DNA of 64,000 nt from contig OX377201.1 in NCBI GenBank assembly GCA_947396885.1, forward strand, positions 26,203,923 to 26,267,922. Direction: 5' to 3'. Each line of letters opens with the position of its first letter. Position 1 is the stretch's first letter. This document shows, piece after piece, positions 1 through 64,000 of the stretch. The notes beneath the pieces were generated by a model. It was not told the DNA's origin. It did not search any database and worked only from the letters and a program-made list of their open reading frames with translations. This DNA comes from Heligmosomoides polygyrus polygyrus (lineage: Eukaryota > Nematoda > Chromadorea > Rhabditida > Heligmosomidae). The translations under genes and the position numbers were made by a program.

Positions 1-1132
1 CAAACTCACAAAAATTGTTAGAATGAAGTTTTTTCAAGAAAAGTTCGGTGTAACCTTCTTTGAAATTTTTTAGTAAAGTAAATCTTTTTTTGGAGAAAAA
101 TACTAAATAAAACTTTGTTCTGATGCTCAAAAAGGCACCAATAAAGTAGTGCATTAAAAACTGGATTGCGCCATGCCTCGAAAAGCAAATCGCAATGTTT
201 ATTTGACTGATAGCGTAAATACTGCTTACATGCAGCAAGAAAGTTGGTATATGTAAGTATCAGCACAGTCCAAGGAGCTTCAACAGTTTTTCTTCTTTAT
301 CAAAAATTTTTCCATTCTTTATAGCATTCATATGGTTTATCCCCTCCAAAATTCTTCCCATTGTTTTATAATGTTAACATTTTGTGTTTCTGTTCTTAGT
401 TTTCGCGTTCAGTTGGTTCTACTTTTCTTTTTCTGTCGAATGCGCACCTTGAATGCAGATAAATAAACAAATATGTGTGCTTTTTACAATTGATCGTGTT
501 GCACCGCTTGCAGGTGAGAAACTGCATGCAAACAGAAGTTTTGCTATCAATCGAGTAAAAATCGCGAAGTTTCGGAAGGGGGCGTGGAGCAGTTTCAGTT
601 TTAGCACTGTAAAATGGCGTCCTTCCTGCTCTTCAAAACAACATTTAAGTCATTGTGTTTCCTCGAAAAATAAAATTTTTTATGAATTCTTAAGCTTTGT
701 GTTCTCTTATTGGGAAGTAAATTAAAACATCAAAGAAAGTTTTAGTAAAATTTACCCTGAACAAAAATTATTCTATCGTTTTTGGAGATTCTCTAGCTTA
801 ATGTAGAAGAAGCTCATTTCAATTTGGAGGAGTTCGTTTTGATGTCAAATGTCCTAGACTAGCTTAAAAGTGTGTTCAGTTTGATTTGAAAAGTGTCCAA
901 ATTGGTTTGGAAAGTGTCCAAGTCGACGTGAAAATGGTATACTTTTGCGACATATGGGCTCATCTAACTGATTTTAGCCTTGCTGAATAGATCACTGAAT
1001 GCATACGATGGCGTTATTGCACAAAGCTTTCCAAAGAACGTGACAGAGCTAGTTTTTTTGTTATTCTGTGGTGAAACACACGCCTGGGAATATATGAGGA
1101 AATTCCTTTGTCTTTAAAAAAATGGAACTCAC

Positions 1133-1247
1133 CGAATCCCTTCGCAAAGGTCTCGGCACTGGCACGTAGGATCAGGGCATCCGAATACGTTCATCTTCAG
1201 TCCGTGTGGGCACTGAGTCGTGCACCTTACACCGCACAGACGAAGAT
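1133..1247 (-). CDS. Exon: second antistasin-like module, last visible exon
   Basis: The 115-nt exon has a TTTACAG acceptor and a GTGAGT donor, phase 1 to phase 2. It encodes LCGVRCTTQCPHGLK followed by GCPDPTCQC, which is antistasin-like spacing. Its start phase matches the thyroglobulin exon. No further exon or stop was recognised between 1 and 1132, so the gene probably continues off the left edge. Confidence 0.78.
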
Positions 1248-4200
1248 CTGTAAAGTGCAGGCTAAAAGAACTGTTTGATATTGAATTACATTAAGAGAAG
1301 TTTAACTGCAGAAGAAAAGCTATAATCCAGTTGCCTCACGGCCTTTTTAGCTCCCATTTTAATGGAATTTTTCTCAATGACCTCGAAAACATTGCATGCC
1401 GTAAAATAAAAAGAATAAAGGCGTTACTCAATCCCTTCTAGGATGCGCCAGCGCATTCTACTTCTACGGGATGTCGTGGAGGCGACATGAATGCGTATTT
1501 GGCCATACAATGACTTGCGGTGGCCAGCCGATGAACAAGTCAGCGCTTTATCCTTCCCAGACACGTCTGGTACCAATTAACCGATCCCGGAATGATGGAT
1601 GGCTTGGTTAGCCTGGTCGGAAAATCCGGACCAGGAACCTGGTATCGGGTGCACGCGACCGTCAGCGCCTCCTCCGACTGCGCTACACGCGCCCTTCATG
1701 CCGTAAAATATTAATCTAATTTCATCAGCATTAAATAACTAAAAATTAATGAGTAGGAATAGCTCCTAGATTTTGAAGTGTTCATAGTTCGGATTTTAAT
1801 AATTTTCAACAAGTCTTCGTGAACGATGAGTTGAACTAAAAGCCTTATGGTTGAAATAGGCATCAGCCATTACTACTTCCGAACTCAAGGCAAGACCCTT
1901 CTGCAAATCCCGCGAAATTCACTGGGGATTTACGAGACGCAATCGAGCCGTCGCTACACAATTCGCTTCCTGTTTGCCTCTGAACCCCGCGCATAGTAGG
2001 TGCCATAATACGGTAAGCTCTGTCGGGGGAGACATTGGACATTGGACAAACAAGGACCGAAAGCGAGAATACGACGCGTACCTAGTACTTTCGCCTTCTA
2101 TCGCCGGATCCCAAGATTTCGCTGACGCATAGCAAAGAATTATGATATTCTGTTTATACAATATCTCGAAACAGTTTATACAATATCTCGAAACGGCAAA
2201 ATCTGGCTGTAATATTCTTTATCCAAAACGTTTTCTTCACACAGTATGTGCAAAGTGTAATGTGTTCTTATCTGCTTTATTTTTCGTGATCATCCACATC
2301 CACACTCTTCATTTTTCTGTGGACTTAGATGGACTGAAGCTTTTTGTGTCTTTTTTTGCACAGACAGAAAGAAAGGCTGAACAAGAGAGCTTCTTGCTAC
2401 CACATCCTACCGGCTTACTTTTTACCGTAGCTACCTCCGACTTCTTAGTGCTGAGAATCCGCTGGGGAGTATATATCTCCGCTTGGCCCCGGTAGCGTTC
2501 GATTGCCTTGACAGTCTGTCAAGACAGGCCGCGCTGCCTCGATGTGCTGTTAAAGCAAACAACGAAGCGGTTCATATAAAGGATGTCAGGTACGGATATC
2601 ATCCTCAGAATAAACAGCCGAGATGAGCAATGGTCGCGCACATGACCTGATCATCGCCTAATCTCTGCGAAAGCTAGTGGAGATGAAAGAAGATGACCCG
2701 CTCTAGAACCAGACTAACAGCAATTTCCTCGAGACATGGTTACGCTTTCAAGCCCTTCCTTTCCAAATGAGTTATTGAACGTAGTCATAACAGCCCTTTA
2801 GCTTTACTACAACAACTACCACAACTATAAGATCAGGTAGGGGAACAGACATTCAATGTGACTCGACAATAAATCCCGAAAATAGAGCGTATTTCAGTGG
2901 CGCTGTTTTAAGGCGGCCTTCAGTTTCAATCCCACACGATTCAATGTAATTTCATTGGCTCCACTCAAAACCCAACACTTTATAACCAAACTAGCAGCAA
3001 TTTTCCCGGGACTCGATTACACATTCAAGCCCTTCCCTTCCAAATAAATTCAAAATTAGGCCGCATGTAGCGCTGTCGGAGGAGGTGCTGCCTGTCGCGT
3101 GTACCCCATGCTAGGTTCTTGATTCGGATTTCCTTTTCCAGGCCAACCAAGCCTCCATCCCTCCGGGTCGGTGGATTGCTCCTGGACATGTCGGGGAAGC
3201 TCAAAGCGCTGACTTGTTCATCGTCTATCCATCACATCTCGTTGTATTGGCGGCATACGCATTCGCCTCCGCGACATCCTGTAGAAGTAGAATGCGTGGC
3301 GCATCTTCAAAATAGACTGAGTAACGCCGTCCTTTATCCTTATCCTTCCACTCAAAACCACTTATTCTTCAAAGCTTAGTTGGTGACACTCCCTGATTTT
3401 TTTTGCGGAGTAACCCATGGGGAAAATCGTCAAATATTTATAATCGAGCTTCAAGGCAGTACTGCACTTACGAGCCGCGAAAACTGGAGGGTTCATGGAA
3501 TTGTCCACATAAAGAGTCCTTCACAGTTGGTTAGTCTCACCAGGTAGCTGCTGCAGAGGAACTCTGTTTGTCGTTATGAGTGCCTTCACCCGCCCATTGA
3601 CCTCAGCATAACAAGTGTAAATAGCGAAAGAGCACTTCAGACGGATAAATGATGGCTACAGAGGCGCTCAATAGATGCCCTCATTCAGCGGATGCATCTG
3701 ATGAGCTTGTGAATCAGCCGTGACTGCTTCACCCATCCGTACCTCTGCACATGTCCCCCCGTTTCATTGACAGCGTCACCGCGGAGCCGGCGATTTCCGT
3801 GCCATAGTTCACGTCCACACACCAGCACTGTCGTCGGTCACATTGAATCGGAGCGAACTGAAAATGAAGTCGGAAAAATCTGTGAAAACGGGTGTAAAAG
3901 CTCCAGTCAATCATTTCGACTGCGTCCACAATTCACCGTGCCATCAGTTTCTGAACTAAAGAGAAGTAGAGCACCCCGTGGGCCATGCCATGTATTTGCC
4001 ATAGTAGTTTCCTACTAAATTAAATCTTTCCAGCTGTTGCTTAGTGCGCTAGAGAGCGCCTCATAAGGAACTTTCTTCTAGATCATTGGGTTCATTTGGC
4101 ATGGTTTCAAGAAACAAATTTTTTAAAGCGAGGTTTAAAGTTCAGGGGACTTGATCCAGTAATTTGTTCTCTGAAGATGAGTCTTACCAAAAAACGCAGA

Positions 4201-7200
4201 TTTCATAGACATTTTCTAAAGTGTAGAACCCTGAGCTTCAAGGAAAGCAAGCGAAACTAAGAGACTTGAAAGAATTGTTGTTAAAAAGTTAACTTTCTGC
4301 GAGACCTAAAAAAAGCTAAACATAATCGAAATGGTAAATACTGAAATTACTTTCTATAGAAATGAGCTTGGGGGTAAGCTTTCAATGTAAGCTATTAACC
4401 GTGCCATCAAAGAAGCATGATAAACCGTCTCCAATCATCTTTGGGAGTATTCGATACAGATGTTAAAGATACTTATAATTAAATTTAAAAACATTGACAA
4501 GGGCATTCATTTTTAGAACTGTTATCTTGGAACAATGCTACTGAAAGACCGCAAATAAACTCTCCGTATTGCGATTAGTGCTTCCAAAAAAGGGAAATAA
4601 GGGTGGTGTTGAACTCACGGATAGTAAGGGGAGATATTTCTATTATAAGACACTGCAGTAAAAGCAAACATAGACCTGCAAACGATCATTTTCTATTGCA
4701 AAAATTAGGCAGAAGGTTACATTATAAAATTAGGCATTAAACCTAGTTATTCTGATAATGAAGAGTATAAATTCATAGGTATTTCTCAAGTAGAGAACAC
4801 GCCTTGGATGCAAATATTGTAGTCATGAAAGGCACTGCATGTGGGTTCAATTTCTTCCAAGGTTTGCTGCCTACTCTTATCGTAACAAAGGTGAGAAAAT
4901 GTAAGGTATAGAGTATTAAAAGAAACCAAACGAAGGTGAAGGCTTGGAAAATTTATTTAAAAAACTAAATTTGCTGGATTTTCCTAGAATCTAAGCATAA
5001 TTCAAATGATTAATATTATATGTATTCATGTCTAAAGTTTTTTGCACGTTTTATACACTCTCCTGTTACCTCGAAAAAGGAATGAAGTTAGTAGTGTTAG
5101 CAAACCTTTGCGAAGTCTCACCAAACGATGCTCACACTCAAAGATCGAGAGCAAATGAGAAACTGGACAAAGGGTGAAAATCGAATGGGGTTTGTGCATT
5201 TGAATAAACATTGCTAGGCATTACCTTTCCCCTCTCGTCACAACGAGGCACGTATTCATCAAGAAGCGCTTGATCGGGGAGTCTTTTCACGGCTACAACG
5301 AGGTGAACACAGTCTAAAAATTACAGGTTCTTTAGAAGAAATCCTAACATTCGTACTAAAAGGGACTCTATTTTCAGTCAGCACCGTTTTCGAATAACGA
5401 AAAAAAGTGTGGCACAAATCAGAAAAAATTTGTGAAAAATCATCGAAATGAATAAAGGGCGATCAAGCAGGCGTAAAGTGGCTCACTGGTGGCCTTTGTC
5501 GGATCCACACATACTGATCCACATGCGTTCAAACAGCACTTCTCGACATCAGGGCATTGGCTGTCGTCAACGCACTTTGTATATGCTGCAGATTTAAATA
5601 CCCGTAAAGTTTTCTGGGGAGAATAAAGAGTTTAGTTTGCTTACAGCTGCATGTCCTCTCGTCTCCAGAAGGTGGACACAGACCAGCCTTCTCTTTTCGC
5701 CCCGACATCACCGTCACCTGCACGGATTTGTCTGGAAAAAGCGAATCGGGTGAAGAAACAGTGACAGTTGAACGCTCAAAGTGTATGGGTAAAGTAAAGT
5801 ATAATGAACCTATGTGAAAAGAGGCTGGAGCGATGGTGGCGTTCGCAGTCGTAACCACAGGGTTGAGATTGGGCGGAATGTTGAAGGCGGTGATCAGATG
5901 ATGAAAAGTTTTAGCTGTAAAGAAGCTTGAAGTATACATACACGAGACCTTGAAAATTAACCACTTTTCCAAGAAGCATACATTATTGCAAAAATAGTGA
6001 AGGAATGAAAATAACTACAGAAGAATGGATCTGAAAAAATAACTACGTAGCGAGAAACTAGGGATGAGAGTAAAGGCCGATACCGTCGACGGGTTGAATT
6101 GCGTTTTCGTTCTGAATGGGTCCTCTTGCCATAGCAGACATACACTCTCGACCGCAACCATTCGAGCAGCATCTTTGTGTTTCTGAAAGTATTGAGCTTT
6201 TATAAGCTCTCTAGTTGTGCTCTCGAAATTTTTCGAATATTTGAATGGCTTCGAATGCCCTAATCTTTCGAATTCGAAGATATTTGAAAAAGGGGTCTTT
6301 CTGAATATTCGAAACCGACATCCGAAAAACTCCATTTTTTAAGTATTTGAATTCGAACATTCAAATTCGAATGAGAATCATTCGAATACGTCATTCGAAT
6401 ATAACTGTAATAAGTTCTATATGTAAACAGCAACTCCACTACTGATACTTACATGGTTCATCGCAGAGAAATCCAAGCGCAATTTACAAAAATTTACCGT
6501 TATTTTAAACATTTATCCCGGTAGTATCTCTAGAATAACTGCAGATAGCGAAAACCTCAAGCGGAACCGAGAAAGGAGAGCAAATTGGAAAGATTTCACC
6601 GTTCTTACCCGCACAGTCTGAGTCCTTCTGACACCGCAGCGCACAAATACCGCCGATTATCCGCGGACATTCGAGTCGAGAAGCATCTGAACATCAACAT
6701 TTGTGCCACTCCTTCGCTAAGTGCGGTTAGTTTCCAACATTTATCTATTTGGGTGAACCACATGCAGAGGTAGAACCTGAATCTAGAACTGCTCCATGAT
6801 ATGAATTTGAGAAATGTTTGAAATAGAAAGCACTAACATGAACAACAAAGAAACTATAGAAAAAAAAACATAAACACCCTCCTTATTTGAGCTCGAACTT
6901 CAGTCGCTGGTTAAAATAGCTTGATGCTCTAAAATAGCCTACGTCCTCGACATACTTGGTACTCCTTTTTTTAGTATTACAAGGACTACAGCTACGAACT
7001 ATGTGCCTAAGAAGAAATTTGTTTTGCTCCAACCTATTTTTAAGTTTTATGTTGGACCGTCCCTCGAAAAAGAAGACGAAGTTTTCAATCCTTCAAATGC
7101 GGCAGCAATCAAAACCTTGGAAAGGTTAAAAGTGATTTCGCGCGTGAGACTTCGATTCTTTGAATTTTTAAAAATTATCAATTTGAGGATAAAGGGCGGA

Positions 7201-10200
7201 GTGCAGCGCTACTCAATCCTTTTTGGGACGCGTCACACATCTTGCTTCTGCAGGATATCGTGGAGGCAACTTGAATGCGCATTTCGCCTCTACAATGGCT
7301 ACAGCAATCCACACAATTCTAGCCTAGTTACGGAATTGATAACACTCACTATATTCCACATATTTGTTTATTGCGCGCACTATGACATGCTAAAGGAAAG
7401 AAAAATTTTAACACATCACATGTGTGACAACTAGGCCGCACTTACATTAAAAAATTGCTAAAAAAATTCAGAGCGGATGAGTATGAGTACAGATAAGCTC
7501 AAGGAAGGAGGGAGGAAAGGGCGAACAAAAACTTTAAGTTCTGTAATTCGTGGAGACAGAACTGAAGGCAATGTAGTATTGCAATTTCTTTAGGTTGAGA
7601 AGAAGAGAAGGTAAGACTGCAAGCACATAGGGTTCTTGGGAGCAACGTAAACTCAGTAGTTATCGTTTAGAATGGTGAAATCATCGTCACAAGAGGAACA
7701 GGATCTCTTATCCATAAGCAGGGTACTTGATCAGACTGTTCTTGAGCAGAAACTGCATCAGCCCGCCGATGTAAACTCTCCTCGCTCCTCCTCGTTGAAG
7801 GTTACAACTCCATGACACTTTTATGTCGGAGACTGACATGGAAACGGAAGGCAAGGTAACTACCTTCACATAAGTAAACTGCACTCTAAAAAAATGCTTA
7901 CTAGCTGCAGTATAAAACGAACGTCCAAATTTCGGCAGACAAGAAGACGTTTGGGCTGTACGCTAGGCACTGGATCCCGTGCAGACTCGGATAAATCGGA
8001 TCAGTCTCATCTTTTTCAAACCCAGTTTAAAGGGATTGTGCCAACAATGGGATTTTTGAAAAGCCCACATACTAGAGAAATTCAAATAAGGGTGAATTTC
8101 ACGAGATTGGATTTCCGGATAATTCAGATAACTGAATTTGATTAGAAATCTGATGTATTACCCGCTTCGAATATACGATGTAAGGTCCGAAGATAAATCA
8201 GTTATTCGGATCATCCAGAAATCTATTCCTCTGGAAGCTACTCTAAATAAGACCTCCGCTTTTTAAAAATTCCATTATCCGCGTAATCCTCTAAACCGGG
8301 TTTGAAGAAAATGGCGGACTGGAATCATCCGAATCGGCGCCGGAACTAATGTCTACTGTAGACTACCTGGTTAACAATCAAACACTACCTTGATAGTAAT
8401 CGCGACAGAAACAAAGTCGCTGTATTTCTCATTACGTAGGCATTTACTGGTGTAACAAATTATTAAATTGCTTCTGGTAGTGTCTGAAGTCCCTAGGGGA
8501 GCAAGGTAGGTAAATCGGTGCGAATTGTTTGACCCCACTGACTGCGGTTCGCATATCAACTCCTTGACGCAATAGGTCATCGAAGCTTATATGACCTTGA
8601 CTATCGCATAGGCTTCCTGCGCAAACTAACGATTGCGTCTCTTTAGGTCTAAGAGATTTTCAAGGTTCGAAAAGCCCACAGTCTTTCATTTCAATGACTT
8701 CCAGAGGAATATTCACATGAAGTTGGAATTGAACAGCCAAATTTTCTTTCAAATCTTTTAGCTCACCTACCCGACTGTTTAATTTGATGAGAAATATGTC
8801 CAATTTGGCGTAAAAGTGGTAGATATGGTGATACACATCTCTGGATGTGAAACGTCTTTTTTTGACAGAATGCGCAAAATAGTCTTGTTTTATTTGAGCA
8901 CAACCTCCACAGTTATGCAGGCGATCACTTACTCCCTGAGTGGCCACCGCGCCGGTGTCAGTTCTGGTCCAGTGCAAAAACAGGCATGGGTGAGCGCTAA
9001 TTTCTCCGATCTCAAATTGATCGTCCAGCGTCACAGAATTGCCGCCGTGACGGCGCTGCAGTGAGAAAATGATGCACGCGAAGTTGTGGTAATACTGAAG
9101 GGTGTTCGTTAACTCGTAATATAACGTAACGTTGAAAATTAGTCCGCTAGCCCTAGTTCGGAGGTTGAACCATTTAAGTAAGCGTAGAGCTCAGTGGCAC
9201 TACATTCAGATCACGAGGTAAGAATAGCAATATGGAGCAGATGGATTGAGACAGAAGACGAAAGGAATTCGCTGCCAGTGGTCAAAACTAGAGGCTGCAT
9301 TGAGTTGAGGTCCGTTCATTAGAAAAAGGAGAGCGCAAAGCTGGGTCACCGGTACGGCACGCGAGTTAGAGGCGAATACGCCATCCCGCTCGTAAGCAAT
9401 TAAAGGTGAAAAGGTTAAAGGACGGCGTTATTCAACCTTTTTTAGGGCGCGCCATGCATTCTACTTCTACAGAAGTAGGAATTACCCCGGATACGGGATG
9501 TCACGAAGGCAATTTTTTTCAACGCAATTTTTTTATTTGGCCTATCTATCTTCTACCTATCATCTCCTACCATGGGAACGTGCAGCGCAGTCGAAGGAGA
9601 TGTCGACTGTCGCGTGCACCCGATACCAAGTTCGTGGTTCGGATTTCCCGCCGAAGCAACCACGTCTTCCATCCCTCCGAGGTCGTTGAATTGCTAGTAC
9701 ACTTGTCTGGGAAGGATAAAGCGCTGACTTGTCTATCGACTGATCACCGGAAGTCATACGCATTTAATTCACCTCCACGATATCCAGTAGAAGCAGAGTG
9801 CGTGCCGCATATCAAAAAGGATTGAGTAACGCCGTCCTTTATCCTTTTTATTATTCTCATCTTCTACCACTATATATTTAAAGTAACCGTCGAGGCCGTT
9901 TGAGTGATCTTACCCGCGTGGGATACACCTCATCGTATTCCGCGCGGGCCAGGTTTGGCATTCAACGTGAGATGCTGCAGCTGCAGGGGAAGCGTAGGCT
10001 GTTCCTGCTTGACGCAGTGCGGTGTTCCAGGGCGGATAGTAGATGGGAGTCCACTCGTTGGTCTCGTAGTCCCACCTGCACAAACTACTCATCGGTTGCA
10101 GAGCTACCCGAGTGACAGAAGTATTGAGCAACACAAACCAATGACATTATTGAACGGTTTCCTAGACTGCCTATGACAAACGTACAGAAGCGGAGAACGC

Positions 10201-11100
10201 TTCATGCCGTAAATGTATGCACTAGAATCTAGATTTAGCGGATTTTAAGTTCCTCAAAGTTGCATCTTATAGCTTTGTGATGTTGCAAGATCGCGCGAAA
10301 CGCACAAGTGGGAGCACTTCTACTGTATTATTATATTTGGCCCATACTTGCGGTGGCCAGCCGATGGACAAGTCACTGTTTTCTACTCCCCAGCCAAGTT
10401 TTGTACCAACTCACTGATCCTGGAAAGATGGACGGCTTGATGGCCTGGACGGGAGAACGAAATCAGAGACATGGAATCGGATCACGAGACACTGACAACT
10501 CTTCCGCCAACCCTACCATGCGCCTAAGATGGCATAAGAAAACATAAAAAATGATTTGTGAACACAGACAGGCGTTTATCTCCTCCCTTTAATTGTGATG
10601 AGGTCTAAAGTTAATCACAAAAAACTTAACGACGTAGCCCTCTTATAGGTTAAAATAGTTGGCATAAAAGGAAACAAGCGGTTCTTAGAAGTGTCTGATC
10701 CTCTCGTTGCGTATGAGAGGAATAAAAAGAGAAATAAGAGATAGAAGACCACGAAGGAGCATGAGAATCATGGAATGCAGAGCTCTCACCGATATTCTGT
10801 AGACACCTGGCCACGCCACCCATTGTGATACACTGCTCGCCGACGGCGCACAACTTCGCCTGCAAGCATACGATGTTCTTCAGAAGGACCTCAACCCCAA
10901 AACGCCGCTAGAAAACTAGCCACCTGACACGGATCGGTGGCGCAGGCGCACACACATCCTGCACTGCCTCGCTGGTACCCAGTAGTGCAGACCAAGTTGC
11001 ATCGAGGGGGTCGCAGCAGGCACGAGTCCTCGATCACAGGTGGAAATGCCGCAGCGACCGAGATCGCCACATGAATTAACAGCAACACGTTGAGTGCCAT
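1133..11100 (-). CDS. Secreted multidomain protease-inhibitor-like protein (antistasin, 2x WAP, thyroglobulin type-1, antistasin), 3' end missing
   Basis: This is a minus-strand gene read by splice-site and phase matching. Exons in transcript order are 10924-11100, 10790-10859, an unresolved part, 8933-9055 (uncertain), 6609-6686, 6084-6182, 5645-5731, 5487-5585, 5225-5313, 3743-3857 and 1133-1247. From 6686 to 1133 every junction keeps frame and has GT/AG ends. The protein starts with a hydrophobic signal peptide (MALNVLLLIH...), so secretion is expected. Domains in order are an antistasin-like module, two WAP domains with eight cysteines each, a thyroglobulin type-1 domain with CWCV, and another antistasin-like module. 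All are families that commonly inhibit serine or cysteine proteases, so an extracellular inhibitor or matrix role is inferred. No stop codon was found, and the last exon ends in phase 2 before the left edge. It remains possible that 10.8-11.1 kb and 1.1-6.7 kb belong to two genes. Confidence 0.75.
1413..1694 (-). mobile_element. tRNA-derived SINE, copy 1 (full length)
   Basis: The minus strand starts with GTGTAGCGCAGTCGGAGGAG. TAGCGCAGTCGG fits the RNA polymerase III A box. The copy ends with GAGTAACGCC…TTTATT. About 280 bp. Intron of the inhibitor gene. Confidence 0.65.
1695..3061. other. Intronic/intergenic, no gene seen
   Basis: Apart from the 22-bp duplication at 2151-2194 I see no exon or recognised repeat. 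It is presumed intron of the inhibitor gene. Confidence 0.4.
2151..2194. repeat. 22-bp tandem duplication
   Basis: GTTTATACAATATCTCGAAA occurs twice head to tail. Confidence 0.75.
3062..3342 (+). mobile_element. tRNA-derived SINE, copy 2 (full length)
   Basis: Plus orientation, from TAGCGCTGTCGGAGGAGG to GAGTAACGCCGTCCTTTATC. It lies in the long inhibitor-gene intron between 1248 and 3742. Confidence 0.65.
3743..3857 (-). CDS. Exon: second half of thyroglobulin type-1 domain
   Basis: The 115-nt exon has a TTTTCAG acceptor and a GTACGG donor, phase 0 to phase 1. It encodes FAPIQCDRRQCWCVD, then NYGTEIAGS and a closing MC. CWCV is the hallmark of thyroglobulin type-1 domains, many of which inhibit cysteine proteases. 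With the previous exon the domain has the full six cysteines. Intron 3858-5224 separates them. Confidence 0.87.
5225..5313 (-). CDS. Exon: first half of thyroglobulin type-1 domain
   Basis: The 89-nt exon has a TTTTTAG acceptor and a GTAATG donor, phase 1 to phase 0. It starts with NCVHL and ends YVPRCDERGK, matching the opening cysteine and the Y-x-P-x-C segment of thyroglobulin type-1 repeats. Confidence 0.82.
5487..5585 (-). CDS. Exon: second part of WAP domain 2
   Basis: The 99-nt exon has a CTGCAG acceptor and a GTGAGC donor, phase 1 to phase 1. It encodes KCVDDSQCPDVEKCC, then CGSVC and a VDP tail, which is the diagnostic C-x5-C-x5-CC-x3-C-x3-C arrangement. With the preceding exon all eight WAP cysteines are present. 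Confidence 0.87.
5645..5731 (-). CDS. Exon: spacer and first part of WAP domain 2
   Basis: The 87-nt exon has a TTTTTCCAG acceptor and a GTAAGC donor, phase 1 to phase 1. It has a basic segment, then KAGLCPPSGDERTC, the typical WAP entry. The next exon, 59 bp further, completes the domain. Confidence 0.82.
6084..6182 (-). CDS. Exon: second half of WAP domain 1
   Basis: The 99-nt exon has an ACTTTCAG acceptor, phase 1 to phase 1. It encodes the WAP signature QRCCSNGCGREC followed by a Pro/Asn-rich spacer. The intron before it (6183-6608) holds one of the palindrome-rich TTCGAATATTCGAA repeats. Confidence 0.82.
6195..6415. repeat. Palindrome-rich TTCGAA repeat, copy 1
   Basis: Many TTCGAAT / ATTCGAA words alternate on both strands. 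It is inside the WAP-1 intron of the inhibitor gene. Confidence 0.55.
6609..6686 (-). CDS. Exon: first half of WAP domain 1
   Basis: The 78-nt exon has a GATGTTCAG acceptor and a GTAAGA donor, phase 1 to phase 1. It supplies the first four cysteines of a WAP (four-disulphide core) domain, ending CQKDSDC. The other four cysteines come from the next exon in the correct phase, which makes the assignment firm. Confidence 0.82.
7188..7310 (-). mobile_element. tRNA-derived SINE, 3' part
   Basis: It matches the 3' half (GGATATCGTGGAGGCAACTT) only. Confidence 0.5.
7440..8930. other. Unresolved part of the inhibitor gene
   Basis: At least one exon linking 8933 (phase 0) to 6686 (phase 1) should lie here or elsewhere, but no convincing candidate was found. 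Around 8160-8310 there are GGAT/ATCC-rich palindromic words. Confidence 0.3.
8933..9055 (-). CDS. Candidate exon of the inhibitor gene, no recognised domain
   Basis: The 123-nt exon has a strong CTGCAG acceptor and a strong GTAAGTG donor. Only one of three frames is open through it, in phase 0 to phase 0. It encodes 41 residues with a single cysteine and an acidic middle (TLDDQFEIGEIS). I do not recognise the family. Strand and position fit the inhibitor gene, but the exons that would link it in phase to its neighbours were not found. Confidence 0.45.
9414..9473 (-). mobile_element. tRNA-derived SINE, 3' scrap
   Basis: About 60 bp of the SINE 3' end, in the opposite orientation to the adjacent copy at 9579-9846. 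Confidence 0.45.
9579..9846 (+). mobile_element. tRNA-derived SINE, copy with clear A and B boxes
   Basis: The A-box region GCGCAGTCGAAGG lies near 9584. The B-box-like GGTTCGGATTTCC at 9636-9648 is about 50 bp downstream. The 3' end is GAGTAACGCCGTCCTTTATC. Confidence 0.65.
9960..10072 (-). other. Possible coding segment between exon 2 and the 9.0 kb exon; frame unresolved
   Basis: A GC-rich stretch unlike its intronic surroundings follows a good TTTGTGCAG acceptor. The frame that would match exon 2 (phase 1) is Thr/Pro-rich with one cysteine and hits a stop. It could only leave through a weak donor (GTCAAG) in phase 0, which would fit the next candidate exon. Another frame is open to a stronger GTAAGA donor but has the wrong phase. 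I cannot decide between them. Confidence 0.25.
10322..10526 (-). mobile_element. tRNA-derived SINE, partial
   Basis: It shares the middle block CGGTGGCCAGCCGATGGACA and the B-box side. The 3' end is missing. Confidence 0.5.
10790..10859 (-). CDS. Exon 2: cysteine-rich continuation of the first module
   Basis: The 70-nt exon has a TTGCAG acceptor and a GTGAGA donor. It encodes a segment of LCAVGEQC...GVARC type, a pattern frequent in nematode secreted cysteine-rich proteins. It begins in phase 0, matching exon 1, and ends in phase 1. The intron to exon 1 is 64 bp, typical of nematodes. Confidence 0.65.
10924..11100 (-). CDS. Exon 1: start codon, signal peptide, antistasin-like module
   Basis: The 59 codons start at ATG 11098-11100. 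Residues 1-19 form a hydrophobic signal peptide, with likely cleavage near AAAFP. Cysteines then follow antistasin spacing (C-x6-C-x3-C, a GY pair, GC-x-C-x-C, then DPC). The donor follows CAG with GTGGCT, and the exon ends in phase 0. The next exon is 64 bp away and continues the cysteine pattern. The start is chosen because it opens the hydrophobic leader. Confidence 0.7.
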
Positions 11101-11310
11101 CGCAGTGTCTGTCCCGTCAGCAGAATCAGGACATCGATTATCGACCCGACTACAGTAGACGAGTATCGATTCGATTCAGCGCCGAGGTAATGCTGGAAGG
11201 CGAGCGAGGCTGGAGGGAGGGATCGGCTAGTTGTGAGGGAGTGGCTTCCGATAGGGCGTGGCGTCAGTTTCTACGATGCCCCGCATCGCTCTCGTATGTC
11301 CAGCGCAAAC
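11101..11310. promoter_or_regulatory. GC-rich upstream region of the inhibitor gene
   Basis: About 200 bp of CpG-richer DNA lies directly 5' of the ATG at 11100. It contains a local ATCGATTATCGA / TATCGATTCGATT palindromic stretch (about 11133-11177). A promoter role is inferred from position only; no TATA box or spliced-leader acceptor is evident. Confidence 0.3.
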
Positions 11311-11572
11311 AACCGTAGTCAATAGCGATGGATTAGGAAACAATAGCTGACAAGTGGCTTCAGAGGATCGAGTGAGATGACTGCTGGATGACCGGTTCGA
11401 TTTGGAAGCGCTTCTGATTTGAATGCGTTCAGCCGTCGCATTTGCGGTACACCGTGCATTCTGCCTACGCTTGACTTCCTTATACAGAGCACCTCAAGAA
11501 GTGTTATCCCTGGTTGAGTGACCACGAAGCCCCTACCTCGTTAACTACATCAAAGTGGTGCAGTCCGTTTTG

Positions 11573-11856
11573 AGGCGCGTGGTAGCGCAGTCGGAGGAGG
11601 TGCCGGCTGCCGCGAACACCCGATTCCTGATACCTGGTTCGGATTTCCCCACCTAGACCAACCAAGCCTCCAATTCTCTGGAGTATTACAATTGGCACTA
11701 GATTCGTTAAGGAAGTATAAAACACTGACTTGGGGCTTGCTACCGCTTTTCCTCGTGTGTCGGCCAAATGCGAAAAGAAGTTGCATCTATGACGTACCAT
11801 AAAAGTGTAATGTGTAGCGCATACCAAAAAAATAATTAATGCCGTCCTTAGCCCTT
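11573..11856 (+). mobile_element. tRNA-derived SINE, full length with internal divergence
   Basis: TAGCGCAGTCGGAGGAGGTG at 11583-11602 is the A-box region, and TGGTTCGGATTTCC at about 11635 is B-box-like. The middle is diverged; the tail has GCCGTCCTTAGCC. Confidence 0.6.
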
Positions 11857-11928
11857 CATTTTGTGGTTGTGGGTAGCTAGATCTACAGTTGTCTCTCGAC
11901 TGGCACGGTGAAATACCCAAAAAATATA

Positions 11929-11934
11929 TTTATT
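11929..11934 (-). terminator. AATAAA polyadenylation signal
   Basis: The motif on the minus strand lies about 20 bp after the TAG stop at 11953-11955. It supports a minus-strand gene ending here. Confidence 0.5.
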
Positions 11935-11952
11935 TTCCAAATCTGCCGCGGG

Positions 11953-12299
11953 CTAATAGGTTGACGCCGCTGATTTCTTCTTCTTGGTCCCGAGACATCG
12001 AGTGGGAGCTCGAAGCAGTGGGGTGTAGTCAGAAGGCTTCGGTACGCTAGAAGATCTGTAAAATCTTCTTACATTGAGGGACTAGCGAGACGGAGCGGTA
12101 AGGACTACCTCTTTATGGTATTGAGCTCGGCGTCCTCTTGATGGTCTTCTTGATGTCGTCGGTCCAATGCTTTCAGCAGATATTGAGGCTGGAGGAGACG
12201 AGTCCAGGCGACTGGAATCGAAAGAAGTGTCATCTTGGCTTCTTGATGTGCTTTTATACGGTTTTGCAACAAGCTCAATAGAAGGAATGTCAGCATAAT
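11953..12299 (-). CDS. 3' end of an unidentified minus-strand gene (two exons)
   Basis: Terminal exon 11953-12055 has an ATTTTACAG acceptor and 33 codons (…KPSDYTPLLRAPTRCLG, then KKKK), followed by a stop and AATAAA. The preceding exon 12109-12299 has a TTTGCAG acceptor; the intron between them is 53 bp. The splice phase fits the frame that starts IMLTFLL and ends QEDAELNTIK. A different frame of the same exon is Ser-rich and looks equally protein-like (DYADIPSIELVAKPYKS), but it runs into a stop on splicing. The family is not recognised. Upstream exons should lie to the right, beyond the RTE copies. Confidence 0.45.
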
Positions 12300-12316
12300 C
12301 TGCAAACAAAACGTCG

Positions 12317-12367
12317 TTTGCTTAAATTATCTGCTTGTCTGGTCGGCAAGCAGATAATTTAAGCAAA
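12317..12367. repeat. Perfect short inverted repeat (21-9-21)
   Basis: TTTGCTTAAATTATCTGCTT(G) at 12317-12337 and its exact complement at 12347-12367 flank a 9-bp spacer. It lies just upstream of the 12109-12299 exon. Confidence 0.8.
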
Positions 12368-12540
12368 ACTAAATCGTATACAATGAAATCTTATCTGACC
12401 ATTATGTACATTTGTTGCGCTTTATCCTTCATAGGTAGATAAGTAGTAGTAGTAGTTTTGATAAGTAGAAAGGTAGAAATCGTTTCAAAGCCTTTCGCTT
12501 GTAGAGATCTCGGCATGCGCTATTCTAGTGCACGCCGATA

Positions 12541-13080
12541 TTTTCTTCTTCTTCTTCTTCTTCTTCTTCTTCTTCTTCTTCAGCGTTTATACCGCTTCGC
12601 CGCGGGGTCCTCTGGTGTTATGACGCCACCTTTCCCGGTCCTGCGCTTGATCAGGGTGGACGCCAGTTACTTTCATGTCCATGTGTAACGTATCCGACCA
12701 ACGCTGCTTCGGGCGTCCTCTAGGCCGCTTTCCTGACACTTCCAGCTCAAGGCCTATCTTGCGGACGCTGTCATCGTTTCCACGCAGAACGTGGCCGTAC
12801 CATCGTAAGCGAGCTTCGCGCATCTTGTCGCTATCGGCGCGACACCGAACTCTTGCCGAATAGCATCATTTCGAATGCGGTCCATGCGCGTGGCTCCAGC
12901 CGTCCAGCGCAGCATCTTCGTCTCCATTTCGTTTCAACTTCCTTAGTGGCAGGCTAACACTCAGCGCCGTACATCGCTACCGGCCGCATGGACTGTTCTG
13001 TAGATCTTCGACTTCAGGTGTTCTGGTATATTCCTATCACAGAGCACGCCAGTCAGCGAACGCCACTTGGACTGAGAGAC
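12541..13080 (-). mobile_element. RTE-A copy 2, 3' fragment
   Basis: This is the 3' end of the RTE-A ORF (RWYGHVLRG, GKRPRGRPKQRWSDTL, KWRSLTGVLCD) with frame breaks. It begins on the plus strand with a long (TTC)n tract (12542-12581). The 5' truncation is typical of incomplete reverse transcription. Confidence 0.75.
12542..12581. repeat. (TTC)n microsatellite
   Basis: About 13 units at the 3' end of RTE-A copy 2; it is the retrotransposon tail. Confidence 0.8.
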
Positions 13081-13357
13081 TACGGTATTACGACTACCGT
13101 ACTGCCGGAGTGGGAAGGGGTGAGAAGGCCAGTCGAAAAAGTTCGCCGAACCGGCCACCTACCGCCTTTTATAGTTGATTTTGGGTTGGCGCTTGGTGGA
13201 TGACAGCCGGTAACGGTTCATAACAACAAAAAGGGTTGTTAGTGAAGAGACAGACACTTCTGCTAATGCGAGAAACACTTGAATGTCATGGAAAAGGATT
13301 TGGTTTTTCGTGAGATTACAGTCCGTCTTACGAAGCTTTAGAAAGGATTCCTTTCAG

Positions 13358-13645
13358 GCTGGAGCGGTGCCACCTATTGTAGCCTATACAAGAGCGAAGG
13401 CGGAGTATGTTGTCCAGGACGAGGTGAGTCCATCATCTCAGTATAAACCTTAGGCTTTTCCTCATCGCTATGCTCGTATTTATCTAGAACCCCGATGGTC
13501 ACCTGGCACATGCCCACCAGCTTCCTCGTCCAACAGTGACTGCTCACGCCAATGTCTTATTGACGAGCAGTGCTCTTCTGGACAACGGTGCTGCTTCAAC
13601 GGATGCGGATTGGCTTGTGTAGCAGCCGGTGAGGAGGGATTCTAG
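13358..13645 (+). CDS. WAP-domain protein, C-terminal exons (plus strand)
   Basis: Exon 13358-13423 (CTTTCAG acceptor, GTGAGTC donor, phase 1 to phase 1) encodes WSGATYCSLYKSEGGVCCPG. Exon 13488-13645 (ATCTAG acceptor) continues in phase with PGTCPPASSSNSDC, RQCLIDEQC, QRCCFNGCG and LAC, a complete eight-cysteine WAP domain, then a TAG stop. The intron is 64 bp. Alternatively, a donor GTGAGG after 13628 and a CCTCAG acceptor before 13685 would give a 56-bp intron and a different end at TGA 13708-13710. A possible upstream mini-exon ends at 13308 (49-bp intron, matching phase), but no signal peptide was found. Function: likely a secreted small protease inhibitor, inferred from the family. The gene lies between two same-orientation RTE-A copies. 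Confidence 0.65.
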
Positions 13646-13807
13646 ACAATGCTGGAAAAGCAGGCGCGACGGTTACATCCTCAGCCATCCATACCTGCAG
13701 ATCAAAATGAAGATCTATTAAAGCAGAACCAAAAGATTCGTCGTTGTTATAGGGCAGCACGCTATGCCGATTCGTGTAAACATCGCAATATGCTGGAAGA
13801 GAGTGTT

Positions 13808-16800
13808 AAACTTCTTCTTCTTCTTCTTCTTCAGCGTCTGTCCCGCTTCGTAGCGGAGTCCGCTATTCTGGTGTCGTGACGCCACCTTTCCCGATCCAGC
13901 GCTAGATCAGGTTGGACACCAGCCGCTTTCAACTCCGTATGTAACGTATCAGCCCAGCGCTGCTTCGGGCGCCCTCTAGGCCGCTTTCCTATTACCTCGA
14001 AGTTAAGGCCTATCTTGCGGACGCTGTCTTCCTTTCCACGCAGAACGTGGCCGTACCATCGTAAGCGAGCTTCGCGCATCTTGTCCGCTATCGGCGCGAC
14101 ACCGAACTTCTGCCGAATGACATCGTTTCGGATGCGGTCCATGCGCGTGACTCCAGCCGTCCAGCGCAGCATCTTCGTCTCCATGACGCTGAGGCGCGTT
14201 CCAACTTCCTTGGTCGCAGGCCAACACTCAGCGCCGTACATCGCTACTGGCCGCACGACGGCTCTGTAGATCTTTGACTTAAAGCGCTCTGGTATCTTCT
14301 TGTCGCAGAGCACGCCAGTCAACGAGCGCCACTTGGACCAAGCTGCACTCACGCGTGAATTCACTTCGAACATCAGTTTGCCGTCAGACGCGACTGCTGA
14401 TCCCAGGTACTTAAAGACCCCAGTGCGTGGAAGCTCGATGCCGTTAACCTTGATGGAGCTGGACTCGGTAACGTCCGTCGTTAAATACTCGGTCTTCTTC
14501 ACGTTCAATCTGAGTCCAAACCGCTCCAAGCGATCACACCAAGGTTGCAACTCTCGCTCGAGTTCTCCTTTGTCTTCGCTAGCGAGCATCACGTCATCGG
14601 CATAAAGCAACGTCCAAGGGACGAGCTTCTGAAGAACTCGTGTGATGGCATCCATGACGACAACAAACAGGAGTGGAGAAAGCGCAGAACCTTGGTGCAC
14701 CCCAACAGAGATGGGAAACTCCATTGAGTTTCCAGCTGCAGCTTGCACTCTACTTTTTGGGCAAGAGTAGAGCATCCGCACCCACTCTATAAGTTCCTCA
14801 GGTACGTTGTGTTGTCGCAAGGCGCACCATATAACCTCACGCGGTACGCGATCGAAGGCCTTCTCCAAGTCGAGAAAGGCTATATGCACCGGCTTCTGTT
14901 CCTCGCGATGCTTCTCCAACAGGAGGCGAGCGGCGTGTATAGCATCAATGGTCCCACAACCAGCTACGAAGCCGCACTGGTTGTCGGAGAGCTTGCCGAT
15001 TTCACGAATTCGACTATCGAGGATTCGCTTGAAGATCTTCATGCTGTGCGAAAGCAAGCGAATCGGACGATAATTGGAGCAGTCTGCAGAGCTGCCCTTC
15101 TTCTTCCAAATCGGAATCGACGTACTGTTCTGCCAACACTTCGGTACTTTCTTCTCCTTTACTACCTGGCTGAAGAACTCAGCTAACCACACAGCAAAAT
15201 ACCAGAGGTTGACTTCCAGACATCGGCTGCCAGATCATCCGGTCCTGTCGCCTTGCATGGCTCCATCTTCTTCAGAGCCGCTCTGTTTCTTCCACGGTGA
15301 TCTTGTGAATGGGACCGTGAACAGCACCCACAGAAGGGATGGCCGGGTGAGGAAATTCCATAGTGGAAATTTCCTCAAAGTAATCACGCCATCGCTTCAG
15401 CGCCTTTTTGCGGTCTGTCAGAAGATGGCCGCTCTCATCATTGATGCCAACAAACTTTTCAATATCCTCGGTTTGGCGATGGCGGGTCTTAGCAAGTCGG
15501 TACAAATACCGCTCACCGTCGCGCGACTCGAGCTTTCGGTATACATCACCATAATGAGTGGCTTTCGCAACAGCCACGGCTTTCATAGCAGCCTTCTTCG
15601 CCTTCTGATATTTCTGCCAGTTGTCGGCTGTTCTGTCGCCGAGAAACACATGATACAGCGACTTCTTTTCTCGAACCTTCGCCTTCACATCGTCCGTTCA
15701 CAGCCATGTCTGCTTGTCGACCTTGCGTCGTCCAGGCTTCGTTGTACCGAGTTCCAGCCTAGCAGCCTGGCGTATTGCGTCGGTTGCTTTCTTCCAAGTT
15801 TCATCGACAGTTGTGACTGTAGGTAACCGTACGCGAGAAATCACAGCTGCTTCCTTCTTGTCATTCGCCACCACTTGATTCTCGCAGTACTGCATCGCTC
15901 AACGTGCTGCACCCTCGGAGAGGCGATCTTCAAAGTACAGATCAGCGGTCGATGCTGCGGGCGACCGTCTCATACTGCACGATCTTCGCGTCTGTAACAA
16001 TGCTTTGGTCGCGATCCTTGACAAGCACAAAGTCTATCTGAGACTTGGAGCTCCCACTATAGTATGAGATGAGGTGGGATTCGCGTTTTTGGAAAACGGT
16101 GTTCACAATGGTGAGATTATGCGATTCCGCATACTCAAGAAAGCGCTCACCATCGGCGTTACGAGGCCCTATCCAAAACCACCATGACAGCTGTACCCGT
16201 CCTTCGCAGCACCTACGTGCCCACTAAGGTCACCAGCGACTATGATGACATCTTTCGACGATACCTCTGCTGTCTTCTCATCAAGCAGGCTCCAAAACTC
16301 TTCCTTGTCTTGATCGGAGCAGCCAGTCTGCGGAGCATACGGAGAGAAGAAGTGATAGAATCGCTCCTTAGCGGCAACAACGATCTTCATCAATCGATCG
16401 TCAAAGCGTTCCACGCTTACAATCGAGTCACGAACTCGTTCGGAGACGATTATTCCGACACCACTGGTGGTCCTGGGACTTCCAGATAGAACGGCCGTGA
16501 AGCCACGTCCTATGTCCCATAACGGCAGGACCACCTCGTCTCCTGCACCGCACAGAAATCAACTCCTCTACGTTCCAGTGCTTCAACCAACTCGCACGAG
16601 CGGCCCGTCAACGGACCCACATTCAGCGTAGCCACGCGGGTCCTGCTTATGTTACGGAACTTTTGGACTAGCTTAGTTGCCCCCCGATGCCGTCCTCACA
16701 TCAGGGACCCTCGCATACTTCTCACACTCGCCGGGCTCTGCGATTGCTCGTCGGCTCCCGCGGATGCCGTAGCACAATCTCGAAAAACATGACTTATCAT

Positions 16801-16950
16801 ATACCATGTGATGTGACATGGGTCTTCGTAGGCCGGCCTGTCACAAGGCCTGTCGCCTGCATTCGAGTGTCCGTGCTTAGCTTAGCTCACAAAGCGAGCA
16901 GTTTCCTTGGAGGAACGGACATCGCCACCAGTGCACGCCGATATTTTCTA
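13808..16950 (-). mobile_element. RTE-type non-LTR retrotransposon (RTE-A copy 1), nearly full length
   Basis: Read on the minus strand from 16950. A 5' untranslated part is followed by an APE-type endonuclease with VATLNVG, AVQETRW and AGDLSGHVG, in which the usual Asn of DLNG is replaced by Ser. After a linker comes the reverse transcriptase ORF 13831-15192 (453 residues): NYRPIRLLS at about 40, FLDLEKAFD at about 106, HQGSALSPLLF at about 166 and YADD at about 198. The frame breaks between the endonuclease, linker and RT parts, so it is not an intact coding unit. The 3' end is a (GAA)n run seen on the plus strand as (TTC)n at 13810-13834. RTE elements move by target-primed reverse transcription. 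Confidence 0.82.
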
Positions 16951-17221
16951 TGTTGTTAGTGTAAATTTCATTTAAAAGGGCCTGAGGAACTAAGAGTTCT
17001 TGCGCTCTTTTATTCTGAACTACTCTTCGAGGCAGGAGCAACAACTGCGGTTACCTTTAAACACCTTTTAAGTATTTTGGAGGAACTATCTAATGCTAAG
17101 CGGTGCAACGAGACTTGTATAGCCATCTTTCTCAATCAGCAACACTGTTTCTTGCATGAGGCGTCTCGAAATTGTTTCTGCCAAAATCGAACCGTAAATT
17201 ACGCCATAACCGGCCAAAAAA

Positions 17222-17338
17222 TTTGAGCATCTACAGAGAGTTGCATCCCAGCAATGATGATACGAACAAGAGGTTGAATCTGCGATTGATGGTGAACGTG
17301 TAGGAAACATTCCGCTCGTGGCGTAACTCATGAATTCC
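17222..17338 (-). CDS. Candidate exon, unknown protein
   Basis: After a CATAACAG acceptor, a phase-1 frame reads ELRHERNVSYTFTINRRFN then a hydrophobic LLFVSSLLG segment, ending near a GTAGAT donor. A longer ORF in another frame (17086-17331) overlaps it, so the frame is uncertain. The arrangement resembles a loop entering a transmembrane helix. Confidence 0.25.
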
Positions 17339-17339
17339 T

Positions 17340-18560
17340 GTTATGCTGAGGCTGCTTGAACTATTAAATATTTTAAGAGTTGAACCTTAAGACGGCTATG
17401 AAGCTTTCAGGTCTATCCTAGTGTGGTAGTACTTGCTTAATGTTTTGGAAGTAATCATGGGTAAACAGGTGAATTGCAAAACATTCAACTCACTCACTTC
17501 AACCGAAAATTGGAAGCGTACAGTAAAAAAAATTATGCATTCTTTACTTGCAAAGCATCATGTACATAATTTGTACTAAGGATCAAGTATACATCGCTTC
17601 GCTTCAGGGAAGCTAGGATCTTAACGTTAAACGCTCCGTAAGATGTTCGTTTTCTTACGTTTTAGAATAAACAATAAAGCTCCGTGTTAAGTTTAGAAAG
17701 GGGTTTGTATGACCGCTTAAACAGCGACAACGCTTCTTAGGATGCCCTCGATTTAATGAGAGTATATGGCTGTTTTGCCGTCCTCCGTGATTTCTTGTAT
17801 TTCTAGAGTTTATAATATTTTGATTTTGTAGATTATTTCTATTTTAAGTTGTGCTTTTTTACTTTAAATGGAACACCTTTAAATTTAAACCGGGTACTTT
17901 CAAGAAGAAGCAAAACTTTTCTTAATTCAAAATAGGCACTTGCCAACAAACGCAAAGTAGTCTTTTGTTCTAGAAAATTAAAAAGAAACCCCCACAGCGT
18001 GTCTTAAGAACAAAATGTATACACCTCTTGAATGCCAGAAAGTGAAAAATGATAAGGATAAAATGGCTAGTCCTAGCCGAAACAATGCTTTTAAATCATC
18101 AGGCACTGTTCTAGTACAAAGGGTTTTGATGTGGAAAGATTGTTCTGCACGCTCGTTGCAATTCCACGTTTATCTTATTAGTGTTATATTTAGTGTAAAA
18201 TCTGGTAAACACCGCAGCGAGGTTTTACCTGGTGGTTAGACCTATAAAACTGCCAAGTGATGAATCAACGATATTTCTTCATTGATGCACCTTGCTCATA
18301 ATGCATAGAAACTGGCCGACACTACAAAACCTAAGACAGTGCTCACGTATATAATGGAGGAAATGCTGTGCTGGCTCCAAATGCCAGAACGTTATGCGGT
18401 TCTCCTCCGGCACCAGTAGTTTTCAATCTGAAATATGCAGACAATTAAAAAAGAAGGTCAACACTGTCACCAACACTGTCCTACATAACCCTGTGGTAAA
18501 ACAGGAGCAGATGGTCAACCATGCTCTGCAAAGGGAAAGCTTACCAGGGAAGGGTTTCAG
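17340..18560. other. AT-rich, no gene seen
   Basis: Stop-rich on both strands; no splice-bounded exon or known repeat recognised. Confidence 0.4.
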
Positions 18561-18564
18561 GCGT

Positions 18565-18790
18565 AGTTCTTAATATACTTATGCTCTCGCGAAATTTTCG
18601 AATATTCGAATGGTTCCGAATACCAAAAATTTTCGAGCGTTCGAAATCGAATATGGTTTTTCTGAATATTCGAAATCGAATACATTCGAAAACCGCAATT
18701 TTTCGAATATTCGAATTCGAATAGAACAGAATATTCGAATTCGAATATTCGAATAGAATATTCGAATTCGAATATTCGAATCCGAACAAA
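18565..18790. repeat. Palindrome-rich TTCGAA repeat, copy 2
   Basis: The densest copy: GAATATTCGAATTCGAAT recurs between 18690 and 18780. The left end has TTCTTAATATACTTATGCTC. Confidence 0.6.
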
Positions 18791-19032
18791 AAATCAGGAA
18801 GCTTGATAGTCATGATAGACGACAGCCAAGAAGGAAAAGTGGAAGCAATAGATAACGGATCCCTTCCTAGTTAAGCACAAGGTTTTTGTCGACAGCCCTG
18901 TCATAAACCCCCTTTACATTCTGAAAATGAGGTAGAGAACTTAGTCGAATCAAAGGGCTTATGGAAGTGTCAAAATTTCTTGTTTGCTGGAACAAGAATT
19001 CTTTTCCAAGGAATACTTGTGTGTTGTAAAGC

Positions 19033-19690
19033 GCTTCTTCTTGTTCTTCTTCAGCGTTTGTCCCGCTTCATGGCGGGGTCCGCTTTTCTGGCTCCATGTC
19101 GTCATCTTTCCCGATCCCGTGCTAGATCAGGGTGAACACAGGCTACCTTAAAGTCCTTGTGTAACGTATCAGCCCAGCGCTTCTTCGGGTGCCCTCTAGG
19201 CCGCTTTCCAGACACTTCAAAGTTAAGGCCTATTTTACGGACGCTGTCTTCCCTTCCACGCAGAACGTGGCCGTACCATCGCAGGCGAGCTTCTCGCATC
19301 TTGTCAGCTATCGGCGCGACACCGAACCTCTGCCGAATGACATCGTTTCGGATGCGGTCCAAGCGCGTGACTCCAGCCATCCAGCGCAGCATTTTCGTTT
19401 CCATTACCCTGAGGCGACTTTCCGTTTCCTTTGTCGTAGGGCAGCACTCAGCTCCGTACATCGCTACCGGCCGGACGACGGTTTTATAGATCTTTGACCT
19501 TAAGCGCTTCTGGTCGCTGAGTACTCCAGTCAGCGAGCGCCACTTGAACCAAGCTGCACTCACGCGTGAGTTCATTTCAATCATCAGACTGCCATCAGAG
19601 GCTATTGCTGATCCCAAGTATTTAAACACCGAAGTGCGTGCAAGCTCAGTACCGTTAATCTTATGGAGCCGGACTCATTTACGACAGTCG
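19033..19690 (-). mobile_element. RTE-A copy 3, 3' fragment
   Basis: The 175-residue ORF (19102-19629) covers the region after the RT core: FKYLGSAIASDG, KMLRWMAGVTRLDRIR and GHPKKRWADTLHK. It ends in a short TTC-rich tail at 19036-19055 and is truncated at its 5' side. Confidence 0.75.
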
Positions 19691-20453
19691 TAAAGTGTAA
19701 AGTTGTAAACTAAAGTAAAGTGTAAAGTTGTAAAGCGCTGCGCATGAGAATAAATAAAAGGTTTTCAAGACATTTGAAGGCGACACAGTCTGCTTCAGTC
19801 ACTGTAAGCTTGGAGGTCACTTCAAATTGATCATTTTTGGAATTGATGGCTGACTGACTGTTCAAGAACTTCATGAAACAATGCTTCCGTATCACGGCAG
19901 CTAGTGAAATAAGAAATATATGTAAATCTGTAGCAAATCTCTCCTGCTCATCTATAAACGTGAAATATCACACTATAAATTTTGCGGCCACAAAATGTAT
20001 TATAGGTAGCAAGGAATAGACCAGCCATGAGGACCGGTCTCATTTCTTTCTGGTGATTGATCCAAGTTAGTGGTACATAGAAACAGATATCTCTTATTTG
20101 CGAAGAATTTGTGAATGTAACTATTCCCGGCAAACATATTGCTTATTGGTTAAACGGTAAACTGAACGAAATTCGATCAATAAATCCAGTCGATTTACAC
20201 CGCCTCCCTTTTGTAAAGTCTGCCATATGGCCGACATATCCACGCGACTTCCACCTTAATGGTCAACTTACAGTTACGATCGGTTAAATGGATCGATAAC
20301 AGCCGGTCGAAAAAACAAGTCTATGCACTGTGCAACTGTAAAAGAAGAAAGAAAACAATAACGTCGATACAAGGCGGGCTGGTGTCCGCTGCTCACCAGC
20401 AAGGTATCTTAAAACGGTAAGTTAGTTCAGCCAGACCCCGGAGTTTCGTCACA

Positions 20454-20613
20454 TGCTTAGGTCTGTGCTCTCCTCCGCTGACGCGTCAGTGGAGAGAGCA
20501 CAGAAACCATTTTTGTGTGAGTCTTCCATGAACACGGGCAGTCTCGCAACAGGCACCAGCCCGTTAAATACCATATCGTCTTTTTCACCATATGGCTTGG
20601 ACAAAAATCTGTC
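20454..20613 (-). CDS. Candidate terminal coding segment, unknown protein
   Basis: A minus-strand frame, open from about 20613 to a TGA near 20454, reads KPYGEKDDMVFNGLVPVARL and ends STDASAEESTDLSM. Composition is protein-like, but the acceptor is weak and no partner exon was found. Confidence 0.22.
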
Positions 20614-20649
20614 TTTATTATATTTTCACGTAACTGTACGTTTACGTGT

Positions 20650-20878
20650 GCATGGAATCACAGCAGGAGATGCAGGCTGTCGCGTCCAAAACAAAGCCTA
20701 TTGGTTTGGGTCCCGCCCAGGCCAAGCAAGCCTTGCGGGGTCACTGAACTACTACCAGATTTTCTTTTGAAGGGCAAAGCAGTGAACTGCTCATCGGCTG
20801 GCCAGCAGAAGTCATTGTTTAGGCCAAATATTCAAAATTGCCTCCATGACATCCGTAGAGGTAGAATGCGCGCTGAAT
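20650..20878 (+). mobile_element. tRNA-derived SINE, diverged
   Basis: It shares CAGGCCAAGCAAGCCTTGCG, TCATCGGCTGGCCAGCAGAA and a 3' block with GAGGTAGAATGCG. The A box is lost. Confidence 0.45.
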
Positions 20879-20924
20879 CTCTAAAACGGCTGATCAATGA
20901 AGAAGCTCACCGTATAATAGGCTG

Positions 20925-21352
20925 TCCGGAAAGTTATCAGCGTTTTGTGTTACTACTAGGTTGCCCCATAAGTCCCCGCCGTTTTTTCAACGATTTATAG
21001 CGGATTTCTCCGGCGGTCTTTTGCGTAGCGCTATAAAGCCTTCGAGAGAGAATGATTTGCTCTACCAGATAATATATTCTTTTTTACAATGAATTTTGTC
21101 AATTTTAAGTCGTTGAACTGAAAAGTGAAAAAGTGAAAAAGTAGCCATTTGCGCACTTCTTCTCTCCGCTTAGGTTTGGAATTTTTTGCGCAGTTTTCTA
21201 TAGCGTTTGGAAGACAATGTTCTGTACTACAAGAATACGTGTTGGTCCTATTTGCTCACTTGTCCTTTACTGATTTTAGGGTCATCAAATTGGGAGGTAC
21301 AAAGGAGAAGAGTTATTTTTTAAATTTTTTTAGGTGACTCCATAAGTCACTG
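20925..21352 (+). repeat. Mariner-end-like fragments
   Basis: GGCTGTCCGGAAAGTT (20929-20944), AGGTTGCCCCATAAGTCC (20969-20986) and AGGTGACTCCATAAGTCACT (21332-21351) resemble mariner terminal repeats. No transposase was recognised between them. Confidence 0.35.
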
Positions 21353-21689
21353 CTCTGCACATGGAGACATCGGACGTGGTACAAAAGAAGCGCCCCTGTT
21401 GACCCTTACTCCTATCCTGCAGACATTTAATGAGCTGTGGTGTCAGACTCCTGTGAAGGACAAGTAGCGTCAGTTTGAAACATCGTTAGAATCATCATTT
21501 TCAAGTTTTTTTTCCGCAGTTAAGAATTCCTGCTCTTCCTCGGCCGCTTTGCACTTATGATTAGAATCGACGAGGCGCTATCATAGCAAAGATTTGATTC
21601 ACAGAGAACCGTTTTGGAGAACCTATTTACCCGAAAAACCTAACAAGCCTTTTCAGAATCCGCCGTAACACAAATTCTCGTTGGGCATT

Positions 21690-21940
21690 CGACTGACACT
21701 TTTCGAATACTCGAATAATTTTTGCTTCCTGGAAATCTTGAGTATTCGATTTCGAATACCGAAAATTTTCAAGCATTCGAAACCGAATGAATTTGAAAAT
21801 TTTGATTTTTTGAATATTCGAATTTGAATACATTCGAAAAAACGCGATTTTTCGAATATTCGAATTCGAATATTCAAATTCGAATGCAAATCATTCGAAT
21901 ACCTATTCGAATGGGTCATTCGAGCATAAGTATAGTTCTA
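21690..21940. repeat. Palindrome-rich TTCGAA repeat, copy 3
   Basis: Same word content. The right end GAGCATAAGTATAG (21919-21932) is the inverse of the left end of copy 2, hinting at shared terminal sequences. Confidence 0.57.
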
Positions 21941-22049
21941 AACGGAGGAATATATAGTACTGCGAGATTCTCTACTCTTCATAAAGTAAAAAAATATGTT
22001 TCTTTTTTGCTGAGTCCTTGAACCCAAAGAGCTCCGGGCCATCGAATGT

Positions 22050-22530
22050 GGAGTACAGTATTGCACCGCCACCCGTACCTACCGTAGCTTACCGTAATCA
22101 ACCGAAATTTAACAACCGGATGTCGGATTCGTGATCAGCACCACAAATACCCCCCTGGAAGAAGCTTGGGTGAGTTTTTTCGGGCTTTCCTCAATCTCTG
22201 GATTCGTGAAAGTACAATAGTGCCTTAATGGCGGTTTAAGTCAGCTTACTTCCTACACATCTCCTACACATTTATTTCACTATAAATTGTCAAATAAAGG
22301 TTTACTTTGAGCCGTGTTTCACTCACTTCTCTCACTTTTGTATTATGCAATGTTTTGCGTTTTTCAGCGAATGTTAAACAGTGACCAACAGGTACGGGTG
22401 GGCTACATCAGGTACGGGTGACTAGGGCTGTGGAGGCCATAATCACCGTTTTCGTCCAAACTTTGTCTAAAGGGGTTATCTGGGGTGTTGATCACGAATC
22501 TGATCTTTTTGACGCTTTAGAGTGGCATAA
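22050..22530. repeat. Interspersed repeat with inverted sub-blocks
   Basis: ACCCGTACCT and GGATTCGTGATCAGCACC near 22070-22145 recur inverted as AGGTACGGGT and GGTGTTGATCACGAATC near 22410-22500. A related block is at 45880-46030 (TCGTGACCAG, CAAAGTTTGGACGAAGG). Confidence 0.45.
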
Positions 22531-22858
22531 TCACTGTACCCCACATTCGAGGGCCCGTAGCTTTTTTGGTTCAAGGATTCAGCAAAAACGAAACATATTT
22601 TTCTACAATATGAACGGTGGAGATTCTCGAAGTACTATCCGTTTCCCCCGTTCAGATCTACACCTGAGACCCTTTCCTCGTTAGTCTGATATTTGATGTC
22701 TGTAATTTGGGAAGTTGAACAAAATGTTAATGGAAAATTAAGCAACCCGGAGAGGGTCATTATTCACAACAAAGCTGCTTTTAGGCTTCTGAAGAACAAC
22801 ACCTATAGGTTGAGAACGCAGGCAATCTTCAAAGCAATCAAATGAAGGGAACTACAAG

Positions 22859-23055
22859 AAGCGTTTGTCACTGTTTTAATCGTTACATACTTTACCATAT
22901 TGGCTAGAACAAAGAGTATTGCTACCATAACGATGTCTTGTCGCAGCCAAAACTCCAGCGCCAAGCGGAACTTCAACTCGCAGTTCCTGCTGAGCGAGCG
23001 GGAGTTCGCCACACCACCGGCGCTACTTGAGGAACGCAACATCCACAACTCGTAG
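22859..23055 (+). CDS. Possible terminal exon of a membrane protein
   Basis: An open frame runs to a TAG at 23053-23055. It encodes a hydrophobic helix (FVTVLIVTYFTILA) followed by a polar tail with NFNSQFLLSEREFATPP and EERNIHNS. Codon composition looks protein-like and GC-richer than its surroundings. The acceptor (ACTACAAG at about 22858) is imperfect and no partner exon was identified. Family unknown. Confidence 0.4.
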
Positions 23056-23419
23056 AACCTGTCAGCGCTCTATAGCGTGTTTCGAAGAGGAGGAAGAACA
23101 AAAGCTGTTTTCTCAGCTATCCACTGTTTTCTTGAGGTGAGGATCGCGCATGCATTGTCCAGTGTATCACATGCGCATTGCAGCCTGCCATTTAATGAAT
23201 TACAGAATGCGCGCTTGTTTTCTGCTTGCCTTTCTATTAAGTCGTTTCATATGAAACTCCCGGTTTGATTTTCCTCAACGTCTCCTCATTTTTCGTGACA
23301 ACGAATACTCTCGTTTCAGGTAGCGTATACAGTTTCTGAAAGAGCAGAATCTCCGCTATTTAGCGATTTATATACTTTGTGACAAGATTGGCTCGAGCCG
23401 AATTTTTGACCTCGTTTTT

Positions 23420-24010
23420 TTAGGAAAAGTGGATAGAACGCGCGGCCGCAGCTTGTCATATCAACGCTGCATTTACGGAGGATTTCGCTAAGAAACGCAC
23501 AGTTCGTCACTGGTTCGAAAAGTTTCGATCTGGGGATGAAATTCTCGAAGATGAAGATTGAGGTAGGCCGCCATCGCTCCTTAACGACGATCAAATCAAA
23601 GCCATGGTGGAAGCGGATGCGCGTCAAACTGTGAGAGAGCCAGCACAGCATTTCGGCGTTGACTGCAGCACAATCTTTCGCCGCTTCAACGCGATCGGAA
23701 AAGTGAAGAAATTGGGTAAATGAATCCCGTACAGACTGACCGCCGGGCAGAAGCTGAAGCGCTACGACACCTGTGTTTCGTTAAGGCTGCGCAATATGAG
23801 AGAGCCTTTTTGGAAAAAAATGGATCCTTTATGATAGTCGTCGCCGCCCTGCACTGAACAAGAGCGAGAGTCCCAAGGAGATGCCAAAGCCAAGTCTCCA
23901 TCCAAAGAAGGCTATGTATGCTGGCGGTATGGTGGACAGTAGCTGACATAGTCCAATACAAATTTTTGAAAACTGAAAAGACTATAACAGCGGAGAAGTA
24001 CAATATGTAC
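23420..24010 (+). pseudogene. Mariner transposase pseudogene
   Basis: The plus strand reads RTVRHWFEKFRSGDEILEDE, a stop, then GRPPSLLNDDQIKAMVEA and FGVDCSTIFRRFNAIGKVKK. This is the paired helix-turn-helix region of mariner transposases. Later parts are broken. Confidence 0.68.
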
Positions 24011-25000
24011 CGCTCCTGTCTTCTGGTTTTTGGGAGGAATAGACGGAAAAAACCGTCGTTTCCGCCGTCTTTCCATAACTTTCTTTAAATTTCCTTGATC
24101 AGAAAATAGTTAGGACCATTGCAATCTACTCTAGATGATCTATGCAATGATGTAGGTAGCCCTCAGTGGTTCTTAAAGAAGTTGATTCGATGACCTATAT
24201 AGTCTCTACGGCGTCGACCTCCCTTCGTCGCTCGAGATAATTGCTCCCAAAGCAGACACCTCTCCGACTGACAAGAACCACCAGATTTCAGCTAAATTTT
24301 TCATTTTTTGCTCGTTTTATTTTTGACAGCATTCACTTTCTTGCATGCGGCAATAAAAAGTGATCATTATTATAAGTTTTCCAAAAAATTCCTCTTGCTC
24401 AGGTTTCTGATATTCAGAAAATCTTTGAATTTGGTGACGTCTGATCTAGGTCTAGCGACGTCCGTGAAATCTCAAAGTAGGAAGTTTAGCTGATCTAGAG
24501 GTGATCTTTTACGTTGTTCAAAGAAAGCGATCATAGCAGCACGGTTAGAAAACTCGTCGCTGTCAAAGTCATCTGCAGTGCACAATGTTCGCGAAAAACG
24601 ATGTTTACCAAACTGAAAGGCAGCAGAGCATCAAGGGGGATAGACCTCAGAGTGAGGATTAGGGCAGGGAAAAACGCTTTGTGGTTTTCCACCTGGGTGC
24701 CCACTGGCTTCGCTTAAGCGTTGTTCCCCAAGCAATCGAGTAGTTAAAGTTCGTCGAAAACATTAAGTGGCCCTAACACAATATCTCCTCTAAAAGTTGG
24801 TCTAAAACTGAAAATTTTCTTCACTTTTGGATTTTCAAGTCAATTCTGAGTCGATTAAGGCGGGATTCCAGAGTTTGCAATTACTTTAACCATTATCCAT
24901 ATTCCTCTTCATGTGCCACCTCACCGATGTGAAGGGGTGAACATCACTTTGTGATGGCTAACGGCACAAACGGTCACGCAGTACGCAACGCTTTGTCGTG
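24010..25000. other. No gene seen
   Basis: The stretch between the mariner relic and the RTE-B leader holds nothing I recognise. Confidence 0.35.
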
Positions 25001-28000
25001 TATGGGCGGCTCTCATGTATCCCTGGCCAGGAACATGTGAGTAACCAGACCACCGCTACGGCTCAAACAACTAAACCCGCGCCCCAGTCCTCCGCGCGCC
25101 GGAGGTGGACTTCTACGACGTCGGTTGCATCCACCTCCGGCGAGGGGCCATCTAATCTCTGAGTTAAACTATCAGGACGTCATTGGAATCGGACTACCGA
25201 AAACTCTCTCCCACCACGACACGGAAACTGCCTATTCGTCTGCACTTATAACTGTCGTTCGATCGCATCTGAGCAGGATCTTCGGACACTGCTTTATAGA
25301 AGCCGAAACATCAAATACGACGTTATCGCTCTGCAGGAAACAAAAGGCAGAACGGAAACCATAAGAAGGACCGACCACAACGAGCTTCTCATTATCGGAG
25401 CAAAGGTGGACAGAAAGAATATTGGCGGAGTTGGATTTCTCGTCAATTCGACAGTGCGAAGTAGACTCTTACAAGATCATCAGTCCGCGAGTAGCTGTTC
25501 TTCGTCTGGAAACCAAGGATCAAGGAACCATCTCCATCATAAATGGATATGCTCCAACATCTGCGGCCACAGATGAAGAAAAGGAGGAATTCTACAATCT
25601 GTTTGAAAGGACTGTCAACGACGAGAAGAACTACTACAAAGTTGTCGTTGGTGACTTTAACGCTATCGTCGGTACGAATGATCACGACGAATGGAGGCTA
25701 GGACCACATGGAACTTCCTCAAGGAACGAAAACGGAGAGCGCCTGATAGACTTTCTATCCGCGTGCCGTCTCTACCATGGAAATTCTATGTTTAAGAAGC
25801 CTTCAAACCGACGATGGACCTGGGAAAGCCCAAATGTAGGAACACGGGAGATCGACCATGTTCTTACGAACAGACGCTGGAGTCTGTTCGACGTCTTTGT
25901 GCTGCCTTCATTTGACACCGGCTCGGATCACCGTCTTGTCCGTGCGAAGCTGACTCTCAAAAAGAGGATGTTCAAGCGTGACACCCATAAACCGGCACCG
26001 GTGAGGATCCCCACATTCAAGTCTGAGGAGTTGGAATATGCGATAAAGCCGTATGATTGGAATCTTCTTGAAGATCCATCGGAAGACTACGACCTTCTCT
26101 CCAAAGGACTGTTGAAATGTGCTAGCAGCTCTTGCGAAGCCGCATCGCCGTCTGCTTCAAGACTCAACGCACATGCGATTAAACTCTTGGAGCAAATTAG
26201 AGCTGTTAAACTGGATCCTAATGCTTCCCATCTGGAAAAAGTCACCATCTCGAAGGCCTGTCGAATTGCAGTGAAGGAGTCCATTCAAGCCTACAGAAGA
26301 TTGAAGCTGTTAGAAGCGGCTGGGAAAGGTTCAAGCATAAAGCGCTGCAAACGAGATCTCTGCGACCAGAAGGCAATAATGTCAGCCCTTGTGGATAAGG
26401 ATGGAACAACGCAAACGTCTCGAAGAGCGATGGAGGCCATCGTTCAGGAATTCTACACAGATCTGTTCCGTTCTTCCATCACTGTCCCGAAATGCTTGAT
26501 GCCACCAGCTGAGGAAGCACCTCCCATTCTGGAATCAGAAGTTGCTCATGCTATCAGAAGGATGAAGCCGGGCACTGCTCCCGGACCGGACGGCATTTCT
26601 GCTGATCTCCTTCTTGCGGGTGGCAGTGCTCTCTGCTCACTTCTTGCCAAGCACTTCAACCACTACCTTCGACTTGGTAGGATTCCGGACTCATGGAAGG
26701 AGTCGAAAACAGTTTTAATCTTCAAAAAAGGACAGCAGGAGGATATCAACAACTATATCAACGGCCCATCAGTCTTCTCTCGGTTGTGTACAAGATCTTC
26801 ACCAAGATACTGCTTAACCGCATGGAGCGTTGCTTGGATGAATATCAGCCAGTGGAGCAAGCAGGGTTTCGCAAGGATTTCTCCTGCATGGCCAATATTC
26901 AGACTGTCCCACAGCTCATCGAAAAGAGCCGCGAATACCACCTCCCACTTGTCCTTGTCTTCGTGGATTATCGGAAAGCGTTCGACTCTGTGGAAATCAA
27001 CGCCATTCTGAACGCCCTTGTGCACGCTGGTATACCATCGCCCTACATCCGACTTCTCGACGAATGCTTCTCGAACACATCGACTACCATCCAGCTGTTC
27101 GATCGAAAGCTTAAAATTCCTACCGGAAAAGGAGTGCGGCAGGGAGACACGATTTCTCCCATACTATTCACAGCGGCACTCCAGGATGCCATGAAAGACT
27201 TGAACTGGGACGATAAAGGCTACCTTGTCGACGGTAAACGGATCAGCAACCTTCGCTTCGCCGACGATATTGTTCTCATCTCTACCAGCACGGCAGAAGC
27301 CGAGGAAATGCTGAACGAGCTCAATGGGCAGGTATGAAGATTGGATTGGACATGAATATGTCCAAGACACAATTTATGGTCAACCAGTGGTGTGACACGG
27401 GACTCGTAAGGTTAAATGGAGTCGCTCTGCAACAGGTCGACTCCTACGTCTATCTGGGAAGAGACCTGAACATGGATAACGACCTCGCTCCTGAAATCGC
27501 CCGCAGGAGACGCGTAGCATGGGCAGCCTTCAGTTCGATTCGCGAGGTCACCGATCAGGTCAAGGATCCCGGCCTCAGGGCTTCGATATTCAACGTCTCT
27601 GTACTGCCTGCGAGGTGTTATGCGACGGAAACCTGGCCCGACCATAAGATAATCGCCAGAGCGATGCAAACTACGCATCGTGCACTGGAGAGATGTCTTC
27701 TAAGGACAAGCTTTCGTCAGCAATGGCAAGAAGGCCTACGAAGCTCGGAGCTACGGGAGAAGTCGCAATTAGCAGACCCGCTGCAGTACATGAAGAAGTC
27801 CAAATATCGCTGGGCCGGACACCTGCTTCAACGAAAGGACGATAGATGGAGTCTCCGTGTCACAGAATGGCTCCCGAAAGACCATAAGAGACCACTGGGA
27901 CGACCGCCAACGCGATGGGCAGACTCGTTCTCAAGATCTTTCAAAGAGCGGAGTCTGCCTCACTGGATGCAAGCAGCCAGAGATCGAGCGGTCTGGAAGA

Positions 28001-28070
28001 GTTGTGGTCCCCGCTGAGAAGACCTCCAGCCGACAAAGGACCATCAAAGTATCAAAGTAAGTAAGTATTA
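25000..28070 (+). mobile_element. RTE-type retrotransposon RTE-B, nearly full length, two frameshifts
   Basis: After a 5' leader, the endonuclease starts near 25305 (YDVIALQETKGR, NIGGVGFLVNS) and shifts frame at about 25440 into the main ORF 25422-26755: GDFNAIVG, TREIDHVLTN, GSDHRLVRAKL, then the RT entry GTAPGPDGISADLLLAGG. A second frameshift near 26755 leads to 26756-27337 ([34 protein letters not shown]). A third segment, 27334-28017, overlaps by four bases and carries the C-terminal part (KSKYRWAGHLLQRKDDRW, RPLGRPPTRWADSF). The 3' tail is AAAGTATCAAAGTAAGTAAG. Catalytic motifs are intact; only single-base shifts break it. Confidence 0.82.
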
Positions 28071-28990
28071 TCCATATTTTCTCGCTTGTCTTCAGTTTGA
28101 GACAACGCATGAATCAGATTACGAATGCAATTATCTTGATCTAAATATCAAAATTGTTAACAATAGGATAGTTACAAAATTATGTAATAAAACAGATAAT
28201 TTTAAATTGTGTGTTATTAAATTCCCACATTTCAGCTCAAAGATTTCTATAAAAGTTAAAAAATCAATCATATTCACAGAAACATTAAGATTAGTGCACG
28301 GTTTTTAACGATTTTATTGAAACCCTTACTAAATTGATAATTAGATTTATTAAAAATAACTATCCAATAGATACAATCATGAAAAATATAATTAAGTGTT
28401 TAAATAGAAATAAACATTTGTTATATAAATATAATCAACATGACATATCCTTCCGCCTGATACCCTTCCTTTGTAAGTAAAATTTGTAAATAAAAATTAT
28501 AATAGAATCTGTTGTAAATCTATGTATACAATTGTTTAAATACTTGTTATGTTATCATTTATTGAAATTAAAATTGTCTTTTTTAAATAGCTCTTTAACA
28601 TCATGAAACACTACACAGCAATATCAGTTGAAGAACAATAACATCCAAAACAACGACAGCTAACAACAATTTAAACATGTTTTGTTTCGCGTCTACCTTC
28701 ATACAAAACATGCTTATAGTTAGTCACCCCAGGCTCATCAGTGAAGAGGGTGATTAATTAATTTAGTTGTTAGTATTGTATTAGGAGATAAATTTTATCA
28801 ATATATCAATGGAACTCTTTTTGTTCCATCAATTTTAATTTTATTATTCAAGCATAATATTTTATGTCTGTTAATGATTTCCAGTTCGTTTTCTTTGTTA
28901 TACATTTCATATGCTTGAAGTTAGAAAATTTTAATTTTCTATTTCCAGAAACAATTCTTATTTCTTTTACTAAAGTGATTAAATAGAATT
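28070..28990 (+). mobile_element. AT-rich tract with RT-like remnant
   Basis: This tract is markedly AT-richer than the rest of the window. At 28105-28310 a plus-strand frame reads YLDLNIKIVNNRIVTKL and FKLCVIKFPHFSSKIS, which resembles the thumb-side segment of some retroelement RTs (pattern F/YLDL…KLY/C.K.D.F…I.FP). The rest is stop-rich. It begins exactly where RTE-B ends. Confidence 0.35.
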
Positions 28991-29099
28991 TTTTACAAAT
29001 GAAGCTGTAATTATTATTTTGTTTGTCAAGAGGGCATAGAGCAAAATTTGTTTTTTTATTAATTTGTTAGTTTTATAGTTTTTCTTATTATAAAGTCGA

Positions 29100-30500
29100 C
29101 TCGTCAAAGCTTCTTTTGGAAGCGGATCTAAACTATCCCGCTTTTGTACTGAAGCGAATCGGCATCGGGATCTGATCTCCTGGTTACGGGATGCCTTTGC
29201 CGTAGAATGTTCCAATTTGAATTCGTAAAGCATGATGACTCGATAGTTGCGTCGGTTTGTGGGAGGGGTAAGCAGACCTGAAGCGCACGATGATGCTCTC
29301 ACTACTGGGCTTACGATACCATTTCGTATGGGATCTGCCCCGCGTGCAACTAACTTGTACGTTGAGGAACGACAACCAGTTTAGTGGGTTTTTCTCTTGT
29401 GAGCTTAATGTGCTCTGCCTGCTGGTTGAGCAATTCGAAACACATGTCTATTTCGTTTCGGGTATCACATACAATAAAACAGTCATCAATGTAGCGACGA
29501 TACAGTAGAGGTCGGCACTCTATTTTACACATAAATGCAACAGCCAATACCGGTGCCAGACGCTGCCGTATAGCCAGTCCTCTAACCTGCTTATGCCACC
29601 TATTGGACCATCTGAAAACATTGCATTCCAGGCACCCACTTATGAGCGTCATAATTCCTGTTGTAGGTAGCCCATAAAGATTTGGCTCGCTCTGATGTGC
29701 CTTGAGGATTTCGTATACCGTTTGCATTGCGCTGCTTTTAGGGTCATTCGTGTACAGCGATGTGACATCGAACGACTCCCCTGTTTTCTCCCAATGACAC
29801 TCCCTTAAGCTTCCCCAGGAAAGCGGCGGTATTGGGAAGGTGGGCCGGCAGAAACTTAAGGAACTGTTTGAGGACCAGATTTAGTAACCACGGCACGCGA
29901 TCTGTGGGGCCCCACCCCAACGCCGCTAACAATAGGTCTGACCTTAAACACCGCTGGGTTGTTGATGGAATCTTCCTGGGCAATCTGTGGGTCTTGATGA
30001 CGTACGTACATACCGGGTTAAGGCACTTGAGCATTCTTATAAGCTTATCGTCGAATCCGGCTTTTCTTGCAATCGTAGACCACGTCTGGTAAAGACGCTC
30101 GGACTGGGCTGTGAATTCCTTGAACGTGGAATGAACGTCGACACTGTGGTCCTGGAGGTGCTGTCTAGTAATAGCTCTTCAATCTCTTGTGGAAGGACCA
30201 CAAACTCCCTCCTTTGCCACTGACGACCACTCTTAAAGAGCAACAATCCACAAGATCCTTTATTTCTTTCAAACCCTTCGCTGGCCGGGCAATAGGTTGG
30301 GATTGATCCGTTTTGTCATTCCTCTCTGCAGAACCGGGAGCAAGGTGGTGGCTAACATGCGGCACTTGGTATTGATCGCCCGATCTGGTGGCCGCGTACT
30401 TAAAAACGAAAGTGGGAAAGGCGGTGTCGGTAAACCCGCCCTGTTAGCCGAGATCAGCTGACTGCCTTGCGCATCGATTTTTGCCCTAGCCCGTAGCCGA
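29100..30500 (-). mobile_element. Penelope-like retroelement (PLE-2), degenerate RT
   Basis: Minus-strand RT pieces run in order with frameshifts: LLFKSGRQWQRREFVVLPQE (30037-30246), YVIKTHRLPRKIP and LLNLVLKQFLKFLPAHLPNT (29744-30034), then LYGLP, CLECNVFRWSNRWHKQVRGL and RRYIDDCFIVC (29350-29727), and KWYRKPSSESIIVR (29184-29375). The YIDD box is intact here, unlike PLE-1. No GIY-YIG part was seen. Confidence 0.72.
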
Positions 30501-30939
30501 TCACGCTACCACTGCAGGCTTTACGCGATTGTATGCCCTACGCCATGCGTCAAACACTGGCTGGGAGCGAAGCTGGGACCCAGTTCCAACGCAGAAAGAG
30601 TATCACGCGACAGGGTGTCCTCGCCAATGATTGTGACCCTCCGGCAACGTTCACCCTCCTCACTATCACCATTGTCCAGGGTAGTTGTAAGTCCACTGCA
30701 CGGAAGTTAGCCACCATCCCCCTGATTGCTCACCGAAATTTTTTTCATAACTTCGTTGGTTGCCCACCATTTCAATTAAGGTAAAGATTTTTACACTTAG
30801 AGTATCACTGCTAAAAAACCTTCTTGCAATTTTTAATCTGTGAAAAAATAAGCACTCGTGAACAGTCAAAAATTATTTTTGCGCTAATCTTGTTGTCGCC
30901 ACTCATTGCGTTCATTCCTACATCATCCATCCTCTGTTT

Positions 30940-31270
30940 TCGCATCAACGGCATAAGTTTTACAAGTCACCTGAAAATTTGTTAAGCAATTTGAGAGTTT
31001 GTAGGAGAATAATGTGTACAACGTTGGTTAGAGCACACTTCTTTGAGGAGCACCATGCAAAGTGGAAAATATATCTGACAGCTGGCCCTCAGTCTTATGG
31101 TTAGCCCATTAGGTTTTTTGCTGGAAATTGACGAATCCATTTTATGATTGCGGGACGAATCCCAGCTGCATTCATTTCATTAATAATTTCTCTACCGGAC
31201 CTTTATCGAATGCCTTTTCATAATAACATCAAATCATTCTAAGTTTGTGCATCTTTTCTCTTCATATGCT
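30940..31270 (-). mobile_element. LINE reverse transcriptase relic (Jockey/CR1-like)
   Basis: The minus strand reads EKAFDKGPVEKLL, then GQLSDIFSTLHGAPQRSVL, matching RT motifs A and B of Jockey/CR1-type LINEs. It is too short and broken to place more precisely. Confidence 0.45.
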
Positions 31271-31755
31271 TTTGATCAGTCATACAAGGAGGTAAGGACG
31301 ACGGTTGCTACAGATCTGCCTTGAGAAAACATTTTTGACTTTGAGATGTTATGCTTTGGCCCTAAGGATCATTTTGATTTTCTTGATGTTTAATGGGTTA
31401 TGACCCCTAGTTTTAAAACTAAGATCACCATGGTAGAAATGGAAAAGCAGTCACAAGGTGGTAGCGTCTTCAGGAATTGTTGGCTTCAATTACATAATTA
31501 GTGTAAAATTCTACATTTTTAATCGAAAAGAAAAAAGATTCAAAAACATAGGTCATGAACGCGGGAAACGCGACTCAAAAATTTTGCAATCCTCCAATGT
31601 AGTTTTCGGAAATTTGATTCAATTCTCCGTTTTCTGATTAACAAAAGAAAAAAGAAAAAAAGAAAACATTTCTAGCTGTCAACAACATTTTTTACACAAC
31701 CTGCAATTCTCCGTGTACCTTGAGCTAATTATGGTTAAAAACTAGTTCAAACGAT

Positions 31756-31761
31756 TTTATT
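31756..31761 (-). terminator. AATAAA polyadenylation signal of the chemoreceptor gene
   Basis: A minus-strand AATAAA lies about 100 bp after the TGA stop at 31864. It is the nearest such hexamer. Confidence 0.4.
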
Positions 31762-31863
31762 CCGTCTATTCAAACAAAAGACAAAATCAACCACTTGAAT
31801 CACGTTTTGAAATATCACAATGCCTTGCACACCATACATTCTAGACGTCTCCTCTCGCAACGT

Positions 31864-31902
31864 TCACATTTCAAACACGATCGATGGCGGAGCAACAGAG
31901 TT
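31864..31902 (-). CDS. Chemoreceptor exon 7 (C-terminus)
   Basis: Twelve codons (NSVAPPSIVFEM) plus TGA follow an ATTTTCAG acceptor, in phase. The paralogue has a similar short last exon that also starts with NS. Confidence 0.72.
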   Translation of the reverse strand, partial: NSVAPPSIVFEM

Positions 31903-34900
31903 CTGAAAATTAATAGAATCAAGAGATAAGAGGAAGATGAAGCGAAGCTGAGATTTCAAAGAGTGGTACCTATCGGGAGTACCTATGGACAGAGCTACGC
32001 GTTTGCCATAAAAGAGTTCACAGTGAAGCCGACTCACCTGACTTGGTCTTCGTCGTTTTCTGATGCATGCCATAAGTTTCAGGAGTTCGCTTCGAATTTC
32101 CGTATTGAAGGCGATACACATCCAGGGTTGGACCCAGGAGACGAATCCAGTGACAAGTGGATTCCACAATCGCCAAGTATACAGAGCGAGCGCCTTGAAC
32201 AATCGGACACGTGAAGGTCTTTATGATGAGTATTTCTGACGAAATCCCTTAGCCATGAGATTGTGCAGTCAGAGAAAAACCAAAGAAATGATTTGAGTGG
32301 AAAAACGTTCTGCTGTACATGAAGGGGTTTGCGCTTCCATCTGACATTGTGTGGGCACGTTCTGGCTGTCGCCTGCACCCGATTCCAGGTTCTTGGTGCG
32401 GATTTTCCGACGGAGCCAACTAAGCCTGATATACCTCCAGGGTGGATGCGAGAATTACAAAACGCTGACTTTTTCATGGGTCGACTACGGAAAGTTATTA
32501 TGTAGGTCATATACGCATTCTAACTGTCTTCTCGACGTCAGGTAAAAGCTCAGTGCGAGGCGCATCCCACAGAAGGTTGTCTAGACTGTGCAGTCGCCGG
32601 TGGTAATTCTTTGCATCTCAACAGGCATCATCGATTGCTGCAAAGGTCTAGCTGTTGGAGCTGGACATGAATGGACGGGCTTAGGAAAAAGGAAGCGAAG
32701 TAAGGCAAAGCTACATCTACACGCTGAACTTAACGAATTATTTTCCTGTAGGAATTACCTAAGCCTCAGTCCTTAGTTTCTAGATACCGTGACAAACGTA
32801 TCGTCTTATTTGATTTCGTGATTATTCAATTTGGTTCGAAATCGTCTAGCGTGATAAGGAAACGGTTTGTTACTCAGATAACAAAACGCTAGTTTTCAGC
32901 ATGCAAGCTCACCGATCCGTGGAGGTTGATAATATACTGGCCGACATTGTATACGAATTGTAGCGTAAAGGCTATCATAAGTCCAGCTGCTTGAATACAT
33001 AGTCGAAGTTCATGCCGACGTCCACTAAAAGAGCATTCACTCATCTTATTCTTTGCGTAGCAGAAAACACAGTTCTCCTATGAAAGCAAAAAGAGGTACA
33101 AAATATGGTACAAGCTGAAAATAGTGGAATCACAACGGTCTTTTAAAGATACCTTTAAGGTAGAATTTTTCAATTTTTAAATGTTTTGCATTTGTCTACG
33201 CATGACTAATATTAGGCTGTCAAAAAATTTTGCAGCAAAATGCAATAGTGGGATTCAGCAAATCATATTTCTGCCAGCTGCAGTCTTAAGAAGGTCCCTC
33301 AGTAGCACTGCCCCATGTCCACTAGGCCTCTATTTGGCTGCAACCGGTTCAGTGGTGGATTCGGAGACGTTCCACACCATGTTGGAAAAGATGAATAAAA
33401 CCCTGAGCGAAAGCTGACCCAGAAGGAGAAAAATATTCCTTCTGATGAATAACGCCAGGCCCTACAGCGAAGATTATTCAAAAAAAGAAGGAACTACTTG
33501 GGATTAAACATGTGCCACATCCACCGTATTTACCTGCCATCTTCCGGCTTTTCCGCTCTTGCACGCAATGGCTATCATGTCTCCCGGTTACTTCAGTCTT
33601 TTTCGTAGAAAAAAAAGTTGACTAATCGGTATAAGATCAAAAGCTCTATTAACAATTTTTTGCTGTTCAAGATTTGTAAGTTCTCAGGGAATTCAGTTTC
33701 CACCAGAAGGATGGCAATATGAGGCGAATAATTTGTTGAATGATATCGGTTGATAATAAAGAAGTAAACAAAACATCCCCTTTAACATTGGTCTCAAAAA
33801 ATTCCGACATCTTAATATTATTAAGCACTCATGAAAGTTGTTGTAGAAAGACGGAACTGAAGCCAATTTTGATGAGTAACTTTTCTACCTAATCAATTCA
33901 CAGAACAGGCTAGGCCTTCAAAGTTCATTACCCACCAATCTTGGAGTTTTTGTGATATGCAAATACCATGTGTGTTCTGAGAACAGCAACGCAAGGAAAC
34001 AAGCTTGAACGTGGCGCTATTTTTACTGATTCTGTGAATTATTCCACACGTGCGTTCGTAGTCACAACCAGAAAAGGTATACCAGAAAATGGGTAAACAT
34101 TAAAGAGCAATATCAGTACAGATGGTATGCAGTCACCGTTTGATGCACCTTGTGTTAGAGCCAATCAGGTGTGATAGGGTTCTCGATCTTCCTTTAGCGA
34201 CTGACCCGTCTCTTATAAGCGATGTTGCTACAAAGCCCACTGTCGGATTGTCAGATCATCGTAGTGTTGGATTCAATATTAATTCTACGCAGATGGAACC
34301 TATCGTTACGTATTATCAACAGTTTAGTAGATGCAGCTACAATCTAATTTGTGGTTACTTATCGTATGTAGCACTGAAGCATTCTTTTGACTGCTTAAGC
34401 AGCGCAAATGAAAATATGAGTTGTTTCAGTTGATTCCTCAGCATACTAATGATATGTACGCACCGTCGGGACGTGTTAGCGTCAAGCATTCCTTCTTACC
34501 ACGTGATCTCGAAAATATGCTTAACCATCGTTCTTGCCTTTTCAATGTGGCAAGCCTTTCTCAGTTGGAAGGGGATTGGGCCAAATATCATGCGTTCCGA
34601 TAAAACTTCATTGGGGTGTGCAGAAATGCAACAACTCTATTGAGAGAAAAATTATTGAGTCGGGGAGTAACCAAAAGTTCTTTATGTTGCTCGATGCAAA
34701 GCTCAAGAGTGACAGTTATACTGGGAGCTCAAGAAAAACTAGTCAGGTTTCTGTTACTGAGGTTGACAAAGAAAATATCCTGGCCGATAAATTTTGTGAA
34801 GGGCTCCTTCCGGATAATGAGACATGCCAGATTATGCCAGTTTCATTTGTGAAGAAGATTGCTCATGTTGTTGCTTCTCCTCTAAGGTATATATTTCACT

Positions 34901-37900
34901 AAACGCTGATTCACTCTGATGTCCTAAAAATGTAAACATTACAACGCCTTTACTGAAGAGAAGTCCTGCAAGTGGTGTAGGTAACTACAGACCCATGAGT
35001 ATTACTTCCTTCCTATGTAGAATATTTGAAAGGTTAGTGAAAAACTATTTGTTGGCTTATTGACAATCTATCCACTTGACACCGGCATGCATGGTTTATT
35101 CCAGGCAGGTCTATCGGAACTAAGATGTTAGAGAGCAATAATGATTGGTACAGTAGCTTGGATTCGAAGAGATCAGCTGATGTAGTATATTTTGATTCCA
35201 CCGAAGCCTTCGATCGCGCTAGTCATAAGAAATTACTTTACAAAATCTCCAGGCTTGGGGTACACTCAGTTATTTACAGGCGGCTAGAAGATTATCTTAT
35301 TAATAGGACGTTCCATTTAAAGGTAGGGAAGGCTTTATCAAAGTGCAAGGAGGTTAACAGTTGAGTGCCTCAAGGAGGGGTGCTTTCTCCTCCTCTGTTT
35401 ATGTTTCATACTTCCGGCCTTTCAAACTTAATAGAAGATAGAGGTGTGGTGGTCGAGCAATTTACGGATGATGTTATGGTGTACCGAGAAGCCGTTTCTT
35501 GTAAACATTATAACATCTTGTAGCTTGAAAGTGACAGCTGCAATAACGGTCTTCTCAGTAGAGTCTCACTCTGGCGCCAGAGAGAACACTTTTCATGAGG
35601 ATTGGTGCTTCTTCGGCCCCTACTGAATATCAAGTCGGAGGATATAAGATTGAGAGAGTTCCGGCTATAAGAGATATTGGATTTCATTATAACCATAAAC
35701 TCGATTTTTCGGACCATAATAAAGTTATCCATAGTAAGGCTAAGGCGCGGATTGACCAAATCTTCGGAGGCCATTCGTCTCGAGCTGAGGGGGTTCTACT
35801 ACAGGCGTATAAAAATTATGTCCGACCTACTGTGGAGTGTAGTTCCACAGCTCCTTCGCCCTCGAAGAAGAAGGATATCGAATTTAAAAAACTAGAAAAG
35901 CTTTACAAGAAAGGCAGTTCTTAGATCTGAAAGTTTTCTTTATTCCAAAGCACCGCGTTCTAAAATAAATAACAAATATCTCAGTCTGGACACTCTGGAG
36001 CCCCGGAGAAAGGATAGTGATGTGTATGCTCTTTAGAATGCTGGCGGGAATCATTGACCCGGACGTCTATCAATTTTGTACAATGACCTCTTCTTGGTGG
36101 GTCGGAAAAGGTATTCTATTGAAGACCGAGTAGCAGCATAATCTTATTTGAAGTTAAGGCACAATTTCATACTTGGTTCTCAGCTTTTATGCTCTTTTAA
36201 GCGTATGGTGCAGCAGAAGTTCTTGTCTTTCTGAAATATTAGAAGTAGCATAGTTCAACTATGAGTTTCTTGATTTTCTGTGTTTTTTTCTCACGTATGC
36301 TTTATTCCACGAAATAAATTATTAATATTAATACCAATCACTGTGTGATGCACCACACATTGTACCTCTGTTTTGGAAAATGGAGAGTTCTATATACCAT
36401 TGCTAGTTTTGTCGGACATCGAACCAGAACCTTATTGAGCAGCTCCAAAGAGGAAATGCCACCCAAAAATGTTACAAGTTGTTTGAGAAATTGGACCATT
36501 AGTACTACCACATGTAGTTCAATCAAACTTTGTCGTGTGGAAAGCTGGCGAAGGCATTCGCAGTAAGTGATTTATGAATCGTTTGCGACAGATTCCCTAT
36601 TCTTTTGCTACAGTCATGTTGTCCTCGCCTTTGGCTTCTGTACTCAATCGCAAACCACGACAAACTACGGACCAAGTGAGGTTGTAGGGTGTGCCTTAAA
36701 AACTTGCAGCAACTTTCAAAGAGTAGTTCTTGTTCCAAATCTTCAAACTCGTGTCATTATGGAATTGCTCAAGTTCGGCGTTTCAAAATGAAATTCTGAA
36801 GTAAGCATTTCTACTTCCCCAAAAAGACTCAAAACCTATATTTTGGAAACAGCATAAATATTTTCATGCCCATTTCCTGTTCCTCCAATGGCGGTATTAA
36901 CATCATACCCGTTCCTTTTATGGCTGTCTCAACAGGCAACTGAATCCTCAGTGAAGATACCGAATACTGTAGTGAAAGTTTAGTTGAGGAAATCTGGCAA
37001 ACCACATTGTTCACCTGACTGGCAAGGTGCTGCTTCGATACATATCCACACAAAATGCGAGAATAATAATGAAGTACTAAAAATGCTTGCACATAAGTAT
37101 AATGAGAAAGCCAGAAAACTGCTAAAAACTGCTGGCATCTAATCACCCCTTATACGTATAGGAGAGAAATGCACCTACAGGAATATCATTTGGGTAGAGG
37201 TGTGAGGTTCAAGTGGGCTAGCAATGAAGCTGCGCTTATAATACAGGGTGTCTCAAAAATGCATACACTGTTTGAAAGGTGATAACTTTGCTCACTGTGA
37301 AGGTACTGAAGAAGTTAAGGGTTCGAATGGAGAAGCATAAGAGAATAGAAATTCATTGACATATGAGCGGTAGGGATTGCACGATGCATTCGCCTAAAAT
37401 TTGGCATTTATACTCGATTGATTGTGTTTCGCTTAAATGCTTGTTATAATTTTCTACAAAGTGGCCTATCGATTGATTTGTGCTTCTTTTAAGGTTTAAA
37501 CCTTAAAAACACTCTACGGCTTGCCAAAAATGCAGGTACTATTTGAAAGGTTTTAAACCTGCTGATAGTCAAGCTTTTAAAGATGCTTAAGACTTGTATA
37601 AAAGCGCAGGGCAACGAGATGTCTGTGGCCTGCAAATAGTCAACATTGCGCCATGCCTCCGCCTGAAGCATGCATTTCAGACTCGGCTACAGGAAGCACA
37701 GCACCAGTTAATCTGGCCACGAATTAACAAGATTGTAACAAGCATTCAGCCCATGCACAATCAACCGAGTCTGAATGCAAGGTTTTAGGGGGAACAACAT
37801 TTGCACGCCACAGAGATCTAGTTACCCTGCACTTTCAAGCGAGTCTTCAAAGCTTCACCAGCATCCATTTTAGAGCCTTTCAAACAGCACATGCATTGTA

Positions 37901-40900
37901 TAGAATACCCGGCATTTTTGTGAAGCCGTAGTGTGTAATTTTAAGTTTTAATCCTTAAAAAAGGATTGGTACGGTCACCTTGAGAATAAATTATAACAAG
38001 CACTCAGGCGAAACACAATAAGTCGAGTGTAAAATGCCAAATTTCAGGCGAGTGCACGGCGCGTTCCATGCCAGTCATAGTCTGAGAATTTTCATTTTCT
38101 TGCGGTTTCGCAAAAGTCTTCACTCCTTCAGTACCATTACTGTGAGCTAAGTTATTACCTTTCAAATAGTGTATGCATCTAACTTAATAAATTTTTTGAA
38201 GCATTTTTTAATGGTTCCATTATCCATTATCAGCTGTTGAAAAATGCTTTTAAAAAATTTATTAAGTGTATGCATTTTTTTCGAGACACCCTGTAGCTTC
38301 CTGTCTCTAATGTTTGGCTCTGGCCCTTTTCTGCTTTCTCATAGCGAATGCAATGATATTTTGGAAAGCAACGTGACTTTTTTAGAATCGACAAGGATGG
38401 TAGGCCCACCGGCTTTTGCGTATTAGCTGGTGTTTCACCACATAGATAAAAATCAGGATGTAGCAAGTCGCACATATGTTGAAAAGTATAACAATCGAGA
38501 CGGTTGATATCATGTTTGCACGCTGAAAATATTTATCTTTATTCCTACAAATGCAAATTGAGATTTTAATCACTCACAAAAATCAACTTCTCTAAATACT
38601 TTGTTCGGTTTTTTTGAAATAAAATCTAAGTCGACACGGGTAGGCCTAAGACGTCAAACAACCAATAAATGACACTCCCCTATCCCGCTAATTTGACGAG
38701 GCTCCGAGATCTCTCCACTTTCTTTAACGTTAATACATACACATTCCTAAGGCGTAGTCCACAAATTAAATGCAGCTGCAGGAATCTTAATAATATATCT
38801 CGTCAATTACAACCCTTGAAGGTATCTTATTCAACTCTGCATGCTCTTTCTAATTATCGTACTTTGGACTAAAACTCTAGAAAATGTTGTACGGATGTTT
38901 CAAACGGTTACTGATTGCAATAGACGAGTAGTTTGTCCAACGTAGCCAAGATTGGTACAAGACTTTATTTCGGCTGACGTTTCGGCGTTGTCGCTTTCTT
39001 CAGAGCCCGGAAAAGTCGAAGTCATTTGAGAAATTACCATCCCAAATGTCATTTCATCCTGCAGGAGCCAATCCAAAAGGCAAAAAGGCCAAGAGAACGA
39101 CAACGTAGAAAGTCAGAAAAAGGCTAACCTTTATGAGTGGACAAATGAGCCCACTGACACCCTAGCTGAACGGAAGATGGGTGAATGACATAGAGCCCTT
39201 GAGACCACACGCCTTAGGGACCTAACGGGTTATGACCCAGAGGTCAAAACCCACACGCCGGGGCTAGTGGGTCACGGCCAAGCATTCGTCCTTCCTATTG
39301 ATTTGGGGAACATTGCCGCAATAGAGTTCGGAGCGCCGAAATCTCATTTTCACGCGCAAGGATCTTGACCTCCACCCCAAAACAGCTGTTCGCATGCCGC
39401 CGCACCCGATGCTCGCCCAAGGGAGTTGAGACGTGGGACCTGCGCAACCCATCCAAGTGTTCTTTGACCCTTACACACAAGGATCTACTTGTTTCCCCCC
39501 ACATACTCCTCCCTGCATTCTAAGGATGCAATGAGGTATACTACCCCAGACATAAGGCAGTCTCCTTCCCTTCCGAAAGAGCAAATAGCGCACGATGGTG
39601 TTGTGCACAGTCGGTCGTATAGGCGATTTCGGACCAGCTGCCCTTCCAGATTTGTAGGTGGTACTGCTGTGATTCTTACTTCGTATTTAAGGTCTGCTTT
39701 TTGAATGCAGCCACGTATTGCGGCAGTCAATTGGTCCGAAATGAAAGGAACTCAGAATGTTACTTTCTACCAGCCCTCCTGTTGGCCTATTACGGTGGCT
39801 AATAGCTGGTACCTCTCAGTAGCCCCGCCAGTAGGAATGTATCCGTTTTGTATCGCAATGCTGCTAGCCAAATCCATCGAGCAGGACCTTTCAGCGCCTT
39901 CAAATGAGACCGCGCGAGCAATATGGAACATATTAGGTTGGCAACTAATTTCGTGGACTCTCAAGAATCTTCAGCAAAACTATTTATTAACAAATAACTA
40001 ATGACAATCTTTAATTAAAATAAGATCCCTCGGAATGCAGAAGTGCTTCCCATATATCAGGTAGCTGGTCTATCCCACAACCATAGAATTATTGTGCTTT
40101 TAAGACTAAGAATCTTTGGAGGTGCATTTTGACCCGGTCCATATTATTAAATCGTCTTCCAACCGAGAAGTACTGCACCGAACTAAAAATGTGGTAGTCA
40201 CTCGGCGCAAGGTCTGGACTGTAACGTGGATGAGTTTGACGCTACCAGTCAAGGTCTTCTATTTTTTGAGGCGTCCGGTTCGCTACATTCCCTCCGTTTG
40301 GTGGTGTCAAGAAGGTATTAACTTCTGGGAGCTCGTCAAGAATGGTTCCAGCACTAATGCTGTAATCTACTCTCCTCAACCTGGCCGCAGCAGGCTGAAC
40401 TCCGCTGGAATCGGTTCAGACCGATTTTCAGGAGCGGAATTATCTTTCAGCAAGATAACGCCAGATCACCCGTCGCGAATCGGAAGCTGCAACAAATCGA
40501 AGACTTTGGCTGGGAGCGTTTAACTCACCCACCTTACAGCCCAGGCTGTGCGCCAAGTGACTAGCACCTTCATAGCTCGCTGCAGCACTTCTTGGTTGGA
40601 GGACGATTTATTAATGTGGACCATGTCAAAATGCACCTCCAAGGATTCTTGGCCTCAAAAGCACAAGAATTTTACAGCTGTGGGATGGGCCAGGTAGCTG
40701 ATAAATCAGAAGCATTCCCGCGTTCCAACAAATCTTACTTTGCTTGAAAACTGTTGTTTGTTATTTGTTTATGAACACTTTTGTTGAAGGCGCTTGAGAG
40801 TCCACGAAATTAGTTGCCAACCATAATATTTTAATTCATAATATAATAATATTAATATTTTTTGCCTTAATTTTTTAATTTTAATTTTATTTTTTTGCCT

Positions 40901-43900
40901 TTTTTCATGCTGAATGGGTGAGGCGAAGTGCAATGCACGATGATGTTCCTGTTTGTCGGCTTTTGGTACCACCTGGTCCTGTATATCCTATCAGATAGAT
41001 GAACCTGTACGATGAGGAATGCGAGCCAGTTCTCCATAGGCCTTTCACGTGTGAACTTGATGCGTTGTGACTGCCGGTTTAGTAAGTCAAAGCACGTGTC
41101 CATCTCAAGCTGAGTTGGACAGATGACGAAACAGTCGTAAATGTAGCGGCAGTAAATGGTAGGCATTCGTTCTAGAATGGGGCCTTCCACCTTGGACATG
41201 AATGCTACTGCGAGAACTAGAGCAAGTCTTTGGCCCATGGCGAGACCTCTAATCTGCTTGTAGTACTCACTCGCCCAACGGAATATGTTGCACTGCAAAC
41301 ACTCCTTGAGGAGCTCCTTCACCTGCGAGACGGTTAAGCCGTGCATGTTGACACTGGTGTGGTGCTCATTGAGGATTTCCAGAACTGCCTCCAATGCGCA
41401 CTCGTTGGACATTTTAGTGTACACTGATGTGACGTCGAACGACTCCATCACGTACCCCTTTTCCAGTCTAGCTCTCCTCAGCGTTTCGAGGAATTTGCTA
41501 GTATTAGGCAGGTGGGCTGGTATAAATTGGAGCAATTGTACAAGCACAAGGTTGAGGAACCAGGCAATACGGTCAGCGGGTCCACCAAAATTGCTATTGA
41601 TGGGTCTGACCTTGAATAGAGAGGGATCCTCAGCCGAGATGCCCACTTGGGGAAGTTTATAAGTCTTTATAAGGGTGTACAGTACCGGACAAATTGGAAG
41701 GCCGCAACGAAGTTTTGCTTTCACTTGTGATTCACTTGTGCAGAAACGTGAGCTTTATTTGCGTTTTTGGATGCCTCACAGTTTTTTGTTCTATCAGAAG
41801 GTCGTAACGAACGTGTCTCCTGCAACACATTCAATTAACCCCTTCTATGGTCTTCCGCGTTTTTCTTTTCGACTTTTCATTATCTGGGATTTTTAGAACA
41901 TAAGCACCATATAAGAACATAAAAATGAAGATGTGTATCAGTTGAGCAATGTTTTCTGTTTAGTCATATAATGTGTTACGTAGTATTAGAACCCCTTCAC
42001 CGTTCTTGCCACTGATGCGTACTATCTACCGAACTTAACTATTAAAGGGCAAAGAAAAGAGGATTAGTCGTTTAGTTCTGTCAGAAAACACTGCTGAAAT
42101 ATTTGGTTTTTCAAGAGACACTTTACGTTTGCTCAAAACCATAAGCTTGTGACCATGGAAAGGAGGTGACGGTGAAACGCCGAAGCGGCGTCAACGTTAT
42201 GATAGATCGAACAGATAACGTGATACATTTTCGTGAAAATCTCCATGCCTGTTAGATTAGATTGCAAGGCTGTCATATCTATGGCAATAAGTCAGTACCC
42301 GAAGGCTTTGACTTCCAGGAGGTTAGCACGATTGGTTTATTTGCACACACTTGTGTATGTTTTGGAATTCAAGCAAAATCATTTGCATGACTGGTTGTGT
42401 TCCTAAGAGATGCGTAAAAGTAGCCTTACGCCCAACATATATGGAGGAGTGACAACGTCCAAATTGAGCGGACCGTTGAACGTTGAATGAAGAGTGGTCA
42501 TTAGTGGTACTGCAAGAGCACACCCTGCTAGCCAATGTACAATAGCGAAGAGTGGTAACGGAGTTTTCAGTAGCACCTGAAATACTTACTATAGTAGGTA
42601 AAAATAGAGGAACGCAAATACATTATTTATTAATTGGTTAACCTTAAAACTTGTCCGTTAGGAACGATGATAAGGCAAATTTGACCGATTGGAACAGGCA
42701 TAAGGTAAGCTTGTTGGAGTTCTGTTGTGACTGTTGGATTCCCTACGTTAGGTGCACTTAATTATGAAAACAAGAAATTTTGCAGAACTGCAGATTACAG
42801 ATTTTGAAGACCAGGTATTTTGAATTTTCAAACCATGGGCATGAATTTTGAAATCCTCTGAGCATCCACATTCACCTGTTCAAATTTCGTTCCGTTCAGG
42901 CAGACAGTGATGTACCTCTGCAACGAAATTAGTGTTATGCCAACGCATCTGATATACGTAGATGAATAAATGGTAAGATGTACTGCATTGCCAAGAACAT
43001 CACGATTCTCCCAGAAGAACTCATCACATAAATGAGACACTCGCAGCGTGCCGAGAAGCATATAGCTCACCAAAGCGTAGATGTCGGCGACGCCCTTGAA
43101 AACAAGCAAATAGTGGGAAGACTCTCCTAAATGCACGTAACTCACCAAAGCCCGTTATATGGCGTTTTCCTTGACATCCTACTTAATCTCTATGGTTTTG
43201 TTGCCTAATTCAACTGCTTCAATGCATCTCGCAGCTGCACTCTTTCCGTCAGTACTATGTCACTGTAGCCACTTCCAAGCATCTCCTCACCTTCCTTCAC
43301 TCTTTAGCATCGCAAAAATCCAACCATTGAATCCTCGTACAAATAATTATGTTTTCTAAGACATGACGGTATGAAGCTAGGCACTTCTCTACGTTCAGCA
43401 TCAATATTCTCTCCAAAGTTTAGTGATGAAATTCCGTTTTACCTCAGTACCTCGAAATGTCCCGCTATTCCCCATGTCTCACAACATATCCTTGTCGTGA
43501 ACCACCTAACCAGAATAATCATTGCCTAAATCTGCTCATCTCTCCGACTGACTGCTGTAGGCGAAAAGCGGTATCGCTAGTTAGTTCGATCCTTGATCGA
43601 ACAAACTAAAGCTTCAACGTCATCTTACAATTAGACCGTAGCGAACAGTAGCCAAACGCTGGGACTGGTGCCGTTAGTGAGCACCTTATCAGTTGAATCA
43701 GAAGAACCCTGTTTTCATGCTGTCACAACATTCCATGTTTAATGGCAAAGTTTGTGTAGGCGAGATACGCTGAAACATCGGGGCATTGCATGAAGGTCAT
43801 TCACAAAAAAACTTCGATATAGAGATAGCTATAGCTAAGTCAAACTATGAACCGTCTGACTCTCATTTTCAAGTTCTGTGTAAGACCCATACTAGAATGC

Positions 43901-44824
43901 AGCACCACTGTATTTAACCCTAGGCGTAAAAGGGAAACAGCTACTCCAAAAGTTGTTCATAACAGTTTCACAAGAAAATTGTAGACAACGATGTATACAT
44001 ACGATTACAGCAAGATTCCTTTGGCTAGTATAAGGAGTAAAATCTACATATTTACCCCCGCACCGTAGGAGAAAGTATGATATTATCTTGGTTTATAAGA
44101 TGATAACTGGTGTACTAGGTATTTCAGTCCAGGATTTCTATTCCCACTCTTATTAAGAATCAGATTCTTAAGCGCAAAAGTGATGTAAGATCAGGTTTCT
44201 TCACCAATCAAGCAGAAACCATGTTTTTGAAATTCTTATAGAAAACCATTCTACCTAGCTCTTTGAGGCAGTACAAAATACTTGTTGGTAGGTATCTCCA
44301 GAAAGCTTCCTAGTTCATCTTACATTGCTTATTCCAAAATGTTGTTTTCTTTTTGTTTCAAATGCTGTTGTTGACAGTACTTGAATTGTTTATCTGCGAC
44401 TCTCCATGTGCAGAATCAATGATTTTTTGTTAAAGTAGCTGTTCGCTTCTCTTTTCACAAAACCAACGTTGACTGGCAAAATTTTTTCCCTTCATAGATG
44501 CTTGTTAAGCACCTCTTAGACATTCAATTCTTTTTAAACAGTGTGTGAGTCTGTGTCCTTTACCCCACTTTAGCAACATGATTTCTCGTGACAAGTACGC
44601 AGCAAGGTCTGTGGAATGCTTTGTCCAGTCCTGAGCCTCACCGAAAATGCCTGGTGGCCTTGCTTAGGAAAAATGTAGTGACTAGTACTCACTTGAGAGA
44701 GCATCAAAACGTAGAAAGGCGAGAGCCTACGACGTCGAGAAACTGTGACCAGTATAAGGACATATAGAGGGAGCGTTATTGTTGTGATAGTGAAGAAGAC
44801 GATTTGTGGCCAAGGCAGATCCAT
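31864..44824 (-). CDS. Seven-transmembrane chemoreceptor, Srv-like, complete 7-exon gene
   Basis: Exons (minus strand, transcript order) are 44693-44824, 42876-43094, 42430-42576, 38410-38522, 32913-33024, 32038-32193 and 31864-31902. All junctions keep frame and the product is 305 residues. Approximate transmembrane segments are 6-28, 37-61, 77-103, 123-146, 170-195, 212-238 and 252-274. Recognisable marks are SPFYVLMLSQ before TM2, SLQRYITVC after TM3 (a DRY-like position), a charged RRHELR before TM6, and NPLV…NTEIR at TM7. These resemble nematode Srv-type serpentine receptors, expected in sensory cilia; the class is a judgement, the 7TM fold is clear. The length is normal for the family. 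Introns are very long (up to 5.4 kb) and carry transposons. A paralogue lies at 60.3-60.9 kb. Confidence 0.82.
32038..32193 (-). CDS. Chemoreceptor exon 6 (TM7)
   Basis: The 156-nt exon has a GTTCAAG acceptor and a GTGAGT donor, phase 0 to phase 0. It encodes TM7 (NPLVTGFVSWVQPWMCIAFN) and a basic cytoplasmic tail. It has the same length as the paralogous exon 60403-60558. Confidence 0.82.
32345..32573 (+). mobile_element. tRNA-derived SINE in chemoreceptor intron 5
   Basis: It shares GCACCCGATTCCAGGTTCTT and CTCCAGGGTGGATG. The extreme 5' end is diverged. Confidence 0.5.
32913..33024 (-). CDS. Chemoreceptor exon 5 (TM6)
   Basis: The 112-nt exon has a CTTTTAG acceptor and a GTGAGC donor, phase 2 to phase 0. 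It encodes GRRHELRLCIQAAGLMIAF. Length, phases and sequence match the exon at 60811-60922, which supports both. Confidence 0.82.
33200..33620 (+). pseudogene. Mariner-type transposase relic
   Basis: The plus strand has VVDSETFHTMLEKMNKTLSE, then RRKIFLLMNNARPYS after a stop, matching the catalytic-domain D-N-A-R-P-H segment (here N-N-A-R-P-Y). It is inside chemoreceptor intron 4. Confidence 0.52.
34122..36130 (+). mobile_element. CR1-like LINE, degenerate
   Basis: Plus-strand fragments in order: endonuclease end (LVLEPIRCDRVLDLPLATDP, VGLSDHRSVGF), linker, RT (VVYFDSTEAFDRASHKKLLY; VPQGGVLSPPLF; EQFTDDVMVY) and C-terminal part (GGYKIERVPAIRDIGFHYNH, VRPTVECSSTAPSP). Many stops are present. 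It is inside chemoreceptor intron 4. Confidence 0.68.
36130..37240. other. Chemoreceptor intron 4, no feature seen
   Basis: Short unsupported ORFs only; no repeat recognised. Confidence 0.4.
37242..38295. mobile_element. Foldback DNA element with long inverted arms
   Basis: Ends TACAGGGTGTCTCAAAAATG (37242-37261) and CGAGACACCCTGTA (38282-38295) are inverted. The inversion continues inward for hundreds of bases; for example GTGTTTCGCTTAAATGCTTG near 37425 matches the complement of 37995-38025. No transposase ORF was seen. It has TA flanks and is inside chemoreceptor intron 4. Confidence 0.68.
38410..38522 (-). CDS. Chemoreceptor exon 4 (TM5)
   Basis: The 113-nt exon has an ATTTTCAG acceptor and a GTGGGC donor, phase 0 to phase 2. 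It encodes TM5 (STVSIVILFNICATCYILIF) and ends HQLIRKSR. It sits just left of the Penelope-like element in intron 3 and just right of the foldback element in intron 4. Confidence 0.77.
38900..41724 (-). mobile_element. Penelope-like retroelement (PLE-1), interrupted by a mariner-like element
   Basis: On the minus strand, RT is encoded at 40867-41724 (LYTLIKTYKLPQVG, ESFDVTSVYTKMSN, IRGLAMGQRLALVLAV). The catalytic YIDD box reads YIYD, so one catalytic Asp is lost. The ORF breaks at about 40900 where a mariner-like element (39933-40824) begins. Downstream sequence resumes (MFHIARAVSFEGAERSC). A GIY-YIG endonuclease follows at 39290-39730 (GVVYLIASLECREEYVG; GETSRSLCVRVKEHLDGL) with one frame break. 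A hammerhead-like motif lies at 38976-39003. The 5' part is truncated. The whole sits in chemoreceptor intron 3. Confidence 0.77.
39933..40824 (+). mobile_element. Mariner-like DNA transposon inserted in PLE-1
   Basis: Terminal inverted repeats of about 35 bp, starting TTAGGTTGGCAACTAATTTC on the left, are matched by the right end (40790-40824). The plus strand between carries C-terminal transposase pieces: SVWWCQEGINFWELV, FQQDNAR, LTHPPYSPGCAPSD, HFLVGGRF. The N-terminal half is missing and frames are broken, so it is non-functional. TA-rich flanks fit mariner insertion. Confidence 0.72.
42430..42576 (-). CDS. Chemoreceptor exon 3 (TM4)
   Basis: The 147-nt exon has a TATTTCAG acceptor and a GTAAGG donor, phase 0 to phase 0. 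It encodes LFAIVHWLAGCALAVPLM as TM4, followed by the second extracellular loop. Confidence 0.77.
42876..43094 (-). CDS. Chemoreceptor exon 2 (TM2-TM3)
   Basis: The 219 nt are open throughout, with a TTTTCAAG acceptor and a GTGAAT donor after GAACAG, phase 0 to phase 0. The exon begins GVADIYALVSYM (TM2) and contains LISLQRYITVC after TM3. A GTACAT inside the exon could act as an alternative donor, but the longer form joins exon 3 in phase. Confidence 0.8.
43830..44335 (+). mobile_element. CR1-like LINE, 3' fragment
   Basis: The plus strand encodes VRPILECSTTVFNPRRKRET with the later PLASIRSK and LVGRYLQKAS segments across stops. It is inside chemoreceptor intron 1. It is probably the same family as 34122-36130. 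Confidence 0.55.
44693..44824 (-). CDS. Chemoreceptor exon 1 (start, TM1)
   Basis: The 44 codons run from ATG 44822-44824 to CTCTCTCAA before a GTGAGT donor, phase 0. The exon encodes TM1 and the first intracellular loop (SRRRRLSPFYV). Confidence 0.8.
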
Positions 44825-44830
44825 TTCTGC
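44825..44830 (-). promoter_or_regulatory. Possible trans-splice acceptor just before the chemoreceptor start
   Basis: On the minus strand CTGTTTGCAG ends at 44827, two bases before the ATG. In nematodes such a site commonly receives a spliced leader. It could instead be an ordinary acceptor for a 5' untranslated exon. Confidence 0.4.
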
Positions 44831-44929
44831 AAACAGATTTCGATGATACTTTTACAGTAATCTACCAGCAGCATCAAGAATTGTCGACCAGATGCAGCCA
44901 CTTTTTTAAGGAGAGGAGCTCGGGTACCT

Positions 44930-45345
44930 TCTATACTAGCGCCGCCGTTCGGCGCAGCTGACAGCTGGGACAGCTGTTGATTTTTACGCTGACAGACGGT
45001 TCCGGATCACTTTTATACTCCGCCGCCTCAAAACGCCAAAATTAACAGGATAAATTCGGACGCTGCCGGCCGCCCGTTGAATTGACGCGTCGCGAAAATC
45101 CGCCTGAGGCCTCGTGCATACTTCCCGTCGCTGAGATGGAGTCGCATCGATGTGTTTTGCAGAGCGACGCGAAATGTATGCCACCAGGGGCCGTACGCTT
45201 TTCTATCCCCAACCGTCTCCGGCCGGGTATAATGCGGTCTCCGCCCACATCCCCGGTACGCACATCATGCGCCATTGATTTTTCGCGCCGTCCCCGTCCC
45301 CGAGTCGGGCGAGAATAGCATACAGCCCCAGGAAGCTATCGCGCA
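44930..45345. promoter_or_regulatory. CpG-rich tract between divergent genes
   Basis: About 400 bp of strikingly GC- and CpG-rich sequence lies between the chemoreceptor start (minus) and the ORF starting at 45345 (plus). A bidirectional promoter is inferred from base composition and position. Confidence 0.35.
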
Positions 45346-45557
45346 TGCCGACCGCCACTGTTGCGGCGGCCGCGGCGGAGTTTCTTGCTAGACATAAAGA
45401 GTTTTCAAAATGCACACCACGAATTTTATATCCGTTTTTGGATTTAGAAGAAGAAGACAGAAAGGCAGCTAAAGAAAGACGAATGTGTTCTGATTGCTAC
45501 AACTTGATTTCTTCAAGTTCAGGAAGATCTGCGAATATTTTTGCTTCAAACCAATAA
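45345..45557 (+). CDS. Small hypothetical protein or first exon
   Basis: The 70-residue ORF opens with an Ala run (MPTATVAAAAAEF). Then come a hydrophilic KCTPRILYPFLDLEEEDRK segment, a basic stretch and a CSDC pair, ending in a Ser-rich tail. A later in-phase-independent stretch at about 45590-45690 encodes another paired-cysteine cluster (KCSECNKFCCLDC), so the piece may be part of a zinc-binding protein or a degraded transposase tail. The family is not recognised. Confidence 0.35.
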   Translation: MPTATVAAAAAEFLARHKEFSKCTPRILYPFLDLEEEDRKAAKERRMCSDCYNLISSSSGRSANIFASNQ

Positions 45558-46114
45558 TTATAAAAAACACCAAATACTCATAAATTAGGTAGATCGACCG
45601 CAAGGAATCTAGCTAAAAGCATTAAGTCAAAATGCAGTGAATGCAACAAATTCTGCTGCTTAGATTGCTTCCAAACAACTCAAAGCTGTTGATTGTCGAT
45701 TAAAAATGTTTTCAGCCTAGACTTTGTTTGTGAATTTGATCTCCTTAGCGACGTTGATTAACATCCAAGTAGATGTAGTTTGTAATCATGCCTGTCTGTT
45801 ACCCTTATTGGATGAAGTCTCAAAAATAACTCTGAAGTTCAGTGGATAGCTGATCGATGCCATAATAGGCTGCCTCTGATGCATTCCCACGTACCCATGC
45901 CACTCGTAACTTATCGTAACCGAGCGAAATTCCAGAAAGGAATATCAGATTCGTGACCAGATTCGGCACCTTAAATAACCTCCATTGGCAAAGTTTGGAC
46001 GAAGGTAATACTACTCTGATCGAAATAATACTGTCGCGCACCATTGAGCGAGACGGCCCCATGAGACAGACTGGCTGTCGCGCACCTTTAAATCATTATC
46101 GCCGCTGCCGCTCC

Positions 46115-46330
46115 ATTGGCGCCGCCCAGCTACGCCGCTGGGCTCGCCGCTAGCAGCGAACTCTTCGTCCCTGCCCTGTGGTTAAGGATAAGGCAATAGC
46201 AAGCCCGCAGAAGTGTGCGGGGCCCTTTAACCATAGGCAGAGACACAGAGCTCGCCGCCAGCGGCCACTGAGCAGCATAACTCATCGTTCTCGCCGTCTG
46301 CCACTCGCCGCAAAAGTGTGCGGAGAAGCG
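46115..46330. repeat. GC-rich imperfect duplication
   Basis: Two similar blocks start CGCCGCTAGCAGCG / CGCCGCCAGCGGCC and end GCAGAAGTGTGCGG / GCAAAAGTGTGCGG (46210 and 46310). No coding sense was found. Confidence 0.4.
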
Positions 46331-47129
46331 GATGAATATTAATCTGTTGCGCAAAGACACCAGCAAGATTAAATGTACTTGCATAGTTGGTCCTGGAGCT
46401 TCACAAGAACTCACGACACATGTCAGTCTATTGCTTGCAGATCCGAAACTTTGAGTCCAATTCATGTCTAACTCTGCTTAGCACATCATCTCAGAGCTTG
46501 TTGCTATGCTGTTTTCATCACAAAGTAGACGCATTCAAATCAACTGTCTTCAAAACACCTAAAACATTTTCCATGTCAAAAGCTAAATGCTGACTGTTTC
46601 TGACAATTAAACCGTCTGAAACCTTGGTGGTTATGTCCGTTTCTCCACGTGGAGCCCTATGTGATCTGTTCGCTTCTGCAGACTAAGCCGAACATGCACA
46701 CACGAGCGTGTCTCGTCACATTTGATGCGTTATGTTTTTGTTGAGGTACGTTACGTTCTTCTGGGGACGGTGCACATTCTCAAAGCCTAGCGAGGGAAAG
46801 AAGTATGCAAGGGTTCCTGATAGGAGGATGCGATCGAGGGGAACGGAGGGGGGTGGGGGAGGAGAGCAACTGAGCTAGTCCTAAAGTCCCGACGATAAAT
46901 TGTCAACACCTGCTTAGCTACGCGGGTACATTGACTCGTGCGTTGGCAGAAACACTGAAGCGAAGGCGAATCTACCCATGTTGGATACAGGAGACTAGAC
47001 TGCAATTGTCGAGCGTTTGTATGAGCGCTCAATGAATGCCGCAGTCGCTGTTGAAAGCAAATATATTATCTCTTCACTGCGTAAGCACCCTCTAAAAGAA
47101 CCAATTTTAAAGCCATCTATCGAAAAGGC

Positions 47130-48545
47130 AACAGCGGCACCGCAGGAATACGATGTTATTTTCGCCTGTGACCTCAACGGTAATGTTGACTGTAAAGGAT
47201 GGTTACAGCTGACACTGCCGCTTCGGTTATGAAGTACGTTAAACACTGATGGTAAGCGGATTCTTGAGTATCTCGTGCCCTTCTGCACCAGAACAGCAAT
47301 GCGCAGATTAACTCTTGTCATATGTCGCTGTCGAAAGCTGGTACAGATGTGAAGGTCGTGCCGTAGGAGGCTGTTGCTACGCGGCATCGTACACTGATAC
47401 GAACTCTTAAGCTTACCCCTTTGAAGATGAGGGAGATCAGCCGATGCGTTCCAGTGAGAATTAAATGGTGAGGATTGCAAGAAAAGAAAGCAGCTGCTGT
47501 TTTTCTACTCAGTTGCCGAAGGTCATCACTGTTTGGTAAACATGAAATCGTGCCACCAAAACAATACTGCACGTTTCGAATATTTGGAAGGTAATATCAA
47601 ATTTTTCTGAGCTTCAACATAACGAAGACAGCCACAATTGATATACGTAGCAGCGAAGGCGGCAAAGAGTGCTATTGCTGTTGCAAGAGCCGCTCAATTT
47701 TTATCTTTTTATCAATAATACATTTCAAAGAGTGTATTTTCTGAAAACAAATGTGAATGTTGGCGTAGAAGGCGGAACAAGGGCGAGAGACAGAAGATAT
47801 TCCTAGAGTGCTCCTCCATCTTTTCCTTGAACCTGCAATAATCCAATACTTTCCAATTTTCCTTGAAAGCTGAGCTGTTCTAGGGTTGTAGAATGTTGGT
47901 ATTCGATAGGTAAAACTTCCACCCACAACACCGTGGTGATGCCAAGACTCAAGACGGCGATGGTGAGCGATATCTGTGTCGACTTCCACGCGACGGCTAA
48001 ATTGAGGATATTGAGAGGCTCTTTACACAAACGTTGAGAAAGGCTATATACTGATGAACCGCTGAAGGACTACAATCGATGGCGTGAATGCTTCGAAAAA
48101 ATGCTTGCAATAGCGTTTGTTTAGTCAGTGATTTCCTGCGCTCCTTCTACGCACGGTCCTCTTGAAAGAGATAAACCCAAATGGGAAACGTTTCCCGACA
48201 ACTTATCGAACAGCTTGAGTCAAGGAGCTATCGGGCTGCAGTGTGGCTGGCGAAATTTTTCAACCAGCTTGTTGCAGAGAAGGATGGTCGTGGTGGTCCT
48301 CGGCATAGCACAACGATTTCGGCTTGTAAAAAGAAAGGCAGTTCGTGTTGTCTGCACAAGTTACCACCCAATTCGTGACATCGAAACGAATCGTCCAGCT
48401 TTCCACCAACTAGATTGGCTTCGTAGCCGGATGTGGCGCCATCGATGGCATGCTTCTCGTCATGGGCACCGCAAGAAACAAGAGTCGTTACATATTGCTA
48501 TTCTCGACTTAAAGGAAGTAATCGATCCTCCGCTAGAGGAAGCAG
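47130..48545 (+). mobile_element. RTE-A copy, highly degenerate, plus strand
   Basis: Scattered matches run in order: endonuclease (FACDLNGNVD), linker (AKAAKSAIAVAKA; GDGERYLCRLPR; IEDIERL; NRWRECFEK) and RT entry (VWLAKFFNQLVAEK, CKKKGSS). There are many stops and a local duplication around 47790 and 48000 of the TEDIE-type segment. It has been decaying for a long time. Confidence 0.6.
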
Positions 48546-48595
48546 CCGATCGTCTACGACGTCAGAAGCAGGAATCATCAACGACTAACCCAAGG

Positions 48596-49172
48596 TAATA
48601 GGGATAGAGATACCTACGATGAAGCCTGCGTCTCTGCCTTCTCTTCGATTTGCGAATTCACCGATCAGGTCAAGAATGCTGGCTTCAGGGCCTCGATGAT
48701 CAACCCCTCTGTACTGCCTGCGCTGTGTTACGCGACGGAAACATGGCCCAACAACAGGACAATCGCCAGAGCAATGGAAACTACGCATCGTGCACTGGAG
48801 AGATGTCTTCTGAGGACAAGCCTTGGTCAGCAAGGCCTACGATGCTCGGAGCTACGGGAGAAGTCGCAATTAGGAGACCCGCTGCAGTACATACATGAAG
48901 AAGTCCAAATATCGCTGGGCCCCGGTCACCTACTTCGACGAAAGGACGACAGATGGAGTCTCCGTGTCACAGAATGGCTCCCGAGAGACCATAAGAGACC
49001 ACTGGGACGACCGCCAACGCGATGGGCAGACTCGTTCTCAAGATCCTTCACAGAGCGGAGTCTGCCTCACTGAACGTAAGCTGCCAAAGATCGAGCGTTC
49101 TCGAAGAGTTGCGGTCCCCGCTGAGAAGACCTACAGCCGACAGAAACATCATCAAAGTATCAAAGTAAAGTA
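48596..49172 (+). mobile_element. RTE-B copy, 3' fragment
   Basis: It is close to 27530-28060 of the full copy (LPALCYATETWPN, RALERCLLRTSLG, RPLGRPPTRWADSF) with small indels. It ends in the same ATCAAAGTATCAAAGTAAAG tail and abuts a degenerate RTE-A copy on its left. Confidence 0.72.
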
Positions 49173-49177
49173 AGTCT

Positions 49178-49225
49178 TCTTCTCCTGAGCGTTTGGTCCT
49201 GCGCAGTCGCAGGGTCCGCTGAAAG
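49178..49225 (-). mobile_element. RTE-A 3' terminal scrap
   Basis: About 50 bp matches the tail (CTTCTTCTCCTGAGCGTTTG…GGGTCCGCTG). It lies next to the end of an RTE-B fragment. Confidence 0.4.
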
Positions 49226-49369
49226 TAAAGTAAGTATTATTGAGTAAAAATTCAACATGCATTGCCCATTAATGCTACTTTCTGTATCAATTGTTTGCAC
49301 TACTTGATTATATAATGTATGTCTGAGCGTTGTTTTATATTTCTGTTCTTGAAGGGCTTATTGAAGTAT

Positions 49370-50003
49370 GTCGAAGGAGCAATTCCAAACGATGTTTTTG
49401 TTTTTTGTTTCAACTTCAAACTGGAACACTCCGCAGACAGCTCGACAAATCAATCAAGTGTGGGAGCCTTGAGTGCCTAATAGTGCTGGAGAAAGCACTG
49501 TGCTCCAGTGGTTCAGTAAATTTCGGACCGGATATTTCAGCCTCGAAAATAACCCTCGTAGCGGTCGAGCTAGAGCAATCATGGACGAAGAGTTGAAGGA
49601 ATTAGTGGAAGCTGAACCATCCCAAACAGTTCGCGGGATCACGGAAGAGCTAAACGTCAGTAAAACTGCAGTTGCGGCTGTTTCGAGAATTGCACATATT
49701 AAGGGTTGAAGTTCTGCTTCACTCGCCATGTTTTCCAGACCTTTCCCCAACCGACTACTACCTTTTCAAACACTTTCAGAGCTTCTCGCTGTTAAAATCT
49801 TCACCAAGCCAAAACAGCTTTCGTGGGTTTTGTCGAATCTCGATCATCTAATTTTTTCGCTGTTGGAATAAGTTGATTGGTGTCTTGATGGCAAAACTGA
49901 GTGATTCGAACGGTGCTTATTTCGACTGAGGTATTTAAGAGTTATTGTAGTTCGAAGTGATGCACTCAGAATGCCGAGAACTTTCCGGACAACCTAATAC
50001 CTT
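49370..50003 (+). pseudogene. Mariner transposase pseudogene
   Basis: The ORF at 49473-49709 has VLQWFSKFRTGYFSLENNPR, MDEELKELVEAEPSQTVRG and ITEELNVSKTAVAAVSRIAH, which is the mariner N-terminal DNA-binding region. The rest is degraded. CTTTCCGGACAACCTAATAC (49981-50000) looks like the right terminal repeat. Confidence 0.65.
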
Positions 50004-50019
50004 CTTGAGCTTTCTAGGA

Positions 50020-50900
50020 ATGGTGAGGGGGATCATTTCTCCAGGAGACTCTTTAACGTCACCATTGGAAATGTATCCGCGACCTGGAATTGGAGTGAAG
50101 ATAGACGCTCGACAGCTGCACCATGTTCGCTTCGCGGATGACGTCGTGCTCATAACACCGAGGATTAGCCGGGTGGAGCGCATGCTGGCTTCGATCGTGT
50201 TTGAGGAAACGTTGGAGTGAAACTGATTCTTACGAAGGCAATGGTCATGAGCAACCGTCGAGTTTCTGGAGCTCCATTCTCGTTCTGCAGAACGGAGGTC
50301 TCCTAGCGCCCCTACTAAGTGCGGCCTTTATGGGCAACTACCTAAAGTCGGAGTTGGGCTGGAAGAGGCGAGTGGTCTGAAGGGTTTCCAGGAGAGCAGA
50401 AGTGGCGGTCAAGAACATAAGGCTCCGTGTTCACTTATTCGGCTCCGCTGTACCTCTTTCGCTAACGTACGCCTTTGAGACTTGAGTCACACGAAAGCAT
50501 AAAGAACACACGATCCCACAAAGAACAATCGAGGGAACTATGAGCGACACCATTCACGCACGTCAGAGAGGCCCAATAAAAATCCTGAGCTTCTAATATC
50601 AAGGATGCTATCGCGTGGACGAGGTTGTCGGAAATTGTGCGGAATGGTCACATAAGGTTTATTGCTTATGCTTCAAGATGTTTTGCAGATACCCATAACC
50701 AATCGAATCCCACATGATGTCAAAACGACACTTGGATGGCCATCAACACGTTGGTCAGGCTTCTTCGTGAATGTCTTGAACGCACGTTGTCAAGCTCGTA
50801 ACATTTTTCTTCCAAGGATTTATTGGAGCACTCTAACACGCAAATGGAGATATGGATCCATCTGGGGCAATCGATGGTTTAAAAACGACTGGTGACGTCC
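50020..50900 (+). mobile_element. RTE-C copy, degenerate 3' half
   Basis: RT motif C lies in LHHVRFADDVVLITP (50120-50160), and the C-terminal end in NRIPHDVKTTLGWPSTRWSG (about 50700-50760). Frames are broken between them. Confidence 0.62.
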
Positions 50901-51640
50901 CAGCGTTTAATAATTATAAAAGTGTCAGCTATAAAAATGATGCGCTCAATAATCTATAGAAGGTTTCTTAGGGCTGGAGCCTTCATGTTGAACAGGGTCC
51001 AGTTTCCGCTTCCAAGTGATGATTACAAGTGCACCAACTATGTGATTTTAAATGCGACATTAAACGATATTTATAGAACTCTGACATAAAGAAATCTCGA
51101 AAATTCTGGGCGCTTTCGGCACGATTGATTCTGGAGAATTGACACGACCACGACATTCGAATCAAAGCAACACAGTTCTTTGGACTTAAAATGGCTCTAT
51201 CGCAGCTCTGTTCAGCCGGTAAACCACGCCTCCTCGTTGTCATGACTGATTTTTCCGTATGAGTGGTTGCGAGAGCGGCATGAAAAGCCTTTTCAAAAAT
51301 TTCATTGAATTCTGCGTCGACAGCACTTGTTTGTGATCCCTCGGACGACGTTCCTTAAACTGTACTGATGGGGTTTCGACACATTTTAGAAATGTCGGAT
51401 ACGGCGAAGAAACTTTCTTGAAGGCTCTCCCAGTGCAGCCAACCCGAAACACCGAGAACTTTGATGTGTTTTTGTAAATGCTTCGTATACCACGCAGGGT
51501 AGCAAGCTCTCTATCCATTATGGGTTCATGAACTGGTACCGGAGCTGTCGTCTATTTAAGCTGAAGGATAAATGACACCAGGTCGTCTATTTCCCGGTTT
51601 TTGCAAGTTTGCGTTAGACAAAACACAAGCTTAAGTTGCT
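50900..51640. other. Unassigned sequence
   Basis: Two adjoining minus-strand ORFs (50983-51243, 51240-51518) lack recognisable domains. They could be an old element or chance. Confidence 0.3.
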
Positions 51641-51705
51641 TCCTCCCGTGGAAGTAGAATGCCGAGCACATCAAGCAAAATGGCTGATTAATGCCGACTT
51701 CTATC
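51641..51705 (+). mobile_element. tRNA-derived SINE, 3' scrap
   Basis: Only the block with GGAAGTAGAATGCCGAGCAC and ATTAATGCCG remains. Confidence 0.4.
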
Positions 51706-51907
51706 AAGATATCCAGATGTCCCTTCTGGCGTCAGACGTGATGCAGGAACGTTTCTTTCAGTGTTGCTCTAAAGGCTTATGTTCAGATTTTTTTGTTTCT
51801 AACAACCCAAAGCAAAAGCCTCAAAAATCCGCTAATCCGCTAGATCTTTCTGCTCACCAAATTGTTGGTCAAAGGTGAATAGAGATTTCAGGGAATAACC
51901 ACTATCT

Positions 51908-51975
51908 TCCCAAGATGCTTCGATGATACTCGTAACGGTGTGTATGTGGTCAGTCGTGCTTAATCTTCTCCGGTA
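51908..51975 (-). mobile_element. RTE-C inverted scrap
   Basis: The minus strand of this segment matches the RT segment around STIDHIHT. It lies directly before a plus-strand RTE-C fragment, suggesting a rearranged or 5'-inverted insertion. Confidence 0.4.
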
Positions 51976-51979
51976 TCGT

Positions 51980-53490
51980 GAGGAACCCTACAGCGCCTGG
52001 TCTCGACAGGGTCGCACAAAGAGCATCTGAACAACCTTCTGCAAGTGCTCTTTAACTCCCAGGCACGGCTCTTCACACGCTACCTGTCGGCGAACAAGGT
52101 TCCAATTCAGAGAGGAAGACCAGCAGGACTCTTGCTGTGCAAGAAGAGAGTGGTGCACGACATTGGCAACTATCGCCCGACCTGCCTGCTGCCGTAATCT
52201 ACAAGCTGTTCCCTCGAGTCATTCTGAATAGGATCAGCAGAACGCTGGAGGAAGGACAGCCATGCGAGCAAGCAGGATTTCGAAGAGGATTCAGCACGAT
52301 CGACCACATCACCTGTATCACCTGTCGTCCCGTTGATCATTGACTTGTTCGAGCGGGCGCCAGCAGCGTCTCCATTCGTCTCTGTCGCGTGCCAGAGTGG
52401 TCCAATGAATCCTCGAGGGACACGAGCAGCGTCACATCGGTCGTTCAGGACTTTCACGAAGAAGTCGGACCAACGCGTTGGTGGGCGTCCCGGTGTTCTC
52501 TTGACATCCCGCGGAATCCAGTCGGTAACGGCTCTCGTCCAGCGGGTGTCTGCCAAGCGCATTACGTGGCCGGCCCACCTAATTTTCGACAACTCAGCGA
52601 CAGCGTCTCTGATCTTCGAACGTCGGTGAAGCTCGGAACTCCGGAGGCCTTCTCTCACTTGCGTGAGTCGTGTCACACCGAGCATCGTCCTCTCGATTCC
52701 ACGCTGCGCGACGCTGATCGCGTGTTCATCCTGCTTTCGTATAGCCCAGGTCTCTGAGGCGTATGTTAGGGCAGGAAGAACGGTATAGTCGAATAGGTGG
52801 GCACGGAGTCGGACGTTCGTCGTCTTCTTCGCGACTTCTTCGACGCTCTTGAAAGCTCCCTTAGATTTTAGCAGCCTCTCCGTACTCGTCCTTCCCATCG
52901 GTGCAGAAATGGGGGCTCTTTCGGGGTCAGGGGAATGAGGCCCTTTAGTGCTGCTGTGTTTGACTGCAATACAACACGGGTAGCTAGTCAGGCTCACTCG
53001 TACGGGCGAAGAACTCCGGGCAGCCAGCCAGACTGCCCGAAGGGACGGGGCGAGACTTAAGGCGGCCTCGAATCGCCTTATGATGTACTCCCAGTCTACC
53101 GAGTGCAAGCTTTTGGCCGAGCCGACACAGTTAGAATCCGCACATCCACGCACACTGTGCACGAACATGCCGCTCCTACGCACAAGGAACGCGTCGACCG
53201 GACACAGCAGCAGCAAGGAGTCCATCCCCTGCATCCCACCTGCGTCTCTGAGCAGTACACGGTCGCATTTGGTTCGCGTTTAATTCCCCTATCCACCACC
53301 CGGGGACGCGCCACGTGGCCATACGACCAGCGGCCCGAGATCCCTCTTAACAAGAGAGCCCGAAGGCTCTCTATCGAGGGAGATCCGTGGGATCGACCAC
53401 ATACACACCATTACGAAGCTCATCGAAGTATCGCGAGAGCACAGGCTGCCGCTGTGCCATTTACCTGAAGAAGGTATTCGACTCATGATC
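51980..53490 (+). mobile_element. RTE-C copy, plus strand, interrupted by another RTE-C
   Basis: The left part 51980-52309 encodes the RT entry with stops (APGLDRVA, then [32 protein letters not shown]). The reading resumes at 53391 with DHIHTITKLIEVSREHRLPL to about 53490. The gap is filled by the minus-strand element 52310-53390. Confidence 0.68.
52310..53390 (-). mobile_element. RTE-C deletion derivative (non-autonomous), nested insertion
   Basis: The 1081-bp element is bounded by a 12-bp direct repeat GATCGACCACAT (52298-52309 and 53391-53402). On the minus strand it starts with a GC-rich leader not shared with the RT region, then jumps to the RT C-terminal part ([43 protein letters not shown]) and ends ACAGGTGATACAGGTG. 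A long ORF (354 residues, 52170-53234) spans the join and runs past the element end, so it is a chimera rather than a host gene. Endonuclease and RT core are absent, so mobilisation would need a full RTE-C. Confidence 0.7.
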
Positions 53491-54141
53491 AAAATTGTCA
53501 AATTTTAAAAGAAGCACCTTTCTTTCAGCCATACGTTTAAAAGAGCCGGAACCTGCCCGGTAAAATAAAAAAGGTGTTTTAAGGAAAAATTGGATCTATC
53601 CTAGTATGGGGGAAAGCACGAATAAATCGACTTTAGACTTACTGACCAGCTCCTGCAGAATAAGACAGGACTTAAACAAAACAAAAAACGAATAGAATCG
53701 CCTCCGTTTTACAACCGTCTCGGTGGTGAAAGAGCAACGCAATGGAGACTTGCCACGTGCTACCACCGTCTGACATGTTATAATCAGGGTCTAAAATGGT
53801 GAGGAGGGCGCATAAAGCCGAATCCCGCTGCTGACCGCCGCCTAACACGTTACAACCAGAATCTAACATGGTGAGGTAGCACATAACTTTGCCTGCTTAC
53901 AATTGCGACGAAAACAAATGAAATTTTCATTTTTTTCCTGAAGTTTTCTAGTTTAGGTCCTATTTTGCTCTGCAGGGGCCGCTCTGTAAGTCTCAAGTCA
54001 ATTTATTACATACTTTATTGATATGTGTACCTTTCCCAGACTAGGACTAGGATCCGAAAAATATATAGATTCGGTTCTTCAGTAAAACCCCCAATCTTTG
54101 TTTAGTTTTAGGGTTTCGAAAGGTGGTCTTTTTCGAACCAC

Positions 54142-54314
54142 CTGTAGTTCTAGGAGGTAGGATAGGGTGCAGTTAAGAAGCATCGACGTTGATGATTTCT
54201 GATCTGGCAGCGTTTCAAAGATAGTGCAGGCATCTCTAACTAGTAAGTGCCCTACGGAATTCCAGTGCGTGCAGTTTGAAATATCATACAACCATCTGTC
54301 CATATCTATATGAT
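54142..54314 (-). CDS. Candidate internal exon, unknown protein
   Basis: The 173-nt open segment has a GCGCAG acceptor and a GTGGTT donor, phase 1 to phase 0. It encodes 57 residues including DRWLYDISNCTHWNSVG and LLVRDACTIFETLPDQ. The absence of stops, three cysteines and good borders suggest coding. Neither family nor partner exons are recognised. Confidence 0.33.
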
Positions 54315-54659
54315 CTGCGCCTCACCTTCGAGCGAGGCACTGTATGTAGAATACCCGAAATGTACATACGTAGAATTTTCTAGTATATGTAACTACAGCA
54401 GTCTCTCGCAGAGTTTTGCTTCATCCACAGTGCCGGGATCGGTGCATAGGAGATCGATGGAGGATGCATGATGCGAGTGTTCAAATCTCCTTGTTGTGAT
54501 CAAGTTTTAAAATATGTCACAACCATCAAACAGCTAAAAATTGGATCAAGTCAAAGAGCTTGAAAAAATTATGACACCAAGTCATTTTTAACGGTTGGTA
54601 GCTGTAGCGCTCCAACAGTTAAAAATGATGCGAAATGTGCGGAAAATGAAAATGCTGCC

Positions 54660-54930
54660 CCCCAGATGCGCGAAGCTCGCTTACGATGGTACAGCACGTT
54701 CTGTGTGAGAAAGAAGACGGCGTCCGTACGATAGCCCTTAACTACGAGGTAATACGAAAGCGGCCCAAAGGGCGCCCGAAGCAGCGTTGGTCGGATACGT
54801 TACACATGGGCATGAAATTAACTGGCGTCCCCTCTGATCGCAGGATCGGAAAAGCTGGCGTCACTTCACCAGAAGAGCGGACCTCGTGACTATGCGGGAC
54901 TAACGCTGAAGAAGAAGAATAAGAAGAAGA
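54660..54930 (+). mobile_element. RTE-A copy, short 3' fragment, plus strand
   Basis: It encodes REARLRWY, IRKRPKGRPKQRWSDTLHMG and the end of the ORF, then a GAAGAA-rich tail at about 54908-54934. Confidence 0.65.
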
Positions 54931-54999
54931 AGAGGTAGCTGTAACACTCCAACCGATCTAGTCTACTTGGAAGGGCACACCTCAATAGGGCTACATACA

Positions 55000-55780
55000 C
55001 GGAGTCTCATTCCATGTCACCCCAAATCAGTCCCATCAGTCACAGTATTTTGTAAGAGTAACTGCATCTTTTTGATAAATTCTAAGAAGTGTGTGGTGAG
55101 AAACATGTTATGCTCTTTTTTGGCTAGGCTAGATCTTGTATGTTCTACAGAGACGGGCTCAAGACGTCTTCTGAGAGATGGCATTCTTTTACATGAAAAA
55201 TCCACGGAAAAGCTTTAGATGCGCTGGCTTTAATCGTACCCGTCGATGATTGAGAAACGGCTCAAAATAGAACAATTATCATGCTAGAATAGACTTAAGG
55301 AGCTCATGCATGGACAAGCGCTGTGAGTGAAATGAATACACGCCAATCAACGTTGCATGCTCTCCTCTTTATGCGCAGTTAACCGTGATCGCAAATGACA
55401 ACCATAGAATTTATGCAGTGCCCAGACGGATTTGGTCGCTTTGCGCAAAGATTCAGAATGTCATCGCTCACAAGGTTTGCCAGGTATGAAAGTGCAGGAG
55501 GGCACTTATGCGACTTTCTGTCTCGAGAAAAGGATTGTTAGGTCTGTAAAGCCTTTTAAGCTTTAAAATTTATTAGAATTAAGCATACGTCAGCAAATCG
55601 GCTCAGCATTGGAAATCTTTTCACAATTTGTGAATGCGGAGAAATCGGCTTTGGCGTTTCTGTTCCGCGGTGATATGAATGATGAGAGGCAAAACCATTT
55701 CCACTTGGTCATTCATGATTATTGTAGCACCTTGCGGGCATCTTGTTAAGAATGCTTGTTTTTGTTTTAATCGCATTTAT
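55000..55780. other. No gene seen
   Basis: Between two RTE-A fragments; short ORFs without splice support. Confidence 0.35.
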
Positions 55781-55789
55781 TCATTTACA

Positions 55790-56830
55790 CCGAACTTCTA
55801 CCGAATGGCATCGTTTCGGATGGGGTCTAGGCGTGTGCCTCCTACCGTTCAGTGCAGCATCTTCGTCTCAATGACGCTGAGGAGCGTTTCAACTTCCTTA
55901 ATCGCAGGCCAACACTCAGCACCGTACATTGCTACTAGCCGGACAACTGTTCCCTGCGTAGTCCAGGCTCTGTAATGCCGAGTTCCGACTTCAGCTTGAC
56001 GAATCGCGTCCGTCTCCTTCTAAATTTCATCGACAGTCGTGACTGTCGGTAACCGCATGCGAGAAACCTCAGGTGCTTCCTTCTCTTTCATTCGCCACCA
56101 CTTTATTCTTGGTGCACCGCATCGCTCGACAACTTCAGCCTCGGAGTGGCGATCTTTAGGGTGCAGATCAGCGGTCGATGCTGTGGGGTGACCCTCTCAT
56201 ACGGCACGGCCTTCGCTTCTGTTACAAGACTTTGGTCACGATCCTTCACAATGACAAAGTCCATCTGAGTCCTGGTGTTCCCGCTATAGAACCAGATGAG
56301 GTGGGAATCGCGTTTACGAAATACGGTGTTCACTATGGTAAGGTAATGCGATTCCGCATATTCAAGGATACGCTCACCATCTGCGTTACGCGACCCGTAA
56401 CCGAACCCACCATGACAGCTGTCTTTCGAAGCACCTACGTGCCCATTAAGGTCACGAGCGACAATGATGACACCACTCGACGGTACCTCTGCTGTCTTCT
56501 CATCAAGCAGGCTCCAAAACCTTGGTTGGCTCGGAGCATCGTGCCTGCGGAGCATACGCAGAAAAATGGCATTGCTCTACGGCGACAACAATCATCATCA
56601 AGTGGTCATTGGAACGTTCTACGCTTGCAGTGCGACATGGAAACGTTCGGAGACGATGATACCGACACCTCTGGTGGTCCTGGTACTTCCGCATAGAACG
56701 GCCTTGAAGCCTCGGCCTATGTCCCTTGCTGCAGAACCACCTCGTCTCCTGCACTGCACAGAAGCCAACTCTTCTACGCTCCAGTGCTTCAACCAACACG
56801 CATGAGCGGCCCGTCAAGGTATCCACCAGG
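55790..56830 (-). mobile_element. RTE-A copy with internal deletion
   Basis: Minus-strand endonuclease (ALERRRVGFCAVQETRWF, VARDLN, ILEYAESHYLTIVNTVFRKR) is fused near 55950 to the RT C-terminal part, skipping the RT core that RTE-A copy 1 has. Stops and frameshifts are present. Confidence 0.62.
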
Positions 56831-56831
56831 G

Positions 56832-56930
56832 ATGAGCGGATAACGAATTTTCGAAACCCGGATAACGGAAAGCGGATAATTTTGCCCAAAAATCGCCGGA
56901 TAACGGAAAAACGGATAACGAACAAACAAC
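56832..56930. repeat. CGGATAACG short tandem-like repeat
   Basis: GCGGATAACG and CGGATAACGG words recur about six times at uneven spacing. They are separated by AT-rich pieces, next to the 5' edge of an RTE-A copy. Confidence 0.55.
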
Positions 56931-56934
56931 AAAA

Positions 56935-57930
56935 GTAAAACTTCGCATAAAGTGCTCTCATTTCAACAGCAGACATGGAACGCAACTGCTGTCTAATTAT
57001 AAGACTTTTCTATGAATTTAATCAAGTTTCTTTATTATTGAAACATGGTGCAATCACTTTATCAAGGCCCTATGGCACTCACACAAAACTTCGGTAAAAG
57101 GAAACACTTCTTCATTGCCATTTCTCCATTGGACAAGTAGCAAGACCACCAGCTGTAAAAATAAAACTCTCCTGCAAACTCTACTCTGCCGATGTTTCGC
57201 CAGGATCACCTTAGTCAAAGTCTGGAAAGGACAAAGAGAACTTGAGAATTTGTTCATCCGAGCACATTTTCAGTAGTACAATTTACCATTTTTCATATTT
57301 TTGCTGTTTAAAACGAATGGGAAGAACGAGGCAAAGGATGCGTAAAACAGCCCAACTAACAGCATGGAAACACTCATATGTCGCCCTTGGAGGGAGAGAA
57401 TGTGAGACACATTCACCTCTTATTCCATCACATTGCTCCACAGCAACTCGTCCGCATTTTGTCAGTTTATGTTGTCGGGTTGTTTTACTGATCGGTCGTC
57501 AGGTTTTCTTTTTGAATTAAAACTGTGACCAAACAGAATGATCTTTGGATGAGTGGCTCCTCCGCCTCTTCCGCTATGCTAGGCCTACTCAGCCAAATAA
57601 AGTTGCATCACAATCTTGGTTTCTCAGCTTCACGCGACTGATACTGCTGTTCGACAGTATTCCAAGATCTAAAAAGAACGTGGGATGAGATGGAAGAAAT
57701 ATCAGCTTTTCTACAGGCTTACTATTACAAGCCATTGTACGGTCCATTTTTAAAAGCTTTAAAATTAAATGAAAAATTACTTTCCCGGACTCCCTCGCTT
57801 CCCGCGAGCCATACAATAGCAACTCTGCCCAGCAAAATGTCCAAATCACGATCCTAGCTACCCACAAGTTGGGTACGCAGTTTCTCCCACTTTTAACGGC
57901 AATTTTCGCGGTAAAGTGATGATGGTACTA
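56935..57930. other. No firm gene; one weak exon-like segment
   Basis: At about 57084-57154 on the minus strand a TTTTTACAG acceptor and a GTGAGTG donor border a frame reading WWSCYLSNGEMAMKKCFLLP. It is too short to assign. Confidence 0.2.
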
Positions 57931-57935
57931 TTGAG

Positions 57936-58005
57936 TGTCCGCGTTCGGCTTTGCTCACCAAGTGAGCAGTTTCCAGTGGCACCACGTGGAGGAACGGACA
58001 TCGCC
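57936..58005 (-). mobile_element. Orphan RTE-A 5' untranslated fragment
   Basis: It matches 16869-16932 of RTE-A copy 1 (GAGCAGTTTCC … GGAGGAACGGACATCGCC). It is followed by a T-rich low-complexity tract at 58005-58130. Confidence 0.45.
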
Positions 58006-58249
58006 ACCATTTTTATTTTTTTTATTGCTGTTATTGTTGTTATTGTTATTGACTGAGTAATTCTTTTTTGGGTTTGAGTTTTTATTTTTCGTGTTTTTCG
58101 TGTTGTTATTGTTACTATCCTATGTTTTTTTTTTTGATTGACTGAGGGCTGCGCTGAGACCAGAGCAGGCGATTGAGGTCACTGGTCATCCGAAGACGTC
58201 ACTGGAGGGAGCAGAATTCTGCGTGGTTGACGTAGTTGAATCCCCTCAG

Positions 58250-58405
58250 TGCCCCATCCTTCTGGTACCAAATACCATCAACCCCTGAGGGCTGGAAGGC
58301 TTGGTCGACCTGACGGCGGAAGCCGCCGAACCAGGTCACCCGGAATCGACTGCACCGGCGACAGCCGCCGGCACTTCCTCCGACTGCGCTCCACGCGCTT
58401 CGGAA
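58250..58405 (-). mobile_element. tRNA-derived SINE, 5' part, fused to RTE-C
   Basis: The minus strand begins CGTGGAGCGCAGTCGGAGGA, an A-box region. It abuts the RTE-C fragment at about 58410. Confidence 0.5.
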
Positions 58406-58411
58406 TAAAGA

Positions 58412-59040
58412 ATTGAGGGGCGCGAGGAGCGCAGTCGATGGTGCAAGCATCGATGAATGGTGAGATCTTGCTCGTATGTATGTACAACTCTTGAAGAACT
58501 CTGATGTACTGAGTAGGATCGCCCTGAGTGCGCAAGGCAAGGGATTCGACTCCGTCGAAACGGATAGCCGCTTCCGTTTCGACGGAGTCGAATGCCTTCT
58601 TCAGGTCGATGAACGTAAGGCACACCGGCAGCTTGTACTCTCGCGACACTTCGATGAGCTCCGTAATGGTGTGTATGTGGTCGATCGTGCTGAATCCTCT
58701 CCGGAATCCTTTTTGTCCTCATGGCTGTCCTTCGTCCAGCATGCTGCTAATCCTAGTCAGGATCACTCGAGTAAGCAGCTTGAAAACTACCCACAGCAGG
58801 CAGATCGTACGATAGATGCCAATGTCGCATACGTCTTCTTTGCTGTTCTACAAGACAACTCTGCTGGTCTTCCACTGAGACGGATCCTTGCAACCCGACA
58901 GGTAGCTTGTGAAAAGCGCGACAGGGTGTTGATGAGCGCTGGCGAAAGGTTCTTCAGGTGTTCCAGTCTGATCCTGCCGGGATCGGGTGCTGTTTGGTTC
59001 TTCGCCAACTTGGTGACGTATTCGAGCTCACATTACAACT
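58412..59040 (-). mobile_element. RTE-C copy, RT N-terminal half
   Basis: The minus strand encodes MAKNQTAPDPGRIRLEHLKN, a broken middle, then SREYKLPVCLTFIDLKKAFD (motif A). A perfect inverted repeat interrupts the sequence after FDSVETEA (58544-58593). The copy stops abruptly where a SINE begins at about 58405. Confidence 0.68.
58544..58593. repeat. Perfect short inverted repeat (21-8-21) in RTE-C
   Basis: ATTCGACTCCGTCGAAACGG(A) at 58544-58564 is repeated inverted at 58573-58593. It duplicates the coding stretch for FDSVETEA in reverse. Confidence 0.8.
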
Positions 59041-59228
59041 ATGCTTTTCTTTTCTTTACTTTTACACGTCTCTGAGAGCATGGACGTCAGTTTATAGGTG
59101 ACTCGGGTACGCTTAGGCTTGGAATATTCTTCAGGTCAGTCTTCCGTGTTGGCGCCAGGAGGTTCAAAAGAAAGAGTTTTTCGTTACTTCTTCTTTATGA
59201 GCGACATCATTAAAATAGTAGACGAGAA

Positions 59229-59266
59229 AGCTTGTGGATTATAACTAGCGTTATAATCCACAAGCT
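59229..59266. repeat. Perfect short inverted repeat (17-4-17)
   Basis: AGCTTGTGGATTATAAC and its exact complement are separated by TAGC. Confidence 0.8.
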
Positions 59267-59387
59267 GTGCCTCATTTCGTTTTGGATGCTACAAACAGAG
59301 CTCCAGACGAAGGACCATCACGCAAGCATGCAGGGTTTCAGAAAGGATCAGCTGGAATGTTTCTGCTACTTAGAAACAGGGTGAACC

Positions 59388-59490
59388 AGGCTTTCTACTT
59401 CTACGCGATCTCGTAGAGGCAATTTGAATGCTTATATGGTAAACATAACGACTAGCGGTGGTCAGCCGATGGACAAGACAATGATATATA
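59388..59490 (-). mobile_element. tRNA-derived SINE, 3' part
   Basis: Partial copy (CTCGTAGAGGCAATTTGAAT … GGTCAGCCGATGGACAAGAC) about 55 bp from the next full copy. Confidence 0.45.
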
Positions 59491-59540
59491 CAATGCTTTT
59501 CATGCATATCTGGAACCATTCCTTCTTATGAGGATAAAAG

Positions 59541-59822
59541 AATAAAGGACGGCGTTACTCAATCCCTTTTGGGATGCGCCATTCTACTTCTACGGGATGT
59601 CGTGGAGGCGATTTGAATGCGTATTTGGCCATACAATGACTTAGGTGGCCAGCCGATGAACAATTCAGCGCGTTATACTTTCCAGACACATCTGGTACCA
59701 ATTCACCTACTCCGGATGGATGGAAGGCTCGGTTGGCCTGGACAGGAAATCCGAGCCAAGAACCTGGAATCGGGTGCACGCGACAGTCGGCGCCTCCTCC
59801 GACTGCGCTACACGCACTCTAT
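59541..59822 (-). mobile_element. tRNA-derived SINE, best full-length copy
   Basis: The minus strand begins GTGTAGCGCAGTCGGAGGAG (A box at 59799-59810), then CGTGCACCCGATTCCAGGTT and CGGATTTCCTGTCCAGGCCA. It ends GAGTAACGCCGTCCTTTATT. It is the cleanest copy for building a consensus. Confidence 0.68.
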
Positions 59823-60209
59823 TCCTTCTTACTACCAAGGTGATAGAGCACTTTTAGTGCTGTACAGCGAAATCATTGATCGAGATCTCACTATGCTTCG
59901 ATAACTATCAAACTGAGCGCAGACAATAAAATGAGCTTGAGAGTCCACATGAGCCAATGTTTATTCATGTCGTTCATTCAGTGAAAAAATAAATAAAAAA
60001 TTGGAAATAACACCAATAAGTGAAGGTACCGCAGCGAGCATTGTGTAGATCTTAAAATTTCGATTTTCTTTTCACATTCTGTTCGCACACAGGTGTTTGT
60101 GTTTAGCCAGCACTAATCATAATTAAGCTTTGAAATGACTCAAACGATGCATTCTTCCCTCGCGATTAGCATTTCGATTCGCTCATAAACTTGTCTGTTG
60201 GAAAAATTA

Positions 60210-60215
60210 TTTATT
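60210..60215 (-). terminator. AATAAA polyadenylation signal of the second chemoreceptor
   Basis: The minus-strand hexamer lies about 70 bp after the TAA stop at 60283. Confidence 0.4.
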
Positions 60216-60282
60216 CTCAGAGCAACACGAAGACTGCAGCACCCAAAGAGATATCATTTAGAGGTGTTTCATCAAAAAATCC

Positions 60283-60922
60283 TTACTGCTTCATAATGGA
60301 TACCGACCAGGCGGAATTCTGAAAATCAAAGAAATCGAATTTTCATGGTACGCAGAGTAGTGACAAGCGTTTTCACGACCACGTTCGAAAAATACTCCTT
60401 ACACCAAAGGACTTTTTCTGTTTGCCCTTACGAGGCAGCACATCCAGAAGTTTTCTTCGAATTTCAGTGTTGAAAGCAATGCACATCCACGGTTGCACCC
60501 ATGATACGAATCCGGTCACAAGCGGATTTGCTTGCCTCCATTCGTATAGTACCTCATCCTAAAGAAGATATAACATAATAACCTAACAGTGTTACGCATA
60601 GTCTTCTCGACGTTAGCAAAATTTCATTTGGATGTCTCCCATTCCTATTTTCTCGTAATATAAAAGAGTACGAGTCGCTTAGTAGAGGAGGTAGTGTAAA
60701 TGGTGGGGGGGGGGGGGGAATGTGGTAAAACGCTGACCGATCTATTCTACAATGGCCCTAAGGGGCAAACTGGTCCTCTTTTTATTTCATTTTTACTTAT
60801 TGACACTCACCGTACTCCATACCGTAATGATAAATTGTCCAGAGTTCATGACGAATAGCAGAAGAAAGGCAACCAGAAACCCTGCAGCTTGGATGGAGAG
60901 TCGAAGTTCATACCGATTTCCA
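60283..60922 (-). CDS. 3' three exons of a second Srv-like chemoreceptor
   Basis: Exons are 60811-60922 (TM6, phase 2 to phase 0), 60403-60558 (TM7, phase 0 to phase 0) and 60283-60318 (NSAWSVSIMKQ and TAA). Lengths of the first two (112 and 156 nt) and all phases equal those of the complete receptor at 31.9-44.8 kb. TM7 shares NPLVTGFVSWVQPWMCIAFN exactly. Introns are 252 and 84 bp. An AATAAA lies near 60210-60215. TM1-TM5 exons were not found between 60.9 and 64 kb, so the 5' part is either beyond the window (a long intron holding the Tc1-like element) or lost. Confidence 0.72.
60705..60718. repeat. Poly-G run (14)
   Basis: An uninterrupted G tract just downstream of the 60811 exon donor, in an intron on the other strand. 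It may be length-variable or affected by sequencing error. Confidence 0.7.
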
Positions 60923-61174
60923 CTTAATGAAGATTTTGTGAGAAGGCAAAGAGACTGGATTTTAATAATTTGGAATGGACAGTAATCCTATATACCATTT
61001 TCATTCTAAACTAATCACTTTCCATTTCAAGACAGACACGTTTGAAGCAAAAAATAACCGTATCTGGTCAAAATAAACACTTTATAACAAATGCGAAATA
61101 ATGTCCAAGGAACTTTTGTTTTCAGGAAATATGTCTGAAAATTTTATTAAACAGCATTCCCAAGAAAAAGATGT

Positions 61175-61912
61175 ATAGAGGGTGCGTAAAAAGTATTGAC
61201 ACAGTAAGTGGCGGTTGTGGAAATAGTAATGCGAAGTAAGTTTCAAAATGTTCACTTAAGAAATATGAAAAATGATTTTGCAAGCACGATGGAATAGCTC
61301 GTAATCGACACCGGTTCCTTTACTGAGAATACAGGAGCGAAAACGACAGAAAAATTCATGAGCACGCGCCGCAAGTACTCGCTTGGATTTCTTTCCGTGC
61401 TTTGAATAGGGTAGCCTTCTGCGACTGGCCACTTCTGTTGAAAGTAGCACAGACCTCACTCTCCAAAATCGCCTCAAAAGAGTGATCCAGCGGTTTCATG
61501 TTTAAGCTGTGCTCGCCTGAGAAGCTGTCTACACCTGCCCGCGTTATCTGTTTACCGTTATCGGACAGAGATTGATAATTTTGGATTTGAACGTTATCGT
61601 GCTTGAACACCTTGTAATTATCATCTGTTATGACAGAGCCACGGCTGACGTTTGGGTTGCTGACCCCTCTCCTCACTAACCGTTTCGAACAGCGCCTAAT
61701 TCTCTTGTTAAGGAAGTATTCAGCTCTTTGGGTAACAGGCAAAAAAGGGCCACCGTAACGATGACGATCATGTTTCTTCAGTTTTTTCGTGAGTGTTTTT
61801 TGAGCTCAATACGGACAACAAAAATAACACACAAAAACCTAGAGGGGTAAAAAGTGAAAGCTGGAGCTGAAACAAAAAGTAGGTGCGTCAATACATTTTT
61901 ACGCACCCTGTA
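61175..61912 (-). mobile_element. Tc1/mariner-like DNA transposon with terminal inverted repeats
   Basis: The left end GGGTGCGTAAAAAGTATTGA (about 61180-61199) and the right end match as inverted repeats (GTCAATACATTTTTACGCAC at about 61887). TA dinucleotides flank it. The minus strand encodes Tc1-type transposase pieces (RRLVRRGVSNPNVSRGSV; LNMKPLDHSFEAILESEVC; KARKEIQASTC). The catalytic middle is deleted. It lies upstream of the partial chemoreceptor, possibly in its intron. Confidence 0.7.
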
Positions 61913-61919
61913 CACCTTT

Positions 61920-64000
61920 TGAATTAGCATAGCCAAAGCTACAATTAGGTACATTTTGAGGAGCTCAGGCATAAGTAGTTCTTCGTGTAAAGAAGTTATT
62001 CATTAGATTTAGTATTCGAGAACAACATTGCAATTTTGTTTGACAGATAGCGAAAATACTGAATTACGTGATGTTATGAGGTGGAATATGATAGCGTTTT
62101 TCTTATTTTGTGATTGGCTTTACTGATTCCAGCCTTATGAGCATGCAAATGCCAATTACACTATTATTATAATATCCACTGCGATGCATACCAGTCCGCG
62201 ACGCAATTTTCGCATAGAATGCATATAAATACATGTACATGTAATTCGATGACGTCATCGTCCGTCTGCCTTGGCATAGAGCGGCCTCGCCCTCCATGCG
62301 AAATTGACAAAAAGCGATATTTCCAAAATTGGTCTAGATTGGTACCATTCGATAGACCTTTTTGAGTTGAATGGTACGTACCATCGCTAGTGTTGAAAGC
62401 TCAAATGTTGCCGAATAAGGGCGGAAGAGAGTTCATCGTTGTCGTCCGCCGCTCTAAAACGGCAGCTGGGAGTTGTGAGCAGGTCAACGTAAAGTGTCTT
62501 CAGTGCTTTGCTCGCCGCGTTTTTCGCAGTGATCGACCAAAATCGGAAAGAATTGGGTCGCACAAGCCTGCATCTTCGCACTACTGCAACTTTGTCCACT
62601 CATAAGCTACTGCGCTGTTGCTTTAGCGAACTACTAGGTCTTATTACACTCTACAAAATCCACAAGCAGCAGCCGAAAAGGTTCACACATGGCAGAGTTA
62701 TTGCGCTCCAAACACGCCGGCGCGTGCAATTTGGCACATCAACGATTGATGTTCTCCGCACTCTTACGCACCCAGATCACAGTTCTCGTCACTCTCAGGC
62801 CGCTCTCTCGCGCCCAGTCGATTGATTATGCCGGGTATATATGCATTCCTCACAGCTCGCGCCATGCCGGCAGTTAGTTCCTGACATAAGGCCATGCTCG
62901 TCCAAATGCGTGGATCGACTCCTTCTATCAGCCTAACGTACAGAAGTAGAGGATGCCGTGCCTTAACGCGATTTTCGTTCGAAGCGAAGCGTCGCGAGCG
63001 AAAAACGCCGCTTTCCGCGCGCTTTTGCGCCGCTTGTGCTTGCTGGACGGAACGGCATGTCCAGTGCTGTACCAGCCAATTCTTTGTTCACCATCATCAC
63101 ATGATGAAGCTGAAAGCATTGCTTGGCGCCAAGTGACAAGAATTTTTAAAAATATTTTGCTTTGTATAAGCTCTATTTTAAAAAATTCTGACTTTATTAA
63201 GGCATGTCTATTTAAACTAAGGGTGCATACAATGTATGGTCCACCACTCTTTGAGATTGGTTCTTGAGAACACTATGCAATTTCAACGATGTGTTGCATT
63301 GTTTGCTAGAGCAGTTCTGACATGTGTTTTTTCGCAAGTTACGCATTGGCCGAATCGAATCTCAGCAAGTTATGTGTGCATCTTCTCATCGGGCATCGAA
63401 CGAGCATTTTCTGGACCAATGACTTCGACCAGCGCAGATTGCAAGAAGGCTCCACAACAACGACAGGACTGTAAGGAAAATCGAAGCTCAGTACAAGCAA
63501 CGAGACCACCGTCATCCGCCTCCAAAAACGCACCCACCTCGGACAGTCAACATACCTGATTTCCGCACGATAATCAAGAGGAGGATACTAAGGAACGTCG
63601 AGGTTAGCCTTAACACATCTCTCGCGGCGGAGCGTCCAAAACACTTTCAAGCAGGTGCTATGGTTTCGCGGTTATCCACTCTTGTGGGCATGTTTGTATT
63701 CTCACTGAATGTGTAAGGAAGGATAGGCTTGAAGATGCAACAAACTCAAACTCATTCGTGAGGGTCGCTCATCGGAAGGCGTCAGGATTGATGAGTAAAC
63801 TCCCGCTGTTGAGGCTGCACGAAATCACCATAACTTCTATCTCCGACTGAGAAGAAATTTCAAAAACCCCGGGTACGCTCAAGCACCCTTTTTCCGAAAT
63901 CTACGATGGTTTTGGGCTGGAATGACATCTAAAGGAAGGCAGACAAGGAAGGCTGAAGGCAAGTCACTCTTTGCTTTTGTGGACAAAATGTCAAAATCAA
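61920..64000. other. Right edge, no firm gene
   Basis: GC-richer from 62.4 to 63.1 kb. A TATATA motif at 62838-62843 precedes several ATGs, and an ATG at about 63101 opens MMKLKALLGA before a GTGACA. This could be a promoter and first exon on the plus strand, but there is no family support. Confidence 0.2.

What the first reader, a model, noticed from the sequence alone, without database searches (positions are those of the whole stretch)
1133..11100. Secreted protein combining antistasin, tandem WAP and thyroglobulin type-1 domains
Eleven candidate exons on one strand, invisible as a long ORF. From the first WAP exon to the second antistasin-like module the splice phases agree at all six joins, and all domain cysteines are present. 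Antistasin and WAP modules often target serine proteases, and thyroglobulin type-1 modules often target cysteine proteases, so one secreted protein could act on two protease classes. In a parasitic nematode this would matter at the host interface, but the role is inference.
Basis: partly seen in the sequence, partly recalled or inferred. Interest (0 to 1): 0.75.

Follow-up and report, generated by a model that had tools for sequence, protein, structure and literature searches.

The report
Giant membrane-anchored nematode inhibitor-domain protein
The window holds the front end of a 58-exon, 72-kb gene for a very large, probably cell-surface protein built from repeated protease-inhibitor-type modules; relatives occur in free-living and parasitic roundworms alike, so it is probably a basic roundworm component rather than a special weapon against the host.

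The parts
10924..11100 (-). Exon 1: ATG, hydrophobic leader (likely signal peptide), antistasin-like module 1, start of the first NPC module; ends phase 0
   Evidence: Open frame and GT donor; near-identical to the start of P0001; N-terminal 19-residue mean hydropathy 2.34
10790..10859 (-). Exon 2: rest of the first NPC module; ends phase 1
   Evidence: GT-AG, phase fit; join 1-2 spanned by 7 of 7 relatives aligned
6609..6686 (-). Exon 3: WAP module 1, first half
   Evidence: join 2-3 spanned by 6 of 7 relatives aligned
6084..6182 (-). Exon 4: WAP module 1, second half, and start of the linker
   Evidence: join 3-4 spanned by 5 of 7 relatives aligned
5810..5914 (-). Exon 5: linker between the two WAP modules
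   Evidence: P0013 spans both joins; P0002 and P0006 carry a similar linker
5645..5731 (-). Exon 6: end of linker and WAP module 2, first half
5487..5585 (-). Exon 7: WAP module 2, second half
5225..5313 (-). Exon 8: thyroglobulin type-1 module 1, first half; ends phase 0
3743..3857 (-). Exon 9: thyroglobulin type-1 module 1, second half (CWCV core)
1133..1247 (-). Exon 10: antistasin-like module 2 and start of the second NPC module; ends phase 2 and joins an exon at -397..-473, left of the window (48 further exons down to -61301)
   Evidence: join 10-11 spanned by P0013 and by P0014, P0018 and P0020

Best explanation
The window holds the 5' end of a 58-exon gene, apparently single-copy, on the minus strand and running off the left edge. 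It encodes a predicted type I membrane protein of 2,207 residues: signal peptide; antistasin-like and NPC modules; five cassettes of WAP-WAP-thyroglobulin type-1-antistasin-NPC-lustrin; a sixth cassette without WAP; a second lustrin module; one Kunitz module; an alpha/beta juxtamembrane domain; one transmembrane helix; a cytoplasmic tail. Shown by sequence: exon structure, reading frame, cassette order and strong cysteine conservation across nematodes. Shown by prediction only: the signal peptide, the transmembrane helix and the juxtamembrane fold. Inferred mechanism: a long, disulfide-rich rod held at the surface of worm cells, most likely on epithelia facing the apical matrix or cuticle. It would act mainly as a scaffold or tether that holds matrix components, proteases or signalling ligands in place, with protease inhibition at most by some modules (thyroglobulin type-1 the likeliest). 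It is not a dedicated host-directed inhibitor.
For: 58 exons, 57/57 introns GT-AG, 6,624 nt in one frame to TGA, 246 Cys. P0013, 2,085 aa on a contig of at most 6,573 bases although the locus spans tens of kb, aligns without gaps at 98.3% and spans 54/57 junctions of the final model; it agrees with 44 of 45 covered joins of the model, which was set before P0013 was seen. The other three junctions are spanned in relatives. Pfam on P0013: thyroglobulin 6 stretches, WAP 8, lustrin 5, antistasin 3, Kunitz 1. The 13 nematode proteins of 2,091 aa or more that were scanned show the cassette series, Kunitz and a hydrophobic 19-mer (mean 2.29 or more) near the C-terminus. Cysteines kept in these 13: 223 to 246 of 246 (246 Haemonchus, 245 C. 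nigoni). AlphaFold model of P0029: juxtamembrane residues 941-1030 at pLDDT 83-91, then a helix 1039-1073. Weak inhibitor signature: Kunitz P1 S/N/T/H in 14 of 14; WAP C2-C3 loops of three residues in 7 of 10 and less conserved than the rest of the WAPs (0.244 against 0.400, 4 of 10,000 permutations). Copy number: a 130-aa query matched only this gene (4 matches, 9 candidates), a 38-aa query once. Slow divergence: 36 changes in 2,085 residues from P0013, against a genome-wide synonymous divergence of 6.6% between the sister species (PMC10682056, passages).
Against: No expression, localisation or biochemical data. The transmembrane helix and signal peptide rest on hydropathy and an AlphaFold helix, not on a dedicated predictor. 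Of nine shorter nematode records, only P0029 has a strongly hydrophobic C-terminal segment (2.92); P0025 reaches 1.96 in an unrelated-looking end; P0022 and P0035 keep the juxtamembrane start and the tail but skip 36 and 62 residues including the helix, in frame (P0022 also skips part of the Kunitz); the other five end elsewhere. So soluble isoforms may exist, or those gene models are faulty. The protein could also be shed and still reach the host. A fast-changing reactive loop can mean adaptation of an inhibitor rather than loss of function. Apical or cuticle location is by analogy only.
Confidence: 0.57

Rival explanations
1. A multi-headed protease inhibitor in the strict sense: WAP, antistasin and Kunitz modules block serine proteases and thyroglobulin modules block cathepsins, at the worm surface or after shedding, regulating moulting proteases or host enzymes.
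For: All named module families contain known inhibitors (recalled). The C. elegans moulting protein MLT-11 carries one thyroglobulin, three lustrin and ten Kunitz domains and acts in cuticle synthesis (PMC13181417, passages). Two WAPs (6 and 8) have eight-residue C2-C3 loops. Record P0022 is named after inhibitor families (species not shown there).
Against: Kunitz P1 never Lys or Arg in 14 sequences and variable (S 6, N 4, T 3, H 1); 7 of 10 WAP loops have three residues; loops less conserved than the rest. Thyroglobulin module 4 lacks two of the six cysteines (sequence).
Confidence: 0.25
2. A host-interface effector: a secreted or shed inhibitor specialised for parasitism.
For: The species is a gut parasite of mice; protease inhibitors are enriched in hyper-divergent haplotypes of Heligmosomoides (PMC10682056, passages). 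Two nematode records skip the membrane segment.
Against: Same architecture in free-living, plant-associated and filarial nematodes; membrane anchor; 98.3% identity to P0013 over 2,085 residues; apparently single copy. 'Thyroglobulin' occurs 0 times in four Heligmosomoides secretion papers, seen as counts in a search listing of ten of 105 papers only.
Confidence: 0.09
3. A cell-surface ligand tether, working like the antistasin-bearing type I membrane protein CRIM1 or like the TY1-bearing EpCAM/TROP2 receptors.
Confidence: 0.25

Closest known systems
Unnamed full-length nematode orthologues: Haemonchus contortus V3C99_006626 (P0014), Necator americanus RB195_003304 (P0015), Nippostrongylus Q1695_007110 (P0016), Caenorhabditis nigoni B9Z55_013866 (P0019)
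   Same: Same cassette order, length 2,095-2,233 aa, Kunitz and hydrophobic C-terminal segment; 46.5-72% identity over aligned residues
   Different: Individual modules are missed in some of these predictions; in six of the 13 relatives scanned (Steinernema, Panagrellus, Acanthocheilonema, Aphelenchoides) a WAP stands before the sixth thyroglobulin module
C. elegans MLT-11 (W01F3.3)
   Same: Large nematode protein with thyroglobulin, lustrin and Kunitz domains (PMC13181417, passages)
   Different: MLT-11: one thyroglobulin, three lustrin, ten Kunitz; the words WAP and antistasin do not occur in that paper. Here: six thyroglobulin, ten WAP, seven antistasin-like, one Kunitz, plus a membrane end
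EpCAM / TROP2
   Different: A Kunitz, not a thyroglobulin module, precedes the domain in nematodes; about 2,000 residues of extra modules; no sequence-level match
CRIM1
   Same: Type I membrane protein with antistasin-like repeats (PMC11922885, passages)
   Different: CRIM1 has an IGFBP motif and six von Willebrand C domains; no WAP, thyroglobulin or lustrin domain is listed in the passage
Iphiclides podalirius protein P0037 (butterfly, 1,438 aa, partial)
   Same: WAP, thyroglobulin, antistasin, NPC and lustrin modules in similar order, one Kunitz, hydrophobic C-terminal segment
   Different: Fewer cassettes, one WAP each; two thyroglobulin modules follow the Kunitz; its juxtamembrane stretch does not resemble the nematode domain in sequence

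Membership tests
Nematode WAP-TY1-antistasin-lustrin membrane protein family (unnamed; H. contortus V3C99_006626 type) | Series of WAP-WAP-TY1-antistasin-NPC-lustrin cassettes ending in lustrin-Kunitz | tested here: met
   Module profiles on the model and 13 near-full-length nematode relatives; single modules missed in some, and one WAP present in the sixth cassette of six of them
Nematode WAP-TY1-antistasin-lustrin membrane protein family (unnamed; H. contortus V3C99_006626 type) | End-to-end similarity with conserved cysteines | tested here: met
   72% identity over 2,197 residues and 246/246 Cys with P0014; 46.5% over 2,097 and 245/246 with P0019
WAP domain (PF00095) | Pfam score above cut-off, eight cysteines | tested here: met
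   63.7 bits against 20.8 in the window part; eight Cys in all ten modules
Thyroglobulin type-1 (PF00086) | Pfam score above cut-off | tested here: met
   51.4 bits against 20.6 in the window part; six stretches in P0013
Antistasin (PF02822) | Pfam score above cut-off | tested here: inconclusive
   The 309-residue window part reaches only 15.5 of 21.2 bits; the long protein P0013 reaches 37.9, so the family is present and the two modules in the window are antistasin-like
Canonical (standard-mechanism) serine-protease inhibitors | Kunitz P1 residue typical of trypsin inhibitors (Lys/Arg; recalled) | tested here: not met
   P1 is S, N, T or H in 14 of 14 sequences
Canonical (standard-mechanism) serine-protease inhibitors | WAP reactive loop of elafin/SLPI length (eight residues between C2 and C3; recalled) | tested here: inconclusive
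   In the model seven of ten modules have three residues, one five and two eight; lengths differ in some relatives, for instance seven in WAP 3 of C. nigoni and C. bovis
MLT-11 orthologue | Ten Kunitz domains, one thyroglobulin domain | tested here: not met
   One Kunitz and six thyroglobulin stretches against the MLT-11 description
EpCAM/TROP2 family | Juxtamembrane domain of the EpCAM C-terminal fold before a single membrane helix | tested here: met
EpCAM/TROP2 family | Detectable sequence similarity of that domain | tested here: not met
   A 12-sequence profile finds no EpCAM/TROP2 among 177,635 PDB sequences at E<=10
EpCAM/TROP2 family | Thyroglobulin type-1 module directly before the domain | tested here: not met
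   The Kunitz module lies there in nematodes; the butterfly relative has thyroglobulin modules after its Kunitz
Excretory-secretory protein of Heligmosomoides | Presence in secreted products | not testable with these tools
   No proteome data could be searched by sequence

The most novel reading that the evidence does not exclude
The family is an ancient ecdysozoan cousin of EpCAM/TROP2. It would be a thyroglobulin-rich giant ectodomain on an EpCAM-type juxtamembrane domain, one membrane pass and a short tail (ending in Tyr-Tyr in 11 of 13 nematode relatives), working as a cell-surface adhesion or signalling protein that happens to be built from inhibitor modules. EpCAM would then be a stripped-down relic of a much larger ancestral protein.
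Probability: 0.2. Interest if true: 0.65.

Novelty: new member of a known kind. Interest (0 to 1): 0.35.

Why it matters
Records of this locus and of its relatives in pieces invite the reading 'secreted inhibitor at the host interface'. The full model shows a conserved, probably membrane-anchored giant that free-living nematodes also carry, so it could be studied in a Caenorhabditis laboratory strain. It also shows how a 72-kb intron-rich gene loses its context when read in a 64-kb window. If the EpCAM-like fold reflects descent, it would bear on where EpCAM came from.

Tried and rejected
Exon-like piece 10075-9914: considered as an exon between exons 2 and 3. Rejected because its open frame needs another phase (my reading), relatives join exons 2 and 3 directly, and it contains a dispersed repeat.

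Acceptor at 10877 for exon 2, chosen by my simple exon-chaining script: rejected in favour of 10859 because P0001 and P0002 lack the extra residues. The same script also picked up what I read as transposase and reverse-transcriptase fragments in introns; these were dropped by eye before the hand-set model. That model still had two internal errors and a wrong last donor, seen against P0013: an unspliced short intron in exon 36 and a missed thyroglobulin half-exon. They were corrected.

MLT-11 as the C. elegans orthologue: rejected on domain make-up. My recalled guess that the C. elegans counterpart is C08G9.2 could not be tested; the one paper holding that name (passage) lists it among haem and iron-binding genes, which does not support the guess. 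No C. elegans protein appeared in the lists.

Pfam on the juxtamembrane stretch gave nothing for the worm of the window, and only sub-threshold, unconvincing matches for two relatives. Sequence profile against PDB: no EpCAM. Butterfly juxtamembrane stretch against the nematode profile: no better than shuffles (score -1.4, 100 of 200 shuffles as high or higher; hhalign probability 0.1, against up to 4.9 in 60 shuffles). The butterfly's last thyroglobulin module matches EpCAM and TROP2 (E 8e-5 and 5e-4), but saxiphilin (8e-5) and thyroglobulin (2e-4) match as well, so this is not specific. NCBIfam, a prokaryote library: no match for P0014. Foldseek's own top list (50 of 903 rows shown) shows thyroglobulin, Kunitz and saxiphilin entries, not EpCAM; EpCAM tops only the VIA re-alignment, where one long model makes most of the list Kunitz.

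All ten paper searches used: no listed title or abstract start was about this family. Only open-licence papers are held there, and listings were cut to 20 or fewer rows.

Full report
Place and species. The window is G000:C39:26203923-26267922 of a 656.17-Mb assembly with 1,130 contigs. The chromosome-level Heligmosomoides polygyrus genome spans 656.6 Mb and that of its sister H. bakeri 649.2 Mb (PMC10682056, passages), so I take the window to be H. polygyrus; this is inference. The near-identical record P0001, labelled H. polygyrus, and P0013, which bears no species name, share residues with each other that differ from the window, as expected if they come from the laboratory species H. bakeri, often called H. 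polygyrus in the literature.

The exons. I re-read the minus strand and set exon ends by GT-AG and phase. Nine exons gave one open frame of 929 nt. A tenth, the linker exon 5914-5810, came from comparison with relatives that have a similar linker. The last exon in the window ends in phase 2 at 1133, so the gene had to continue to the left.

The rest of the gene. I fetched 160 kb to the left. tblastn with five relatives showed many more exons of the same kinds on the same strand down to about -56 kb, and no convincing ones further left. A hand-set 49-exon model reached 1,917 residues without a stop. Searching with it returned 43 proteins at E<=0.001. Of these, 21 carry nematode names, two (P0013, P0022) show none, and 20 are from other animals. 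P0013 is an open frame of 2,085 residues on a contig of at most 6,573 bases, although the exons are spread over tens of kilobases, so it must derive from spliced RNA or a processed copy. It supplied the end of the gene. The final model has 58 exons from 11100 to -61301, 57 of 57 introns GT-AG, 6,624 nt, 2,207 residues and 246 cysteines. P0013 aligns to residues 123-2207 with no gap, 2,049 of 2,085 identical, and spans 54 of 57 junctions. The other three junctions (1-2, 2-3, 3-4) are spanned without gap by P0002, P0014, P0016 and P0018.

How independent is this? I chose many exon ends partly by phase and by looking at relatives, and used P0013 for the last part and for two repairs of the gene model, so the final agreement is not blind. 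The fair figure is for the model, set before P0013 was seen: of its 48 joins 45 are covered by P0013, 44 agree without a gap and one needed an extra exon between; one short intron had been left in.

Architecture. From the N-terminus: hydrophobic leader, antistasin-like, NPC; five times WAP-WAP-thyroglobulin-antistasin-NPC-lustrin; thyroglobulin-antistasin-NPC-lustrin; lustrin; Kunitz; about 120 residues; a hydrophobic segment; a tail. 'NPC' is my own label for a six-cysteine stretch that Pfam does not name (the first copy has four); the scripts call it EB. The fourth thyroglobulin module has four of six cysteines (sequence). Pfam on P0013 confirms the named families: thyroglobulin 226.3, WAP 137.3, lustrin 87.1, Kunitz 69.3, antistasin 37.9 bits.

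Relatives. I scanned 17 of the 43 returned proteins besides P0013. All 13 nematode ones, of 2,091-2,546 residues, show the cassette series (single modules missed in some), Kunitz, and a hydrophobic 19-mer of mean 2.29 or more near the C-terminus. Six of them have a WAP in the sixth cassette, which the strongylid and Caenorhabditis proteins lack. They include Caenorhabditis, Auanema, Panagrellus, Steinernema, Aphelenchoides and the filaria Acanthocheilonema. Nine shorter records (eight named nematodes and P0022) were checked later for the end only: P0029 has the hydrophobic segment; P0025 does not have a matching one; P0022 and P0035 keep the flanking sequence and tail but skip 36 and 62 residues including it, in frame; the other five end elsewhere. 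Whether that means soluble isoforms or faulty predictions I cannot tell. Identity to the model ranges from 72% (Haemonchus) to 38% (Aphelenchoides fujianensis), and 223 to 246 of 246 cysteines are kept in the 13. A butterfly protein, P0037, has a similar module order with fewer cassettes and a hydrophobic C-terminal segment.

Is it an inhibitor? The Kunitz residue at P1 is S, N, T or H in all 14 sequences compared; Lys or Arg is usual in trypsin inhibitors (recalled). Between WAP cysteines 2 and 3, where elafin has its eight-residue reactive loop (recalled), seven of ten modules of the model have three residues, one five and two eight; relatives mostly agree but differ in WAP 2, 3 and 6. These loops are less conserved than the rest of the WAPs (mean pair identity 0.244 against 0.400; 4 of 10,000 permutations). 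That speaks against fixed-specificity inhibition by these modules, but fast change could also be adaptive. The thyroglobulin modules were not tested further.

What it probably does. Cysteine and cassette conservation over these nematodes, a membrane anchor, apparent single copy and low protein divergence from P0013 point to a constrained structural or tethering role at cell surfaces. Thirty-six changes in 2,085 residues against a genome-wide synonymous divergence of 6.6% suggests a dN/dS near 0.1; this is rough arithmetic of mine, not a codon calculation, and assumes that P0013 is H. bakeri. MLT-11, which shares three of the module types, works in cuticle synthesis (PMC13181417, passages), so the apical matrix is the likeliest place by analogy.

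Novelty. The family is already present in databases as unnamed predictions, one record even being named after its domains (P0022). No listed title or abstract start in the ten searches named in Tried and rejected was about it. The window's gene is a new member of that kind; what is added here is the complete gene, the membrane end and the EpCAM-like fold.

Noticed in passing
window 13070-13812 (+): An inverted 88% identical copy of exons 28-29 of this same gene (original at -27733 to -28485), with both exons still readable, lying between fragments of a retroelement that I read as RTE-like. A genome search found only these two long matches, plus two short weak ones.
   Followed up: partly
window 9914-10075 (-): GC-rich exon-like open frame in intron 2 that contains a dispersed repeat: 29 matches in the genome at E<=0.001, its own place included, most of them to part of it, among 150 scored of 1,142 candidates.
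   Followed up: yes
window 1505-1694, 3067-3247, 9574-9847, 10346-10439, 11582-11681: Degenerate copies of what looks like one dispersed repeat, in both orientations, in the introns and upstream of the gene.
   Followed up: no
window 13834-15234 (-), 25365-28014 (+), 29353-30178 (-), 40870-41754 (-): Long reverse-transcriptase-like open frames (my reading of the translations; not searched).
   Followed up: no
G000:C39, about -35576 to -36414 in window coordinates: The fourth thyroglobulin module lacks two of six cysteines in the model, and the stretch 'IQxHxGLxWCVD' recurs in the majority consensus of 22 relatives, so the four-cysteine variant looks conserved.
   Followed up: partly
C-terminal tail of relatives (not in window): Eleven of 13 near-full-length nematode relatives end in Tyr-Tyr after a short tail, two Caenorhabditis ones in SIG; the Heligmosomoides protein ends in VYR.
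   Followed up: partly
P0022 and P0035 (relatives, not in window): Two records skip the membrane segment in frame while keeping the tail: possible soluble isoforms or faulty gene predictions.
   Followed up: partly
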